Of a DNA stretch of 64,000 bases, positions 1-64,000 are shown in pieces. The notes under the pieces were generated by a model. The model was given only the letters and a program-made list of their open reading frames with translations. It was not told the origin of the DNA and did not search any database. A program made the translations under genes and the position numbers. Origin of the DNA: Brachybacterium avium (lineage in GTDB: Bacteria; Actinomycetota; Actinomycetes; Actinomycetales; Dermabacteraceae); the NCBI RefSeq assembly GCF_002216795.1, contig NZ_CP022316.1, positions 2,819,205 through 2,883,204 on the forward strand. The letters run 5' to 3'. The first letter of the stretch is position 1. Each line of letters begins with the position of its first letter.

Positions 1-150
1 CGTCCGGTGGCAGCGGCGGCGAGGCAGGTCGCCGGGCCGGCTGCTGGTGTCTGCCGGACCGACGGCGTCTGCGGCGGGAGTCCGAGGAGTGGTCCGTCAT
101 ATGCCCCATCCTAGATTCACGAGCACCCATCGTCATACCGCGACCTGTGA

Positions 151-1656
<1,506 letters not shown>

Positions 1657-1734
1657 ATCCGTGCGAGCACGATCCGCCCGGCGGTCGCCACCGTTCCGGT
1701 GCCGGCGGCGGGACGACGACCCCTCTGCCCCGGG

Positions 1735-1746
1735 TACGATCACCTC
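1735..1746 (+). promoter_or_regulatory. -10 element of a leaderless galE transcript
   Basis: TACGAT at 1735-1740 is followed by six bases and then the ATG at 1747. There is no Shine-Dalgarno sequence. This supports 1747 as the true start instead of the in-frame ATG 48 bases upstream. Confidence 0.55.
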
Positions 1747-2745
1747 ATGACGACTCTTGTGATCGGCGGCGCTGGATACATCGGATCGCACGTGGTGCGA
1801 CTCCTCCTGGAGCAGGGGCAGGAGGTGGTGGTGGTCGACAACCTCTCCACGGGCCTGCGCAGCCGCACCGAGGGCGCGGAGCTGATCGAGCTCGACGTGA
1901 CCCTCCCCGAGGCGCGTGAGAGGCTCGCCTTCCAGATGCAGGCCTCGGGCGTCGATTCCGTGATCCATTTCGCCTCCCACAAGCAGGTGGGCGAGTCCGT
2001 GGAGAAGCCGGAGATGTACTGGCACGACAACATCGGCGGTCTCGCCAATGTGCTGGCCGCCTGCTCGCAGGCCGAGGTCCGCGACATCGTGTTCTCCTCC
2101 TCGGCCGCCGTGTACGGCATGCCCGACGTCGACCTCGTCACCGAGGACCTCGCCCCGCAGCCCATCAACCCCTATGGCGCGACCAAGTACGTGGGGGAGT
2201 GGATGCTCGCCGATGCCGAGCGCGCCCATGACATGCGCACCGTCGCCCTGCGCTACTTCAACGTCGCCGGGGCCGGCTGGCCCGAACTGGCGGACACCGC
2301 GGTGATGAACCTGGTGCCGATCGTGCTGGACCGGCTCGAGCGGGGGCTGGCGCCGGTGGTCTTCGGGGACGGCTACGACACGCCCGACGGCACCTGCATC
2401 CGCGACTACGTGCACGTCCTCGATCTCGCCCATGCCCATATCGCCGCGCTGGACTACCTGCGCGGTGAGGAGCGCCCGCATCGCGCCTTCAACGTCGGCA
2501 CCGGTGAGGGCTCCAGCGTGCTCGAGGTGATCGACGCGATCGCTCGCGCCAAGGGCATCGAGATCACCCCCGAGATCGGGCCGGCGCGCGCCGGGGACCC
2601 GGCGCGACTGATCTGCTCCGGCGACCGTATCGCCCGGACCCTCGGCTGGAAGTCCGAGCACGGCCTGGACGACATCGTCCGCTCCGCGGTCGAGGCGCGC
2701 GCAGCCGGGATCACCCCCGACGTCGAGGCCTACCCGGAGGCCTGA
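1747..2745 (+). CDS. galE: UDP-glucose 4-epimerase
   Basis: A 332-residue extended short-chain dehydrogenase that interconverts UDP-glucose and UDP-galactose with bound NAD. The N-terminal Rossmann motif GGAGYIGS lies at residues 6-13. The catalytic Tyr143 and Lys147 fall in NPYGATK, and a Ser-rich segment (FSSSAAVYG) precedes them. The length is usual for the family. It probably supplies UDP-galactose for cell-wall polysaccharide or takes part in the Leloir pathway; no other gal gene is nearby. An upstream in-frame ATG at 1699 is rejected because the Rossmann strand starts directly at 1747. Confidence 0.92.
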   Translation: MTTLVIGGAGYIGSHVVRLLLEQGQEVVVVDNLSTGLRSRTEGAELIELDVTLPEARERLAFQMQASGVDSVIHFASHKQVGESVEKPEMYWHDNIGGLANVLAACSQAEVRDIVFSSSAAVYGMPDVDLVTEDLAPQPINPYGATKYVGEWMLADAERAHDMRTVALRYFNVAGAGWPELADTAVMNLVPIVLDRLERGLAPVVFGDGYDTPDGTCIRDYVHVLDLAHAHIAALDYLRGEERPHRAFNVGTGEGSSVLEVIDAIARAKGIEITPEIGPARAGDPARLICSGDRIARTLGWKSEHGLDDIVRSAVEARAAGITPDVEAYPEA

Positions 2746-2757
2746 GCGGCGCATCGG

Positions 2758-2816
2758 CGGGGCCCGCATCCCTGCCGGGCCCCGCATCCCTGCCGGGGCC
2801 CGCGTCTCGGCCGGGG
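2758..2816. repeat. Tandem 18-base repeats downstream of galE
   Basis: About three imperfect copies of an 18-base unit of the form GGGCCCGCATCCCTGCC lie directly after the galE stop. The third copy is diverged (GCGTCTCGG). The repeats are GC-rich, carry no credible open reading frame, and may form part of the transcription end of galE. Confidence 0.6.
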
Positions 2817-2847
2817 CCGTGTCGCGTCCTCCGTGTCGAGCGACGGG

Positions 2848-2921
2848 TGCATCTACTGGCGCTCAGCCAGCACGGAGGCCTGTACAGGGACTTACCTGCT
2901 GGCTCAGCGCCAGTGGATGCA
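2848..2921. repeat. Large inverted repeat between galE and ilvA
   Basis: A 25-base arm at 2848-2872 and a 25-base arm at 2897-2921 are inverted copies with two mismatches, separated by 24 bases. The arms centre on ACTGGCGCT and AGCGCCAGT. Transcribed RNA would form a long hairpin. It sits between convergent genes and is larger than a normal intrinsic terminator. Confidence 0.7.
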
Positions 2922-2923
2922 AT

Positions 2924-2957
2924 GGGGCACCCGTGCTGCGAGTCACGCGGGTGCCCC
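2924..2957. terminator. Hairpin terminator between convergent galE and ilvA
   Basis: A perfect 10-base stem (GGGGCACCCG at 2924-2933 and CGGGTGCCCC at 2948-2957) with a 14-base loop lies 42 bases beyond the ilvA stop. No U tract follows, as is common in high-GC actinobacteria. Confidence 0.5.
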
Positions 2958-2999
2958 GGGCCGCAGAGCACGCGGGGCGCGTGCCGGACGGAGGTCGGC

Positions 3000-4337
3000 T
3001 CAGGTGAGGTAGCGGTAGATCGGATCCTCGGGATCCACCCGCTCGATCTCCATGTTCGAGGCGGCCATCCGCGCCATCAGCGGTTCGAGATCCTCGCGGT
3101 CACCGATCTCGAGACCGACCAGGGCCGGGCCGGCCTCGCGGTTGTTGCGCTTGATGTAGTCGAACAGCACGATGTCGTCGTCCGGGCCCAGCACCCGGTC
3201 CAGGAAGCGGCGCAGCGCACCCGGCTCCTGCGGGAAGGTGACCAGGAAGTAGTGCTTGAGACCCTCGTGCACGAGGGAGCGCTCCACGATCTCGTTGTAC
3301 CGCGAGACGTCGTTGTTGCCGCCGGAGACGACCACCACCACGTCGCCGGTCTCCTCCGCGGGATCGGTGGCGTCGTGCCCGGCCCGGCCGAGGTGCTCGA
3401 TCGCGCCGATCGCGACCGCGGTCGCGGTCAGCGCGCCGGCGGGCTCGGCGATGATCCCCTCGACCTGGTAGAGCTCGAGCATCTCGGTGCAGACCGCCCC
3501 TTCCTCCACCGAGATCAGCTCGGGGTGGATGGCCTGGACCATCCGCAGCGGTCCGGTGCCGACCCGGCGCACGGCGGCCCCGTCGACGAAGCGGTCCATC
3601 TCGTGGAGGGTGACCGGGCGCCCGGCCCGCACCGCAGCGGCCATCGAGACCGCCCCGGCCGGCTCGACCCCGACGATCCGGGTGGAGGGGCTGCGCTCCC
3701 GCAGCCAGGCCCCACAGCCTCCCAGCAGCCCGCCGCCGCCGACCGGCACCACCATCGTGCCCATCTCGCGGCCGTGCTCGGTGCGCAACTGCTCCGCCGC
3801 CTCGAGGGCGACGGTGCCCTGACCGGCCATGATCAGCGGGTGGTCGAAGGGAGGGACCTGCGTGGCGCCGGTGCGCTCGGCGTCGTCGGCCGCAGCCTCG
3901 GCGGCGTCATCGAAGGTGTCGCCGATCAGGATCAGCTCGACCAGCTCGCCGCCGATCGCGGTGATCCGTTCGCGCTTCTGGCGTGGCGTGGTGCCGGGCA
4001 CGTAGATGCGCCCGCGGATGCCGAGCGCCCTGCAGGCCTGGGCGACGCCCTGGGCGTGGTTGCCCGCGCTCGCCGCGACCACGCCCGCCTCCCGCGCCGT
4101 CTGATCGAGAGAGTCGAGGAAGAGATGGGCGCCGCGCAGCTTGTACGAGCGCACCGACTGCAGATCTTCCCGCTTGAGCCACACCGGCACCCCGGCCAGC
4201 TCGCTCAGCCGTTCGCTGAGCTGGAGCGGGGTGCGCCGCAGCACCGGGGCGAGCCGCTCCGCGGCTGTCTCGATGTCGGGGGCTCGCACCGGCAGGTCCG
4301 CAGCCTGCACGGTCTCCGTCGTCGTCGGTTCCCTCAC
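3000..4337 (-). CDS. ilvA: Threonine ammonia-lyase (threonine dehydratase)
   Basis: A 445-residue PLP enzyme that deaminates threonine to 2-oxobutanoate, the first step toward isoleucine. The PLP lysine is Lys66 in [11 protein letters not shown], and the glycine-rich phosphate loop is seen as [11 protein letters not shown]. Residues from about 360 form a single ACT-like regulatory domain ([16 protein letters not shown]), as in the short Corynebacterium-type IlvA that is feedback-regulated. The GTG start at 4337 overlaps the ispF stop by four bases (GTGA) and has an AGGAGG eight bases upstream. Translation is therefore coupled to ispF and to the PTS-like gene. Confidence 0.92.
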
Positions 4338-4861
4338 GTTGTTCCCTCCTCGATGGACTCGGCACGGGTGATGACCAGGGCCGTCGCTATCGCGGCCACA
4401 CCTTCGCCGCGACCGGTGAGCCCCAGGGCGTCGGTGGTGCTGCCGGAGACCGTGACCGGTGCTCCGGCGGCCTCGCTCATCGCGGCGCAGGCCTCGTCGC
4501 GGCGTCGGGACAGCCGCGGGCGGTTGCCGATCACCTGCACCGAGATGTTGCCGATCCGGAATCCGGCCGCCTGCACCCGGCGAGCCGCTTCGCCCAGCAG
4601 CCGCGCACCGGAGGCTCCGGCCCATTCCGGCTGATCCACCCCGAAATGGGAGCCGAGGTCGCCGATCCCGGCAGCGGAGAAGAGGGCGTCGCAGGCGGCG
4701 TGGCAGGCGACGTCGGCGTCGGAGTGGCCGACCAGCCCCGGTTCCCCCTCCCAGCGCAGCCCCGCCACCCATAGCTCACGAGCGGTGCCGGTCGGGGCGA
4801 AGGCGTGCACGTCCACCCCGATGCCGGTCCGGGGCAGCGGTGCCGGGGCGGGCGCGGTCAT
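4334..4861 (-). CDS. ispF: 2-C-methyl-D-erythritol 2,4-cyclodiphosphate synthase
   Basis: A 175-residue enzyme of the MEP isoprenoid pathway that cyclises CDP-methylerythritol 2-phosphate with release of CMP. The metal-binding GVDVHAF (Asp17, His19) and the [16 protein letters not shown] motif are present, and the C-terminal region contains [13 protein letters not shown]. The length is normal for the trimeric enzyme. The ATG at 4861 overlaps the stop of the upstream PTS-IIB gene (ATGA), and its own stop overlaps the ilvA start. ispD, the enzyme two steps earlier, is divergently placed about 0.45 kb away. Confidence 0.93.
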
Positions 4862-5175
4862 CGCTGCTGGTTCCCGGACCCGGTGCCCTCGGCATCGATC
4901 CGTGCCAGCAGCCGATCGATGTCGTCGTAGGTGACCTGCGGGTTCGTTCCCAGCAGCAGCGGCATCCCGGAGATCTGCGGGATCCCGAGGGCGTCCGGGA
5001 GGTTCACGGTGCTGATCACCAGGTCGGCGTGGAAATCTGCCGAGAGCAGATCCATCACGGTGGCCTGGACGACGTGCGCCTCGCGGCCGCGGGAAGCGAT
5101 GTGGTCGCGCACCTGCTCCGCGATCAGTGCGGAGGTGGCGATTCCTGCGCCGCACACGATGGCGATGGTGAGCAT
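4858..5175 (-). CDS. Stand-alone PTS EIIB-like protein (galactitol/lactose type fold)
   Basis: A 105-residue protein that starts with [19 protein letters not shown]. This is the phosphocysteine loop of the galactitol/SgcB-like EIIB family, with the probable phosphorylated Cys8. EIIB proteins normally pass phosphate from EIIA to a sugar bound by EIIC, but no EIIA or EIIC gene is present here. An AGGAG lies six bases before the ATG. The gene is first in a tightly overlapped operon with ispF and ilvA, so a regulatory or phosphate-relay role, or a displaced transporter subunit, is possible. The family assignment is firm; the function is not. Confidence 0.75.
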
Positions 5176-5305
5176 TCGATCTCCTGGACTGTGGTGGTGT
5201 GGGGTCTGTGCGCCGATCTGCTGCGCTGCTGCGCAGCAACGGCACCGGCGAGGGTAGATTCTCTCACGTCCCTGCTGGGCGATCCACGAGAGGGGCGGGG
5301 GCGTC

Positions 5306-5318
5306 TACGATTGCCCGC
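5306..5318 (+). promoter_or_regulatory. -10 element of a leaderless ispD transcript
   Basis: TACGAT at 5306-5311 lies seven bases before the GTG at 5319, the same hexamer and nearly the same spacing as at galE. It fixes the ispD start and excludes the longer in-frame extension. Confidence 0.55.
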
Positions 5319-6074
5319 GTGACCCAGCCCCGCCGCGCCCGCCACACCCGCCTGCATGGCCGGGCTGCCGGCGTGGTGCTCGCCGGTGGGTCGGGCACCC
5401 GCGTGGGGGCCGGGATCAACAAGGCGTTCCTGCCGTTGGCCGGGCGCAGCATCGCGGCCTGGGGCCTGAACACGCTCTCCGCCGTCGAAGGCATCGGGAT
5501 CCTCGTCTTCGTGGTCCGCCCCGACGACCTCGAGCATGCACGCTTCGTGGATGCCCGGGAGACGGACTCCCCGCTGGAGATCATCACCGGGGGAGAGACC
5601 CGCCAGGAGTCCGAGCTGCTCGCCCTGCGGCACCTCGCCGACCGCATCGACAGCGGGGCCATCGACACCGTGCTCATCCATGACGCCGCCCGCCCGCTGG
5701 TCTCCCGCGGGCTGGTCTCGGCGGTGCTGCACGCCGCCCGGGAGACCGGGGGCGCCGTTCCCGGCATCCCTGCCACGGACATCGCCGCGGCCGGGCGGGG
5801 CGATGCTCTCTCGGGGAGCTCCCGGCACCATCGGCACGCCCTGGTGCGGGTGCAGACCCCGCAGGGCTTCCACGCCGCGACGATCCTGGACGCCTATGAG
5901 TCTGCCGCGCGCGCCGACTTCGTGGGCACCGATACTGCCTCCTGCGCCGAGGAGTACACCGATATCCCCGTGACCTGGGTCCGCGGCGAGGAGACCAATT
6001 TCAAGATCACCTATGCACAGGACCTGCTCCTGGCACAGGACGTGGTCAGCGCGCTAGGTTTGAGGTCAGGGTGA
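5319..6074 (+). CDS. ispD: 2-C-methyl-D-erythritol 4-phosphate cytidylyltransferase
   Basis: A 251-residue nucleotidyltransferase that makes CDP-methylerythritol from CTP and MEP. The complete N-terminal CTP loop LAGGSGTRVGAGINKAF (residues 21-37) is present, as are LIHDAARPLV and the C-terminal RVQTPQGFHAATI and ETNFKITYAQDL segments of the family. The GTG start follows a leaderless-type -10 element. A second, catalytically degenerate IspD-like protein is encoded about 0.4 kb downstream on the other strand beside carD, so this copy is likely the working enzyme. It diverges from the ispF operon. Confidence 0.88.
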   Translation: MTQPRRARHTRLHGRAAGVVLAGGSGTRVGAGINKAFLPLAGRSIAAWGLNTLSAVEGIGILVFVVRPDDLEHARFVDARETDSPLEIITGGETRQESELLALRHLADRIDSGAIDTVLIHDAARPLVSRGLVSAVLHAARETGGAVPGIPATDIAAAGRGDALSGSSRHHRHALVRVQTPQGFHAATILDAYESAARADFVGTDTASCAEEYTDIPVTWVRGEETNFKITYAQDLLLAQDVVSALGLRSG

Positions 6075-6084
6075 GGAGGGGCCG

Positions 6085-6396
6085 ATGAACATCGAGGAGA
6101 GCTTCCTGCGCTGCACCGCCTGCGAGCAGGACGCGGAGCACGTGGTGGTCTACGCGGGCCGTTTCGTCTCGCAGATCAAATGCGCCGGTTGCGGCGCGGT
6201 CACCAGGCTCGATGTCTCCGAGGACTATCTGCCCGATCTGCGTCAGCGCATCTCCAGCAAACCCCGGCGCCTGATGCGCAGGCTGCGCCGGGATCCCGGC
6301 GAGCTGGCGAGCAGCCTGCCCAGGAGCACGCTGTCCAAGCCCGGCCGGATGGCAGCGGAGTTCCGGATCGTGTGGAGGAGCCGGCGAGGCCGTTGA
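6085..6396 (+). CDS. Small zinc-ribbon protein
   Basis: A 103-residue protein that starts ten bases after ispD with GAGGAGGG just upstream of the ATG. Two cysteine pairs, CTAC near residue 10 and CAGC near residue 35, can bind one zinc ion in a ribbon fold. The C-terminal half is strongly basic (RRLMRRLRRD; WRSRRGR), which suggests contact with nucleic acid or ribosomes. It is probably cotranscribed with ispD. No specific function is recognised. Confidence 0.75.
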   Translation: MNIEESFLRCTACEQDAEHVVVYAGRFVSQIKCAGCGAVTRLDVSEDYLPDLRQRISSKPRRLMRRLRRDPGELASSLPRSTLSKPGRMAAEFRIVWRSRRGR

Positions 6397-6430
6397 GACC
6401 GGTGCGGGCGGTGGTGCGCCGCCCGGCGGA

Positions 6431-7201
6431 TCAGCTGGGTCGTGCCAGTCCGTGGCGGTGCGAGGTGTCCCGCGCCAGCCCCAGGGAGATCTGTGCCTGC
6501 CAGAGGCTCAGTCGGTCCCGCACCGCGAACCCGGCGTGCGATCCCTGCACTGTGCGCACCTGCAGCCCCTGGGCGACCGCGGCCCGGATCTCGTCGAAGC
6601 CGCCGGCGTCGGCGTGCTCCGCGTGGCCGGACCCGGCGCTCGATGCCGGCTGCTGCGGCGCCGAGGAGTCCATCGGCAGCACGGACTCGAGCATTCGGCG
6701 CCGTACCAGGCGCGGACTCTGCAGCCCCGTCAGGGTCGAGCGATCGATGTTGCGCAGCCCGTCGGGGCGGACCTCCTTGACGGAATCCGTCAGCGGGATC
6801 ACCGGGACCACGGCGTCATCCTCCTGGCGCAGGGCTGCCAGGACGTCGCGGACGACCGTCCCCGGGGTGAGCGCACGCTCCGCATCGTGGACCAGCAGCA
6901 GCTCCTCCGAGCTGCGCTCGAGAGCGGCGCGGAGCGCCCCGTCCCGGCCGCCGGCGCTCGCGATCACCGGCATGCTGCGCCCCAGCGTCGCGCGCAGGAC
7001 CGCGTGAGCGGGCGCCGTGGTGATCACCAGCGGCGCCGGCAGGCCGGCACCGTGCAGGGTGCCCAGGAGCCGGTCGATGAGCCGGGAGCCCCCGAGCCGC
7101 TCGAGACACGGGATCGACGCGCCCTGCGACAGGCCCGGGGCGGTCGGCGCGAGCGCGAGGACGACCGGACGCACGGTGGTCGGGGACGGGGCGGACGACA
7201 T
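6431..7201 (-). CDS. IspD-like protein lacking the CTP-binding loop
   Basis: A 256-residue protein with IspD-family landmarks: LLVHDAERALTPGTVV resembles the HDAARP region, and VPVIPLTDSVKEV and TGLQSPRLVRRRML match the middle. The N-terminal glycine-rich GSGTR..K loop is replaced by LAPTAPGLSQGAS, so the catalytic Arg and Lys are missing. An Ala/Ser-rich insertion lies near residues 180-200. It starts 14 bases after the carD stop and must be cotranscribed with it. In many actinobacteria the carD neighbour is the true ispD. This copy therefore looks like the ancestral gene after loss of catalysis, perhaps kept for another role. Confidence 0.72.
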   Translation of the reverse strand: MSSAPSPTTVRPVVLALAPTAPGLSQGASIPCLERLGGSRLIDRLLGTLHGAGLPAPLVITTAPAHAVLRATLGRSMPVIASAGGRDGALRAALERSSEELLLVHDAERALTPGTVVRDVLAALRQEDDAVVPVIPLTDSVKEVRPDGLRNIDRSTLTGLQSPRLVRRRMLESVLPMDSSAPQQPASSAGSGHAEHADAGGFDEIRAAVAQGLQVRTVQGSHAGFAVRDRLSLWQAQISLGLARDTSHRHGLARPS

Positions 7202-7215
7202 GAGCGAGGGCGTGC

Positions 7216-7698
7216 TCAGGAGGCGAGGACCTCATCGAGGATGGACTCGGCGCTGGCCTCATCCGTCTTCTCGGCCAGGGCGAGCTCGGAGACCAGGATC
7301 TGCCGCGCCTTCGCCAGCATCCGCTTCTCCCCGGCGGACAGCCCGCGATCCTGATCGCGACGCCACAGGTCGCGCACGACCTCCGCCACCTTCTTCACGT
7401 CACCGGAGGCGAGCTTCTCGACATTGGCCTTGTAGCGGCGCGACCAGTTCGTGGGCTCCTCGGTGTAGGGCTGGCGCAGCACCTCGAAGACCTCCTCGAG
7501 GCCTTCCTTGTCCACGACATCCCGCACGCCGACGAGATCGACGTTCTCTGCGGGGACCTCGATGGTCAGATCTCCCTGGGCGACCTTCAGCTTGAGGTAC
7601 GTGCGGTCCTCGCCTTTGATGGTGCGGGTCTTGACCTCTTCGATGAGCGCGGCACCGTGGTGCGGGTAGACGACGGTCTCGCCGACGGCAAAGTTCAT
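7216..7698 (-). CDS. carD: CarD-family RNA polymerase-binding transcription regulator
   Basis: A 160-residue protein. Residues 1-60 form the Tudor-like RNAP-interaction domain ([20 protein letters not shown]), which binds the RNAP beta subunit. A helical DNA-binding domain follows, with the conserved tryptophan in [10 protein letters not shown]. CarD stabilises open complexes at rRNA and other promoters and is essential in mycobacteria. The ATG at 7698 aligns with family starts; an upstream in-frame start would add an unrelated extension. The next gene, the IspD-like one, is on the same transcript. A second CarD-like protein is encoded at 21658-22197. Confidence 0.93.
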
Positions 7699-7906
7699 GT
7701 GGTGGGTCCCCTTTCCGCGCCTCACTCTAGCATCGAGGGCTCGTGATAAAATGCCTGCCGACCTGGCGGATAGCGCCTTCGAAAGGCATTTCTCCGCAGA
7801 CGGCTGCGGCGTGGTGCCCGGCATCCCGGGGGCTCACGGTGGGGTACCCTGTCAGAGCTGTCCCAGTACGTCCCCGCCGCTCAGCGGTATCGAACAGGAG
7901 TTCCCC

Positions 7907-8407
7907 GTGCGCCGTTCCCGCCGTTCCGTGCTCTCTGCCGCAGCCCTGGGCCTTGCGCTCGCGGCCACCGGCTGCACGTACATGTCCCCGGTGCAGACCA
8001 AGGACTTCTATCAGGCGGCCGATGGCACCAATGCGACGATCACGCAGGATGACGCCTTCTTCGCCGGCGTGCGCGACGCCGTGCTGGTCGTCGCCGATGA
8101 CGGCACCCCGACGTTCTTCGGTTCCGTCGTGAGCTATGCGGACGAGGAGATCACGGTCTCCCTCGAGGGGCTGACCTCCGAAGGCTCCTCGATCTTCTCC
8201 ACCGAGACGCAGGTGCCCGCGCACGGCTCCGTGGAGCTGGGCCCGGGAGAGGGCCAGCAGCCGGTGCCGATCGATGCGACCGACGTGGCCCCCGGCACCG
8301 TCCTGGACCTCGAGGTCACCGCCGACGGTCAGAGCACCACGATCTCCCTGCCCGTCCTGGACGGCTCTCTCGAGTACTACGAGGTCGAGGACCCGGCTGC
8401 GAGCTGA
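7907..8407 (+). CDS. Predicted lipoprotein of unknown function
   Basis: A 166-residue secreted protein with a basic N-terminus, a hydrophobic stretch and a lipobox LAATGC, so Cys23 is the likely lipid-modified residue. The mature part is acidic and predicted to be mostly beta-strand (alternating hydrophobic segments such as GSVVSYADEEITVSLEG). The GTG start has AGGAG six bases upstream. The gene diverges from carD. No enzymatic motif is seen and the function is unknown. Confidence 0.8.
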   Translation: MRRSRRSVLSAAALGLALAATGCTYMSPVQTKDFYQAADGTNATITQDDAFFAGVRDAVLVVADDGTPTFFGSVVSYADEEITVSLEGLTSEGSSIFSTETQVPAHGSVELGPGEGQQPVPIDATDVAPGTVLDLEVTADGQSTTISLPVLDGSLEYYEVEDPAAS

Positions 8408-8428
8408 TCCTCGCGAACACCGTCACAC

Positions 8429-8458
8429 AACGCCCCGCAGCACAGGCTGCGGGGCGTT
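8429..8458. terminator. Bidirectional terminator between the lipoprotein gene and regX3
   Basis: A perfect 12-base stem (AACGCCCCGCAG with CTGCGGGGCGTT) and a six-base loop lie between two convergent genes. Confidence 0.8.
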
Positions 8459-8522
8459 CGTCATCCCGCCCGGGACGGTCGCCTCCCGGCTCCCAGCGGT
8501 CTCCGTGCCGGCGGAGGGCGCT

Positions 8523-9212
8523 TCAGCTGCCGGATTCGAGCTTGTAGCCCAGGCCTCGCACCGTGACCAGGCGCACCGGGTTGCGGGGGTCCTCCTCGAT
8601 CTTCCCGCGCAGCCGCTTCACGTGCACGTCCAGAGTCTTGGTGTCGCCGACGTAGTCGGCCCCCCAGACCCGATCGATGAGCTGGCCGCGGGTGAGCACC
8701 CGGTCCAGGTTGCGCAGCAGCATCTCGAGCAGCTCGAACTCCTTCAGCGGCAGCGCCACCCCGTCGCCGCGCACCTCGACCACGTGACGCTCCACGTCCA
8801 TCATGATGTCGCCGGCGCTCAGGACCGCGTCGTCCTCCGGTTCTGCGGAGTCCTGGCCGCGCCGCAGCACCGCCTTGATCCGGGCCAGCAGCTCCCGTGA
8901 GGAGTAGGGCTTGGTGACGTAGTCATCGGCGCCGAGCTCCAGGCCCAGCACCTTGTCGAACTCGTCATCCTTGGCGGTCAGCATGATGACGGGCACGCTC
9001 GAGCTGCGCCGGATCTCCCGGCACACCTCGGTGCCGCTCATCCCGGGCAGCATGAGGTCCAGCAGCACCAGGTCGGCGCCGTGGGTGGAGAAGATCCGCA
9101 GCCCTTCGGTGCCGGTGCCCGCCACGGCGACCTCGTACCCCTCCTTCCGCAGCGAGTACGAGAGCGGATCGGAGAAGGACTCCTCGTCCTCCACGATCAG
9201 GATGCGCGTCAT
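8523..9212 (-). CDS. regX3: Response regulator of the OmpR/PhoB family, RegX3-like
   Basis: A 229-residue response regulator. The receiver domain (1-115) has the acidic pocket EDE, the phosphorylated Asp52 in LLDLMLPG, and Lys101 in TKPYS. A winged-helix DNA-binding domain follows at about 130-225 (KEFELLEMLLRN; TLDVHVKRLRGKIE). It lies one base after the stop of the sensor kinase gene and opposite phoU, the arrangement of senX3-regX3, which controls phosphate starvation in mycobacteria and corynebacteria. No pst genes are in the window. Confidence 0.9.
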   Translation of the reverse strand: MTRILIVEDEESFSDPLSYSLRKEGYEVAVAGTGTEGLRIFSTHGADLVLLDLMLPGMSGTEVCREIRRSSSVPVIMLTAKDDEFDKVLGLELGADDYVTKPYSSRELLARIKAVLRRGQDSAEPEDDAVLSAGDIMMDVERHVVEVRGDGVALPLKEFELLEMLLRNLDRVLTRGQLIDRVWGADYVGDTKTLDVHVKRLRGKIEEDPRNPVRLVTVRGLGYKLESGS

Positions 9213-9213
9213 A

Positions 9214-10455
9214 TCAGTGTGCCTTCCCGGACCGGTGACCGGTCGCCTCGGTGGATGCGGGGGAGCGTGCGGTCTCGAAGGCCGCAGCCTGTCGTGCCCC
9301 CGCGGTGATGGCCTCGGTGCGGCCCATCTCGGGCAGCCGGAGGGTGAAGGTCGATCCCTGCCCCGGCAGCGACCAGGCGGTGACCTCGCCGCCATGGTCG
9401 CTCGCGATGTGCTTGACGATCGCGAGGCCGAGCCCGGACCCGCCCGTGGCTCGTGAGCGTGCGCGGTCCACCCGGAAGAACCGCTCGAAGACCCGCTCCA
9501 GGTTCTCCTTGGAGATGCCCATTCCCTGGTCCTTGACGGAGACCTCGACCATGCCCTCATCGCGGCGGACGGATATCCCGACCCGGGTGCGCGGGTCGGA
9601 GTAGGCGATCGCGTTGGAGACCAGGTTGGACAGTGCGGTGGTGAGCATCGAGGCGGAACCGAAGACCTGCAGGCCGTCCGTCCCGCCGACGGCGACCTCG
9701 ATTCCGGCACCGAGGGCGAGGTTGCGGTTCAGGGCGACCGCGCTCTCGACCACCTCATCGATCGTGATCGGCTCCGCATCCGGCAGCGCTGAATTCCCCT
9801 GGACGCGGGAGAGCTCGATGATCTCCTGCACCAGATGGGAGAGGCGGTGGGTCTCGCTCTGCATGCGCCCGGCGAAACGACGCACGGCCTCCGGGTCCTC
9901 GGCGGCGTCCTCCATCGTCTCGGCCAGCAGCGTGATGGCACCGACCGGGGTCTTCAGCTCGTGGGACACATTGGCCACGAAATCCCGTCGGGTCTCCTCG
10001 ACACGCACCGCACGGGTGAGGTCGTCGGCCAGCAGCAGCGCGCCGTGCACGCCCAGCGCCCCGATCCGCACGTCGATCACGGCCTCGGCATCACCGTGGC
10101 TCGAGCGCTGCAGGGTCAGGCGCTCATCCCGGAATCCGCCATTGCGGCCCACATCGGCGGCCAGTTCCATCAGCTCGCTGCTGGCCAGCCGCGGATAGTC
10201 GCCCTCGGCCGCGCGCACGATCCCGTAGGAGTAGGCCAGCGGCGAGGCGCGCAGCACGTCGCCGGCGGCGTCGAGCACCACGTACGCGGACGACAGGATC
10301 GCCAGCACCTCGGTCGCGGCCTCGGGGATCACCGGGTCTAGCGGGGCGAGGCCCGCACCGTGACGGCGATCCATCCTGGCGAGCGTCAGCGTCGCCGCGA
10401 CACCGATCACCAGACCGATCGCGCCGGCGAGCACGAGGAGCGCAGACAGGGGCAC
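9214..10455 (-). CDS. senX3: Sensor histidine kinase, SenX3-like
   Basis: A 413-residue membrane kinase. It has one N-terminal membrane segment (about residues 3-25), a PAS-like region, and a HisKA domain with phospho-acceptor His165 in VANVSHELKTP. The HATPase domain has the N box NLVSNAIAYSD, DQGMGIS and GGSGLGLAI. The sequence resembles mycobacterial SenX3 through the kinase core. I choose the GTG at 10455 because a TACGCT hexamer ends six bases upstream (leaderless) and the protein then starts at the membrane helix. GTG 10461 and ATG 10512 are alternatives. The C-terminal 40 residues are low complexity. Confidence 0.88.
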   Translation of the reverse strand: MPLSALLVLAGAIGLVIGVAATLTLARMDRRHGAGLAPLDPVIPEAATEVLAILSSAYVVLDAAGDVLRASPLAYSYGIVRAAEGDYPRLASSELMELAADVGRNGGFRDERLTLQRSSHGDAEAVIDVRIGALGVHGALLLADDLTRAVRVEETRRDFVANVSHELKTPVGAITLLAETMEDAAEDPEAVRRFAGRMQSETHRLSHLVQEIIELSRVQGNSALPDAEPITIDEVVESAVALNRNLALGAGIEVAVGGTDGLQVFGSASMLTTALSNLVSNAIAYSDPRTRVGISVRRDEGMVEVSVKDQGMGISKENLERVFERFFRVDRARSRATGGSGLGLAIVKHIASDHGGEVTAWSLPGQGSTFTLRLPEMGRTEAITAGARQAAAFETARSPASTEATGHRSGKAH

Positions 10456-10628
10456 CTGCACAGCGTAGGCCCCCGGCGCCCTGGATCCAGCGCCCGGCGC
10501 GGGCGGCGCCATCGCCTGAACCACGAGTTCATCTAGCAGATGCTTCGGGTTCACAGCGCATCGCCTCCCGTTCACGCCCGGCTGGGAGGCTCGCGGCACG
10601 AGGCCCCACGACGTCAGGAGAACCCACC

Positions 10629-11309
10629 ATGCGCGAGGCGTACCAGAGCGACCTGCGGCACATCGTCGACGACCTGGTCGATATGGCCGAGATGGTCGGG
10701 ACAGCGCTCGAGGGCGCGACCACCGCATTGCTCGAGGGCGATCTGGCGCTGGCGGAGCGGGTGGTCACCGCCGACCCTCACCTGGATGCACGGCAGGTGG
10801 AGCTGGACGCGAAGGCCGTCGAGCTGCTCGCCCGCCAGTCGCCCGTGGCCACCGACCTGCGCCTGCTGGTCGCCACGCTGCGCATGAGCTCCTCGCTCGA
10901 GCGGATGGGGGACCTGGCGGCGCATGTCGCGCTGATCGCGCGCCGCGCACATCCCGAGCTCGCGGTGCCGACTGAGCATCGCGACCAGATCGCCAGGATG
11001 TCAGTGCTGGGATCGGCCGCGCTGCAGGCCGCCTCCGAGGTGATCGAGAGCCGGGACCTGGCGCTCGCCGCCCAGGTCGAGAAGCGCGATGACGAGCTGG
11101 ACGAGCTGATGCTCACGATCTCGCGCGAGATCTCCGGCAGCGATGAGGACACGTACACCAACGCTCAGGTGATCGACCTCACCCTGCTGATCCGCTTCTA
11201 CGAACGGATCGGGGACCACGCGGTCTCGCTGGTGCGTCGCATCGGCTTCCTGGTCACCGGCGATTCCCTGGACGCGCTCGGTGATGGCGTGGACGTCCAG
11301 GTGTTCTGA
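10629..11309 (+). CDS. phoU: Phosphate signalling protein PhoU
   Basis: A 226-residue all-helical protein made of two PhoU repeats. The metal-coordinating segment SSLERMGDLAAHVA occurs in the first and RFYERIGDHAVSLVRR in the second. PhoU links the Pst transporter to the sensor kinase and represses the phosphate regulon when phosphate is plentiful. The ATG has AGGAG ten bases upstream. The gene diverges from senX3-regX3, so kinase, regulator and modulator form one control unit. Confidence 0.93.
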   Translation: MREAYQSDLRHIVDDLVDMAEMVGTALEGATTALLEGDLALAERVVTADPHLDARQVELDAKAVELLARQSPVATDLRLLVATLRMSSSLERMGDLAAHVALIARRAHPELAVPTEHRDQIARMSVLGSAALQAASEVIESRDLALAAQVEKRDDELDELMLTISREISGSDEDTYTNAQVIDLTLLIRFYERIGDHAVSLVRRIGFLVTGDSLDALGDGVDVQVF

Positions 11310-11326
11310 ACCTCCCCACCCCGATG

Positions 11327-11370
11327 CCGCAGGAGGGCGTCCCGCAGCTCAGCGGGACGCCCTCCTGCGG
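11327..11370. terminator. Strong bidirectional terminator after phoU
   Basis: A perfect 19-base stem (11327-11345 with 11352-11370) and the six-base loop AGCTCA lie between convergent phoU and the DUF4235 gene. Confidence 0.85.
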
Positions 11371-11398
11371 GCCCGGACCACAGCCGGCCGCAGCCCGC

Positions 11399-11764
11399 TC
11401 AGCCGCGGTTGGGGCGCGGACGCCGCATCGTGAGCCGCTCGGCCCCGGACTTCGCGCCGCGCTTGGCGGCCATCCGCAGCCCCTGGAGCAGGACCCCGGA
11501 GACCGTCGCCCACAGCATCATCTTCCAGACGGGCTGCTCGTCCACGGGATCCTTGATGGCGGCGATCTCGGATTTCGGGAGCCCGTCCTTCTTCGCCTGC
11601 TTGCGGCGCTTGGCGACATTCTTCTTCGCGGCCTTCTCGGCCTGGACGGTGGGGGCCTCCTCGCCGAAGACGGCACCCCAGCCCGCCGCGGCGGCCTTGG
11701 TGCCGAGCTTGGCAGCGACGATGCCCGCCACGGGGACGGCGATGCTCACGAGCGGATTGGCCAC
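11399..11764 (-). CDS. DUF4235 small membrane protein
   Basis: A 121-residue protein with two hydrophobic helices, one near the N-terminus (SIAVPVAGIVAAKL) and one near residue 95 (MLWATVSGVLLQGL). They are separated by a charged Lys/Ala-rich stretch (EKAAKKNVAKRRKQAKK) and followed by a basic tail. This is the pattern of the DUF4235 family, common in actinobacteria and of unknown function. The GTG start at 11764 has GGAGG five bases upstream; the longer upstream reading frame is not used. Confidence 0.8.
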   Translation of the reverse strand: MANPLVSIAVPVAGIVAAKLGTKAAAAGWGAVFGEEAPTVQAEKAAKKNVAKRRKQAKKDGLPKSEIAAIKDPVDEQPVWKMMLWATVSGVLLQGLRMAAKRGAKSGAERLTMRRPRPNRG

Positions 11765-11822
11765 TGTTTCCTCCAGGCGTCGGGTGGACCGGCGGTGCTG
11801 CCGGTGCGAGGGATCGAGGTGC

Positions 11823-12872
11823 TCAGTACGTCCCTGCGTGCTGAGCGTAATAGGTTCCCATGTCGTCCGTGCGCAGAGCGTCCCGCAGCACGTCCATGGC
11901 CTCCTCATCGGTCGCGACGACGCTCGCGCCGCCGCTGGTCATGTACGGGTCGCCGTGCGGCACCGCGAGGAAGTACAGATCGCCGCTGCGGACGGACCGC
12001 ATGGACAGGCCCAGCTCCACCATCGTCGTGGCGCTCAGCCCGTCGTCGGTGGTCAGGAACGGGGAGATGGTCTCGATCGTGTCGGCCAGCTTGCGCGGGT
12101 CGCTGAGCGTATCGGCGCTGATGAGCTTGTCGGCGATGCCCTTGAGGACCGCCTGCTGGTTGCGATTGCGCTGGAAGTCCCCGTCGGCGAACTGCTTGCG
12201 CTCGCGCACGAACGTCAGCGCCTCCGCGCCGTCGAGCGTCTGGACGCCCTCGGTGAACTGGTGGCCGCCCGCCTGGAAGCTCTGGGGCACCTGGACGTCG
12301 ACCCCGCCGAGGGTGTCCACGAGACCTTCGATGCCGTCGAAGTCGATCAGCGCGACGTGGTCGATGGGGACCCCGGTGAAGTTCTCCACCGTGGTCACCG
12401 CCAGCCCCACGCCGCCGTAGGCCAGAGCGGAGTTGATGCGATCCTTGCCGTGCCCGGGCACATCGACATAGAGATCGCGCGGGAAGGACGTGATGAAGAC
12501 GCTCTCGTCGTCCTCCGAGACGTGCACGAGCATCATCACATCCGAGCGCTGACCGCTGACACCCTGGGAGGCCGCGTCCTCCGCGGAGCGCTTGTCCGAT
12601 CCCAGCAGCAGGAAGTTGCGGCCGGTGCCGTCGATCTCCTCGGGCCGTTCACCGTCGGAGACGCCCCGGGTGATCTGCACGACCGTGCGCTTCTCATAGG
12701 AGTTCTGGAGCCCGTTCAGATAGTTGCCGATCACCAGGCCGACGCCGATCACCAGCGCGGCCACGATGAGCAGCGCGATGAGGGCGGCGCGGCGTCCGCG
12801 ACGCCGTCCGGGGTCGGGCTGGTCATCGTCTTCCCAGTCGCCGGGGAGTTCGACGTCGGCGGGGTCGGTCAT
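11823..12872 (-). CDS. LytR-CpsA-Psr (LCP) family cell-wall glycopolymer ligase
   Basis: A 349-residue type II membrane protein with an acidic cytoplasmic tail (1-28), one membrane helix (about 29-50) and an extracellular LCP domain (about 80-260). Conserved features are SDVMMLVHV, SFPRDLYVDVPG with the catalytic-site arginine and aspartates, and RERKQF followed by DFQRNRNQQ. LCP proteins transfer polyprenyl-linked glycopolymers such as teichoic acid or capsule onto peptidoglycan. An AGAGAGGGA precedes the ATG. The gene lies downstream of trmB on the same strand. Confidence 0.9.
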   Translation of the reverse strand: MTDPADVELPGDWEDDDQPDPGRRRGRRAALIALLIVAALVIGVGLVIGNYLNGLQNSYEKRTVVQITRGVSDGERPEEIDGTGRNFLLLGSDKRSAEDAASQGVSGQRSDVMMLVHVSEDDESVFITSFPRDLYVDVPGHGKDRINSALAYGGVGLAVTTVENFTGVPIDHVALIDFDGIEGLVDTLGGVDVQVPQSFQAGGHQFTEGVQTLDGAEALTFVRERKQFADGDFQRNRNQQAVLKGIADKLISADTLSDPRKLADTIETISPFLTTDDGLSATTMVELGLSMRSVRSGDLYFLAVPHGDPYMTSGGASVVATDEEAMDVLRDALRTDDMGTYYAQHAGTY

Positions 12873-12906
12873 TCAGGTCCCTCTCTGACGGTGCCGCTCG
12901 GGGCGG

Positions 12907-13802
12907 TCACTGCTCCGTCGACTCCTCGATGTCCGAGGTGCCGTCCGGCGCCGGGGGCCGAGGCCCCCGGGTGTACGCGAGATCCCATATTAGGCGTCCT
13001 GCGGCGCGACCCTTGCTCTCGAAACCGGTCTTCACACGACCCTCGAATCGGGGCGCCCAGCCGGTGGCCGCCATATCCGGGGGGATCGCGTCCGAGGAGC
13101 GGCCCTGCGGGCGTGGACCGCTGGGATGCAGCAGGGTCAGCTCGGGCCGCGCATCCAGCTGGGAGCGCATGTGATGGGCGTACTGCGCCCAGTCCGTGGC
13201 CAGGCGGAACACCGCTCCCTCAGCGAGCAGCGGCAGCACCGCGTCCAGGAACGGAGGATTGATCAGCCGGCGCTTGTGGTGGCGCTGCTTGGGCCAGGGA
13301 TCGGCGAAGTACACCCACAGCTCGTCGATGGAGCCCTCGGGCAGCATCGCCGGCAGCGCCCCCTGGGCGTCCAGGGGCAGCATCCTGAGGTTGTCGGGGC
13401 TCCCGCACCGCTCCACGCGGCTGAGGGTCTGCGCGAGACCGGGAAGGTACACCTCGACGCCGAGATGATCGCGCTCCGGGTGCTCGAGGGCGGCGGCGAC
13501 GATGTTCTCGCCGGTGCCGCTGCCCACCTCGACCACCAGCTCGGCGCGGCGACCGAAGATCTCGGCGGGCTCCAGCCGAGTGCCCGCGGCGGGCAAGGTG
13601 TCGCGATGGCCCCGCGGCGGGTCGATCACGTAGCGGGGGAGAGGCGGTCCCACGCCTTCTGCCTGCCCTGCGAGAGGCGCTCTCCGCGGCGGACGAAGGA
13701 GACGACGTCACGGTGCGTGCCCTGCTTCCGCCTGTTCCTTTCCGGGCCGGCGGGCGCGGAGGTGTCGACGCCCGTGTCACGGGCGTGAGGATCCGTGGTC
13801 AT
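12907..13802 (-). pseudogene. trmB: tRNA (guanine-N7-)-methyltransferase TrmB, frameshifted as read
   Basis: An SAM-dependent enzyme that methylates G46 in the tRNA variable loop. The N-terminal part (start 13802, reading THRDVVSFVRRGERL and KAWDRLSP) is in one frame. The rest (RYVIDPPRG, VEVGSGTGENI, the FADPWPKQRHHKRRL motif) is in another. One C missing from the run of five at 13635-13639 (coding CTCTCCCCCGC) would restore DRLSPRYVID and a 298-residue protein. Both halves are well conserved, so I suspect a sequencing deletion. If the shift is real, only a 248-residue fragment from 13653 could be made. The gene starts seven bases after the Rieske gene. Confidence 0.8.
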
Positions 13803-13809
13803 CGACGCC

Positions 13810-14235
13810 TCACCGCACTCGACGGAGGGTGCCATCCTCGATAGCCACCTTGACCTCGGGCAGCTGACGGGTGGCCGGACCCAGCAGGACCTCGCCGGTC
13901 TCGGCGTCGAAGCGCGAGCCGTGGCACGGGCAGTCGAGCTCGGCCTCGTGCTGGCGCAGTGCGCAGCCGTTGTGGGTGCAGTAGCCGGAGTAGGCGGTGA
14001 GGTCATCGCCGGTGCCGCGGACGATCAGCACGAAGGGCTGCTGCCCACCGAAGTTCACCAGGGTGCTCGCGTCCTCGGGGATCTCCTCGAGAGGGATCCC
14101 GCCGTCGTCCGCGCGCAGCGGCTCCGCGGTGCCGAAGCCTTCATCCTCGGGGCCGCAGGCTGCGAGACCACCGAGTCCGGCCGCGGTGGCGGGGATCAGG
14201 AGGGCATGACGACGAGAGAGGCACGGGCGTTCCAT
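13810..14235 (-). CDS. Rieske [2Fe-2S] lipoprotein
   Basis: A 141-residue exported protein. The N-terminus has SRRHALLI and a lipobox-like LGGLAACG with Cys27, a possible Tat lipoprotein signal. The Rieske cluster ligands are Cys86 and His88 in CTHNGC and Cys102 and His105 in CPCHGS; Cys91 and Cys104 can form the stabilising disulfide. It is a small electron-transfer protein at the outer face of the membrane. No bc1-complex genes are close, so its partner is unknown. A TATCCT ends six bases before the ATG at 14235. Confidence 0.85.
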   Translation of the reverse strand: MERPCLSRRHALLIPATAAGLGGLAACGPEDEGFGTAEPLRADDGGIPLEEIPEDASTLVNFGGQQPFVLIVRGTGDDLTAYSGYCTHNGCALRQHEAELDCPCHGSRFDAETGEVLLGPATRQLPEVKVAIEDGTLRRVR

Positions 14236-14295
14236 TGCTCCAGGATAGCGAGGACACCGGATGCGGAGCACTCGGCGTCGGAACCGTGTGACCGC

Positions 14296-14862
14296 TCATA
14301 CGTCGGCGGCATCCATCTCCCGAGGGTCCCAGGTGAGGATCCGACGGGCGCGCCAGCCACGATCCCGCACCGCGTCCAGGGCCTCCCGCCGACGCGCCGG
14401 CGTGAGGCGATCGAGGTAGAGCGAGCCGTCGAGATGGTCGACCTCATGCTGCAGCGCGCGGGACAGCACACCGCCCTCGTCCTCGACGACGACCTCAGCG
14501 CCCTCGAGGTCGGTGCCGGTCACCCGGGCCCCGCGATGACGAGCGGTGGAGAAGCCCTCGCCGGGCACGGACAGGCAGCCCTCGAGGGTCTCCTCGTCCA
14601 GGACGATGCCGCCGAAGCGCTCCAGCACCGGGTTCAGGATCGCGCCACGCCGCAGCGCGCCCTCCGCATCCGTGCACGAATACACGAACAGGCGCCATCG
14701 CGCGCCGACCTGGGGAGCGGCGAGACCGGCTCCGGACGCGGCGTCGTTGGTCTCGAACATGTCCTCCACCAGGGTGCGGAGCTCGTCGGTGACCTCGCGG
14801 ACCCGGCGCGTGCGCTGGGAGAGGGCGCGGTGGCCGACGATGGTGATGGGGCGGACGGTCAT
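14296..14862 (-). CDS. def: Peptide deformylase
   Basis: A 188-residue metalloenzyme that removes the N-formyl group from nascent proteins. All three signature motifs are present: GAGLAAPQVG, EGCLSVPG (metal-ligand Cys) and QHEVDHLDG (two His ligands and the catalytic Glu). The ATG at 14862 overlaps the stop of the upstream membrane-protein gene (ATGA). Confidence 0.93.
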   Translation of the reverse strand: MTVRPITIVGHRALSQRTRRVREVTDELRTLVEDMFETNDAASGAGLAAPQVGARWRLFVYSCTDAEGALRRGAILNPVLERFGGIVLDEETLEGCLSVPGEGFSTARHRGARVTGTDLEGAEVVVEDEGGVLSRALQHEVDHLDGSLYLDRLTPARRREALDAVRDRGWRARRILTWDPREMDAADV

Positions 14863-16025
14863 GCGGGGGGTTCTCCTGTGCTCGATGGGCCGGACCGGTC
14901 CTCGGTGGATGCTGAGTCGCTGGTGAGGCGGTGACGGGTGGGCGGGTTCACCGCGAGCGGATTGCGGGCATCGACGATCCAGGGGCCGCGCGGCCGCCGC
15001 AGCGGCCGCCCGCTGCGTGCGGATCCGGCGACCAAGCGGCTCAGCTCCTCGTTCTCGGCGGCATCGGCCGCCAAGAAGTCCAAGGTGTGCGAGGCATGGG
15101 GCTCGAGCACGATATGGTCCCAGGCGTCCAGACCGCTGGCGATCTGCCGGGCGCGCAGGAACTCCGCGTCCAGGGCTGCGCCGGTGATCACCACGATGTT
15201 CGCCAGCCACAGCAGGATCAGGATCGCGATCAGCCCGTTGAGCGCGGTGAGGACCTCCGCGAACCGGGTCGCGTAGACCAGCAGCTGCCCGGCCACCAGC
15301 GCGGCACCGAACAGCACCAGCACGCTGAGCGTCGATCCGAGCGTCATCAGCCGGTACCGGGGCAGGCGCACATTGGGGAACAGGTAGTAGGCCAGGGAGA
15401 CCCCGATGATGAGGATCACCAGGAGGATCGGCCACTTCACGAAGTTCCAGGCCGCGAAGGCGATCTGGGGGATCCCGATGAACTCACCGATGCGCTGCGA
15501 GGCCTCGCTCCCCATGATGATCATGCCGGCCGCCAGCAGGACCACCGAGATGATCAGCACCGTCTCGCCGAACACGATGGTGCGGAACCACAGGAACGGG
15601 CGACCCTCCCGAGTGTCGAAGACCCGGTGGAGGGCGCGGTGGAACGCGGCGACCCCATTGGAGGCGGACAGCAGGGACCCGGCCGTGCCCAGCAGCAGGC
15701 CGAGCACGCCGCCGCTGGTGCTGGAGACCGCCTCGATCGCCCGGAGGAAGGGTCGGGGATCCAGGGTCGGGAAGATCTCGGTGATCAGCTTGGAAAGGGC
15801 CCGGAGCGTGTCCACCTCGACCCCGATCAGCGACATCACCGAGACCGCGGCGACAGCCCCGGGGAACAGCGACAGCAGCAGGTAGAAGGTCATGGTCCCC
15901 GCCACATCCCACACCTGGATGTCCAGCAGCCGCATCCGCACCCGGTTCAGGACGTGCAGGACGCTCAGCCGGGGTCGGGCGATCTCGACCGTCGGCCTCG
16001 GCCGACGCGGGCGGGATGCTGTCAC
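14859..16025 (-). CDS. YihY/BrkB family inner-membrane protein
   Basis: A 388-residue protein with about six membrane helices in the YihY pattern, including the conserved GTMTFYLLLSLFPGAVAAVS at the first helix and GTAGSLLSASNGVAAFHRAL. The family is widespread and once was wrongly called ribonuclease BN; its physiological role is unclear. The C-terminal 100 residues are polar and cytoplasmic. The GTG start at 16025 has GGAGA eight bases upstream. Translation is coupled to def. Confidence 0.88.
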   Translation of the reverse strand: MTASRPRRPRPTVEIARPRLSVLHVLNRVRMRLLDIQVWDVAGTMTFYLLLSLFPGAVAAVSVMSLIGVEVDTLRALSKLITEIFPTLDPRPFLRAIEAVSSTSGGVLGLLLGTAGSLLSASNGVAAFHRALHRVFDTREGRPFLWFRTIVFGETVLIISVVLLAAGMIIMGSEASQRIGEFIGIPQIAFAAWNFVKWPILLVILIIGVSLAYYLFPNVRLPRYRLMTLGSTLSVLVLFGAALVAGQLLVYATRFAEVLTALNGLIAILILLWLANIVVITGAALDAEFLRARQIASGLDAWDHIVLEPHASHTLDFLAADAAENEELSRLVAGSARSGRPLRRPRGPWIVDARNPLAVNPPTRHRLTSDSASTEDRSGPSSTGEPPA

Positions 16026-16121
16026 CGTGCTTCTCCGGGCTCAGAGGCGGGGCGCCCGGGACGGGCGCTGGGGGAGATCATCCCACCGGGCGGGCGGGGC
16101 CCCGGGATGCTGCCGCGCCCC

Positions 16122-18667
16122 TCAGCTCTGCTCGATGATGTCATCGGGATCGCTGGCGACGGGGTACTCCCAGGGCTCCTCGGGATCCGAGGGGACGAAG
16201 GAGGTCATGATCGAGCCGTCGGCGCGTTCGTCCCCGAGCCCGACGGGCCTGGCCAGCACCGAGTCATCGAGCAGCGGGCCCTGATCCGCGAGGGCGACGC
16301 AGGTGCCGTCGGCGGTGACCGTGACGGTCTCGCCGCGCACGGTGACCTCGATCTCGTCACCGGTCTCGAGGATGAAGGAGATCTCCTCGCGCACCAGGCG
16401 CACCCGGATGCGGGAACCCCGCACGGTCAGCGGGAAGCCCAGCTCGGGCCAGTCGACGGGCAGGCGCGGGTCGAAGGAGACCCGGCCGTTGTCGTGCCGC
16501 ATCCCCCGAACCCGTGCACCAGGGCGTTCCAGACACCTCCCGCGGAGGCGATATGCACGCCGTCGGCGGTGTTTCGGTGCAGGTTGGCCAGGTCCACGAA
16601 GAGTCCGGTGCGGAAATAGTCCTGCGCGGCCTTCTGATGCCCGACCTCCGCGGCCATGATCGACTGCACCACGGCCGAGAGCGAGGAGTCCCCGGTGGTG
16701 ATCGGGTCGTAGTACTCGAAGTCTGCGCGCTTCTCCTCGGCCGTGAACTCGCTGCCGCGCAGGAACAGTGCCAGCACGACATCCGCCTGCTTGATCACCT
16801 GGAAGCGGTAGATCACCAGCGGATGGAAGTTCAGCAGCAGCGGGAAGGCCTCGTCGGCGGTGCTGGAGAGGTCCCAGATCTCCCGCTCCAGGAACCGGTC
16901 CTCCTGAAGGTGGATCCCCAGCGACTCGTCCTTGGCCACGTGCATGCCGTCCGCGCAGTCCACCCACTGCTCCAGCTCCAGCTCGTCCAGCCCGAGCTCG
17001 ACCCGCATCGCTTCGTATGAGTTCTCGTCGGCCGCGCGCAGCTCGTCCACCGCGCGGGCGGCGCGGCGCAGATTGAACCGTGCCATGACGTTGGTGAACA
17101 TGTTGTTGTTGACCACTGTCGTGTACTCGTCCGGGCCGGTCACGCCGTTGATGTGGAAGCTCGAGGTGCCGTCGGCCCGCAGCCGCCAGAACCCCAGATC
17201 GGCCCACATCCGGGCGGTCTCCACCAGCACCCGCACCCCATCTCGGTGCTGGAAGTCGAGGTCGCCGGTGACGTCCACGTACTGCGCGAAGGCGTAGGCG
17301 ACGTCGGCATCGATGTGGTACTGCGCGGTGCCGGCGGCATAGTAGGCCGAGGCCTCGTCGCCGTTGATGGTGCGCCAGGGGAACAGGGCACCGCGCTGAT
17401 TGAGCTCGCGTGCCCGTTCCCGGGCCTTGGGCAGCAGGTTCGTGCGGAACCGCAGCGCATTGCGGGCCCAGCGCGGCTGGGTGAACGTCAGGAACGGGAC
17501 CACGTAGATCTCGCTGTCCCAGAAGTAGTGCCCCTCGTAGCCGGAGCCGGTGACGCCCTTGGCAGGGATGCCCCACTGGTCGGAGCGGGCTGCGGCCTGG
17601 GCGATCTGGAACAGGCACCAGCGGGTCGCCTGCTGGGCAGCGGGCTGGCCGGGCAGCTCGACGTCCGAGGTGCGCCAGAAGTCCGCGAGGTACTCCCGCT
17701 GTTCACGGAACTGGGCCTCGAACCCGGTGCTGCGCACCCGATCCAGGGTGCGGCGGCAGCGGTCGAACAGCTCGCGGTGGGGGACCGAGCGGGAGGAGTG
17801 GTAGGTCACCGCCTTGCGGACGGTCAGCGACTGCCCCTGTTCGAGATGGGCGCGGACCACCTGGCGGCCCTTGTCCTCGCTGGTGTCGACCAGCCGCTCC
17901 ACCTCGGCCTCGGACTCCACCTCGTGATCGGCGCCGACGGCGAGAGTCATGCCGGAGTTCGCCACCCGATAGCCCAGCAGCATCCGGCGCTCGCTGTGCC
18001 AGTCCTGCAGCGGCTCGAGCACGCGATGAGTGAAATCGGTGGTCTGCCGCGGATCGGCCTTGTCGGTGCGCGGGCCGCCCGCGACCCCCGCCCCGAAGTC
18101 ATCGCGGAAATCCTCCCGGTTGATGATCTGGGAGGAGACCGCGATCGGGGCGGCGCCGTCGAGCATCTGGACCCGCAGGGTCATCAGGGCCAGATGCCGC
18201 TGCGGGAAGGAGACCATGCGGGAGGAGCTCACCCGGACCCGCTTGCCTGCGGGGGTGCGCCAGATCAGCTCGCGGTGCAGCACGCCCTCGCGGAAGTCGA
18301 TCCAGCGCTCGTACTCCTCGAGGTCCGCGATCGACAACAGCAGCGGCTCGTCGTCCACATACAGCTTGAGCACGGAGGAGTCGGGCACCGAGATCATCGT
18401 CTGGCCGTTGCGGGCGAAGCCGAAAGCGGATTCGGCGTGGTTGATCGTCCAGGTCTCGTGGAACCCGTTGAGGAAGGTGCCATGGCGCTCGGCGTCGCGG
18501 CCCTCTTCCGGCGTCCCTCGCATCCCCAGGTAACCGTTGGCCGTTGCGAAGAGGGTCTCCATCAGGCCCAGGTCGCTGTTGGGCCGGGATTCCACCAGCC
18601 GCCACTCGTCCAGCGGCAGGTGGGTGCGGTCGACGGGATCGGCGGGCAGCACGCGGCGACGGCTCAT
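16122..18667 (-). pseudogene. Glycoside hydrolase family 65 phosphorylase, frameshifted as read
   Basis: Resembles maltose/trehalose/kojibiose phosphorylases, which cleave an alpha-glucoside with phosphate to give beta-glucose 1-phosphate. Catalytic-domain features include FWDSEIYVVPFL, the general-acid Glu in VTGPDEYTTVVNNNMFTN, and IKQADVVLALFL. The main frame from ATG 18667 is lost after LVHGFGG near the C-terminus, and the C-terminal domain (MRHDNGRVSFDPRLP onward to 16122) is in another frame. One extra base in the C run at 16503-16507 joins them into an 848-residue protein of normal length. A sequencing deletion is likely. The gene overlaps the beta-phosphoglucomutase gene by four bases; that enzyme uses the product. 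Confidence 0.85.
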
Positions 18668-19401
18668 GAGATCTCCTCCAGATCTGCGACGACCACGGTG
18701 GCGCCGGCCGCGGCGAGCTCGGCGGCACCGGCCCCTCGGTCCACTCCGATCACGGCGCCGAAGCTGCCGGCGGCGCCGGCCTGGACCCCGGAGACGGCAT
18801 CCTCGTAGACCACCGCCTGCGCGGGCTCGACGCCGAGCAGCCGCGCGGCGTGCAGGAAGGTGTCCGGGGCGGGCTTGCCGGGCAGGCCCTCCCGGGCGGC
18901 GACATTGCCGTCGACGATGTGCTCGAAGCGGTCCTGCAGGCCGGCTGCGCGCAGCACCTCCTCGGCATTGCGGGAGGAGGACACGATGGCCAGGCGCGCG
19001 GCGGCGGGCAGCGCGTCGAGGTAGGCGACGGTGCCCGGATAGGGTGCGACCCCCTCGGCGCGCAGCAGGGTGAGGACCAGATCGTTCTTGCGGTTGCCGA
19101 GACCGCGCACCGTCTCCTCGCTCAGCGGCTGGTCACCCGGATCGGTGTCCTCTCCCTCGGGCAGGGTGATCCCGCGCGATGCGAGCAGGGCACGCACCCC
19201 GTCGTAGCGGGGGCGACCGTCGACGTGGGTGAAGTAGTCCGCCTCGGTGTACGGCTCTGCGACCTCGCGGGAGGAGAGGAATCCCTCGAACATGCGGGCC
19301 CAGGCGTGCATATGCACTTCGGCGGTCGGGGTGATGACCCCGTCCAGGTCGAAGAGATGCGCCGTGAATCCGGCAGGTCGGAAAGTTTGCTCAGCAGTCA
19401 C
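18664..19401 (-). CDS. pgmB: Beta-phosphoglucomutase (HAD superfamily)
   Basis: A HAD hydrolase-fold enzyme that converts beta-glucose 1-phosphate to glucose 6-phosphate. The nucleophile and acid aspartates lie in HLFDLDGVITPTAEVH. The middle motif IVSSSRNAEEVL, Lys in GKPAPDTF and YEDAVSGVQAG complete the active site. The length is about 245 residues. The GTG at 19401 lies seven bases after a TAGCAT hexamer (leaderless pattern); the ATG at 19410 adds three residues and is the alternative. Overlap with the GH65 gene makes a two-gene disaccharide phosphorolysis operon. Confidence 0.87.
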   Translation of the reverse strand: MTAEQTFRPAGFTAHLFDLDGVITPTAEVHMHAWARMFEGFLSSREVAEPYTEADYFTHVDGRPRYDGVRALLASRGITLPEGEDTDPGDQPLSEETVRGLGNRKNDLVLTLLRAEGVAPYPGTVAYLDALPAAARLAIVSSSRNAEEVLRAAGLQDRFEHIVDGNVAAREGLPGKPAPDTFLHAARLLGVEPAQAVVYEDAVSGVQAGAAGSFGAVIGVDRGAGAAELAAAGATVVVADLEEIS

Positions 19402-19540
19402 GCCCGTCATGCTACGGGCAGCTGCGGCCGGATGCAGGCAGCGGGTCATGGCCCCGCGGTGTGCCGGTGGGCTACTCTGCGAGGGTCCGCATCCGTGCCT
19501 GGCGCCGATGCGGAGCGGCCGAGACCCTTCCGAGGAGAAG

Positions 19541-20199
19541 ATGACTGTCACGGAGTCGTTGCCCGTGGTGGACGCGGTGCGACGTTCGCTCGAGATCCAC
19601 GAGCAGGTCCCCGAGCGGCCCGGCCGGGTGCAGGTGATCTTCACCCTGACCGCGAACTTCGCCTGCGCTCCAGCCCGCCTGTGGCCCTTGCTCACCAGGC
19701 CCCGCGAGCTCGCGCACTGGTTCGGTCCGGTCAGCGGCGAGCTGCGCGAGGGTGGTTGCTTCGAGGCACCCGGAGGTGCTGGCGGCCGCATCCTCCAGGT
19801 GCAGGAGCCGCACCGGCTCGGATTGACCTGGGGGCGGGCGGCGGGGAGGACCCGTTGCTGCTCCGGCTCGATCCGGAGGACGACGGCACCACGCTGCTGA
19901 TGCTGCGCCACAGCGCGATGCTCGACGCCGAGGATTTCGCGCGCACCGGCCCGGGCGCGCTCGCCCTGGGTTGGGAGATCGCGCTGCTCGCACTGGCTGC
20001 GCACACCGACGGCTGGCAGGCCACCTGCCTGGCACCGATCCCGGTGCCGACGCCCCACTGGCTGCACGGGCCGCAGGGCGCGAGGCATGTCCGAGCCTGG
20101 TCGGTCCGCTGGGCGGCGGAGGCCGTCGCGGCCGGGGTCGAGGAGCGCACCGCTCGACAGGGCGAGAGCGAGACCGTCCGGCGCTACCTCGAGCACTGA
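19541..20199 (+). pseudogene. SRPBCC (AHSA1-like) domain protein, frameshifted as read
   Basis: The N-terminal frame begins at ATG 19541 behind GAGGAG and shows an SRPBCC fold signature (FACAPARLWPLLTRPRELAH, WFGPVSGEL). It goes out of frame after RLGLTWG. The other frame resumes with GGGEDPLLLRLDPEDDGTT and runs to 20199. Adding one G to the run of five at 19830-19834 gives LTWGAGGGEDPLLL and a 219-residue protein. SRPBCC proteins bind hydrophobic ligands; the specific role is unknown. A sequencing deletion is the simplest explanation. Confidence 0.75.
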
Positions 20200-20274
20200 C
20201 CTGGGCCCGGCCCGCCGGCGTCCGGCCGGCGGAACTCTTTGCCCGAGCTCATCATCTGCTGACAGACTCGGTCG

Positions 20275-21591
20275 GTGACCACCCCCGCAGCGCGCTCCCC
20301 CTCCCGGGACCCGCGTACCCCGGGGCAAGTGCTGCGGGGCCTGGTGCCCTCCGTCTACGCCCCGACCCTGCTGGAGTTCGTGGGCCTGGCGGCGCTGATG
20401 CCGGTGATCCCGCTGCTCGCCAGAGAGCTCGGATTCTCGGTGCCGCAGGCGGCGGCGCTGACCGTCATCTTCGGACTCTCCTCCTTCCTCGGGCCGATCC
20501 CGGCCGGGCGGCTGATCGACAGGATCGGGGCGCGGCGGGCGCTGATGGTCACCGGTGCACTGCTGGTGGTCTCCAACCTCGCCGCCTTCGCGCTGATCGG
20601 CCCGGCGCTCGGGGCCGGCGCCGCCACCATCGGACATCGCCTCGCGCTGATAGGCCTGTTGCTGGTGATGGCCGTGAGCATGCAGGTATGGCAGCTGGGG
20701 CGCCAGACCTACCTCGGCACCGCACTGCCGCCGTCGCTGCGTGCCCGCGGCATGACCCTGTTCGGCGGCGTGATCCGGATCGGCCAGGTGATCGGTCCGC
20801 TGCTCGGCGCACTGGTGATGGCGCTGGGGTCGATGGCCGGGGTGTTCCTGCTGTTCGCCATCAGCGCCGCCGCCGGCACGGTGATGATCGCCGTGTTCCT
20901 GCCGCCGGGGGAGTCCGGTCCCGAGCCCGCAGCGCCGCAGGAGAGGTCCCGTCGGCGCAGCCCCGCCCGGATCCACCTGGACCGCGCGGTCCTGGGGCGG
21001 ATGCTCCTGGTGGGGCTGGGCATCGCCCCGGTGATGATGGCCCGGGTGAACCGCCCGGTGATCGTGCCGCTGCTCGGTGATGCGCTGGGCCTGGACCCGG
21101 TGTGGATCTCGATCGTCTTCGGGGTCAGCGCCGTGCTGGAGATCCTGCTGGTGCTGCCCGCTGGCACGCTCATGGACCGGTACGGACGCGCCGCCGTGGC
21201 CGTCCCCTGCGCGCTCCTGATGGGCCTGGGGTTCCTGCTGCTGGGACTGCTCGGCACGGTGCTCGCCGGCAGCGGTACCGCTCTCGCGATCCTCGCACTT
21301 CTGGTCCCCACCCTGCTGATCGGGCTGGGCAACGGGCTGGGGTCGGGGATCGTGATGACGCTCGGAATCGATGTCTCCCCGGTGCATGGACGCACCAGGT
21401 ACCTCGCCTGGTGGAACACGATGCTGGGGGCGGGCAGACTGGCCGCGCCCCTGATCGTCACCGGGATCACGCTGTTCGCACCGGTCGCCGTGGCCGGTGC
21501 CGCCACCGGTGCGATCTGTCTGGCGGGAGGGCTGTGGCTGACACGAATACTGCCCCGCGTCACCCCGTCCGGGAGTACCCGGGGGAGGTGA
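20275..21591 (+). CDS. Major facilitator superfamily transporter
   Basis: A 438-residue protein with twelve predicted membrane helices in two halves. The loop 2-3 motif GRLIDRIGARRALM matches the MFS motif A, repeated in weaker form as GTLMDRYGRAAVAV in the second half. It resembles drug or sugar efflux MFS proteins, but no residue pattern reveals the substrate. The GTG start at 20275 lies six bases after a CAGACT hexamer. The gene stands alone between the SRPBCC gene and a convergent carD-like gene. Confidence 0.85.
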   Translation: MTTPAARSPSRDPRTPGQVLRGLVPSVYAPTLLEFVGLAALMPVIPLLARELGFSVPQAAALTVIFGLSSFLGPIPAGRLIDRIGARRALMVTGALLVVSNLAAFALIGPALGAGAATIGHRLALIGLLLVMAVSMQVWQLGRQTYLGTALPPSLRARGMTLFGGVIRIGQVIGPLLGALVMALGSMAGVFLLFAISAAAGTVMIAVFLPPGESGPEPAAPQERSRRRSPARIHLDRAVLGRMLLVGLGIAPVMMARVNRPVIVPLLGDALGLDPVWISIVFGVSAVLEILLVLPAGTLMDRYGRAAVAVPCALLMGLGFLLLGLLGTVLAGSGTALAILALLVPTLLIGLGNGLGSGIVMTLGIDVSPVHGRTRYLAWWNTMLGAGRLAAPLIVTGITLFAPVAVAGAATGAICLAGGLWLTRILPRVTPSGSTRGR

Positions 21592-21657
21592 GACGAGGCA
21601 GTGGTGGGGGCGTCGGACCAGCGGGCCGCAGCGGAGCGGTCAGGCCGGTCGACGAGG

Positions 21658-22197
21658 TCAGGCCGCGGCGACCTCGAGGGCGTTCTCGGCCGTGCTCTGC
21701 AGGAGCAGCTGGGCGTCCTCGCGGGAGACGGAGCGGGCGATGGCGATCTCGGAGGCCAGCGGGTCGATGGCCTGCTTGAGCAGGTTGCGCTCGGCGAGGC
21801 TGGACGGAGTGCCGCCCGAGTCGCGCACGATCGAACGGATGACCTCGATGCGATCGGTGAGGCGCCCCGTCTGCAGCTGCATCTGCAGGGACTTGATGCG
21901 GTGGGCCCAGGAGGCCTTCTTCTCCGGTGCCGGGATCGGCTCTCCGAGCTGAGCGATCAGCTCGACGATCTCGGACTCCTCGAGCAGGGCACGCAGCCCG
22001 ACGATGTCCTTGCCGTCGGAGGGCACCGAGATCTGCATCTCGTCTCCGATGACCACCAGGTCGACGTACTCCCGCTCGGTGCCGCGCACCGTCCGGGTGC
22101 GCAGTGAGACGATCCGCACCGGCCCGTGGACGGGGTGGGTGAGCATGTCATCGATCTTCGGTGTGAAGCTGTCGACGGACGCAGTGGCGACGGGCAA
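21658..22197 (-). CDS. Second CarD-like transcription regulator (CarD_CdnL/TRCF domain)
   Basis: A 179-residue paralogue of CarD. The Tudor-like region reads MLTHPVHGPVRIVSLRTRTV and REYVDLVVIGDEMQISVP, and a helical C-terminal domain follows (SWAHRIKSLQMQLQTG; SLAERNLLKQAIDPLASEI). It is diverged from the canonical copy: VHGPVRI replaces [12 protein letters not shown] and the family tryptophan falls in a different context. I propose a TTG start at 22197 because AAGGAGG lies five bases upstream and no ATG or GTG fits better; the inner ATG at the MLTHPV position is the alternative. It probably binds RNA polymerase, with unknown promoter set. Confidence 0.78.
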   Translation of the reverse strand: MPVATASVDSFTPKIDDMLTHPVHGPVRIVSLRTRTVRGTEREYVDLVVIGDEMQISVPSDGKDIVGLRALLEESEIVELIAQLGEPIPAPEKKASWAHRIKSLQMQLQTGRLTDRIEVIRSIVRDSGGTPSSLAERNLLKQAIDPLASEIAIARSVSREDAQLLLQSTAENALEVAAA

Positions 22198-22523
22198 GGG
22201 TTCCTCCTTCGTGGACCTGCGCGCCGGCGGTACCGCGGCCCTGGTGGGGTCGAGGCGGCTGCACAGGGCGCAGCGCGGACCCGGACAGAGTCCGGATCCA
22301 CGGTGGTCTCGGAGCAGCTCGAGTGCCGCTCGACCTGCAGGAACAGGGTGGCGACACCTACGACGGCGCACCCCCATTCTCTCACGGATCTGACAACAAT
22401 TCCAGAGCGTGACGTCTCCATGTGGATCACACCCGGATCCCGCGCCCCGGGTCGGGGTGGCGAGCGACGGAACCGGACCGATGGCCTGCACCATCCGCGC
22501 CCCGGATGCGGTTCCATGGAGGG
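22198..22523. other. Intergenic region between the CarD-like and ABC transporter genes
   Basis: These 326 bases separate divergent genes and should carry both promoters. I see no confident -35/-10 pair, terminator-like hairpin or small open reading frame beyond a weak five-base stem near 22280-22295. Confidence 0.4.
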
Positions 22524-23192
22524 ATGCCCCGCACCGCAGCAGCCCCGTCCCCCGAGCATGAGCTCGTCCGCTTCGAGGACGTCGGAGTCGTCCGCGACGA
22601 CAACGTGCTCCTGCTCGAGGCGACCGGCAGCGCGCGGGCGGGAGAGGCGCTGGCGCTCACCGGCGCCAACGGCTCCGGGAAGACGACCCTGCTGCGGGTG
22701 CTCGCCGGCCTGCTCGCCCCCACCGCAGGCACGGTGCGCATCGCCGGGCGGGCACCCGACGACCGCGATCGCCGCTTCCGCACCGCGCTCGGTGCCCTGA
22801 TCGGGCCGCCGCAGACGGCTCGCGACCTCACCGTCTCCGAGCATCTGCGATTCATCGCCGCCACCTGGGGCGTGCCTGCCGCGGCCGCGGCCCGACGGGC
22901 CGAGGAGCTGCTCGAGGAACTCGGGATCGCGCCGCTGGGCCGCCGCTTCCCGCACGAGCTCTCCAGCGGCCAGACCCAGCTGGTCGCCCTCGCCCTCACC
23001 TTCGCCCGCCCGGCCCGGGTGCTGCTGCTGGACGAGCCCGAGCAGCGCCTGGATGCACAGCGCCTGGAGCTGGTGATCGGTGCCCTCCGTGCCCGTGTCG
23101 ACGCGGGCGCCGCGATGGTGCTGGCCACCCACAGCCCACGACTGCTCGAGGCGCTCGGCGACATCCGCCTCCATCTGGAGGAGGCGTCGTGA
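22524..23192 (+). CDS. ABC transporter ATP-binding protein
   Basis: A 222-residue ATPase with Walker A GANGSGKTTLL, Q loop (LIGPPQTARDL), signature LSSGQTQLVALAL, Walker B VLLLDEPEQRLD and the switch His in ATHSPRL. The signature starts LSSGQ instead of LSGGQ. The ATG at 22524 is preceded by GGAGGG with almost no gap. Its stop overlaps the GTG of the permease gene (GTGA), so the pair forms one transporter. Confidence 0.88.
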   Translation: MPRTAAAPSPEHELVRFEDVGVVRDDNVLLLEATGSARAGEALALTGANGSGKTTLLRVLAGLLAPTAGTVRIAGRAPDDRDRRFRTALGALIGPPQTARDLTVSEHLRFIAATWGVPAAAAARRAEELLEELGIAPLGRRFPHELSSGQTQLVALALTFARPARVLLLDEPEQRLDAQRLELVIGALRARVDAGAAMVLATHSPRLLEALGDIRLHLEEAS

Positions 23193-24703
23193 GCGGTGAC
23201 CTCTCCGCGGTGCGCGAGGTCTGGGCGGGGCGCAGCGGGGCCCGCACCGGCTCCGATGCGCTGTACCTGCTCTACATGGGGGCGCTGAGCGTGCTGGTCC
23301 TGGGAGTCCCAGCGCTGCGATCCGCAGGCGGTCTCCTGTCCCGGCCCGATGTGCTCCCGGCCCTGCAGCATCCCCTGGCTCCGCAGATCGCCGGCAGCGT
23401 CGCCCTCATCGCTGCGGCGGCCCTGGTGCTGCTCGGCGCCGTCCGCGGACCGGCTCTGATGGCACCGTTCTTCACCGCGACTCTGGCCTCGAGCGGGATC
23501 CGTCGGCGCACCGTGCTGCGGCGACCCTATCTGCGTGCCCTGCTGGTGCCCGTGCTCTCGATGTCCGTGATCGCCTCCCTGATCGCTGTGACGCTGAGCG
23601 CCGCCGGTGAGGGAACCGGGGGTGCTGCGGCGGTCTGGTTCGTCCTCGCGGCGACGGGCGCCGGCCTGCTGCTCGGTGCGGCATGGCTGGCGGGCGAGCT
23701 GCTGACGGCGAGGCCGCGCCGGCTCCTGGCGGGGGTGCTGCTGCTCGCGGCGGTCCTCTCCGCGCTGCTGCCCCCGGGCACGGGACTCGGTGGCGCCTAT
23801 CCGTTGGCGGAGGCGCCTCACCGGCTCTGGGCACTGCTCGTGCTGGCAGCGGGGATCGCCGCCGCTGTGGCCGGAGTCGCCCTGCTCGACCGGCTGCGAG
23901 GCACGGTGCTGCGCGAGCAGTCGATGCGGTGGGAGTCGGTCGCCACCGTCGCCACCAGCGGAGACCTGGCCGGGGCCGCCGCAACATTCCGTCCTCCGCC
24001 GTCGGCCGGCCGTCGCCTGCGGGCCATCGGGCCGCGGCCGCTGGTGCTGCTGTACGCCCGCCGTGACGCGGTGGCTTGGCTGCGCAGCCCCGATCGGCTC
24101 GCCGTCGGCATCGTGGTGGCGCTGCTGGCTGCGGCCGCGCTGGCCGGCTCCAGCCAGCTCACCGGGCCGCTGGCCTGGTCAGCGGTGCTGCTGGGCGCGG
24201 TGGCGCTGTGGGGTGCGGGCTCCACCCTGGTCGAGGGGATCCGGCACGGGGTCCACACCCTCGGGGCTCCCCGGCTGTTCGGGCAGACCGTCGCGAGCCA
24301 GGTGCTGCTGCATGCCCTCGCCCCGGCGCTGCTGCTGACCGTGCTGGCCGCTCTGGGTGGAGGCGGCCTCGTGCTGGCGGGCGGCAGCGGCGAGGGCGCG
24401 GCGCAAGCGGTGATGCTGCCGGTCGCGCTGGCGCCGGTGCTGATCGCCGGGCAGGTGAGGGACGCGGCGAAGGGCCCGATGCCGCTGAAGCTGATGACCC
24501 CGATGCCCACCGCCCAGGGCGACGGCTCGGTCCTGGTGATGCTGGCCTGGCAGTCCGATGCCCTGCTGCTCGCGCTGCTCTCGGGAACGCTGCTGGCCGG
24601 TCTCGGAGCGCTCGGTCCCGTCTGGGTGCTGGGCGGTGCCGTGCTCCTGACCGCGCTGATGGCGCTGATGGCCCGGAGCCGGCTGCGGGCGCTGGGGAGC
24701 TGA
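23189..24703 (+). CDS. ABC transporter permease-like membrane protein (DUF6297 type)
   Basis: A 504-residue protein with around ten to twelve hydrophobic helices and few charged loops, translationally coupled to the preceding ATPase. It resembles large actinobacterial permease-like proteins encoded beside short ABC ATPases. The direction and substrate of transport cannot be read from the sequence. The GTG start overlaps the upstream stop. Confidence 0.78.
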   Translation: MSGDLSAVREVWAGRSGARTGSDALYLLYMGALSVLVLGVPALRSAGGLLSRPDVLPALQHPLAPQIAGSVALIAAAALVLLGAVRGPALMAPFFTATLASSGIRRRTVLRRPYLRALLVPVLSMSVIASLIAVTLSAAGEGTGGAAAVWFVLAATGAGLLLGAAWLAGELLTARPRRLLAGVLLLAAVLSALLPPGTGLGGAYPLAEAPHRLWALLVLAAGIAAAVAGVALLDRLRGTVLREQSMRWESVATVATSGDLAGAAATFRPPPSAGRRLRAIGPRPLVLLYARRDAVAWLRSPDRLAVGIVVALLAAAALAGSSQLTGPLAWSAVLLGAVALWGAGSTLVEGIRHGVHTLGAPRLFGQTVASQVLLHALAPALLLTVLAALGGGGLVLAGGSGEGAAQAVMLPVALAPVLIAGQVRDAAKGPMPLKLMTPMPTAQGDGSVLVMLAWQSDALLLALLSGTLLAGLGALGPVWVLGGAVLLTALMALMARSRLRALGS

Positions 24704-24733
24704 GGCGCCGGGAGACTGCGCCCTCGGACCTGC

Positions 24734-25956
24734 TCAGCGGCGGGGGTGGGCGGCGATGACCTCGCCCAGGCGCCCGACGGCCGTCTCGATGACGGTGGGG
24801 GAGTGGGTGACGAAGCTCAGACGCATCGTGGAGCGGTCCGCGTGATCGGCGAAGAACGACCAGCCCGGCAGATAGGCGACCCCGGCGGCGACCGCCTCGG
24901 TGAGCATGAGCTGCGTGTCGTACCCCTCGCCGAGAGCGGCCCACAGGAACATCCCGCCCTCGGGGTGGGTGACATGCGCACCCTCGGGGAGCACCGGCGC
25001 GAGCGCGGTCGCCATCGCGTCGCGGCGCTCTCGGTAGACCGCGCTCACCCGCGCCACATGGGCATCCAGATCCGCGACCTCGAGGTACCTCGCGACCGTG
25101 AGCTGGTCCACCACCGAGGACTGCATGGAGATCGCGGCCTTCGCGACGGCGAGCGTATCCAGGATCGGGCCCTCCGCCCGCATCCAGCCGATCCGCACCC
25201 CCGGACTCATCAGCTTGCTCATCGAGTTCAGCAGGATCGTGCGCGCACCCATGCCCGGCAGCGCGGCGATCGGTGCCCAGGTGCTGCCCGAGAAGCTCAG
25301 CGCGCCGTAGGGATCGTCCTCGATCAGCGGCACGTCGGTGCGCTGCAGCACCTCGGCCACCGCCTGACGGCGCGCGACGGGCATGGTGCGCCCGGTGGGG
25401 TTCTGGAAGGTGGGGATCAGGTACACCATCCGCGGATGATGAACGCGGATCGCCTCCTCGAGGGCGGCGGGGATCACGCCGTCGTCATCGGTCCCCACCC
25501 CGATCACTCGGGCACCGTGGACGCTGAAGGCCTGCACCGCCGCAAGATAGGTGGGCGACTCCACCAGCACCACGTCACCGGGCTCGAGCAGCGCCTGCGC
25601 CACGACGAACAGCCCTTCCTGGGAACCGGAGGTGACCCGGATCTGGGAGGCGTCCGTGGGCAGGCTGCGGCAGAGCCGACGAGCAGCCTGCTCGCGCAGC
25701 TCCGCTTCGCCCTCGCTCACCCCGTACTGCAATGCGCGATGCCCCTGATGGCGCAGCACCCAGTCGTAGGCCGCGGTGACGTCCTCGAGCGCGAACAGCT
25801 CCGGATCCGGGATCCCCCGGCGAAGGAGACCACTCCGTCCAGCGCGGCGAGGGCGAAGATGTCCTTCAGCGGGGAGGACTCCATCCCCGAGTACCTCGCG
25901 GCGGTGGGGAAGCGGAAGGGCTGCGGTGCGGGGTCATGCGGAGCGGGCGCGGTCAT
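24734..25956 (-). pseudogene. PLP-dependent aminotransferase (class I/II, MocR/2-aminoadipate type), frameshifted as read
   Basis: The N-terminus (ATG 25956, FPTAARYSGMESSPLKDI) ends in GVVSFAGG and loses frame. The other frame continues IPDPELFALEDVTAAYDW and LRHQGHRALQYGVSEGEAEL through the PLP lysine in LLNSMSKLMSPGVRIGWM to 24734. One base missing from the C run at 25814-25818 accounts for the break; the repaired protein is 407 residues. The family transfers amino groups from aromatic or branched amino acids or 2-aminoadipate. It follows ogt by 12 bases on the same strand. A sequencing deletion is more likely than decay. Confidence 0.82.
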
Positions 25957-25968
25957 GTGCCCATGGTG

Positions 25969-26481
25969 TCACGCGAGCAGGGCGCCCTCGAGGAGCAGCA
26001 GAGCCTGCTTCGTGTCGATCCCTCCGGCGTATCCGGTCAGCGCCCCGGTGCTGCCGACCACCCGGTGGCAGGGCACCACGATCGACAGCGGGTTCGAGCC
26101 CACCGCCGCACCGACGGCCTGGGCGGCGCGGGGCCGGTCCAGCGCCCGCGCGATCTGCCCGTAGGTGGTGGTGGTGCCGCGGGGGATCGTCAGGAGGTGG
26201 TCCCAGACCGCGTGCTGGAACTCCGTGCCTTCGGCGGCCAGCGGCAGCATGAACTCCTCGCGAGTGCCGGCGAGGTATTCCTGCAGCTGGCGCTCCGCGT
26301 CGTCGAGGACGGCATGGGCGCCGGTGGCGCTGGGACCAAGTCGCGACTCCTGCGGGAAGTGCTTCTGGTCCCGGCGCCAGACGCCGACGAGGCCGTCAGC
26401 ACCTGCCGCCAGCACGTAGGAGCCCAGCCGGGTGTCGAGCAGACGGTGGGAACGGGCGGGGTCGACGGGCGGGGGAGTCAT
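25969..26481 (-). CDS. ogt: Methylated-DNA--protein-cysteine methyltransferase
   Basis: A 170-residue suicide DNA-repair protein that removes O6-alkyl groups from guanine. The C-terminal domain has the acceptor cysteine in VVPCHRVVGSTG. The helix-turn-helix region TTTYGQIARALDRPRAAQAVG and the asparagine hinge GSNPL are also present. The ATG overlaps the stop of the Ada-AlkA gene (ATGA), so the two repair genes form an operon. Confidence 0.92.
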   Translation of the reverse strand: MTPPPVDPARSHRLLDTRLGSYVLAAGADGLVGVWRRDQKHFPQESRLGPSATGAHAVLDDAERQLQEYLAGTREEFMLPLAAEGTEFQHAVWDHLLTIPRGTTTTYGQIARALDRPRAAQAVGAAVGSNPLSIVVPCHRVVGSTGALTGYAGGIDTKQALLLLEGALLA

Positions 26482-28037
26482 GAGCGGTCCTTCCTCAGGG
26501 TGCGCTGGTCTGCGGGCAGTGAGCCGCGGTGGTGCCACAGCTGCATCACCGCGTAGCTGCGCCAGGGCGAGGCGGCGCCGAGCACGTCGTCCAGGGCGGC
26601 GAAGTCCACGGCGAGGTCGAGGGCGCGCGCCACCGCGAGCAGCGCCACGTCCCGGGCGGGTGCCACGTCGACGGCCCGAGCGCCGCGCAGCAGGGCGTAG
26701 TCGGCGGTCCATGGGCCGATCCCGCGGATCGCCAGCAGCTGCGTGCGCAGCTCGGCCGCGGGGAGAGAGGGATCCGGAGGATCGGTGAGCGCGGTGGTCA
26801 GGGTGCGCCGCCGAGCGCCCGGGCCCCGGAACCATTCCTCGGCCCGGGCTCCTGCCTCGGCCGGGGAGATCGCGAGCCGGTGGATGTGCTCGGTGCGCAG
26901 CGCGGTCGGCAGCGCGGTCCCGGCGAGATCCGTGGCACCCTCGAGCAGGGCGCGGGCACGGGTGGTGCTGATCTGCTGGCCGACGATCGCCCACAGCAGC
27001 GCCTCGGCGAGGGTCGGCGTGCCGGGGATGCGCACCCCCGGCCGGGCCTCGACCAGGGGTGCCAGGGCCGGCATCGCCCGGCGCAGCCCGGCATCGATGC
27101 CGCGGGGGTCCGCGTCCAGGTCCAGCATCCGCCGGGTGGTGGCGACCGCCGCGGCATAGTCGCGCAGATCTGCCAGACGCACCGTCAGCGGCAGCGGCCC
27201 CGCCCGTGGTGCGAGGTCGACCTCCAGCACAGCGGGACCGTGGGGGAGGCGGACCGCTCGCTGCCAGAGCAGACCGTCGACGTGCTCGACACCGGGCAGC
27301 GCCCGGGCCGCGAACCAGTCCGCCAGCCCCTCCCCGTCGAAGGGGCGGCGCACAGCCAGCTCGGAGCGGACCAGCGCGGCACCGTCCGTCCCGTCGCCTC
27401 CCAGCTCCCCACCCGCCTGCCCGCCCGTCCCGGGCGGGTCTGCCGCCCCGCGTCGCAGAGCGGCGTGCTCACGGATCGTCGACGGCGCGCGACCGTAGAT
27501 CCGGCTGACGGTCTCATGCAGCTGCCGCTCGCTGCCGAAACCGGCCGCCGTCGCGATATCGGCGATCGGCCAGGAGGTGGAGCGCAGCAGCTCATGGGCA
27601 CGGCGGGCCCGGGCCATACGGGCGTGCGCGACCGCGCCGGTGCCGGTGCGGGCCACCAGGGACCGGTGCAGGGTCCGTTCGCTCACGTGCAGGGCAGCGG
27701 CGAGGCCGCTCACTGATGCGCTCCGGTCCGGGCCGGGGTCCAGCGCTCCGCCGTGGATGAGTGCGAGAGCCCGGAGGGCCAGCTGGTCCGCCGGACCGCC
27801 GCCGTCCTCTCCCGGTGGCGCCAGCGGTCCGCAGCGCTTGCAGGCCCGATAGCCGCGCTCGACCGCGGCGGCGGCGCTGGGGGCGAACTCGACCCGGTCC
27901 CGGCCGGGCGTGCGGGAGGGGCAGGAGGGGCGGCAGAAGATCGCGGTGGAGCGCACACAGGTGAAGAACATCCCGTCGAAGCGTGCGTCACGGGCACGGA
28001 TCGCGGCGTAGCGCTCGTCGTCGTTCATCTCGGCCAT
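26478..28037 (-). CDS. Fused Ada-type regulator and AlkA-type 3-methyladenine DNA glycosylase
   Basis: A 519-residue fusion. Residues 1-75 form the Ada phosphotriester domain with four zinc cysteines (FTCVRST, FCRPSCPSRTP, RACKRCG). An AraC-type helix-turn-helix pair follows (about 90-195, ADIATAAGFGSERQLHETV). The C-terminal AlkA part (about 220-519) has the HhH motif LLAIRGIGPWTADYALLRG and a downstream aspartate in APARDVALLA as likely catalytic residue. It excises alkylated bases and should sense methyl phosphotriesters to switch on this operon, which also includes ogt. Starts at 28037 or 28028 are possible. Confidence 0.9.
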   Translation of the reverse strand: MAEMNDDERYAAIRARDARFDGMFFTCVRSTAIFCRPSCPSRTPGRDRVEFAPSAAAAVERGYRACKRCGPLAPPGEDGGGPADQLALRALALIHGGALDPGPDRSASVSGLAAALHVSERTLHRSLVARTGTGAVAHARMARARRAHELLRSTSWPIADIATAAGFGSERQLHETVSRIYGRAPSTIREHAALRRGAADPPGTGGQAGGELGGDGTDGAALVRSELAVRRPFDGEGLADWFAARALPGVEHVDGLLWQRAVRLPHGPAVLEVDLAPRAGPLPLTVRLADLRDYAAAVATTRRMLDLDADPRGIDAGLRRAMPALAPLVEARPGVRIPGTPTLAEALLWAIVGQQISTTRARALLEGATDLAGTALPTALRTEHIHRLAISPAEAGARAEEWFRGPGARRRTLTTALTDPPDPSLPAAELRTQLLAIRGIGPWTADYALLRGARAVDVAPARDVALLAVARALDLAVDFAALDDVLGAASPWRSYAVMQLWHHRGSLPADQRTLRKDRS

Positions 28038-28135
28038 GAGACCAGTGAACCGTGTCGCAGCCCCCGGCACCAGCGGGATTCGGACAGTGCGGTCCGGGAT
28101 CGGGCCCGCTGCGCTCGAGGTTGCGCCGTTCGGGA

Positions 28136-28177
28136 AGCGGAGAAGCCGCGGCCCCCGGGGGCCGCGGCTTCTCCGCT
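28136..28177 (-). terminator. Terminator after tRNA-Gly (42-base palindrome)
   Basis: A perfect palindrome of 42 bases (21-base arms, no spacer) begins eight bases beyond the 3' end of tRNA-Gly. It includes CCGCGG flanks around CCCCCGGGGG and can end transcription from both directions. Confidence 0.8.
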
Positions 28178-28181
28178 CATC

Positions 28182-28255
28182 TGGAGCGGGCGACGGGAAT
28201 CGAACCCGCGTAATCAGTTTGGAAGACTGAGGCTCTACCATTGAGCTACGCCCGC
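28182..28255 (-). tRNA. tRNA-Gly (anticodon TCC), CCA encoded
   Basis: The minus strand folds as a cloverleaf with acceptor GCGGGCG/CGCCCGC, D arm GCTC/GAGC, anticodon loop CTTCCAA with TCC, and T loop TTCGAAT. Seventy-one bases form the body and the CCA end is encoded at 28182-28184. Confidence 0.95.
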
Positions 28256-28393
28256 GTTGCGGCACCATTGAACCAGATCAGCGGCCTCGGGGCACATCCG
28301 CAGTGGTGCAGTCGACATGCATCTGCTCACAGCGTGCCGTCTCCACCCCCGCACCGCGCACGGGGAACGGGTAATATTCCGTGGGTTGCCCTC

Positions 28394-28467
28394 CGGGGTG
28401 TAGCTCAGCTTGGTAGAGCACCCGCTTTGGGAGCGGGAAGTCGCAGGTTCAAATCCTGTCACCCCGA
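28394..28467 (+). tRNA. tRNA-Pro (anticodon TGG)
   Basis: A cloverleaf of 74 bases: acceptor CGGGGTG/CACCCCG, D arm GCTC, anticodon stem CCCGC/GCGGG with loop CTTTGGG-A containing TGG, and T loop TTCAAAT. No CCA is encoded. It lies 84 bases upstream of tig. Confidence 0.95.
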
Positions 28468-28551
28468 CTCCGCCACGGGTCGCCACCGGGCGAGCCCCGG
28501 GGCGCCGTGAGAAACGTCCATTCGATGTCCATCCTTAGGGAGACCTGACCA

Positions 28552-30132
28552 GTGAAGACCGAGTCCGAGAAGCTCAGCCCGACCCGGGTGAAGCTCACCG
28601 TCGAGGTGCCTTTCGACGAGCTCAAGCCGGCCGTGGAGGCCGCCACCAAGAAGATCGCCGATCAGGTGCAGATCCCGGGCTTCCGCAAGGGCAAGGTCCC
28701 CTCCAAGCTCGTCGAGCAGCGCTTCGGCCGCCCCGCGATCATGCAGGAGGCCGTCAACGACGCCCTGCCCGACTTCTACCAGCAGGCCGCCGCCGAGGCG
28801 GAGATCAAGCCCGTCGGCCGCCCCGAGGTCGAGGTCGCCGAGGTCCCCGGCCTGGACGGCTCCGAGGAGGGCAACCTCCTCTTCACCGTCGAGCAGGACG
28901 TGCGTCCCGAGATCGCGCTGCCCGAATTCTCGACCTACGAGGTCGAGATCGAGGAGCCCGAGGTCGATGAGGACGCCGTGGAGGTGCGCCTGACCGAGCT
29001 GCGCGAGCGCTTCGGCACGCTGGTGGGCGTGGAGCGTCCCGCCGCCGACGGCGATTTCGTCTCCCTCGACATGGTCGCGACCATCGAGGACGAGGAGATC
29101 GAGTCCGTCGAGGGCGTGTCCTACCAGATCGGTGAGGGCAACATGCTCGAGGGCCTCGACGAGGCGCTCATCGGCCTCTCCGCCGAGGAGACCACCACCT
29201 TCGAGTCCGAGCTCGCCGGCGGCGACCGTGCGGGCGAGAAGGCGCAGGTCAAGGTCACCGCGCAGTCCGTGAAGGTGCGCGAGCTGCCCGAGGCCGACGA
29301 TGAGTTCGCCGAGATGGCGTCCGAGTTCGACACCATCGACGAGCTCAAGGACGACTTGAAGCAGCAGGCCGCGGCCGACGCCGAGGGCAATCGTGTGGCG
29401 CTGGCCCGCAACGCCCTGCTCGAGAAGCTCCTCGAGGAGCTCGAGATCCCCGTCCCCGAGCAGCTGGTGGAGGACGAGATTCTCTCCCACCTCGAGAACG
29501 AGGGCAAGGAGGCCGGCGACGAGCACGGCGAGGAGATCCGCGAGGACACCGAGAAGGCCGTCCGTGCGCAGTTCCTGCTCGACGAGATCAACGGGACCCG
29601 CGAGGTGCAGGTCGACCAGAGCGATCTGATGAACTACATGTCCCAGCTCTCGGCGCAGTACGGCATCGAGTCCAACCAGCTGCTGCAGATGCTGGCGCAG
29701 TCCGGTCAGCTCGAGCAGATCTTCTCCGAGGTCCAGCGCTCCAAGGCGCTCGACGTCGTCCTCGCGGACGTCATCGTGAAGAACGCCGCCGGTGACCTCC
29801 TCGACCTGGGCCTGAAGGCCGAGGGCGACGACGCCGAGGCGGAGGACGCGACGGCCGAGGACGAGCCCGCCGAGAAGGCGCCGGCGAAGAAGGCCCCCGC
29901 GAAGAAGAAGGCCCCGGCGAAGAAGGCCGCTGCCGCCGACGAGGCGGACGCCGCCGAGGAGAAGCCGAAGGCCAAGAAGGCCCCGGCCAAGAAGGCTCCG
30001 GCGAAGAAGGCTGCTGCCGAGGCGGATGCCGCCGAGGAGAAGCCGGCGAAGAAGGCTCCGGCCAAGAAGGCTCCTGCCAAGAAGACCCCGGCCAAGAAGG
30101 CCGAGTCCGACGAGGCGACCGAGAGCAAGTGA
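28552..30132 (+). CDS. tig: Trigger factor with a long KAPAKK-repeat tail
   Basis: A 526-residue ribosome-bound chaperone and prolyl isomerase. The ribosome-docking loop IPGFRKGKVP is at residues 41-50. The FKBP-type PPIase domain spans about 160-245, and the helical substrate-cradle domain runs to about 435. The last 90 residues are an unusual basic repeat of KAPAKK units interrupted by acidic ADEADAAEEKP blocks, resembling histone H1-like bacterial tails. The GTG start is preceded by AGGGAG. Its place upstream of clpP1-clpP2-clpX is conserved in many bacteria. Confidence 0.92.
   Translation: MKTESEKLSPTRVKLTVEVPFDELKPAVEAATKKIADQVQIPGFRKGKVPSKLVEQRFGRPAIMQEAVNDALPDFYQQAAAEAEIKPVGRPEVEVAEVPGLDGSEEGNLLFTVEQDVRPEIALPEFSTYEVEIEEPEVDEDAVEVRLTELRERFGTLVGVERPAADGDFVSLDMVATIEDEEIESVEGVSYQIGEGNMLEGLDEALIGLSAEETTTFESELAGGDRAGEKAQVKVTAQSVKVRELPEADDEFAEMASEFDTIDELKDDLKQQAAADAEGNRVALARNALLEKLLEELEIPVPEQLVEDEILSHLENEGKEAGDEHGEEIREDTEKAVRAQFLLDEINGTREVQVDQSDLMNYMSQLSAQYGIESNQLLQMLAQSGQLEQIFSEVQRSKALDVVLADVIVKNAAGDLLDLGLKAEGDDAEAEDATAEDEPAEKAPAKKAPAKKKAPAKKAAAADEADAAEEKPKAKKAPAKKAPAKKAAAEADAAEEKPAKKAPAKKAPAKKTPAKKAESDEATESK
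29874..30110 (+). repeat. Repeats coding for KAPAKK units in the trigger factor tail
   Basis: Many degenerate copies of an 18-base unit (AAGGCSCCGGCSAAGAAG form) encode the lysine/alanine/proline tail of tig. Two related acidic spacers (near 29938-29970 and 30013-30045) divide the array. Confidence 0.75.
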
Positions 30133-30159
30133 ACCTCCGCCCTCTCGAGGGCGCAGCAT

Positions 30160-30199
30160 GACGGCGGGTCGTCACCCTTCGGGGAGGCGGCCCGCCGTC
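30160..30199 (+). terminator. Probable terminator after tig
   Basis: A nine-base stem GACGGCGGG/CCCGCCGTC encloses a 22-base loop, starting 28 bases after the tig stop. Confidence 0.5.
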
Positions 30200-30259
30200 G
30201 TCGGTGGAAGACTCGTCTCCCCGGACTGACGCTCCGCGGACCCGTCGCCGGAGGTTTCC

Positions 30260-30856
30260 ATGGCAACATCGACCATCCCCACCGCAGGCAAGGTCACCTG
30301 GGGCTTCACCGCTTCGTTGGACGGCTTCCTCACCGGCCCCGATCACGACATGTCCTGGCTCGAGAGCGGCCCGAGGACGGATGGGGCCGTGGTCGCACGG
30401 CTCGCCGCGGCCGTCGGTGTCATCCTCTCGGGACGTCGTGGCTACGACGCCGCCCGGGCACAGGCAAGCGTGCGGGACGAGCTCACCGCCGAGGCCTACG
30501 GAGGCGCCTTCTCCGGGATCGAGATCGTGCTGACCCATCGGCCGGAGGAGCTCGCGGACGACCCCGCGGTCACCGCGCTGGATGTGAGCATCGTGGAGGC
30601 CGTGCGGCGGGCGAAGGAGCTCGCGGCCGGCAGGGACGTCCAGATCATCAGCGCAGACCTCGCCAGGCAGGCCCTGGAGCACGACCTCATCGATGAGCTG
30701 CAGATGTTCAGCGCCCCAGTGATGCTGGGGGACGGCACGCGCGTCTTCGACGTGCCCGGGGGGCGCCGTGTGCAGTGGGAGCCGGCCGGCCCCATTCCCG
30801 GAGCCGAGCTGGGCCTCGGCAGGATCTACCGCCCGCGTCGACCGGAGCGGGCATGA
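30260..30856 (+). CDS. Dihydrofolate reductase/RibD C-terminal domain family protein
   Basis: A 198-residue single-domain protein of the RibD_C family (NADPH-dependent reductase fold). It begins with the typical strand VTWGFTASLDGFLTGPDHDMSW. The cofactor-binding region is GVILSGRRGYDAA, and the C-terminal VMLGDGTRVFD segment matches the family. Members include riboflavin pathway reductases and many orphan oxidoreductases; no pathway neighbour is seen, so the substrate is unknown. CGGAGG lies six bases before the ATG. Confidence 0.85.
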   Translation: MATSTIPTAGKVTWGFTASLDGFLTGPDHDMSWLESGPRTDGAVVARLAAAVGVILSGRRGYDAARAQASVRDELTAEAYGGAFSGIEIVLTHRPEELADDPAVTALDVSIVEAVRRAKELAAGRDVQIISADLARQALEHDLIDELQMFSAPVMLGDGTRVFDVPGGRRVQWEPAGPIPGAELGLGRIYRPRRPERA

Positions 30857-30859
30857 GAG

Positions 30860-30888
30860 CGGCCCGGCTCCCCCTGGGAGCCGGGCCG
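30860..30888. terminator. Bidirectional terminator between the RibD-like and NlpC/P60 genes
   Basis: A 13-base perfect stem (CGGCCCGGCTCCC with GGGAGCCGGGCCG) and a three-base loop lie between two convergent genes. Confidence 0.85.
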
Positions 30889-30908
30889 ACCGGGAACGCT
30901 GAGGTGGC

Positions 30909-31748
30909 TCAGCGGTAGGACACGAAGCTGGGGTTGCCCCAGATGCCGCGCTCGACGACGCGCTGCTTGGAGCCGGAGGCGTCGATGATCTGGCCGTTGC
31001 CGGCGTAGATCGCGACGTGCCCGGGCCAGCTCACGATGTCACCGGGCTGGGCCTGGGACTGCGAGATCGAGCGGCCGCCGTTGGCGATCTGGCCGGAGGT
31101 GCGCGGGAGGTTGATGCCGGCGGCCTGATAGGCGTAGTTGACCAGGCCGGAGCAGTCCATGCCGCTGAGCGAGGAGCCGCCCCAGCTGTACCGGGTGCCG
31201 AGGGCGGAGCGGGCGGCGTTCACGATCGAGCTGCTCGAGCTCGAGGAGCTCGAGGAGGAGGTGGAGACCGAGGCACCGCCGGTGGAGACGCCGGCACCGT
31301 TGAGCGCGCCGCGGGTCTGCGGGCCGACGACACCGTCGACCAGGAGGCCGTTGGAGGACTGGTAGCTCTTCACCGCGGAGTGGGTGCGGGGGCCGAAGAC
31401 GCCGTCGACGGAGAGGTTCGCACCGTGATCGTTGAGCGCGGACTGCAGATCCTGGACCGCACCGCCGCGGGAGCCCCAGCGGAGCTTCTGCGAGGAGTCG
31501 AGGACGGCCGCCGGGGCGACGATCGACGGCGCGGCGGGAGCGGCCTGGATCGCGGGGACACTCGCGGCCGGAGCCACCGGGGCTGCCGGGGCGGCGGGGG
31601 CGGCCTGCGCCGCACCACCGGTGAAAGCAGTTCCGAGGACGACGCCGCCGAGGACGGCTGCTCCGCCGAGGCCTCGCGCCGCGCGCTGCGCGTGGTGGGT
31701 CGGGAGCTGGGCGCGGCCGGCGAGGCGGTGAGTGTTGTTCTGAGCCAT
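30909..31748 (-). CDS. Secreted NlpC/P60 peptidoglycan endopeptidase
   Basis: A 279-residue cell-wall hydrolase. A signal peptide (hydrophobic to about residue 50, ending GGAAQAAP) is followed by an Ala/Pro-rich stretch and a peptidoglycan-binding domain (about 85-150, DGVFGPRTHSAVKSYQ and DGVVGPQTRGAL). A run of about twelve serines links it to the NlpC/P60 domain, with catalytic Cys in MDCSGLVNYAYQ and His in SWPGHVAIY. It cleaves D-Glu to diaminopimelate-type stem bonds. The ATG at 31748 is preceded by a weak AGGAA. Confidence 0.9.
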   Translation of the reverse strand: MAQNNTHRLAGRAQLPTHHAQRAARGLGGAAVLGGVVLGTAFTGGAAQAAPAAPAAPVAPAASVPAIQAAPAAPSIVAPAAVLDSSQKLRWGSRGGAVQDLQSALNDHGANLSVDGVFGPRTHSAVKSYQSSNGLLVDGVVGPQTRGALNGAGVSTGGASVSTSSSSSSSSSSSIVNAARSALGTRYSWGGSSLSGMDCSGLVNYAYQAAGINLPRTSGQIANGGRSISQSQAQPGDIVSWPGHVAIYAGNGQIIDASGSKQRVVERGIWGNPSFVSYR

Positions 31749-32146
31749 GATGTGCGGTTCGTTCCTTCCGGTCCCGGCCAGGGGCCGGGGATGTACTGCT
31801 GGATGCTCGGGGCCACAGGTGCCGTGGTCTGTGACCATCGATGTCGTGGCGATGTGACCACCGTAGGAGCAGGAGGTGCTGGAGGTCTGCGGGCTTGGCA
31901 GAGCCCGACCGTTGATTTTTGACGGTCTTTACGCATCGGGTTCCTCCGTGACCTGATCGCACCATGACTTGACGAAGCAGCGAGGGGTGACGCACACCGG
32001 CGGGCGCGACAGCGCATGGTGGACGCGAGGGTGGAGCGGCGCCGGAGGGGTCCGGCGCAGTGCGCCTGCGGCGAACAGGGCCCGTGCGGGGACCGCCCAG
32101 CGCCTAGAGTCGACCCATCAGCGAATTCCGGCATGAAGGAGACCCC
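31749..32146. other. Intergenic region between nlpC and clpP1
   Basis: These 398 bases separate divergent genes. On the nlpC side two small hairpins are possible (GGGCT/AGCCC near 31890 and GACCGT/ACGGTC at 31907-31927 around an A/T-rich loop), so nlpC may have a structured 5' leader. I looked for the c-di-AMP (ydaO) riboswitch motifs that often precede such genes and did not find them. A TAGAGT hexamer at 32105-32110 may be the clpP1 -10. Confidence 0.4.
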
Positions 32147-32779
32147 GTGTCCTCGCAGAGCACTCAGACCTCCCCGCCCCGCAATGCGGCCGGCGACACC
32201 CCGATGGGACTGGACGACAACGTCTATCAGCGCCTGCTGCGCGAGCGCATCGTGTGGCTCGGCTCGGAGGTGCGCGATGAGAACGCCAACGCCATCTGCT
32301 CGAAGCTGCTGCTGCTCGCGGCGGAGGATCCCGACAAGGACATCTACCTCTACATCAACAGCCCCGGTGGTTCGATCACCGCCGGCATGGCCATCTACGA
32401 CACCATGCAGTTCGTCAAGCCGGACGTGGTGACGGTCGGCATGGGCATGGCCGCGTCGATGGGGCAGTTCCTTCTCTCCTCCGGCACCAAGGGCAAGCGC
32501 TACGCCACCCCGCACACGCGGGTGCTGATGCACCAGCCGCTGGGCGGCCTGGGCGGCACCGCCACGGACATCAAGATCCAGGCGGAGCTGATCCTGTCCA
32601 TGAAGCGCACCCTCGCGGAGCTGATCGCGGAGCAGACCGACAAGAGCGTCGAGCAGATCACCGCCGACTCCGACCGTGACAAGTGGTTCACCGCCACCGA
32701 GGCGCTCGAGTACGGCTTCATCGACAAGATCGTCAGCGGCTCCGGTGATGTCACCGGCGGTGGCGGCACCGCCGAGTGA
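32147..32779 (+). CDS. clpP1: ATP-dependent Clp protease proteolytic subunit 1
   Basis: A 210-residue serine peptidase with the catalytic Ser in GMAASMGQF, His in LMHQPLGG and a downstream Asp, plus the family motif [19 protein letters not shown]. The GTG start has AAGGAG five bases upstream. In actinobacteria ClpP1 and ClpP2 form a mixed tetradecamer that requires both subunits and an ATPase such as ClpX, encoded 1 kb downstream. Confidence 0.93.
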
Positions 32780-32822
32780 CCGCCCCGGCATTCACCGACC
32801 GCCCTTCACGCAAGGAGACCCT

Positions 32823-33515
32823 GTGACCTTCGATCCCCGCACCCTCGGCGCGCTGCCGACCGCCCAGGCGGGCCGCCTGGCCCCGATGCCCAGCTCGCGC
32901 TACGTGCTCCCGCAGTACGAGGAGCGCACCGCCTACGGCATGAAGCGCCAGGACCCCTACACCAAGCTGTTCGAGGACCGCATCATCTTCCTGGGCGTCC
33001 AGGTCGACGACGCCTCGGCCGACGATGTCATGGCCCAGCTGCTGGTCCTGGAGTCCCAGGACCCGGACCGCGACATCACCCTCTACATCAACAGCCCCGG
33101 CGGCTCCTTCACCGCGCTGACCGCCATCTACGACACGATGCAGTACATCAAGCCCGAGGTCACCACCGTGTGCCTCGGCCAGGCCGCCTCGGCCGCCGCG
33201 GTGCTGCTGGCCGCCGGCGCGCCGGGGAAGCGGCTCGCGCTGCCCAATGCCCGGATCCTCATCCACCAGCCGGCCATGGGCGGCGAGGGCGGTGGCGGCC
33301 AGGCCTCCGACCTGGAGATCCAGGCGAACGAGATCATGCGCATGCGCGAATGGCTCGAGGAGACGCTGGCATTCCACTCCGGTCGCACCAAGGAGCAGGT
33401 CAGCAAGGAGATCGAGCGCGACAACATCCTCACCGCGAAGTCCGCGCTCGAGTACGGGATGATCGATCAGGTGCTGGAGTCCCGCAAGGCTCCTGCCGCC
33501 CAGATCTCGAAGTGA
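32823..33515 (+). CDS. clpP2: ATP-dependent Clp protease proteolytic subunit 2
   Basis: A 230-residue ClpP paralogue with the catalytic Ser in [12 protein letters not shown], His in LIHQPAMGG and [19 protein letters not shown]. The extended N-terminus (about 45 residues before the conserved core) is typical of the actinobacterial ClpP2, which makes the ClpX docking interface. The GTG start at 32823 has AAGGAG upstream. It follows clpP1 by 43 bases and should be cotranscribed. Confidence 0.93.
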
Positions 33516-33758
33516 CCCGGTGCCGCTGCGGGCAGGCCCGGAGCCTGTCCGCAGCGGCGCGGTCGTACCCCGTCCTCGCCGGTGCGCGACATCATCGACG
33601 CGGACGGTCGCCCGGTGCGGGACGCGCCGCCCCCGACGCGTCGCCTCCCGTGATCGGGCAGTTCCCCGCGATACCGTAGTGGGGGTTCGCAGGGCCCCGG
33701 GACGTTCCCGCGGGAGCTGCGCAGAGCACTGCTGACGGCCTGACGAGAGGACACGGAC

Positions 33759-35095
<1,337 letters not shown>

Positions 35096-35099
<4 letters not shown>

Positions 35100-35452
35100 C
35101 GCTCGCGGACGCGACCGATTCCGAGCAGCGCGCACAGAACGTGGAACGGGCCAGGCAGCTGCTGGCGGAGGAGCGCCGCAGCATCGACAACATCGATGCT
35201 GCGCTGGTCCATCTGCTCGCCGAGCGCTTCTCCCACACACAGCGGGTCGGCCAGCTCAAGGCCGCGCACGGACTCCCGCCAGCGGATCAGTCGCGCGAGC
35301 AGGAGCAGATCGCCCATCTGAGGGAGCTGGCTGACCAGGCCGGGCTGGATCCCACCTTCGCCGAGGCTTTCCTGCGCTTCATCGTCACCGAGGTGATCCG
35401 CCATCACGAGCGGATCCGCGACGGCGGTGACGAGGAGGCGAACCGCAGCTGA
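35096..35452 (+). CDS. Chorismate mutase (AroQ type)
   Basis: A 118-residue all-helical enzyme of the AroQ class that converts chorismate to prephenate for phenylalanine and tyrosine. The pattern [40 protein letters not shown], described here in parts, has the Arg and Lys of the active site (ERF..R..QLK and R288-like REQEQI). It starts within the clpX stop codon, so it is translationally coupled. Small stand-alone mutases of actinobacteria can depend on DAHP synthase for full activity. Confidence 0.88.
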
Positions 35453-35493
35453 CAGCTCGGCACCGTCTCCGCCACGGTGCAGAGCAGCGCTGA

Positions 35494-35505
35494 TAGCATG
35501 CCCCT
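35494..35505 (+). promoter_or_regulatory. -10 element of a leaderless formate dehydrogenase transcript
   Basis: TAGCAT at 35494-35499 lies six bases before the ATG at 35506, with no Shine-Dalgarno sequence. It marks the separate promoter of the fdh operon. Confidence 0.5.
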
Positions 35506-38500
35506 ATGGCACGCCTCACGTTCCTCGACTGGCCGGTGATCCGGCAGCTTCGCGGGGCGGATCCGACCGGACGCGGCACCGCGGTCACGTCGGCGACGAC
35601 CCGCGACATCGTCCCGCGCACCGTCACTGCCGACGGGGTGGCGGACAGCATCTGCCCGTACTGCGCCGTCGGCTGCGGGCAACGGGTCTTCCACAAGGAC
35701 GGGCGGGTCATCCAGATCGAGGGGAACCCGGACTCCCCGGTGTCCCGCGGCCGTCTGTGCCCCAAGGGGGCGGCGAGCCAACAGCTGGCGAACTCTTATC
35801 TGCGGCAGACGAAGGTGCGCTACCGGCGTCCCTACGCGACCCAGTGGGAGGATCTCGAGCTGGACGTCGCGATGGACATGATCGCTGACCGGTTCATCGA
35901 AGCTCGCCGTGCGCACTGGGAGGACGAGGACGAGCAGGGGCGCCCGCTCAAGCGCGCGATGGGGATCGCCAGCCTCGGCGGCGCCACCATCGACAACGAG
36001 GAGAACTATCTGATCAAGAAGTTCTTCACCGCTGCGGGTGCGATACAGATCGAGAACCAGGCGCGCATTTGACACTCCGCCACGGTTCCCGGTCTGGGAG
36101 CCTCGTTCGGGCGTGGCGGTGCCACGCAGTCGGTGCAGGACTTCGCCAATGCAGACCTCATCGTCATCGAGGGCTCGAACATGGCAGAAGCCCATCCGGT
36201 GGCCTACCAATGGGTGGTCGAGGCCAGGAAGCGCGGTGCCCGGGTCATCCACGTCGATCCTCGCTTCACGCGCACCTCGGCGAACACTGATCGCCACATC
36301 CCGATCCGCGCCGGCACCGACATCGTGCTGCTCGGCGGGGTGATCAGGCATGTGCTCGACAACGAGCTGTTCTTCAAGGAATACGTCCAGGCGTTCACCA
36401 ACGCCTCGACGATCATCTCCGAGCAGTACGCGGATCCCGAGGACCTCGACGGGCTGTTCTCCGGCTACGACCCGGAGACCAGCACCTACGACAACAGCAG
36501 ATGGGCGTATGCGGGAGACCCGGAGAGGCTCGCAAGGGGACTGCCGGAGCGGGACGAGACCCTGCAGCATCCGCGCAGCGTCTTCCAGATCCTGAAGCGC
36601 CACTATGCCCGGTACACCCCGCAGATGGTCCAGGACACCTGCGGCATCTCCCCAGAGGACTTCTCCTACCTGGCGACCGCCATCGCCGAGAACTCCGGAC
36701 GGGAGAGGACCACGGCCTTCGCCTACGCGCTGGGCTGGACCCAGCATCAGGGCGGGGCGCAGATGATCCGCACCGCCGGGGTGCTGCAGTTGCTGATGGG
36801 CAATATGGGCCGTCCCGGCGGCGGGATCATGGCCCTGCGCGGGCACGCCACCATCCAGGGCTCCACGGACATCCCCACGCTGTACCACATCCTGCCCGGC
36901 TACCTGCCGATGCCGAAGGTGGGGCAGGACGACTTCGCCGAGTTCACCCGGGCGATCGGCAAGAAGGAGCAGAAGGGCTTCTGGGCCGATGCGGATGTTT
37001 ACACCGTCAACCTGCTCAAGGCCTGGTGGGGAGAGCATGCGACAGCGGAGAACGACTGGGGATATCACTACCTGCCCAAGCTGACCGGTGCCCACGGCAC
37101 CTACCAGACCACGATGCGGATGCTCGAGGGAGGGGTCGACGGGTACTTCCTGTTCGGGCAGAACCCGGCCGTGGGCTCGGCCAACGGCCGCCTCCAGCGC
37201 CTGGCCATGTCGAAGCTGAAGTGGATGGTGGTGCGCGACTTCTACATGATCGAGTCCGCCACCTTCTGGCGTGACGGCCCCGAGATCGAGTCCGGAGAGC
37301 TCACCCCGGAACAGATCGCGACCGAGATGTTCTACCTGCCGGCCGCGAACCACACTGAGAAGGCCGGGTCCTTCACCCAGACCCAGCGCATGGTGCAGTG
37401 GCGCGACCAGGCCGTCGAACCGCCGGGCGACGCCCGGAGCGACCTGGAGTTCATGCACGAGCTCGGTAAGCGGATCCGGGAGAAGCTCCGGGATTCCACC
37501 GACCCGCGCGACCGACCGATCCTGGAACTGACCTGGGACTATCCCGTGGGTGAACACGGTGAACCGGATGCCGAAGCGGTGCTCGCCGAGATCAACGGTC
37601 GGCATCTGGAGGGCGAACGGGCGGGACAGCCGCTGTCTTCCTTCGGCGAGATGAAGGGCGACGGCTCCACCGACGGCGGATGCTGGATCTATTCCGGTGT
37701 CTTCGCGGACGGCATCAACCAGGCCCGGCGCCGCACGCCCGGTCAGGACCAGGACGAGACCGCCGCCGACTGGGGATGGGCCTGGCCGGCCAACCGCCGG
37801 ATCCTCTACAACCGGGCCTCTGCCGATCCCCAGGGCCGGCCCTGGAGCGAGCGGAAGAAGCTGGTGTGGTGGGATGAGGAGGCCGGGGCCTGGACCGGCC
37901 ACGACGTCCCCGACTTCCCGCTGACCAAGCGTCCGGACGATCCCGGTGATCCGAGCGGGGGCGGGGCGGCAGCGCTCGCGGGGACGGATGCGTTCATCAT
38001 GCAGGCCGACGGCCGCGGCTGGCTGTTCACCCCCACCGGTCTGGTGGACGGGCCGCTGCCGACGCACTACGAGTCGCCGGAGTCGAACATCCCCAACCCG
38101 CTGTACACGCAGCAGTCCAACCCCACCCGGGTCACCTTCCGCAGCCCGGAGAACCTCAGCTCCCCGGGCGCCTCGAGCCGCGGCGGCGAGGTGTACCCGT
38201 ACATCTTCACCACGTATCGGATCACTGAGCACCACACGGCCGGGGGATGAGTCGCTTCCTGCCCTATCTCTCCGAGCTGCAGCCGGAGATGTACTGCGAG
38301 GTCTCGCCGGAACTGGCCGAGGAGGTGGGCCTGGAGCCCTACGGCTGGGCGACGCTCATCTCGGCACGCAGCGCGATCGAGGCCAAGGTGCTGGTCACCG
38401 AGCGGATGAAGCCGTTGCGCGTCGGCGAGCGCACCGTCCACCAGATCGGGCTGCCGTTCCACTGGGGGCGCGGCACCGAGGCCCTCGTCCAAGGGGACGG

Positions 38501-38801
38501 GGCCAACGACCTGATCGGTATGAACCTCGATGCCAACACCCAGATCCAGAACAGCAAGAACAACTCGTGCACGATCATCCCGGGGCGCCGCCCGCGGGGC
38601 CCGGAGCGCGGCGAGCTGGTGGAGGCATACCGTCGACGGGCCGGTCTGATCGAGGCCGAGCACCCGGCGGTCGACGGGGCTGCGGGCGCTCCCGGCGCCG
38701 GTCCTGCCGACTCCTCGACGCCGCATCACGTGCGCGGCCCGGACGAGGCCCAGGCGGTCCCCACCGGCGAGCCCTCGATGAAGGAGATGAGGAACCGATG
38801 A
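35506..38801 (+). pseudogene. fdh: Formate dehydrogenase alpha subunit, selenoprotein (in-frame TGA = Sec189), frameshifted near its C-terminus as read
   Basis: Molybdopterin (bis-MGD) oxidoreductase that oxidises formate to CO2. The [4Fe-4S] motif CPYCAVGC gives Cys50, Cys53 and Cys57, and a fourth Cys lies in RLCPKG. The frame reaches TGA at 36070-36072 after IENQARI and continues HSATVPGLGASFGRGG, where FdnG-type enzymes carry selenocysteine. A SECIS hairpin follows. The MopB core runs to YRITEHHTAGG; the molybdopterin-binding C-terminal domain (MSRFLPYLSELQPEMYCEVS) is then shifted by one. A sixth G in 38242-38246 joins them into 1098 residues. No Tat signal is seen, so the active site probably faces the cytoplasm. 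Confidence 0.9.
36070..36119 (+). promoter_or_regulatory. SECIS element and selenocysteine codon
   Basis: Directly 3' of the UGA (36070-36072) a hairpin forms. The lower stem is CCGCCAC (36077-36083) with GTGGCGG (36113-36119), and the upper stem is GGTTCCC (36084-36090) with GGGAGCC (36096-36102). The loop GGTCT (36091-36095) starts 18 bases after the UGA. The loop sequence and the distance are like the E. coli fdhF SECIS, which SelB recognises. Confidence 0.85.
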
Positions 38802-39799
38802 GCCTGCTCTCAGGACCTGCCGGTCCCGCGGCGGATTCCGGCTGGGGCCATGACCACGAGCGCAAGGGATTCTTCACCGACACCTCGATCTGCATCGGCT
38901 GCAAGGCGTGCGAGGTGGCGTGCAAGGAGTGGAACCGCAACCCGATCGACGGCAATCTGGAGATCCTCGGGTCCAGCTACGACAACACCGGGGAGCTCGG
39001 GGCGAACACCTGGCGCCATGTGGCCTTCGTCGAACAGGGTCAGGAGCGGATCGAGGAGGCGCGCGAATCGGGTCGGAAGCTGGTCAGCCTCGGCATGCCC
39101 GGGATCGGGCCGAAGACCTCGGGACCACGCGGTGCGACGCCCGCAGGCGATCTCTCGACCGCGGACCGCACGCCCCCGGACACCCCCGAGTTCCGCTGGT
39201 TGATGTCCTCGGACGTGTGCAAGCACTGCACCAACGCCGGCTGCCTGGACGTGTGCCCGACCGGGGCGATCTTCCGCTCCGAGCACGGCTCCGTGGTGGT
39301 CCAGGAGGACGTCTGCAACGGCTGCGGCACCTGCGTGAGCGCCTGCCCGTTCGGCGTCATCGAGCGGCGTGACGACGGCACCGTCTCACCGCACGCGAAT
39401 CGGGACGAGAAGATCGACCGGATGGGCACTGCGAGCAAGTGCACCATGTGCCACGACCGTCTGGTCGACGGCGAGCAGCCCGCCTGCTCCGCGACCTGCC
39501 CCACCCAGTCGATCACCTTCGGCGAGCACCCGGACCTCACCGCTGATGCGCGGCGCCGGGTCGCCGACCTCCACGAGCAGGGCATGACCGAGGCCCGCCT
39601 GTACGGAGCGAACCCGAAGGACGGCGTGGGCGGCACCGGCTCGCTGTTCCTGCTGCTGGACGAGCCCGAGGTCTATGGTCTCCCGCCGGATCCGCAGGTC
39701 CCCACCGCATCACTGCCGGCGAGCTATGCGAAGGTCGGCCTCGCGGCGGCCGGCATGGTGGCAGCGGCCGCGCTCTCGTTCCTGGGCGGTCGCCGATGA
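38798..39799 (+). CDS. Formate dehydrogenase beta (iron-sulfur) subunit
   Basis: A 333-residue ferredoxin-like subunit that carries electrons from the alpha subunit to the membrane subunit. Four cysteine groups (CIGCKACEVACKEWN, CKHCTNAGCLDVCP, CNGCGTCVSACPFG, CTMCHDRLVDGEQPAC) can hold four [4Fe-4S] clusters, as in FdnH. A C-terminal hydrophobic helix (VGLAAAGMVAAAALSFLG) anchors it to the membrane. The ATG at 38798 overlaps the alpha stop (ATGA) and its own stop overlaps the NrfD gene. Confidence 0.92.
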   Translation: MSLLSGPAGPAADSGWGHDHERKGFFTDTSICIGCKACEVACKEWNRNPIDGNLEILGSSYDNTGELGANTWRHVAFVEQGQERIEEARESGRKLVSLGMPGIGPKTSGPRGATPAGDLSTADRTPPDTPEFRWLMSSDVCKHCTNAGCLDVCPTGAIFRSEHGSVVVQEDVCNGCGTCVSACPFGVIERRDDGTVSPHANRDEKIDRMGTASKCTMCHDRLVDGEQPACSATCPTQSITFGEHPDLTADARRRVADLHEQGMTEARLYGANPKDGVGGTGSLFLLLDEPEVYGLPPDPQVPTASLPASYAKVGLAAAGMVAAAALSFLGGRR

Positions 39800-40911
39800 G
39801 CATCAGCGAGTTCGATGCTGACCGGCCGCCGCAGTCACCGCGCCGGCGCCGCCGAGGAGGCGGCCGTCGACGCCGCAGCCTCACCGAGGTCGGTATGGGG
39901 GACGGCTCCAGGGAGGGGGCCGTCGTCGAGGACGTCGAGATCCAGCGTGCGGGGGAGTTCGACTCGTACTACGGCCGCCCCATCGTCAAGGCGCCGCCGT
40001 GGCGCGAGCCGATCGCCATCTATCTCTTCCTGGGCGGAGTGGCGGGCGGCTCCGGACTGCTCGCCTTCGGGGCGCAGTGCACCGGGCGCCCGCTGCTGCG
40101 TCGCAACTCCCGCCTGCTGGCGCTCGGCGCGGTGGGAGCGGGCACGGTCGCCCTGATCGAGGATCTCGGCCGGCCCGAACGATTCCTCAACATGATGCGC
40201 ACCGTGAAGGTGACCTCCCCGATGAGCCTGGGGAGCTGGATCCTGGGCGGCTTCGCGACCTTCTCCGGGGTCCTCGCCGCGCTCGAGGTGGATCGTATGA
40301 CGGGGCGGAGGCTGCCGCTGGGGATCCTGCGCCGGCTCCTGGACACCGCGGAAGGACCGGCCTCGCTGGGCCAGGTCGTGCTGGCGCCGCTGCTGGCCTC
40401 GTACACGGGAGCGCTGCTGGGCAACACCGTGGTCCCGACCTGGGAGGCCGGTCGGGACCATCTCTCCTACCTCTTCGTCTCCTCGGCGGGCCTGGCAGCG
40501 GGCGGCGGCGCCATGCTCACCAGCCCGGTCGCCGAGACCCGGCCCGCGCGGCTGCTGGCGACCGCGGGCGTGGTGGGCGATGTGGTCTCCATGCGCCGCA
40601 TGAAGCAGTCGATGCATCCGCTCGAGGCGGAACCCCTGGAGACCGGCAGGGCGGGAGCGCTGCTGACCTGGGCCGAGCGCCTCGCGATCGCCGGCGGCAT
40701 CGGCGCCGTGCTCGGCGGCCGGAACCGCTACGTCGCCGCGGCCAGCGGCGCCGCGCTGCTGGCCTCCTCTGCGCTGACCCGCTTCGGGGTGCTGTACGCG
40801 GGGCTGGAGTCCGTCAAGGATCCGCGGCGGGTCGTCGAACCGCAGAAGGAACGGCTGGCGGCGCGACGCGCCGCAGGCATCACCGACGACTCGATCACCA
40901 CCGGCGGCTGA
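39796..40911 (+). CDS. NrfD/PsrC-type membrane subunit of formate dehydrogenase
   Basis: A 371-residue integral membrane protein with eight or more helices, starting within the beta-subunit stop codon. It resembles NrfD/PsrC quinone-interacting subunits rather than the cytochrome b556 FdnI. Landmarks are PIAIYLFLGGVAGGSGLL, EDLGRPERFLNMMR and SPMSLGSWILGGF. It likely passes electrons from formate to the quinone pool without haem. The N-terminal 65 residues are basic and polar. It ends 13 bases from the convergent selD gene. Confidence 0.87.
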   Translation: MSISEFDADRPPQSPRRRRRGGGRRRRSLTEVGMGDGSREGAVVEDVEIQRAGEFDSYYGRPIVKAPPWREPIAIYLFLGGVAGGSGLLAFGAQCTGRPLLRRNSRLLALGAVGAGTVALIEDLGRPERFLNMMRTVKVTSPMSLGSWILGGFATFSGVLAALEVDRMTGRRLPLGILRRLLDTAEGPASLGQVVLAPLLASYTGALLGNTVVPTWEAGRDHLSYLFVSSAGLAAGGGAMLTSPVAETRPARLLATAGVVGDVVSMRRMKQSMHPLEAEPLETGRAGALLTWAERLAIAGGIGAVLGGRNRYVAAASGAALLASSALTRFGVLYAGLESVKDPRRVVEPQKERLAARRAAGITDDSITTGG

Positions 40912-40924
40912 GACCGGCCCGCGC

Positions 40925-41944
40925 TCAGCGCACCGTGAGGCCTGTGCCCTCCACCGTCTCGCCGATGATCGGATAGCCGGGGATCTCGCCGATCACCAGC
41001 AGCCCGCCGGAGGTCTGGGCGTCCGCCAGCAGCAGCAGGTCCTCCTCGGTGACGCCGGCGCCGGTGCGCAGGTGCTGCCGGACCCAGTCCAGGTTGCGCC
41101 GGGTGCCGCCGGAGACGAAGCCGTCGCGCAGCGCCTCGGCAGCACCGTCGATCAGCGGGACAGCGGTGCGGTCGATGACCATCCCCACCTCGGAGGCGCG
41201 GCCCATCTTGAACAGGTGCCCGAGCAGTCCGAAGCCGGTGACATCGGTCGCGGCCCTCACCCCCGCGGCCCGCGCGGCCCGGGAGGCATCGCGGTTCAGA
41301 GCGGTCATGGTCTCGATCGCCGCGGCGGAGACCTCCCCGGTGGACGTCATCCGGTTGTTCAGCAGCCCCACCCCGAGCGGTTTGGTCAGGGTGATCGGCA
41401 GACCCGCCACAGCGGCATCGTTGCGCAGCAGATGGTCCGGATGCGCGGTACCCGTGACCGCCATGCCGTACTTCGGCTCCGGATCATCGACCGAGTGCCC
41501 GCCGATCACCGGCACCCCGGCTTCCTGCGCGATCGCCAGCCCGCCCGCGAGGACCTCCTGCAGCAGCTCGTAGGAGAGCACCCCGCGGGGCCAGCCCACC
41601 AGGTTGATCGCCACCACCGGGTCCCCGCCCATGGCATAGATATCCGACAGGGCATTGGCGGCGGCGATGCGGCCCCAGTCGAAGGCATCATCGACCACCG
41701 GGGTGAAGAAGTCCGCGGTCGAGAGCACCGCGGTCGCCCCGTCGGGCCCGCCGATCCGCACCGCGGCCGCGTCGTCGCCGTCCTCCAGCCCCACGATCAC
41801 CTGGTCGTACTGCTGCCCGGAGAGCGCCGAGACCACGTCCTCGAGCTCGCCGGGCGGGATCTTCGACGCACAGCCGCCGCCGTGCGCCATCGTGGTCAGA
41901 CGGATCGAGGGCCGGGCCGCGGGACGGATCGGATGCGCGCTCAT
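40925..41944 (-). CDS. selD: Selenide, water dikinase (selenophosphate synthetase)
   Basis: A 339-residue enzyme that makes selenophosphate from selenide and ATP, the selenium donor for Sec-tRNA. The glycine-rich N-terminal loop HGGGCASK holds the catalytic Cys25 and Lys28 (here Cys, not Sec). The ATP-binding segments ANALSDIYAMGGDPV and GGHSVDDPEPKYG, and the ATDVTGFGLLGH motif, are intact. A TAGGCT hexamer six bases before the ATG at 41944 indicates a leaderless transcript. It diverges from selC and converges with the fdh operon. Confidence 0.94.
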   Translation of the reverse strand: MSAHPIRPAARPSIRLTTMAHGGGCASKIPPGELEDVVSALSGQQYDQVIVGLEDGDDAAAVRIGGPDGATAVLSTADFFTPVVDDAFDWGRIAAANALSDIYAMGGDPVVAINLVGWPRGVLSYELLQEVLAGGLAIAQEAGVPVIGGHSVDDPEPKYGMAVTGTAHPDHLLRNDAAVAGLPITLTKPLGVGLLNNRMTSTGEVSAAAIETMTALNRDASRAARAAGVRAATDVTGFGLLGHLFKMGRASEVGMVIDRTAVPLIDGAAEALRDGFVSGGTRRNLDWVRQHLRTGAGVTEEDLLLLADAQTSGGLLVIGEIPGYPIIGETVEGTGLTVR

Positions 41945-42006
41945 GCCCCGAGCCTATGGCGTCCGACCAGCCCGTGCGGAGCGAATCATGGCCGATCCCA
42001 CGGTGA

Positions 42007-42019
42007 TAGCTTGGGCGGC
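42007..42019 (+). promoter_or_regulatory. -10 element of selC
   Basis: TAGCTT at 42007-42012 ends seven bases before the first base of the tRNA. Transcription may therefore start at the mature 5' end of tRNA-Sec with no leader. No good -35 is seen. Confidence 0.45.
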
Positions 42020-42114
42020 GGAGGCGTACGTGTCCTGGTGGGCGCCCCGGTCTTCAAAACCGGTGAGACCGAGCACCTCGGTCTGGCGGGTTCGATTCCC
42101 GTCCGCCTCCGCCA
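42020..42114 (+). tRNA. selC: tRNA-Sec (anticodon TCA)
   Basis: A 95-base tRNA including an encoded CCA, the same length as E. coli tRNA-Sec. It has the eight-position acceptor GGAGGCGT/CCGCCTCC (pair 8 is a T-C mismatch), the anticodon stem CCGGT/ACCGG with loop CTTCAAA, and a long variable arm with a perfect eight-base stem AGACCGAG/CTCGGTCT. The T arm is GCGGG/CCCGT with loop TTCGATT. The UCA anticodon reads the UGA of fdh. It lies between selD and selA. Confidence 0.94.
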
Positions 42115-42170
42115 CGCCCTCATCACCCGTATGCGGGTGGTGCCCGCCCGTCGGCCCTCGAGGAGGTCCC

Positions 42171-43564
42171 GTGCCCGAGACGCCCGTGCCCGAGGGTCCC
42201 GCGGCCGGGACCGATGCGCCCGAGGATCCGGCGCACGGTGCGACGGGCGCGGACCCGCGCCGCCGCATCCCCCGCACCGACCACCTGCTGGCCCTCCCGG
42301 CGGTCGCGGCCGCGAGCCGCACCATGAGCGGGCGCGTGGTGCTCGGCATCGTGCGCGCCGTGCAGGGTCGGGCCCGGTCCGGAGAGATCACTCCGGAGCA
42401 GGTGCAGGACGAGGTCTTCGCCGCCCTCGGGGACCGCCCCGCCGGGTCCCTGCGGCCGGTCCTGAATGCCACCGGCGTCCTCATCCACACCAACCTCGGA
42501 CGGGCCCCGCTGTCCCGGCCGCTCGGGAGGCGCTGCAGGATGCTGCCGGATACACGGATGTCGAGTTCGATCTGGCCACCGGTGCGCGGGCGAGGCGCGG
42601 CGCCGGCGCACGGGCCGCGCTGCTCGCGGCCTGTCCCGAGGCCGAGGACGCACTGGTCGTCACCAACGGCGCCGCGGCCCTGCTGCTGGCCACCACCGCG
42701 CTCGCCGGCACCGGCGAGGTGGTGCTCAGCCGCGGCGAGATGATCGAGATCGGCGCCGGATTCCGCCTGCCGGATCTCATCACCTCCACCGGGGCCCGAC
42801 TGCGCGAGGTCGGCACCACCAACCGCACCCACCTGTCCGACTACACCGATGCCCTCGGCCCCGAGACCGGCTGCGTGCTGCGCATCCACACCAGCAACTA
42901 CCGCATCATCGGATTCACCAGCGAGGTCCCCCTCACCGAGCTCGCCGGGCCCTGCCGGGACGCGAACGTCCCGCTGATCGCGGACCTCGGCAGCGGGCTG
43001 CTCGCGCCCGAGCCCCGGCTGCCGGACGAGCCCGACGTCGCCACCGCCCTGCGCGACGGCGCGGACGTCGTCGTCGTCAGCGGCGACAAGCTCCTGGGCG
43101 GCCCCCAGGCGGGGATCCTGCTGGGCCGGGCCGACGTCATCGCCCGCCTCGCCCGCCACCCGCTGGCGCGGGCGGTGCGCGCCGACAAGCTCGCCCTCGC
43201 CGCGCTCGAGGCGACCCTGGACGGCCCGGCCCCGCCCGTGCTCGAGGCGCTGCGCACCGACCCGGACGCCCTGCGGGAGCGCACCGCCCGCCTCGCCGCT
43301 GAGCTCGACGGCACCGTGGTCCCGCACGACGGCCGCGTCGGCGGCGGGGGAGGCGCCGAGGTGCCCCTGCCCGGATGGGCGATCTCCCTCGAGGCCGAGC
43401 TCGCCGGCCCGCTGCGCACCGGGGACCCGGCCCTCGTCACGACCGTGCACGGCGGGCAGTGCCTGCTCGACCTGCGCTGCCTGCCTGCCGAAGACGACGA
43501 GCGCGTGGCCCGTGCGGTCGCCGCCGCCCGCTCCCGGACCGCCGGCGAGGTCGACCCGCGATGA
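42171..43564 (+). pseudogene. selA: L-seryl-tRNA(Sec) selenium transferase SelA, frameshifted as read
   Basis: PLP enzyme that converts Ser-tRNA(Sec) to Sec-tRNA(Sec) with selenophosphate. The N-terminal frame starts at GTG 42171 behind GAGGAGG and reads RRRIPRTDHLLALPAV to RPVLNATGVLIHTNLGRAPLS. It then loses frame; the other frame reads AREALQDAAGYTDVEFDLAT and continues through the PLP lysine in VVSGDKLLGGPQAGILLG to 43564. One extra C in the CCC at 42514-42516 restores LSPAAREALQ and 464 residues. Both parts are well conserved and the other sel genes look intact, so a sequencing deletion is likely. The stop overlaps selB. Confidence 0.88.
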
Positions 43565-45348
43565 GGCAGGTCATCGCCACGGCCGGTCACGTCGACCACG
43601 GCAAGTCCACCCTGATCCGCGCCCTCACCGGCAGCGACCCGGACCGCTGGGCCGAGGAGAAGCGTCGCGGGCTGACCCTCGACCTCGGCTTCGCCTGGAC
43701 CACCCTGGCATCGGGCGACGAGGTGTCCTTCGTCGACGTCCCCGGCCACGAGCGCTTCCTCGGCAACATGCTCGCCGGCCTCGGCCCGGCCCCGATCGTG
43801 TGCTTCGTCGTGGCGGCCGACGAGGGCTGGCAGGCGCAGTCCTGCGACCACCGCGATGCGATCGCCGCGCTCGGCATCGACCGGGGCCTGCTCGTCGTCA
43901 CCCGGGCGGACCTCGCTCCCGACCGGGTCGGGGAGGTCCTGGCCCAGGCCCGTACCGAGCTCGCCGGGACCGGCCTCGCCGCAGCTCCCGCCGTGGCCGT
44001 CTCCGCGCTCACCGGAGCGGGGATCGAGGAGCTGCGCCGCGTGCTGGGCACCGTGGTCGCCGCCGCCCACGAGCCGGCCCCGGAGGAGCGCGTGCGCCTG
44101 TGGGTGGACCGCTCCTTCAGTATCTCCGGGGCGGGGACCATCGTCACCGGCACCCTCAGCGGCGGCACCCTCCGGGTGGGGCAGACGCTCGAGCGGACGG
44201 GCGAGGGTCCGGCGCGACGGGTCCAGGTGCGCGGCCTGCAGTCGCGCGAGGAGACGGTGGAGCAGCTCGGTCCCGTCAGCCGCGCCGCCGTGAACCTCCG
44301 CGGCGTGGACGCGGACTCGGTGTCCCGCGGCGATGCGCTGCTCAGCCTCGGCGCCTGGACGATGACGGCCCTGCTGGACGTGCGGGCGACGGCGCGGGGT
44401 GCGTTCGCCGAGGCGCCCGCACAGCTCGTCGTCCACGCCGGGACCGCTGCGGTGCCCGCCCGGGTCCGGCCGCTGGGGCCCGACCACGCCCGGCTCGCCC
44501 TCGACCGCTCGCTGCCGCTGCGCGTCGGCGATCGGATGGTGCTGCGCGGCAGCGGCGACCGGGTCGTCCGCACCGGCGCCCTCGTGCTCGACGTCGACCC
44601 GCCCGCACTCACCCGGCGTGGCGACGCGGCCCGACGGTCCGCCGCGCTCGCCGCGTCCAGCGAGACCGGCGACCTCGCCGCCGAGGTGGCGCGGCGCGGT
44701 GCGGTGCCCGCCGCACAGCTGAGCCGATACGGGGTCCCCGTGCCCGAGATGCTGCCTGCCGGCGTGCTCCGGTCCGGGACGCTGCTGGTCGCCGAGGCCG
44801 CGCACACCGCCTGGTCCGCACAGCTGCGCCAGGTGGTCACCGCCGAGCACGAGCAGCATCCGCTCTCCGCGGGGCTGGCCCGCAAAGCGGCCCTCGACGT
44901 GCTCGGCACCCACCCGGAGCTCCTGCCCGAGCTGATCGATCGTGCCGGCCTGATCGAACAGGACGGACGGATCCTGGACCCGCGACGCTCCACGGGGCTC
45001 GGAGCGGCCGAGACCGCGACCGCCTCCCTCGAGCAGCGCCTGCGCGGCGATCCCTTCGCAGCCCCGGAGGCGGATGGCCTGACCGCGCTGGGCCTCGGCC
45101 CGGAACAGCTCGCCGCCGCAGCCCGGCAGGGCCGTCTGCTGCGCCTGCCGGGCGAGGTGATCCTGCTGCCCACCGCCCCGGCGCTCGCCATGCGGGAGCT
45201 GGCCCGGCTCGAGCAGCCCTTCACCACCTCCCAGGCGCGGCAGGCGCTCGGCACCAGCCGCCGGGTCGCGATCCCGCTGCTCGAGCACCTCGACGCCCGC
45301 GGCTGGACCCGTCGGATCGATGCCGGTCATCGTCAGGTGGTGCGCTGA
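43561..45348 (+). CDS. selB: Selenocysteine-specific translation elongation factor
   Basis: A 595-residue GTPase that carries Sec-tRNA to the ribosome and binds the SECIS hairpin. The G1 motif is GHVDHGKST (9-17), G3 is DVPGHERF, and the G4 position reads TRADL. EF-Tu-like beta-barrel domains follow to about residue 360 (RVRLWVDRSFSISGAGTIVTG). The C-terminal third holds the winged-helix repeats that recognise the SECIS. The switch region KRRGLTLDLGFAW is typical of SelB. The ATG overlaps the selA stop (ATGA). Confidence 0.93.
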   Translation: MRQVIATAGHVDHGKSTLIRALTGSDPDRWAEEKRRGLTLDLGFAWTTLASGDEVSFVDVPGHERFLGNMLAGLGPAPIVCFVVAADEGWQAQSCDHRDAIAALGIDRGLLVVTRADLAPDRVGEVLAQARTELAGTGLAAAPAVAVSALTGAGIEELRRVLGTVVAAAHEPAPEERVRLWVDRSFSISGAGTIVTGTLSGGTLRVGQTLERTGEGPARRVQVRGLQSREETVEQLGPVSRAAVNLRGVDADSVSRGDALLSLGAWTMTALLDVRATARGAFAEAPAQLVVHAGTAAVPARVRPLGPDHARLALDRSLPLRVGDRMVLRGSGDRVVRTGALVLDVDPPALTRRGDAARRSAALAASSETGDLAAEVARRGAVPAAQLSRYGVPVPEMLPAGVLRSGTLLVAEAAHTAWSAQLRQVVTAEHEQHPLSAGLARKAALDVLGTHPELLPELIDRAGLIEQDGRILDPRRSTGLGAAETATASLEQRLRGDPFAAPEADGLTALGLGPEQLAAAARQGRLLRLPGEVILLPTAPALAMRELARLEQPFTTSQARQALGTSRRVAIPLLEHLDARGWTRRIDAGHRQVVR

Positions 45349-45358
45349 GCGGGCGCGC

Positions 45359-45835
45359 TCACCGGTTCCTGGCGAGCCACTGCCGGTGGGCCGAGAGCAG
45401 GGCGTTCTGCACCCGGGAGTGATCCGGGCCGCCGCTGAGGGCGGAGGGGACGGTCGCGGGCTCCCACAGCGCACGCACCGGGACCCGGGAGCCGTCGCGC
45501 AGGAGCGCGGTCGCGACCAGACGCCGGTCGCCCGCAGCAGGCGGCACCAGCCGCTCCAGCACCTGCCAGCGCACCGCTCGCTGCGCCCCGACGAACCCGG
45601 CCCACACGAAGCCGTCCGCATCGATGCGCAGGCGGGAGCGTCGGGCGCCCCAGAGCACGAACGCCCCGCCGCCGAGCGCGAGCGCAGCCGGGATCAGCAG
45701 CGCCAGGAATCCGGCGGTCTCCATCACGAGCGACAGGACCACGGCTGCGATCGCCGCGAGGACCCCGACGAGCATCACCATCGGCCCCACGACGACATTG
45801 ATGCGCGAGGCGGACGAGCGGAACGTGGACTCCAT
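45359..45835 (-). CDS. PH-domain-like small membrane protein
   Basis: A 158-residue protein with two adjacent membrane helices (VVGPMVMLVGVLAAIAAVVL and LALLIPAALALGGGAFVLW), followed by a cytoplasmic beta-rich domain (RLRIDADGFVWAGFVGAQR) that resembles bacterial PH-like domains. A TAGAGT hexamer lies seven bases before the ATG at 45835, suggesting a leaderless transcript. The gene converges with selB. The function is unknown. Confidence 0.75.
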   Translation of the reverse strand: MESTFRSSASRINVVVGPMVMLVGVLAAIAAVVLSLVMETAGFLALLIPAALALGGGAFVLWGARRSRLRIDADGFVWAGFVGAQRAVRWQVLERLVPPAAGDRRLVATALLRDGSRVPVRALWEPATVPSALSGGPDHSRVQNALLSAHRQWLARNR

Positions 45836-45950
45836 GAGATCTACTCTAGGGGAGGCATGGGGAGTGCTCCCCATCGCCAGCACGCGCAGGCCGCCATAGG
45901 CTCGTGGCAACGTCGGGGCAGTGGACAGAGCGAACAGGGATGGTGGCGGG

Positions 45951-47183
45951 ATGACCGGGTTCTGCGGAGCGGACACCGAGCAGCTGCGGAGGCAGGCGGA
46001 CGCCTGCCGGCGGAATTCCGGGACGCTGGACGACCTCGTCGGCACCGTCTCCGCGCTCATCGCGTCCGTCCCGTGGACGGGACCCGATGCCGAGGCCTTC
46101 CGGGAGCGCTGGGCGTGCGAGGCGAGGGCGCGACTCACGGAGCGGGCCGAGGCGCTCCGGAGCCGCTCCGACGAGCTGAGCGAGCATGCCGCGCAGCAGG
46201 ACATCGCCTCCGCGGGCGACGGCGGTGGGGCGACCTTTCCGCCCTTCGGCACCCCGATGCCCTTCCCGTTCCCGCTGCCGCGCCCCGGTGGACCCGGAGC
46301 GGGAGGATCGCCGCTGTTCTACGGGGATGAGGGCTACGGCACGGGCGGCGCGGCCGGGGAGGAGCGGCCCGTCGGCGAGCACGACGCCGGGGGCCCGCAC
46401 GGGGACGGCCGGGAGATCGACGAGGATTTCGGGCATCTCGACGTCTACGCGAACACCCGGGCGAGCGCGGGGACGAGCACCACGGTCGACGAGTTCGGAA
46501 ACACCACCCATACCGCCGGTGCCCGGGCAGGTGCCGAGGTCGGGATCGACGAACAGCTGAACCTGCCCCTCAGCTCCTCGCTCGCGGCCGACGGACGGGC
46601 CGGAGCCGAGGCCTACGCGGAGGCCGGCGTGACCTACGGCGACGGCTTCAGCGCCGGTGCGGGCGCTGGGGCCGGGGTGTACGGCGACATGAGTGCCACC
46701 GCCACCGGTCCCGATGGCTCCAGCAACACGATCGGCGTGGACGGGTATGCCGGTGCCGAAGCGCACGCGAATGCGTATTCCCACGCGACCCGCAGCGACG
46801 AGGGGAATCTCAGCGGATGGACCATCGGGATGGATGCGGGGGCATTCGCCGGGGCAAAGGCGGATGCCGAGTTCACCTCCGTCTCGCCCGGCGGCTGGAT
46901 GACGACCTCCGGATCCTTCGGAGCGGAGGCCGGGGCATCGATCGGCGGCGGCGCCGGAGCGGTCGTCTCGACCGACGCGGTCGGACTCAGCCTCGGCGGC
47001 GACATCGCAGCCGGGCTGGGCCTCCAGGGAGACATCGCGATCTCGATCAGTCCGAACAACATCGTCGACACCTTCACGCCGGGCGACTACAACCTGGACG
47101 ATGCGATCTCCGACGCCGCCGGTGCCTTCGACAGCGCCGCGAGCATGGTGGGCGATGCGTACGACGCCCTGACTCCCTGGTGA
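45951..47183 (+). CDS. WXG100-like N-terminal domain fused to a Gly/Ala-rich repetitive region
   Basis: A 410-residue protein. Residues 1-80 form a helical hairpin with Trp42-Thr43-Gly44, the turn of WXG100/ESAT-6 proteins, as carried by type VII secretion substrates. A proline/glycine linker follows (about 85-150). The rest is low-complexity Gly/Ala/Ser/Asp sequence with repeats of the form AGAEAYAEAG and alternating polar residues, suggesting a beta-structure or fibrous surface domain. There is no enzyme motif and no cysteine in that part. The start at 45951 or the GTG at 45921 are possible. No ESX apparatus genes are in the window. Confidence 0.72.
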   Translation: MTGFCGADTEQLRRQADACRRNSGTLDDLVGTVSALIASVPWTGPDAEAFRERWACEARARLTERAEALRSRSDELSEHAAQQDIASAGDGGGATFPPFGTPMPFPFPLPRPGGPGAGGSPLFYGDEGYGTGGAAGEERPVGEHDAGGPHGDGREIDEDFGHLDVYANTRASAGTSTTVDEFGNTTHTAGARAGAEVGIDEQLNLPLSSSLAADGRAGAEAYAEAGVTYGDGFSAGAGAGAGVYGDMSATATGPDGSSNTIGVDGYAGAEAHANAYSHATRSDEGNLSGWTIGMDAGAFAGAKADAEFTSVSPGGWMTTSGSFGAEAGASIGGGAGAVVSTDAVGLSLGGDIAAGLGLQGDIAISISPNNIVDTFTPGDYNLDDAISDAAGAFDSAASMVGDAYDALTPW

Positions 47184-47246
47184 TTCGACAGCGCACGAGC
47201 GGGGTGGGCAGCCCCATGGCGGTCCGGTCGTCGTCGTGGCGCGAGC

Positions 47247-49913
47247 TCAGCCCTTGCTGCGCGGCTGCTTGACCGGCGGCTCGCCGAGCTCGACGTCGCG
47301 GGTGAGGATCTCCTCGCCCTCCCCGACGACCAGCTCGAGCTGCTCGATCCGGCCCAGCGCCGTGAGATCCGCGGCGGCGGCCTCGAGATGGGCGAGCGCC
47401 TGCTGCGGCGCCTCGATCCTCACGCTCAGGATCGGGGTCTTCTGGGAGACCTTGGCGTCGGACTTGAGGCGTCGCAGCGTGATCGCGGCCTGGGCCACCG
47501 TGTCCACGAGCGCCGCGTCCTGACCGGCGGCGGCCTCACGCAGCGGTGCCGCCTGCGGCCAGGCCTGCGTGTGCACGCTGCCCTCGCGCCACCACGACCA
47601 GACCTCCTCGGTCGCGAACACGACCACCGGTGCGAACAGGCGCAGCAGCACCTCGAGCGCGATCGCGAGCGCGGCGCGGGCCGAGGCGGCCCCGGCCTCG
47701 CCGGCGGGGGAGTTGCCGTGGGCTCGCTCCTTGACCAGCTCGATGTAGTCATCGCAGAACGCCCAGAAGAACGGCTCGACCGCCTCCAGGCTGCGGGCGT
47801 AGTCCATGTCCTCGAAAGCGGTCGTGGCCTGCTCGACGACCTGGGCCAGCTGTGCCAGCAGCGCCCGGTCCAGCGGATCGGTGACCACTGCCGGGTCCGC
47901 GGCGAGACGTCCCGCCGGATCGGCGGGGGCGGCGCCGAAGCCGAGGGCGAACTTCGAGGCGTTGAGGATCTTGATCGCCAGGCGGCGGCCGATCTTCATC
48001 TGCCCCTCGTCGAAGGCGGTGTCCACACCCTGGCGGGCGCGACCGGCCCAGTAGCGCACCCCGTCCGAGCCGTGCTGCTGCAGCAGCCCGATGGGGGTGA
48101 CCACGTTGCCCTTGGACTTGGACATCTTCTTGCGGTCCGGGTCCAGGATCCAGCCGTTGATCGAGGCGTGCTTCCACGGCAGCGAATCCTGCTGCAGGTG
48201 GGAGCGCACGATGGTGGAGAACAGCCAGGTGCGGATGATGTCGTGGCCCTGCGGGCGCAGATCCATCGGGTAGACCTTGCTGAAGAGCTCAGGATCCGAG
48301 TTCCAGCCGCCCGCGAGCTGCGGGGTCAGCGAGGACGTGGCCCAGGTATCGAGGATGTCGGGATCGGCGATGAAGCCGCCCGGCTGGTTGCGCTGGGCCT
48401 CGGTGAAACCGGCCGGCACGTCGGTGGTGGGATCGATCGGCAGCGCCTCGATCGGTGGGGTGAGCACGGTGTCGTAGTCGGTCTCGCCGTCGGCGTCGAC
48501 CGCGTACCAGAGTGGGAAGGGCACGCCGTAGAAGCGCTGGCGGGAGATCAGCCAGTCGCCGGTCAGGCCCTCCACCCAGTTTCGGTAGCGGGACTCCATG
48601 TAGGCGGGATGCCAGGTCAGCTCCGCGCCACGGGCGATCAGCTCATCGCGCAGACCGCCCTCGGAGGTGTCCCGGCCGCCGTTGGTGAGGTACCACTGAC
48701 GCGAGGTGACGAACTCCAGCGGCTTGTCGCCGTTCTCGTAGAACTTCACCGGATGCGTGATCCTCTCCGGCTCGCCCACCAGGTCGCCGGACTCGGTGAC
48801 CATCTCCACCACGCGCTTCTGCGCGCTGAACACGGTGAGCCCCGCGAGCTCCGCGTAGCGGGCCCGGCCCTCCTCGGAGGTGATCCAGGGCGCCTCGGGC
48901 AGGAAGCGGCCGTCACGGCCCACCACCGAGCGGGTGGGCAGCGAGAGCTCCCGCCACCAGGTGACATCGTTGGAGTCACCGAAGGTGCAGATCATCGCGA
49001 TGCCCGCGCCCTTGTCGGGCTGGGCGAGGGGATGCGCCAGCACCGGCACCTCGACCCCGAACAGGGGCGAGGTGACGGTCGAGCCGAACAGGCTCTGGTA
49101 CCGCTCGTCATCGGGATGGGCCACCAAGGCCACGCACGCCGGCAGCAGCTCGGGGCGTGTGGTCTCGATGTGCACCGTCTCCCCGGTGTCGTCGGTGCGG
49201 GTGAAGCCGATCCGGTGGTAGGCGGCCTCCCGCTCGCGGTCCTCCTGCTCGGCCTGTGCCACCGCGGTGCGGTAGGTGACGTCCCACATGGTGGGGGCCT
49301 CGGACTGGTAGGCCTGGCCCTGCTGCAGGTTCTCGAGGAACGCGCGCTGGGAGGTGGCACGGGAGGCGGCGTTGATCGTCTGGTAGCTGTGATCCCAGTC
49401 CACCGAGAGGCCGAGGGCGCGGAACACGTCCTCGAAGGACTTCTCGTCCAGCGCGGTGAGCTGCTCGCACAGCTCGATGAAGTTGCGGCGCGAGATCGGC
49501 AGCTGGTTCGCGGCCTTCGCCGACTTGTTCGAGCCGCCCTCCTGCGGGGGAGTGAAGTCCTCCTCGTAGGGCAGCGAGGGGTCGCAGCGCACCCCGTAGT
49601 AGTTCTGGGCGCGACGCTCGGTGGGCAGGCCGTTGTCGTCCCAGCCCAGCGGGTAGAACACGTTCTTGCCGCGCATGCGCTGATAGCGCACGATCATGTC
49701 CGCCTGGGAGTAGCCGAACACGTGGCCCACGTGCAGCGAGCCCGAGGCGGTGGGCGGCGGGGTGTCGACGCTGAAGACCTGGTCACGAGTGGTCTCCGGG
49801 TCGAAGGAGTAGAGGTCCTGCTCGCTCCATACGCTGTCCCACTTCTCCTCGAGGCCCTCGAGGGAGGGACGATCGGGGAGGGCGGAGTCGGGGCGCGGCG
49901 CAGTATCGGTCAT
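47247..49913 (-). CDS. valS: Valine--tRNA ligase
   Basis: An 888-residue class Ia aminoacyl-tRNA synthetase. The HIGH-type motif is seen in TPPPTASGSLHVGHVFGY and KMSKS in RKKMSKSKGN. The editing domain lies in between (HIETTRPELLPACVALVAHP). A C-terminal helical arm with a coiled coil ends the protein. The ATG at 49913 lies seven bases after AACAAT, with TTGCAC 16 bases further upstream, a leaderless arrangement; the ATG at 49922 adds three residues and is the alternative. Confidence 0.93.
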   Translation of the reverse strand: MTDTAPRPDSALPDRPSLEGLEEKWDSVWSEQDLYSFDPETTRDQVFSVDTPPPTASGSLHVGHVFGYSQADMIVRYQRMRGKNVFYPLGWDDNGLPTERRAQNYYGVRCDPSLPYEEDFTPPQEGGSNKSAKAANQLPISRRNFIELCEQLTALDEKSFEDVFRALGLSVDWDHSYQTINAASRATSQRAFLENLQQGQAYQSEAPTMWDVTYRTAVAQAEQEDREREAAYHRIGFTRTDDTGETVHIETTRPELLPACVALVAHPDDERYQSLFGSTVTSPLFGVEVPVLAHPLAQPDKGAGIAMICTFGDSNDVTWWRELSLPTRSVVGRDGRFLPEAPWITSEEGRARYAELAGLTVFSAQKRVVEMVTESGDLVGEPERITHPVKFYENGDKPLEFVTSRQWYLTNGGRDTSEGGLRDELIARGAELTWHPAYMESRYRNWVEGLTGDWLISRQRFYGVPFPLWYAVDADGETDYDTVLTPPIEALPIDPTTDVPAGFTEAQRNQPGGFIADPDILDTWATSSLTPQLAGGWNSDPELFSKVYPMDLRPQGHDIIRTWLFSTIVRSHLQQDSLPWKHASINGWILDPDRKKMSKSKGNVVTPIGLLQQHGSDGVRYWAGRARQGVDTAFDEGQMKIGRRLAIKILNASKFALGFGAAPADPAGRLAADPAVVTDPLDRALLAQLAQVVEQATTAFEDMDYARSLEAVEPFFWAFCDDYIELVKERAHGNSPAGEAGAASARAALAIALEVLLRLFAPVVVFATEEVWSWWREGSVHTQAWPQAAPLREAAAGQDAALVDTVAQAAITLRRLKSDAKVSQKTPILSVRIEAPQQALAHLEAAAADLTALGRIEQLELVVGEGEEILTRDVELGEPPVKQPRSKG

Positions 49914-50044
49914 GGGGGCCATTGTTCCAGGTCTGCCGCGACGTGCAACGCAGGCGACGACAGTGTGAGCGCCCTCGCTCAGAGCGCGGCCGTGCGGACC
50001 CGGTCACGAGACGGACGGGGCACCGGCAGCCGTACGGTGGAGTC

Positions 50045-50815
50045 ATGCCTCTCCAGCGCCTCGCCGTGGTCTCCGACGTGCACGGCAACCTCACCGCCTA
50101 TCGGGCGGTGCTCGCCGACATCGCCGCCCGGGGCATCACCCGGATCCTGAACCTCGGCGACGTGGTGGGCAAGGGGCCGCGGGGCGCCGCCTGCACCGCA
50201 CTGACCCGGGAGCGCTGCGAGGCGACGGTGCGCGGCAACTGGGAGGTGGTGATCGCCGGGGACGGGGAGCTGCGCAGCGAGGGGCAGGCCTGGTGGCGCC
50301 AGGAGCTCTCCGCCGAGGACCGGCGATGGCTGTTCGCTCTGCCGGGCAGCCTGGACGTCCGGCTCTCCGGCCGACGGGTGCGTGCCCTGCACGCGTCCCC
50401 GGTCGATGAGTTCACCCGGGTCCTGCGAGGGCACAGTGAAGAGGAGTTCACCATGATGTTCGCCCCGACACCGTTCACCGGCGGCGGGGAATCGGCGGAC
50501 ATCGTCGTCTACGGCGACATCCACGATCCGTTCCTGCGCTCGGGCCGGGAGGGGACGCTGGTGAACGTCGGCAGCGTCGGCAACCAGCTCGACGACCCCA
50601 CGCCCTCCTACGCCATCCTCGAGGGAGACCCCGACGGAGGGACCGACGCCCCGTTCGGGATCCAGTTCGTGCGGGTGCCCTACGACGTCGAGGCCGAGAT
50701 CGAGCTGGCCCGCGCGCTGGGCATGCCCGAGGCCGGGGCGTGGGAGATCGAGCTGCGCACGGGGATCTACCGCGGGGCCCACGCGGCACTGGGCCTCACC
50801 CCCGGGGCGGACTGA
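50045..50815 (+). CDS. Calcineurin-like metallophosphoesterase (YfcE/ApaH type)
   Basis: A 256-residue phosphoesterase with the two-metal motifs in order: VSDVHGN, LGDVVGKGP, GNWE, ALHASP and YGDIHDPF with NVGSVGNQLDD. It belongs to the small cytoplasmic phosphodiesterases; the substrate is unknown. TACGGT ends six bases before the ATG at 50045, which points to a leaderless transcript. It ends three bases from the convergent lipoate ligase gene. Confidence 0.87.
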   Translation: MPLQRLAVVSDVHGNLTAYRAVLADIAARGITRILNLGDVVGKGPRGAACTALTRERCEATVRGNWEVVIAGDGELRSEGQAWWRQELSAEDRRWLFALPGSLDVRLSGRRVRALHASPVDEFTRVLRGHSEEEFTMMFAPTPFTGGGESADIVVYGDIHDPFLRSGREGTLVNVGSVGNQLDDPTPSYAILEGDPDGGTDAPFGIQFVRVPYDVEAEIELARALGMPEAGAWEIELRTGIYRGAHAALGLTPGAD

Positions 50816-50818
50816 GCG

Positions 50819-51904
50819 TCACGGCACCCGCGCAGTCCACTCCTGGGTGCCGAACTTGGTCTCCACCAGCTCGCGGGCCCGGGCGAGCTCCTCCTCGGTG
50901 TAGGTCGAGTCCACCGTGTCGTAGCGGGCGCGGAAGAACTCCAAGAAGCCGTCGATGATCTGCTCGCGGGCCAGACCCGTCTGCGAGCGCATCGGGTCCA
51001 CCCGCTTGTTCGCGCTCCTGGTGCCCTTGCCGGAGAGCTTCTCCTTGCCGATCCGCAGCACCTCGCCCATCTTGTCGGCGTCGATGTCGTAGCTCATCGT
51101 CACGTGATGCAGCAGCACGCCGCCGGCGAATCGGCGCTGGGCCGCGCCGCCGATCTTGCCCTGCTCGGAGGCGATGTCGTTCAGCGGCACATAGCGGGCC
51201 CTGACCCCGATCTCGGCCAGCGCCCCCATCACCCAGTCGTCGAGATACGCGTAGGACTGCTCGAAGCTGAGCCCCTCCACCAGGGAGGTGGGGACCACCA
51301 GCGAGTAGGTGATGCAGTTGCCCTGCTCCATGAACATCGCGCCGCCGCCGGTGATCCGACGCACCACGCCGATGCCGTGCTCGGCGGCGCCCTCGGCATC
51401 GATCTCGTTGCGCAGCGACTGGTAGGAGCCGATCACCACCAGCGGGGAGTCCCAGTCCCAGATCCGGAAGTGGGGGCTGCGGCGCCCGGCGACGACTTCC
51501 AGCGGCAGCACCTCGTCCAGGGCCACGTGCATCACCGGCGGCAGCACCACCGGATCGATGACATCGAAGGTGAGATCGCTCCAGCTGGTGGCATGGCCCA
51601 GGGCGCGTCGCGTCGCGATCGCGACCGCCTCCTCGTCGAAGCCGATCAGCTGCACCGGGTCGGGGCGCGCCGCCAGCCGCGCGGTGATCGCGGCGGCCAG
51701 CTCCGTGGTGGTGGCGGTGGTGGACATCCCGGACAGGGCGGCGCCCAGGTCCTCCAGGGCGTCATCCGGCTCGAGGAAGAAGTCCCCGAAGACATGGGCG
51801 GTGTCGATCCGTCCGTCCGCGACCGTCACGTCGACGGCCACCAGTTTCCCGTCGCGGACCTTGTACTCGCCGTGCCTGACCGTGCTGTCGCTGCGCTCAT
51901 CCAT
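50819..51904 (-). CDS. lplA: Lipoate--protein ligase with the accessory domain at the N-terminus
   Basis: A 361-residue protein. Residues 1-95 (YKVRDGKLVAVDVTVADGRI; HVFGDFFLEPDDAL) resemble the small domain that lies at the C-terminus of E. coli LplA. The catalytic BPL/LPL domain follows (about 115-361) with RRITGGGAMF, the lipoyl-pocket glycine loop, and a Lys in ASEQGKIGGAAQRR. The family activates lipoate with ATP and attaches it to a lysine of lipoyl domains. GACAAT ends six bases before the ATG at 51904. Confidence 0.85.
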   Translation of the reverse strand: MDERSDSTVRHGEYKVRDGKLVAVDVTVADGRIDTAHVFGDFFLEPDDALEDLGAALSGMSTTATTTELAAAITARLAARPDPVQLIGFDEEAVAIATRRALGHATSWSDLTFDVIDPVVLPPVMHVALDEVLPLEVVAGRRSPHFRIWDWDSPLVVIGSYQSLRNEIDAEGAAEHGIGVVRRITGGGAMFMEQGNCITYSLVVPTSLVEGLSFEQSYAYLDDWVMGALAEIGVRARYVPLNDIASEQGKIGGAAQRRFAGGVLLHHVTMSYDIDADKMGEVLRIGKEKLSGKGTRSANKRVDPMRSQTGLAREQIIDGFLEFFRARYDTVDSTYTEEELARARELVETKFGTQEWTARVP

Positions 51905-51956
51905 GCGGCCATTGTCGCGCAGCGGCATGCTCGGTGGCGTGATTCGGCCGCGCGGC

Positions 51957-53252
51957 TCAGGTGATGGTCAGCGAGCGCAGCGCGCGATGGACCTCCCAGA
52001 CGAAATCCGCGGTCGACTGGTTCTTGCGCGGGGCGATCGCATAGGTCTCCTCCCCGCGGACATCGCTCGCCTCACGGGTCACGTTGGGGATGAGCTGACG
52101 CCACTCCCGCTCGCCGCCCACCCAGATCCGGTACGTGGTGCGGCTGTCGTCCCCGCGATGATGCAGGCGCAGCCCCAGGGTCGAGGCGGTGAGCGCCGGC
52201 TGTCGACGGGCCGCGGCGAGGTCGAAGCCGCGATCGCGCAGCAGCATCGGATTGAAGATCCCCCACAGCAGCAGCCGGGCCCCCTCGACCTCCGGGGAGG
52301 CGGGAGTGCCCACCAGCTCCGTCGGCACCTGCGGCAGGCGGGCCCCGGTGCGCCAGGACCGGCGACGGGCGAGAGCGTCCAGGCGCTCCCGCGCCGCGGC
52401 GCGGGCCGTCGGATCCTCGAGCCGTCCGATGCCCAGCGGCGTCGGTTCCTGACCGGTGCGCAGCAGGTGGACCGGCGTGCCGTGCTTCACCTCGCCGAAC
52501 TCGAGCCCGGTGCGGTGCAGGCCCACGCCGACCTGCAGGTGGGCGGTCGCCTGCCCGCGCCGGGTGGAGAAGTGCGCGCTGGAGCCCAGCAGGGTGCGGC
52601 CGGCCTGGTGCAGCACGTCCAGATGGGCTCGGAACTCCCGAGCGACACGCCGCTTGGTCAGCAGCTTCTTCGGGTCCACCGGGAACTGCACGACCGGACG
52701 GCCCGAGTTCTCGCCGATCTCGCCGATGGTCTCCCACAGTGCGGCGTGCCCCGGATCGGCCTCGGTCATCCGCCTGCTCAGCCGGTCCCAGCTGAGGCAG
52801 ATCACGCCAGGCGGGAGCGCATCCTGGCAGTCCTGCAGGTCCGAGCGGCGGGAGATGGCGATCAGCAGGTGATGCGGCGAGAAGCCGAGCGCGGCCCGCA
52901 GGCTCTGCAGCCGGGGGACGTCGAAGGCGCCGCCGGTGCGCAGCGCGATCCCGAGCCGAGCCCCGTCCTCCTCCGCGGCGGTGGCCGGGAACATCTCGGC
53001 GACGAGGTCGGGAGCATTGCGGCGCAGCCGCGGCGCGGCGACGATGCTGCCGGTGGTGTGCGCGGTGCGCGCCACGGTGCGCAGGAAGGCGCTGCGGCTG
53101 CGGGGTGCCATCAGCACGAATTCGAGCATGTGCCGCAGGATGACGTCGGACCGGTCGGGATGGAAGGACCAGCCCTCCAGCCCCGTCGACTGCAGGGAGC
53201 GGTCCATCGCGAAGGTCAGCATCTGTCCGACGGTGGCGTACGAGCGAGCCAT
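51957..53252 (-). CDS. Conserved protein of unknown function
   Basis: A 431-residue soluble protein with AAGGAGG before the ATG. No domain is recognised with confidence. The N-terminal half has alternating strands and helices (LIAISRRSDLQDCQDALPPG, VICLSWDRLSRRM), a pattern seen in PD-(D/E)XK-type nuclease proteins. The expected acidic/lysine motif is not clear (APDLVAEM followed by GIALRTG), so this is only a weak idea. The C-terminal half is basic with LGLRLHHRGDD and YRIWVGGEREW. It diverges from the arsR-CDF pair with no shared operon. Confidence 0.6.
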   Translation of the reverse strand: MARSYATVGQMLTFAMDRSLQSTGLEGWSFHPDRSDVILRHMLEFVLMAPRSRSAFLRTVARTAHTTGSIVAAPRLRRNAPDLVAEMFPATAAEEDGARLGIALRTGGAFDVPRLQSLRAALGFSPHHLLIAISRRSDLQDCQDALPPGVICLSWDRLSRRMTEADPGHAALWETIGEIGENSGRPVVQFPVDPKKLLTKRRVAREFRAHLDVLHQAGRTLLGSSAHFSTRRGQATAHLQVGVGLHRTGLEFGEVKHGTPVHLLRTGQEPTPLGIGRLEDPTARAAARERLDALARRRSWRTGARLPQVPTELVGTPASPEVEGARLLLWGIFNPMLLRDRGFDLAAARRQPALTASTLGLRLHHRGDDSRTTYRIWVGGEREWRQLIPNVTREASDVRGEETYAIAPRKNQSTADFVWEVHRALRSLTIT

Positions 53253-53383
53253 GGTCCTCCTTCGCAGCGATCCGGGGCGCAGCGCCTGCCGCGGCCGATG
53301 CTGTCCAAGCCTAGGCCGTGACCGCTGCGGATCCGGTGCCGGATCCCCCCGCCCACCATCCCGCGGCCATCTCTGCCATACTG

Positions 53384-53412
53384 AACATATGAGCAATCAT
53401 GCAGATATGGGG
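53384..53412. promoter_or_regulatory. Candidate metal-repressor operator at the arsR start
   Basis: An imperfect inverted repeat, CATAT around 53387 and ATATG around 53406, overlaps the predicted transcription and translation start. Such A/T-rich palindromes are used by ArsR/SmtB repressors. The match is partial. Confidence 0.35.
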
Positions 53413-53775
53413 ATCGGTGCGCTGGACGCGATCCGCGCCAGGATCCCCGGGCAGTCCGCGGTGGCGGATGTCGCGGACGTCTTCTCCCTCCTCGGTGACC
53501 CTGCGCGGCTGCGGCTCCTGCTCGCACTGCTCGAGGGCGAGTTGTGCGTGAGCGATCTGGCCGAGGTCACCGAGCATTCCGAGTCGGCCGTCTCCCACGC
53601 CCTGAAGCTGCTGCGGGCCCACCGGATCGTCGCCGTGCGCCGGGAGGGCCGCCGGGCGTTCTACCGCCTGGACGACCCGCACGTGAGGATGCTGCTGGAC
53701 CTCGCGATCTCGCACACCGCGCACAGCCGGATGGAGCACCCCGAGCGGGAGGGCGCGACGGAGGTCGCCTCATGA
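53389..53775 (+). CDS. ArsR/SmtB-family metal-sensing repressor
   Basis: A 128-residue winged-helix repressor with the recognition helix SESAVSHALKLLRAHRIV. The last helix has Asp96, His98, His109 and His112 in DDPHVRM and SHTAHS, matching the alpha-5 zinc/cobalt site (D-x-H, ten residues, H-x2-H) of CzrA and SmtB. It should release DNA on metal binding and so induce the transporter gene, whose ATG overlaps its stop. CATACT ends six bases before the ATG. Confidence 0.9.
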   Translation: MSNHADMGIGALDAIRARIPGQSAVADVADVFSLLGDPARLRLLLALLEGELCVSDLAEVTEHSESAVSHALKLLRAHRIVAVRREGRRAFYRLDDPHVRMLLDLAISHTAHSRMEHPEREGATEVAS

Positions 53776-54677
53776 CGCACGACCACCGTCCGCCCAGCGG
53801 CCACGCCGGCGGCGCCCACCGCTGGCGCCTGGTCCTCGCTCTGGTGCTGATCGGCGGTTTCTTCGTCGTCGAGCTGGTGACCGGTCTGCTCTCCGGATCC
53901 CTCGCGCTCCTCTCCGATGCCGGGCACATGGCCGCCGATGTCGTCACCCTCGCGGCCGCGCTCGCCGCGACCGTGATCGCGGTGCGCCCGGACCGCAGCG
54001 GCCGGCGCACCTTCGGCCACTACCGCATCGAGGTGTTCGCCTCCCTGCTCGCGGTGCTGATCATGCTGGGCGTCGCCGTCGGCGTGGTGATCGCCGCGAT
54101 CGGACGCCTCGGCCACCGGGTCGAGGTCGATTCCGGCCCGATGCTCGTCGTCGGCGTCCTGGGGCTCATCGTGAACCTCGTGGTGCTGATGCTGTTGCGG
54201 GGCGGCGCGGGAGAGAGCCTGAACGTCAAGGGAGCCTATCTCGAGGTCATGGCCGATACGGTCGGCTCGATCGGGGTCATCCTCGCCGCTGTGCTCCTGC
54301 GCTTCACCGGTGCCACCTGGGTCGATACCGCGGTCGCGCTCGCCGTCGGCGTCTTCATCGCGGTGCGGGCCGTGATCCTCGCCCGCGAGGTGCTCGGGGT
54401 GCTCGGCCAGGCCGCCCCACCCGGCATCGACCCCGAGCGGGTGCGCGCCGACCTGACCGCGATCGACGGGGTCGTCGACGCCCACGACCTGCACCTGTGG
54501 ACCCTCACCTCCGGGATGGAGGTCGCCACCGTGCATCTGGTGGTGGATCCGGGCAGGGATCCGCACCCGGTGCTCGATGCCGCCCAGGAGCTGCTCAGCA
54601 CCACCCACGGGATCGCGCACGCCACGGTCCAGACCGAGCCCACCGATCACCACGGCTGCCTGGAGATCGGCTGGTGA
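53772..54677 (+). CDS. Cation diffusion facilitator family metal efflux transporter
   Basis: A 301-residue CDF protein with six membrane helices. The intramembrane site has SDAGHMAAD in helix 2 and EVMADTVGS in helix 5, which gives the HD/DD pattern of zinc and cobalt transporters. The N-terminus is His-rich (THDHRPPSGHAGGAH). A cytoplasmic ferredoxin-like domain ends in HHGCLEIGW. It is translationally coupled to the repressor gene, forming a metal-inducible efflux operon. Confidence 0.92.
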   Translation: MTHDHRPPSGHAGGAHRWRLVLALVLIGGFFVVELVTGLLSGSLALLSDAGHMAADVVTLAAALAATVIAVRPDRSGRRTFGHYRIEVFASLLAVLIMLGVAVGVVIAAIGRLGHRVEVDSGPMLVVGVLGLIVNLVVLMLLRGGAGESLNVKGAYLEVMADTVGSIGVILAAVLLRFTGATWVDTAVALAVGVFIAVRAVILAREVLGVLGQAAPPGIDPERVRADLTAIDGVVDAHDLHLWTLTSGMEVATVHLVVDPGRDPHPVLDAAQELLSTTHGIAHATVQTEPTDHHGCLEIGW

Positions 54678-54729
54678 GAACCTTCCTCAGACGTGGTGCC
54701 CGCCGCATCGGTCCGCGTACTGTGACGCC

Positions 54730-55524
54730 ATGACCTCCGCGAACGCCTCGACAGATCCTGAGCACCCGTCCCGCCTGACCGCCATCGTCACCGGAGCCTC
54801 CTCGGGCATCGGCCGGGCCACCGCACAGCGCCTGGTCGCGGACGGCTGGCAGGTCCTCGCCATCGCCCGGCGAGAGGAGCGTCTGCGTACGCTCGCCGAG
54901 GAGACCGGCTGCGCCGTGCTCGGCGTGGACATCACCGACGATGACTCGGTCGCAGCGCTCACGACGCGGGCGGCGGAGCTGTTCGGCGACACCCTCAATG
55001 CCGTCGTCCACGTCGCCGGTGGCGCGCTCGGCGTCGAGCCGGTCGCCGAAGCGGATATCGAGAAGTGGCAGGGGATGTACGAGACCAACGTGCTCGGAGC
55101 CCTGCGGGTGACCCGCGCGCTGCTGCCCGCGCTGCGCCGCAGCGGTCGCGGCGACGTGCTCTTCGTGACCTCGGTCGCCGCGCACGAGGCCTATCCCGGC
55201 GGTTCCGGCTACAACGCCGCCAAGGCCGGGGAGCACATGCTCGCCCGCACCCTCCGCCTCGAGCTGAACGGCGAGCAGGTGCGGGTCATCGAGATCGCCC
55301 CCGGTCTGGTCCGCACCGAGGAGTTCTCCCTGGTGCGGCTCGGGAACCAGGAGGCGGCCGACGCCGTCTACGACGGCATCGAACAGCCGCTGACCGCCGA
55401 GGACTGCGCCGACGTCATCTCCTACGCCCTGAACGCCCCGCATCACGTGAACCTCGATCTGGTCACCGTGCGCCCCCTCGCCCAGGCGGCGGCCCACCGC
55501 ATCGCGCGCCACCACGGGGCCTGA
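54730..55524 (+). CDS. Short-chain dehydrogenase/reductase
   Basis: A 264-residue classical SDR with the cofactor motif TGASSGIG, NNAG-equivalent VHVAGGA, the catalytic Ser in FVTSVAAHE, and Tyr-x3-Lys in GYNAAKAGE. The cofactor is probably NADP by the arginine after the glycine loop (ARREERL). The substrate is unknown. TACTGT ends six bases before the ATG. The stop overlaps the ABC exporter start (TGATG). Confidence 0.87.
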   Translation: MTSANASTDPEHPSRLTAIVTGASSGIGRATAQRLVADGWQVLAIARREERLRTLAEETGCAVLGVDITDDDSVAALTTRAAELFGDTLNAVVHVAGGALGVEPVAEADIEKWQGMYETNVLGALRVTRALLPALRRSGRGDVLFVTSVAAHEAYPGGSGYNAAKAGEHMLARTLRLELNGEQVRVIEIAPGLVRTEEFSLVRLGNQEAADAVYDGIEQPLTAEDCADVISYALNAPHHVNLDLVTVRPLAQAAAHRIARHHGA

Positions 55525-57398
55525 TGGCCTTCGGAGGTGGCGGCCACGGCGGGGGCATGGGCCCGAGGCCGGGCGCCGGCCGGATGCCGGACGACCTCCG
55601 GCTCGCCCCCGGGCAGCGCCCCGACGTGCGCCGCATGCTGGCACTGTTCCGGCCCTACCGCGCCACCCTCGTCGGGGTGCTGCTGCTGATCGTGCTGGCG
55701 GCCGCGATCGGGGTGGTCTCCCCGTTCCTGATCCGCGAGATCGTGGATGTCGCCCTGCCCCGCCAGCGGGCCGATGTGCTGGCCTGGTCGGTCGGCGGGC
55801 TGATCGCGGTCACCGTGGTGGCCAGCGCGCTCGGTGTCACCCAGGCGATGCTCTCCACCCGGGTGGGGCAGGCCGTGATGCATGATCTGCGGGTCTCGGT
55901 GTTCTCGCATCTGCAGCGCATGGGGCTGGGTTTCTTCACCCGCACCCGCACCGGCGAGATCCAGTCGAGGATCTTCTCGGACATCGGCTCGATGCAGGCC
56001 GTGGTCACCTCGGTGATGACACAGATCGTCTCCTCCGGTGCGGGGGTGCTGATGGCTCTGGTCGCCATGGTCGCCCTGGACTGGCGGCTGACGCTGTTCT
56101 CCCTGATCGCCCTGCCCTTCGCGGTGTGGATGAACCGGCGCGTGGGCCGCCGTCGGCGCGAGATCGTGCGTACCCGCCAGGAGAAGGCGGCCGACCTGTC
56201 CGCCGGCATCCAGGAGTCGCTGTCCGTCTCGGGGATCCTGCTCGGGGTGACGATGGGCCGCACGGAGGCGCTCACCCGCACCTTCTCCACCGACTCGCGC
56301 GAGCTCGCCGATCTCGAGGTGCGCTCCACCATGGCCGGCCGCTGGCAGATGGCCGTCTTCACCACCTTGATGGCGCTGTTCCCGGCGCTGACCTATCTGC
56401 TCGGCGGCCATCTGCTGTTCTCCGACCCCGAGGGGAAGGGAGTCACGATCGGCACCCTGGTCGCCTTCATCGCTCTGCAGTCCAGCCTGTTCCCGCAGGT
56501 GAACGGCCTGTTGCGGGTGGCGAACCAGGTCAACAGATCTCTCGCGCTGTTCACGAGGGTCTTCGAGTACCTCGATGCGCCGATCCTCATCCAGGATGCG
56601 CCGGAGGCAGTGGCGTTGGACCCGGCCACGGTGCACGGCCGGCTCCGCTTCGAGGAGGTCGCCTTCACCTATCCCGGCGCCGAGGAGCCCGCGCTGGCCG
56701 GCGTGGACCTGGTGGTCCCGGCCGGTCAGCACACGGCGCTGGTGGGGGCGACCGGCTCGGGCAAGACCACCACCGGCTACCTGATGGCGCGGCTGTACGA
56801 GCCGACGGCCGGGCGGATCACCCTGGACGGCCATGACCTGCGGGAGATCACGCTGGAGTCCCTCGCCGCGAGCATCGGGGTGGTGACCCAGGAGACCTAC
56901 CTCCTGCACGCCAGCGTCGCGGACAACCTGCGTTTCGCACGTCCCGACGCGAGCGACGACGAGCTCGAAGCGGCGTGCCGGATCGCCCAGATCCACGACC
57001 ATGTGATGGGCCTGCCCGAGGGGTACGGCACGGTGGTGGGGGAGCGCGGATACCGCTTCTCCGGCGGGGAGAAGCAGCGCCTGGCGCTGGCCCGGACCAT
57101 CCTGCGGGATCCGCCCGTGTTGCTGCTGGACGAGGCGACCTCCGCTCTGGACGTGGCCACCGAACGGGCGATGTCCGGGGCCCTCGCCGCCGCCGCCCGC
57201 GGGCGCACAACGGTCTCGATCGCCCACCGGCTCTCGACGATCCGCCACGCCGATCAGATCCTCGTGATGGAGAACGGACGCATCATCGAACGGGGCACCT
57301 ACGCGGAGCTCGTGGCCCGGGGCGGCAGCTTCGCCGAGCTGGCCCGCCAGGACGCCTGGCGCGAGGACGAGGTCCCCGGAGGCGGGACGACGGCATGA
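55524..57398 (+). CDS. ABC transporter, fused membrane and ATP-binding domains (exporter)
   Basis: A 624-residue half-transporter of the MsbA/MDR type. A Gly-rich N-terminus (GGGGHGGGMGP) precedes six membrane helices (about 45-340). The nucleotide-binding domain has Walker A GATGSGKTTTG, signature FSGGEKQRLALA, Walker B VLLLDEATSALD and switch His in IAHRLSTI. It probably works as a homodimer, exporting a lipid, peptide or drug. It starts inside the SDR stop codon. Confidence 0.88.
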   Translation: MAFGGGGHGGGMGPRPGAGRMPDDLRLAPGQRPDVRRMLALFRPYRATLVGVLLLIVLAAAIGVVSPFLIREIVDVALPRQRADVLAWSVGGLIAVTVVASALGVTQAMLSTRVGQAVMHDLRVSVFSHLQRMGLGFFTRTRTGEIQSRIFSDIGSMQAVVTSVMTQIVSSGAGVLMALVAMVALDWRLTLFSLIALPFAVWMNRRVGRRRREIVRTRQEKAADLSAGIQESLSVSGILLGVTMGRTEALTRTFSTDSRELADLEVRSTMAGRWQMAVFTTLMALFPALTYLLGGHLLFSDPEGKGVTIGTLVAFIALQSSLFPQVNGLLRVANQVNRSLALFTRVFEYLDAPILIQDAPEAVALDPATVHGRLRFEEVAFTYPGAEEPALAGVDLVVPAGQHTALVGATGSGKTTTGYLMARLYEPTAGRITLDGHDLREITLESLAASIGVVTQETYLLHASVADNLRFARPDASDDELEAACRIAQIHDHVMGLPEGYGTVVGERGYRFSGGEKQRLALARTILRDPPVLLLDEATSALDVATERAMSGALAAAARGRTTVSIAHRLSTIRHADQILVMENGRIIERGTYAELVARGGSFAELARQDAWREDEVPGGGTTA

Positions 57399-57510
57399 AC
57401 CGGTGCCCGTCCCCTCCTCGAGAAGCCGGCAGCACGCTGTCGGGGCAGGGCAGTCAGGGGGTCTGCTCGACGCGGGCAGCGGGACCGGGCGGCGACGGAA
57501 TACGACCAAA

Positions 57511-57530
57511 GGTGGAGGCCGCCCTCCACC
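57511..57530 (+). terminator. Possible terminator after the ABC exporter
   Basis: An eight-base perfect stem GGTGGAGG/CCTCCACC with a CCGC loop lies 112 bases after the stop, in a region without other genes. Confidence 0.45.
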
Positions 57531-57676
57531 CTGGGCGGGATGCGCCACCCGCACCGTGCGGGAGAGGATAAGAGCATCGGAGCGCATCGCATATCCTCAC
57601 GTGGCATCGCATGAGACGGGCGGGTGCGCTCACCGGCTCAGCACGCACCCGGCCCCAGGGCGGAGAGGATCCCAGC

Positions 57677-57901
57677 ATGGCGACGACGCCTCCCGAGAGT
57701 GCCGTGACCCCGCTGCGCCGGTCGAAGCCGGCCGTCGGCCACCCGCTGCTGTTCTCGTTCCTGCTCGCCGCGGCCGCCCTCGGGACGCTGCTCCTGCTGG
57801 TGACGGGGCCGAGCATCGGGTTGCCGCTCGCGATCGGCAGCGCCGCAGCGCTGATCACCCTGGTCGTGCTGACCTGGATCTTCACCGGGCCGCGTCTCTG
57901 A
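57677..57901 (+). CDS. Small two-helix membrane protein
   Basis: A 74-residue protein with a short polar N-terminus and two hydrophobic helices (LLFSFLLAAAALGTLLLLV and LAIGSAAALITLVVLTWIF). GGAGAGGAT lies upstream of the ATG. No family is recognised; such proteins are common in actinobacteria. Confidence 0.6.
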   Translation: MATTPPESAVTPLRRSKPAVGHPLLFSFLLAAAALGTLLLLVTGPSIGLPLAIGSAAALITLVVLTWIFTGPRL

Positions 57902-57981
57902 CCCGACGGCGATGATGAGAGCGGCCGACGACGGCTGATCGGACGAGGACAGCCTGAGGGGGTGCCCGGATCGGCTCTCTC

Positions 57982-58254
57982 TCAGACGTCGATCTCGATC
58001 TCTCCCTCGCCGCGGGAGACGCAGGTGATCAGCTGATCGGCATGCTCGTCGTCCATGAGGAACTCGTCCATGTGCTCGACCTCGCCGGAGACCAGCGGCA
58101 CCACGCAGGTGCCGCACACGCCGCCCTCGCACGAGTAGTCCATCGGGATGTCGGCATCGAGGAGCGCTTGGAGGAGGGATTGCCCCTCGTCGACCTCGAC
58201 CGTGATCCCGGACTTCAGGCACTTCGCGGTGAAGGGCTCTCCGAACAGCGACAT
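57982..58254 (-). CDS. Plant-type [2Fe-2S] ferredoxin
   Basis: A 90-residue ferredoxin with the cluster ligands Cys42, Cys47, Cys50 and Cys78 in SCEGGVCGTC and LITCVSRG. The fold has the usual beta-grasp pattern (VEVDEGQSLLQALLDADI). It resembles the C-terminal ferredoxin domain of phthalate-type reductases and stand-alone electron carriers of oxygenases. AAGGAG lies upstream of the ATG. Its partner enzyme is not evident nearby. Confidence 0.9.
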   Translation of the reverse strand: MSLFGEPFTAKCLKSGITVEVDEGQSLLQALLDADIPMDYSCEGGVCGTCVVPLVSGEVEHMDEFLMDDEHADQLITCVSRGEGEIEIDV

Positions 58255-58273
58255 CCTCGCTCCTTCTGCATCG

Positions 58274-58296
58274 TCCGCCCCGTGACGCGGGGCGGA
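58274..58296 (-). terminator. Hairpin downstream of the small secreted protein gene
   Basis: A nine-base stem TCCGCCCCG/CGGGGCGGA with a five-base loop separates the ferredoxin gene from the next gene on the same strand. Confidence 0.55.
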
Positions 58297-58386
58297 TCCA
58301 TGAAGGTCTTAGTCTTCCACGAGAACCCGTCTGCGACGAGGTGAGTCGTGCCTCGTCAGAACCTCCCGCAGCGGCGCGCGCACCGC

Positions 58387-58617
58387 TCAGCGGGCGGTGG
58401 GATCGGCCTCGTCGGACGCTCGACGCGGCGTCTCGGCCGCCGTCGCCGGGGCAGGGGCGGGGGCGGAGATCGCCGCCCGCACCGTCGGCGCGGGCTGCGC
58501 GGAGGGAGTGACTGCGAGGGCGGAGGGGCCGAAGCTGAGCACCAGCAGTGCCGCCGCGCCCAGCGCCGAGGCCCCGGCCGTCGCCCTGCTGCGGTGCGGA
58601 ACGGTGTCGTCGTCCAT
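58387..58617 (-). CDS. Small secreted or membrane-anchored protein
   Basis: A 76-residue protein with GGAGGAGACGAG before the ATG. A hydrophobic segment (GASALGAAALLVLSFGPSAL) ends in an AxA-like site (ALAVT), followed by an Ala/Pro-rich tail (PAPAPATAAETP). It looks like a short exported peptide; function unknown. Low-complexity composition makes the call tentative. Confidence 0.5.
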   Translation of the reverse strand: MDDDTVPHRSRATAGASALGAAALLVLSFGPSALAVTPSAQPAPTVRAAISAPAPAPATAAETPRRASDEADPTAR

Positions 58618-58781
58618 CTCGTCTCCTCCTGGTGGGGGGAGCGGCGTCCTCATCGCCGCTGTGCCCATTGCACCCTCCGCTCCTGGGCGGGTGCTGGGCA
58701 TCCGGTCCGGTGCGCCTGGGACCACGACCCGCCGCCCGGCGCCGATGGCTGTTCCCCGCGTCTCCTCCGCTCGCCGCGGGC

Positions 58782-58810
58782 GTGACCCTTCGCGATGGCC
58801 CGCGTACACT
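58782..58810 (+). promoter_or_regulatory. ileS promoter
   Basis: GTGACC (58782-58787) and TACACT (58805-58810) are spaced by 17 bases, placing the transcription start near 58817 and giving a leader of about 255 bases. Confidence 0.5.
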
Positions 58811-58814
58811 GCTG

Positions 58815-59072
58815 GCCATCGGCATCGACCCGGCCATCACCGGAGAGCCGCGGGAAGAACCGCCCACCGTCCGTCTCCGGGCACGGGCCCAGTAGAACCC
58901 GCCGGGACCAGCCCGTCATCGCTGAGGAACAAGGGGAGGCCCCTGCGTCGCATCCGTCGGCGCGAGGCATCAACCGAGGTGGTACCGCGCCACCGACCCC
59001 AGGGTCGGGAAGCGTCCTCGGAGCGCATGTCGTCCCAGCCCAGCCCCTGTCCTTCCTCGGAGGTCCGTCCTC
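58815..59072 (+). promoter_or_regulatory. T-box riboswitch controlling ileS (isoleucine, actinobacterial type)
   Basis: The leader contains the T-box consensus GAGGTGGTACCGCG at 58976-58989; its TGGT (58980-58983) can pair with the ACCA end of uncharged tRNA-Ile. An ATC specifier (58836-58838) lies in a short stem-I hairpin (CCATCACCGG), as in the ultrashort actinobacterial ileS T-boxes. The ribosome binding site GGAGG lies just before the ATG at 59073. Control is likely at translation: uncharged tRNA-Ile frees the site. Confidence 0.88.
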
Positions 59073-62000
59073 ATGGTCTACCCGGTCACCGGAGACTCCC
59101 TCGTCCCCTCACCGAACCTGCCCGCGCTCGAGAACGCCATCCAGGAGTTCTGGCGCGTCGACGACACCTTCCGCGCCTCGATCGCGCAGCGCGAGGGCGC
59201 CGAGGAGTTCGTCTTCTATGACGGCCCTCCCTTCGCCAACGGCCTTCCCCACTACGGTCACCTGCTGACCGGCTTCGTCAAAGACGTCATCCCGCGCTTC
59301 CGCACCATGTGCGGGAACAAGGTCGACCGCCGCTTCGGCTGGGACACTCACGGGCTGCCCGCCGAGCTCGAGGCGATGAAGGAACTCGGGATGACCGAGA
59401 AGTCCGAGATCGAAGCGATGGGCGTGAAGGAGTTCAACAACGCCGCCCAGGCCTCGGTGCTGAAGTACACCAAGGAGTGGGAGGACTACGTCACCCGCCA
59501 GGCCCGCTGGGTCGACTTCGAGAACGACTACAAGACCCTCGACGTCACCTTCATGGAATCGGTGCTGTGGGCCTTCAAGACCCTCTACGACAAGGGCCGC
59601 GCGTATGAGGGCTATTACGTGCTGCCCTACTGCTGGAAGGACCAGACGCCGCTGAGCGCCCACGAGCTGCGGATGGACGACGACGTCTACCAGGAGCGCC
59701 AGGACCAGACGGTCACCGTCACCTTCCCCTTCACCGGGGAGAAGGCTGCGGAGCTCGGCCTCCAGGGCGTCAGGGCGCTGGCCTGGACCACGACCCCCTG
59801 GACCCTGCCGACGAACTTCTCCCTCGCGGTCGGCCCGCAGCTCGACTACGCGGTGGTCCCCGCCGGGCCGCTCGGCGCCGCCGACGGCACGGCCGCGGGC
59901 GAGGGCCGCTTTCTGATGGCGAGCGCACTGCTGGGCGGCTACGCCAAGGAGCTCGGCTACGAGAGCGCCGAGGACGCGCTCGCCGCCCGCGAGGAGCGCA
60001 GCTTCGCCGGGCACGAGCTCGAGCACATGGCCTACCGGCCGCTGTGGACGGTCTACTCCGAGGACCGGGAGAAGTGGGGCACCGAGAACGCCTGGATCGT
60101 CACCGTCGCCGACTACGTCTCCACCGATGACGGCACCGGCGTGGTCCATCAGGCCACCGCCTACGGCGAGATCGACCAGCAGGTCAACGCCGCCTACGGC
60201 ATTCCCGTGATCGTCTCGGTCGACGAGGGCGCACAGTTCCTGGACTACTTCGCCGGCACCGAGCTCGACGAGATCGCCGGCGTGCAGGTGTTCGAGGCGA
60301 ACCGCCCGCTGATCCGCAACCTCCAGCGCTCCGGGCGTCTGCTGCGCGAGGCCAGCTATGTGCACTCCTACCCGCACTGCTGGCGCTGCCGGAACCCCCT
60401 GATCTACAAGGCCGTCTCCTCCTGGTACGTGAAGGTCGCCGACCAGCGCGAGCGGATGCTGGAGTTGAACGAGCAGATCGACTGGGTGCCCGGCAACGTC
60501 AAGCACGGCCAGTTCGGCCGCTGGCTCGAAGGCGCCCGCGACTGGGCGATCTCGCGCAACCGCTACTGGGGCACCCCGCTGCCGATCTGGAAGAGCGACG
60601 ACCCGAACCACCCGCGGATCGACGTCTACGGCTCTCTCGCGCAGATCGAGGAGGCCTTCGGAACCCTGCCGCGCAACGAGCACGGCGAAATGGACCTGCA
60701 CCGGCCGTACATCGACGAGCTGACGCGCCCGAACCCCGATGACCCGACCGGGCAGTCCACCATGCGCCGCGTCGAGGAGATCTTCGACGTCTGGTTCGAC
60801 TCCGGCTCGATGCCGTTCGCGCAGATGCACTACCCCTTCGAGAACACCGAGCAGTTCGAGTCCCACAACCCCGCGGACTTCATCGTGGAGTACATCGGGC
60901 AGACCCGTGGCTGGTTCTACGTCATGCACGTGCTCTCCACCGCGCTGTTCGACCGCCCCGCCTTCACCTCGGTGATCTGCCACGGCATCGTGCTCGGCGA
61001 GGACGGGCAGAAGATGTCCAAGTCGCTGGGCAACTACCCCGATGTGCGCGAGATGTTCGACAAGTACGGCGCTGACGCGATGCGCTGGTTCCTCATGAGC
61101 TCCCCGATCCTGCGCGGTGGCAACCTCGTGGTCGACGAGCCGAAGATCCGCGACGCCACCCGCCACGTAGTGCTGCCGCTGTGGAACGTCTGGTACTTCC
61201 TGGGGCTGTACGCGAACGCTGCCGGTGAGAAGGACGCGGCCGGGAAGCCGACCGGATACCGCGGGAAGACCCGTTACGACTCCACCGACGTCATGGACCG
61301 CTACCTGCTGGCCCGCACCGGTGATCTGGTGCGGGAGGTGAAGGAGTCGATGACCGCGCTTGCGATCGCCGACGCCGCCGAGCTGATCGAGGACTACCTC
61401 GACATGCTCACCAACTGGTACGTGCGCCGCTCCCGTGACCGCTTCTGGGAGGGCGATGAGCAGGCGATCGACGTGCTCTCGACCTGCCTGGAGACGCTGT
61501 GCCAGGTGGTGGCCCCACTGCTGCCGATGGTCGCCGAGGAGATCTGGAAGCAGCTCACCGGTGGTCGCTCCGTGCACCTGACCGACTGGCCGGACGCAGA
61601 TCTCTTCCCGCAGGACCCGCAGCTGGTGGCCCGGATGGACGATGTCCGCGCCATCGCCGGCGTCGGCAACTCGCTGCGCAAGAAGGAGCAGCTGCGAGCA
61701 CGGCTGCCGCTCGCCGAGCTCGCCGTCGTCCACCACGACCCGACCTCCCTCGAGGCGTTCTCGGGGATCATCGCCGACGAGCTCAACGTCAAGGCGGTGC
61801 GCCTGCTGGATGTCGCGAGCGAGGAGGCCCAGGGCATGGGCGTCGAGCAGCGCCTCAGCGTGAACGCCCGCGCCGCCGGCCCCCGCCTGGGCAAGCAGGT
61901 GCAGACCGTCATCAAGGGATCCAAGACGGGCGACTGGTCCGTGGACGAGTCCGGCCAGGTCACCTCCGGTGGAATCGCTCTGGCCGAGGGCGAGTACTCG

Positions 62001-62375
62001 CTGGACCTGGTGGCCGGGGACTCCTCCGCGATGGACGGCCATGTCGTCGGCGTCCTGCGCGGCGGGGACTTCGTCGCGCTCGACACCCGGGTCACCGCCG
62101 AGCTCGAGGCCGAGGGCACCGCCCGCGACGTGGTGCGGGTGATCCAGGCCGCCCGCCGCGGCGCCGGCCTGGACGTCTCCGATCGGATCCTGCTGACCGT
62201 GGACGGCGATGAGTCCGTGATCGGTGCCGTCGCCGCACATCGAGAACTCGTCGCCGGGGAGGTGCTCGCGGTGGAGCTCGATGTCCCAGCAGGCCCGGCC
62301 GAGGGCGCGCACGCGGCGAGCGAGAAGGTCTCCGGCGGCACCGTGACAGTCTCCGTGGCCCGCGCCGGCGCCTGA
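59073..62375 (+). CDS. ileS: Isoleucine--tRNA ligase (type 2, eukaryote-like)
   Basis: An 1100-residue class Ia synthetase with the HIGH-type motif PPFANGLPHYGHLLTG and KMSKS in GQKMSKSLGNYPD. The editing domain includes AWTTTPWTLPTNFSLAVG and DGTGVVHQATAYGE. The length, the HYGH motif and the C-terminal extension place it with type 2 IleRS, the class less sensitive to mupirocin. It is preceded by a T-box, so expression should follow charging of tRNA-Ile. Confidence 0.94.
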   Translation: MVYPVTGDSLVPSPNLPALENAIQEFWRVDDTFRASIAQREGAEEFVFYDGPPFANGLPHYGHLLTGFVKDVIPRFRTMCGNKVDRRFGWDTHGLPAELEAMKELGMTEKSEIEAMGVKEFNNAAQASVLKYTKEWEDYVTRQARWVDFENDYKTLDVTFMESVLWAFKTLYDKGRAYEGYYVLPYCWKDQTPLSAHELRMDDDVYQERQDQTVTVTFPFTGEKAAELGLQGVRALAWTTTPWTLPTNFSLAVGPQLDYAVVPAGPLGAADGTAAGEGRFLMASALLGGYAKELGYESAEDALAAREERSFAGHELEHMAYRPLWTVYSEDREKWGTENAWIVTVADYVSTDDGTGVVHQATAYGEIDQQVNAAYGIPVIVSVDEGAQFLDYFAGTELDEIAGVQVFEANRPLIRNLQRSGRLLREASYVHSYPHCWRCRNPLIYKAVSSWYVKVADQRERMLELNEQIDWVPGNVKHGQFGRWLEGARDWAISRNRYWGTPLPIWKSDDPNHPRIDVYGSLAQIEEAFGTLPRNEHGEMDLHRPYIDELTRPNPDDPTGQSTMRRVEEIFDVWFDSGSMPFAQMHYPFENTEQFESHNPADFIVEYIGQTRGWFYVMHVLSTALFDRPAFTSVICHGIVLGEDGQKMSKSLGNYPDVREMFDKYGADAMRWFLMSSPILRGGNLVVDEPKIRDATRHVVLPLWNVWYFLGLYANAAGEKDAAGKPTGYRGKTRYDSTDVMDRYLLARTGDLVREVKESMTALAIADAAELIEDYLDMLTNWYVRRSRDRFWEGDEQAIDVLSTCLETLCQVVAPLLPMVAEEIWKQLTGGRSVHLTDWPDADLFPQDPQLVARMDDVRAIAGVGNSLRKKEQLRARLPLAELAVVHHDPTSLEAFSGIIADELNVKAVRLLDVASEEAQGMGVEQRLSVNARAAGPRLGKQVQTVIKGSKTGDWSVDESGQVTSGGIALAEGEYSLDLVAGDSSAMDGHVVGVLRGGDFVALDTRVTAELEAEGTARDVVRVIQAARRGAGLDVSDRILLTVDGDESVIGAVAAHRELVAGEVLAVELDVPAGPAEGAHAASEKVSGGTVTVSVARAGA

Positions 62376-62384
62376 CCGGGGGAC

Positions 62385-62431
62385 AACGACCGGCGGCGCC
62401 CCGTCCTTGCGAGGAGGCGCCGCCGGTCGTT
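62385..62431 (+). terminator. Terminator after ileS
   Basis: A 16-base perfect stem (62385-62400 with 62416-62431) with a 15-base loop lies nine bases after the ileS stop. Confidence 0.8.
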
Positions 62432-62608
62432 CGCATCGCGACATGGTCTCGGTGCGGTTCTGCACCGACTTCCGAGAGCCGCTGGCCGCTTTCATCTACC
62501 GGACGACGCTCGACTGCACCCGCCGGCGTGCCGGCTGATCGCTTCGGGGCCCCGAGAGGCGACGGTCGTGGCATGCTCAGTCGTGAGCGCAGGTATGAGG
62601 GGATGATC

Positions 62609-63052
62609 ATGGTGAGCAGACGGGGACTCCTGGGAGGGGCGGCCGCGATGGCGACCGTGATCCTCGGTGGGTGCGGCCGCGACCGCACGGCGCTGGTGAC
62701 GGCCGCCAAGGAGGCTGCCTCCGGCGTGGAGGGCGTCGCGAGTGTGGAGCTCGAGATGGCTGACGGGGCGAACTTCGAGCAGCTCCTGCGCGGAACCGTC
62801 GCCCTCGAGGCGAAGGACCGTGACAGCGGACTTCTCGTCTTCGATGAGGCGATGCGCAGCATCATCACGGTCATCTATGAGGAGCTCGACGAGGTCGATG
62901 CCACGAGCCTCCGCGTCGGCTGGATCACCGGGGTGCTCGCCGGAGGCGAGGAGATCACCCCGATGGAGCTCGACCCCTATATGCCAGCGGTGAACCCGCG
63001 CCGCGACAGGATCACAGCGGAATCCTTCTACACCAAGTACGGACTGGGCTGA
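62609..63052 (+). CDS. Small lipoprotein of unknown function
   Basis: A 147-residue protein with SRRGLLGG and a lipobox ILGGC (Cys22). The mature domain has a mixed alpha/beta pattern (VASVELEMADGANFEQL; GLLVFDEAMRSIITVIYEEL). GAGGGG lies six bases before the ATG at 62609; an ATG two codons upstream is too close to it. It converges with the hydrolase gene at the right edge. Confidence 0.7.
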   Translation: MVSRRGLLGGAAAMATVILGGCGRDRTALVTAAKEAASGVEGVASVELEMADGANFEQLLRGTVALEAKDRDSGLLVFDEAMRSIITVIYEELDEVDATSLRVGWITGVLAGGEEITPMELDPYMPAVNPRRDRITAESFYTKYGLG

Positions 63053-63137
63053 GAACCGGGCTGGATCCGGGATGCGCCCGGGCCACTTGGTGAACCGCAG
63101 CCGAGGACGGGCGCGGTGGTGCAGCGCAGCAGAGGGA

Positions 63138-64000
63138 TCACGGAGCCCCGCGGCCTACCGACACCACGTGGGACTCGGCCACATAGGTGCCATCCCCGAG
63201 ATATCGCCCGGTGAGGTCGTCCTGCAGCGCTGACAGCGTCGGGTCGGTCGCGGTGGTCCTGCCCACACTGCCTGAGTACCCGCCCTCCGCCTGGCCCTGC
63301 AGTCCCACCGAATCGTGATTGGACTCCAGGATCTTCACGGGGTTCAGCGAGTCCACCGGATACCCCGGCAGAGAGACCTCGTGCCGGTTCGGGACCCCGA
63401 GTGTCCCACCATCGACCTGCGCGCCGCCGAGGTCGAGTCCGGGGATCAGGTCGCCGCTGATCCCGCCGGCGCCGATCCCTCCCTCGTGACTCACATTCAC
63501 CGACTGGGTCGATCCCTGCGCCGGGACGACGGTCTGCACCGGAGAGCCCACCGAGAAAGCGTGAGTCACATTGTATGTGCCCGCCTCCCCGGAGGCGCTG
63601 TTGAAGGAGGGGTCAGCGGTGAGATGATTCGCGACGATGCCGCCTTGGGAGTGGCCCACGATCATCACGTCCGCCCCGGGCGGCACCCCGGCAGCTTCCA
63701 TCGCGGCCTGGACGTCGTCCATCGCGGCAGGATGCTGACCGGCGGTCAGGCGCAGGTTCGAGCCCCAGTCGCGCGAGTTGCCCTGCCCGCCGTAGGCGCC
63801 GGGAACATCCGAGATGTCCGCACCTTCGGTGGGCGGCACCTGCACGATGTACACGGGTTCATCGCTGCTGGCGCTGCGGATCTCCTGAATGCCGATCTGC
63901 CCGTTCTGAAGCGGACCCCCGGGGTTCTCCATGCGCAGGGCATCGTTCTGGAGGATCAGGTCCTGCAGGGTCTGCGGGCTCTGCGCAGGATCCGAGTCGG
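63138..64000 (-). CDS. Alpha/beta-hydrolase (lipase/esterase-like), 5' end cut by the window
   Basis: The frame stays open to the right edge, so the N-terminus is missing; 287 codons are visible. The nucleophile elbow is VGHSQGGIVANHL, preceded by strand and helix typical of the fold. Downstream segments SVGSPVQTVVPAQG and NHDSVG may hold the acid and His of the triad. Before the domain, LQNDALRMENPGG suggests a helical N-terminal region. It may be secreted or a type VII substrate (no signal is visible). The methionine at 63932 is probably internal. Confidence 0.7.
   Translation of the reverse strand, partial: DSDPAQSPQTLQDLILQNDALRMENPGGPLQNGQIGIQEIRSASSDEPVYIVQVPPTEGADISDVPGAYGGQGNSRDWGSNLRLTAGQHPAAMDDVQAAMEAAGVPPGADVMIVGHSQGGIVANHLTADPSFNSASGEAGTYNVTHAFSVGSPVQTVVPAQGSTQSVNVSHEGGIGAGGISGDLIPGLDLGGAQVDGGTLGVPNRHEVSLPGYPVDSLNPVKILESNHDSVGLQGQAEGGYSGSVGRTTATDPTLSALQDDLTGRYLGDGTYVAESHVVSVGRGAP

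Follow-up and report, generated by a model that had tools for sequence, protein, structure and literature searches.

Why an organism such as Brachybacterium avium keeps selenocysteine (Sec), and whether the genes that serve it travel as a block, are the questions raised by one locus in the stretch of 64,000 nucleotides analysed here (hereafter, the window). In this locus, an fdhA, fdhB and nrfD block converges on selD, which is followed by tRNA-Sec, selA and selB, and the features and their borders are as follows:

33759 to 35452, plus strand: left flank, clpX (33759-35099) and chorismate mutase (35096-35452), a fixed context in Brachybacterium.
35506 to 38250, plus strand: fdhA main part, Sec formate dehydrogenase alpha subunit, residues 1-914, with an early stop from a one-base deletion near 38243-38247.
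36070 to 36072, plus strand: in-frame UGA, Sec189, motif ENQARI-U-HSATVPG.
36084 to 36102, plus strand: bacterial SECIS hairpin of 7-8 bp with a GGUCU loop, 11 bases after the UGA.
38247 to 38801, plus strand: C-terminal molybdopterin-dinucleotide binding part of fdhA (PF01568; NF041513 from position 939), in another frame owing to the deletion.
38798 to 39799, plus strand: fdhB, ferredoxin-type subunit (4Fe-4S) whose sequence shows a hydrophobic stretch on the C-terminal side.
39796 to 40911, plus strand: nrfD-type membrane subunit (PF03916), putatively the quinone side.
40925 to 41944, minus strand: selD, selenide water dikinase, a Cys form and itself no selenoprotein.
42020 to 42114, plus strand: tRNA-Sec with UCA anticodon (ARAGORN; Rfam RF01852).
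42171 to 43564, plus strand: selA in two frames, the N part from 42171 and the C part to 43564, with a one-base deletion near 42514-42517.
43561 to 45348, plus strand: selB, Sec-specific elongation factor with a C-terminal winged helix, named from its domains and a curated family cut-off.
47247 to 49922, minus strand: right flank, valS, which frames the island slot together with clpX-chorismate mutase.

An earlier, sequence-only reading had described a UGA-containing formate dehydrogenase with its beta and NrfD subunits beside the sel genes, all dedicated decoding parts within 10 kb and 13 bases between the two convergent blocks. Frames, domains and profiles identified every one of these parts, the block measures 9.84 kb and the gap is 40912-40924; the overlap claimed for the sel genes holds for selA and selB, which share four bases (43561-43564), but not for tRNA-Sec, which is free of both neighbors. 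The frame opened at 35506 contains one in-frame TGA, at codon 189, standing before HS at the known Sec position of FdhA, and in an alignment of the window with the 80 loci fetched by FdhA this codon was UGA in 78 of 81 rows and a Cys codon in three (Actinomyces). Both parts of fdhA together matched the NCBIfam model NF041513 (formate_DH_Act) end to end, although the gene is split over two frames in the window; the main part alone scored 1594.7 bits (cut-off, 1400). Since this part (P0001) covers the model to position 938 and the C-terminal part (P0002) covers it from 939 on, they are adjacent stretches, and thus two parts, of one protein. Curated cut-offs were also passed by the FdhA main part for TIGR01553, by the C-terminal piece of SelA, by SelB and by SelD, whereas fdhB stayed under the FDH-beta cut-off (TIGR01582, 166 vs 335) and owes its name to its domains and place. 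By sequence, the nearest solved structures for FdhA are formate dehydrogenases (1h0h and 1kqf). The tRNA-Sec, found by ARAGORN as well, scored 80.9 bits with RF01852 (gathering score 47) and gave one match in a DNA search of its own genome. Hence, selB and tRNA-Sec of the Sec-decoding trait are present and selD is intact; selA is present too, its split being probably an assembly error.

The SECIS hairpin was examined across 52 distinct Sec rows, in which all three third-position stem pairs vary on both sides: the first is GC in 40, AU in seven and unpaired in five; the second UA in 45, CG in four and UG in three; and the third CG in 49 and UA in three. One first/second-position pair is unpaired in six of these 52 rows, and several pairs are broken in the three Cys rows. 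By covariation, a hairpin therefore lies just after the UGA and is absent in Cys forms. Codon usage was also biased, with the Val codon of the stem being GTT in 74/78 Sec rows, compared with 2/43 Val codons in the main fdhA part of the window, stem codon included. The minimum free energy fold of the window's own 51 bases preferred a different structure, in which the SECIS hairpin did not appear, and the folding energy was not unusual, being equally low or lower in 21% of 2000 synonymous recodings, so that single-sequence energy is uninformative here; all eight pairs were retained in 8% of 20000 recodings. The SECIS call therefore rests on covariation and codon bias.

Two frame breaks, unmentioned in the sequence-only reading, affect the island. 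In fdhA, the frame 35506-38250 is continued by 38247-38801 in another frame, and selA starts at 42171 in a frame that ends at 42743, its remainder lying in the frame that ends at 43564; each deletion sits in a G or C run. The fdhA parts form a single frame in 78/78 placeable loci (of 80 fetched), and at the selA site one extra base is present in 9/9 aligned rows, some of which come from one genome. A first frameshift scan was noisy, picking up gene ends and antisense shadow frames in large number, and was replaced by a count of isolated one-base indels against at least three of four relatives (three relatives for site 13632, four for the other four sites). By this count, the window holds five private one-base deletions, whereas the four relatives have 0, 2, 0 and 0 private one-base indels; three of the five lie outside the island, in methyltransferase, GH65 hydrolase and aminotransferase genes, and each of the five is a loss within or next to a short run of G or C. 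Near 19843, alignment with two relatives also gave a one-base gap, but this candidate was unconfirmed by the isolated-indel criterion and left uncounted. Separately, two loci of Brachybacterium sp. Z12 (L013 and L090) were absent from the selA motif list and had a shortened SelA match.

Because the relatives are intact at both sites and three similar deletions fall in unrelated genes of the window, the breaks in fdhA and selA most likely arose as errors of the assembly, with sequencing error as their presumed cause. Were they real, the strain would be losing the Sec trait, as SelA would leave its frame after about 115 residues and FdhA would lack its last cofactor-binding part, giving neither Sec nor a working enzyme; both breaks do hit the same pathway, the assembly consists of three contigs and is rated 100% complete, and the whole block does go missing in one Brachybacterium genome. 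We nevertheless hold this to be quite unlikely: three of the five deletions hit unrelated genes, and all five are one-base losses at short G or C runs. Errors that fragment genes, and systematic errors, are described for long-read assemblies (PMC12007338; PMC8011154), although the platform of this assembly may differ. Moreover, selB, selD, tRNA-Sec, the UGA and the SECIS are all intact, and two of five deletions in an island that makes up about a sixth of the aligned stretch are no clear excess (binomial about 0.2). Programmed frameshifting, which would fuse the fdhA parts, and likewise the selA parts, during translation, has next to no chance of being correct: the fdhA parts share an ATGA overlap at a G run, as at a slippery site, but the split was seen in 0/78 loci read across this site, on which ground we rejected it, and breaks like it are present in unrelated genes of the assembly. 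With assembly error as the preferred reading, lone frame breaks in this assembly give no ground for calling gene loss.

The seven features were found in the same order and orientation in 45/80 loci fetched by FdhA, spanning Micrococcaceae, Brevibacteriaceae, Dermabacteraceae, Dermacoccaceae and Corynebacteriaceae, which places the gene order beyond chance. The other 35 comprise 14 loci cut by contig ends, nine in which selD or selA is present before the fetched flank runs out, three Cys forms, one (L079) with a selB match upstream of fdhA, and eight (seven Brevibacterium and L080) without a complete sel set despite a full 10-kb right flank. The compact layout is thus widely shared but not always kept, and the seven Brevibacterium loci come near to the scattered sel genes that the sequence-only reading had named as evidence against itself.

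Among 47 genomes of the family, at the thresholds used, UGA-FdhA and SelB were both present in 42, both absent from five, and never found one without the other. This correlation supports the proposal that formate oxidation is the reason for keeping Sec. Both genes lie on one contig in 33/37 Brachybacterium carriers, over a span of 9.7-13.8 kb (a contig end truncates one of them); the remaining four are assemblies of 410-750 contigs. The search for other selenoproteins, which had also been proposed, covered three protein families in the strain's own genome, where a single FdhA match was found and only FdhA holds a TGA. FdhA is probably the only, or the maintaining, selenoprotein, which would make this another clean example of a single enzyme that pays for keeping the 21st amino acid.

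Regarding the claim that the island could move as a unit, SelB and valS lie within 6 kb on one contig in 34/37 Brachybacterium carriers, and in the other three on separate contigs of fragmented assemblies. One Brachybacterium genome (G006) lacks the whole block at an otherwise intact site, where about 1.35 kb of other genes, a Phd/YefM-YoeB toxin-antitoxin pair and a methyltransferase, fill the slot. The same gene order stands at another chromosomal place in four Dermabacter-group genomes and in a genome of another genus (G043), and in some genomes of other genera the clpX-chorismate mutase/valS interval holds 5-14 kb of other DNA. In the ClpX tree, G006 was unresolved at the base of Brachybacterium; in the midpoint-rooted ValS tree, it groups with two island carriers (SH-aLRT 95), which favors loss as the explanation of its absence, short of proof. 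Trees were also built by a quick method without bootstrap for FdhA (63/86 rows, 23 near-duplicate or cut rows being dropped by hand) and for the sel proteins (48/51 rows holding all three, three dropped; Dermacoccus and Corynebacterium form two long branches, a warning for its reading). Both recovered a Brachybacterium clade, and they point to a discordant history of the fdh and sel halves in at least one, probably two, species, which calls for caution when block transfer is inferred from one gene tree.

That the block comes, goes or relocates as a unit across the family is therefore partly supported: it is absent as a whole in G006 and keeps its order elsewhere in the Dermabacter group and G043. 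Against this, it occupies one fixed place in Brachybacterium, its fdh half also recombines separately, no mobility gene could be recognized next to it, and in the seven Brevibacterium loci the sel set is incomplete within the fetched 10 kb. A self-transferring genomic island would agree with the different chromosomal places within one family, with the absence in G006 and with the cases listed in PMC5029168 of the Sec trait passing from one actinobacterial genus to another. It is very unlikely, however, given the fixed position in Brachybacterium and the Brachybacterium clade in both trees; in addition, no integrase, transposase or relaxase occurs among the window and border genes identified by Pfam, and no tRNA lies at the island borders, the nearest outside it being at 28.2-28.5 kb. 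A somewhat less improbable, still doubtful, view is that Dermabacteraceae have a hot slot between clpX-chorismate mutase and valS, which holds the module in nearly all Brachybacterium while Dermabacter carries it elsewhere, and that the module is a two-part cassette, gained or lost whole with a freely exchangeable fdh half, this strain perhaps being caught while losing it.

Read together, the observed gene content and order, SECIS covariation, co-occurrence and slot comparison describe what is very probably a standard actinobacterial Sec/formate dehydrogenase locus, with an FDH-N-like product, mainly vertical inheritance and two deletions that most likely are assembly errors. The roles of SelD, SelA and SelB are established for their families: SelD would form selenophosphate, SelA would convert seryl-tRNA-Sec to selenocysteyl-tRNA-Sec, and SelB would bring the latter to the ribosome at the fdhA UGA, guided by the hairpin at 36084-36102. 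The product would be a three-subunit FDH-N-like enzyme composed of FdhA (Mo/W-pterin and Sec), FdhB (4Fe-4S clusters) and an NrfD-type membrane anchor, and it may oxidize formate and pass electrons toward the quinone pool. In Brachybacterium, the island would be inherited mainly vertically in the chorismate mutase/valS slot, and across the family it would be present, absent or elsewhere as a block.

Compared with E. coli FDH-N (FdnGHI, 1kqf), the alpha subunit of the window lies above the TIGR01553 FDH-N alpha equivalog cut-off, whereas the locus has an NrfD-type anchor where FDH-N has a cytochrome b subunit. An fdhA beside selABC, fdhA as sole selenoprotein and their joint transfer are already in print, so the arrangement carries low surprise. 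In alpha-, beta- and gamma-proteobacteria, fdhA adjoins a selA-selB-selC operon and, as described there, FdhA is likewise the only selenoprotein; the authors argued that transfer of the Sec trait requires clustering with a gene of this kind (PMC1794560). Unlike those loci as described, the one studied here includes selD within the cluster in opposite orientation and has a fixed place within the genus. The FDH1 cluster of Actinomycetospora chiangmaiensis, an actinobacterium described for selenium-dependent formate removal, differs, in the published account, by a permease in the cluster, a SelD outside it and three Sec formate dehydrogenases in the strain, but resembles the window locus in carrying a Sec FdhA (1078 aa), FdhB and FdhC, followed by SelA (459 aa) and SelB (597 aa) (PMC7176365).

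The selenocysteine (Sec) island lies in a 3.57-Mb assembly of three contigs, and the nearest named loci, together with the tree, place the window (G000:C1:2819205-2883204) in Brachybacterium. A sequence-only reading had claimed a UGA-containing formate dehydrogenase (FDH) with its beta and NrfD subunits beside selD, tRNA-Sec, selA and selB, and this layout was found, including the 13-base spacing between the convergent blocks:

35506-45348: whole island, from the fdhA start to the selB end
35506-38250, plus strand: main part of fdhA (P0001), matching the NCBIfam actinobacterial formate dehydrogenase model NF041513 up to 938
36084-36102: SECIS hairpin, 11 bases past the UGA, 7-8 pairs, loop GGUCU or related
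from 38247, plus strand, different frame: C-terminal part of fdhA, matching NF041513 from 939 on
after fdhA, plus strand: fdhB, then nrfD
13 bases past the plus-strand fdh genes, minus strand: selD
after selD, plus strand: tRNA-Sec, selA, selB
42171: selA start, in a frame closing at 42743
conserved body of selA: in a frame closing at 43564
near 13632, 16505, 25813, 38243 and 42514: private one-base deletions of the window

Curated cut-offs were reached by FdhA (NF041513, TIGR01553), SelA (C-terminal piece), SelB and SelD, the last being a Cys form as read from its sequence; FdhB fell below its curated cut-off. A single in-frame UGA is present in fdhA, at codon 189 within the motif ENQARI-U-HS.

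In 45 of the 80 named loci, the seven features are identically ordered and oriented. Upstream of fdhA, clpX and chorismate mutase were identified in 22 of 23 Brachybacterium-like loci (the remaining one, L053, begins 532 bases upstream of fdhA), and clpX appeared in the fetched flank of none of the other 57; on the right, SelB and valS lie at most 6 kb apart on one contig in 34 of 37 Brachybacterium carriers and on separate contigs of fragmented assemblies in the other three. In the Brachybacterium genome G006, valS lies about 1.35 kb beyond clpX and chorismate mutase, with no fdh or sel match in that interval; what stands there instead of the island (L117 14760-15956) is a toxin-antitoxin pair of the Phd/YefM-YoeB type, together with a methyltransferase. 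Four Dermabacter-group genomes and G043 present the same protein-gene order away from clpX and valS. Judged by the absence in G006 and this changed place, gain, loss or relocation within the family probably concerns the block as a whole. In the ValS tree G006 joins two island carriers (SH-aLRT 95), a placement that speaks for loss; ClpX does not settle where G006 belongs. Between clpX and valS, genomes G038 and G040 have about 0.5 kb, G039, G041 and G043 have 11.5-14.4 kb, and the four SelB-less family genomes outside the genus have 0.7, 0.7, 4.9 and 9.7 kb. Approximately 10-14 kb of other DNA fills this interval, with the Sec block elsewhere or absent, at G041 C1:1903123-1915104, G043 C5:58458-72884 and G044 C1:407244-416907.

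The proposal that the island could move as a unit, which these block-level changes and the shared gene order support, is nevertheless limited by eight loci whose full 10-kb right flank lacks a complete sel set, seven from Brevibacterium (L032, L033, L035, L040, L045, L049, L060) plus L080; selD was not seen in L032, L035, L049, L060 and L080. Moreover, between L005 (Brachybacterium paraconglomeratum) and L006 (B. squillarum), protein identity is 94-98% for fdhA, fdhB and nrfD and 66-73% for selD, selA and selB, and along the DNA of the locus identity stays at 92-99% between about 10000 and 15200, the adjoining steps giving 77 and 84% on the left and 83 and 77% on the right, all or nearly all 83% or less; the near-identical fdhA-fdhB-nrfD block spans about 10000-15300. 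In L018 (B. alimentarium), a weaker case, FdhA clusters with L017 and L077, and the sel proteins cluster with L053 and L011. Together, these patterns indicate that the fdh half has also been exchanged between species by itself.

Across 38 Brachybacterium genomes, including the window's own, tRNA-Sec was above cut-off in 35, and UGA-FdhA and SelB were each detected in 37. All three are missing from G006 (99% complete), while G026 and G032, incomplete and fragmented assemblies (88% and 84%), are without the tRNA hit only. In nine other family genomes, SelB and FdhA were both present in five and both absent in four, so that the 47 genomes comprise 42 with both, five with neither and none with one alone. 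This co-occurrence, which is a correlation, is the strongest support for the suggestion that formate oxidation keeps Sec in this organism. In the window's own genome P0001 matched once with the E limit set at 1e-60, and no UGA selenoprotein beyond FdhA was found in the three families covered: of three PF00384 proteins only FdhA contains a TGA, and internal stops occur in none of seven PF00578 and none of two PF02627 matches. Two further molybdopterin oxidoreductases with stop-free long frames of about 1300 aa (G000:C1:56338-58488 and 386578-388728), NarG-like by size only, are possible partners for formate-driven nitrate respiration.

Both fdhA and selA are split over two frames, which the sequence-only reading had overlooked. 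The fdhA parts form a single frame in all 78 loci, of 80, where both could be placed; at the selA site, nine of nine aligned rows (some from one genome) carry one extra base relative to the window, and selA reads through in a single frame in the listed relatives, a list that does not include the Brachybacterium sp. Z12 loci L013 and L090. A comparison with four relatives, 42-58 kb being aligned to each, returned five private one-base indels in the window and 0, 2, 0 and 0 in the relatives. Each of the window's five is a deletion located within or next to a short run of G or C. Outside the island, those near 13632, 16505 and 25813 hit methyltransferase (PF02390), GH65 hydrolase and aminotransferase genes and are of the same type as the island's two. 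We take all five to be probable assembly errors. The SelA match is shortened in L013 and L090, and the valS match of G027, which may be the genome of Z12, is in two pieces; Z12 is perhaps another assembly with frame errors. One TGA lies inside the reported valS matches of G015, G018 and G035.

Regarding the SECIS hairpin, covariation was counted on 52 distinct Sec rows (of 78), where all three third-position pairs of the stem showed both-sided changes: GC 40, AU 7 and unpaired 5 in the first, UA 45, CG 4 and UG 3 in the second, and CG 49 and UA 3 in the third. For the Val codon in the stem, 74 of 78 rows have GTT, a codon used for only 2 of 43 Val in the window's main fdhA part, stem codon included. 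In three Actinomyces loci with a Cys-codon FdhA (L068, L070, L074), several pairs are broken and no sel genes were found in the fetched flanks. Counting against the hairpin, the window's own 51-base fold favours another structure, its energy being reached by 21% of 2000 synonymous recodings; all eight pairs were retained in 8% of 20000 recodings, and one pair besides those at third positions does not form in 6 of the 52 rows.

Among the papers retrieved for Brachybacterium and selenocysteine, or for Micrococcales, selenocysteine and formate dehydrogenase, none has a title that concerns this locus. Sec-trait transfers among Actinobacteria are listed in one study (PMC5029168). Another describes fdhA adjoining selA-selB-selC as the only selenoprotein gene, and argues that the Sec trait is transferred only if clustered with such a gene (PMC1794560); fdhA beside sel genes is common to those systems and the window. 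A third report presents an actinobacterial Sec FDH, SelA and SelB in one cluster, with selenium-dependent formate removal (PMC7176365), and the same three are clustered here. The locus thus belongs to an already described type of Sec/formate dehydrogenase cluster.
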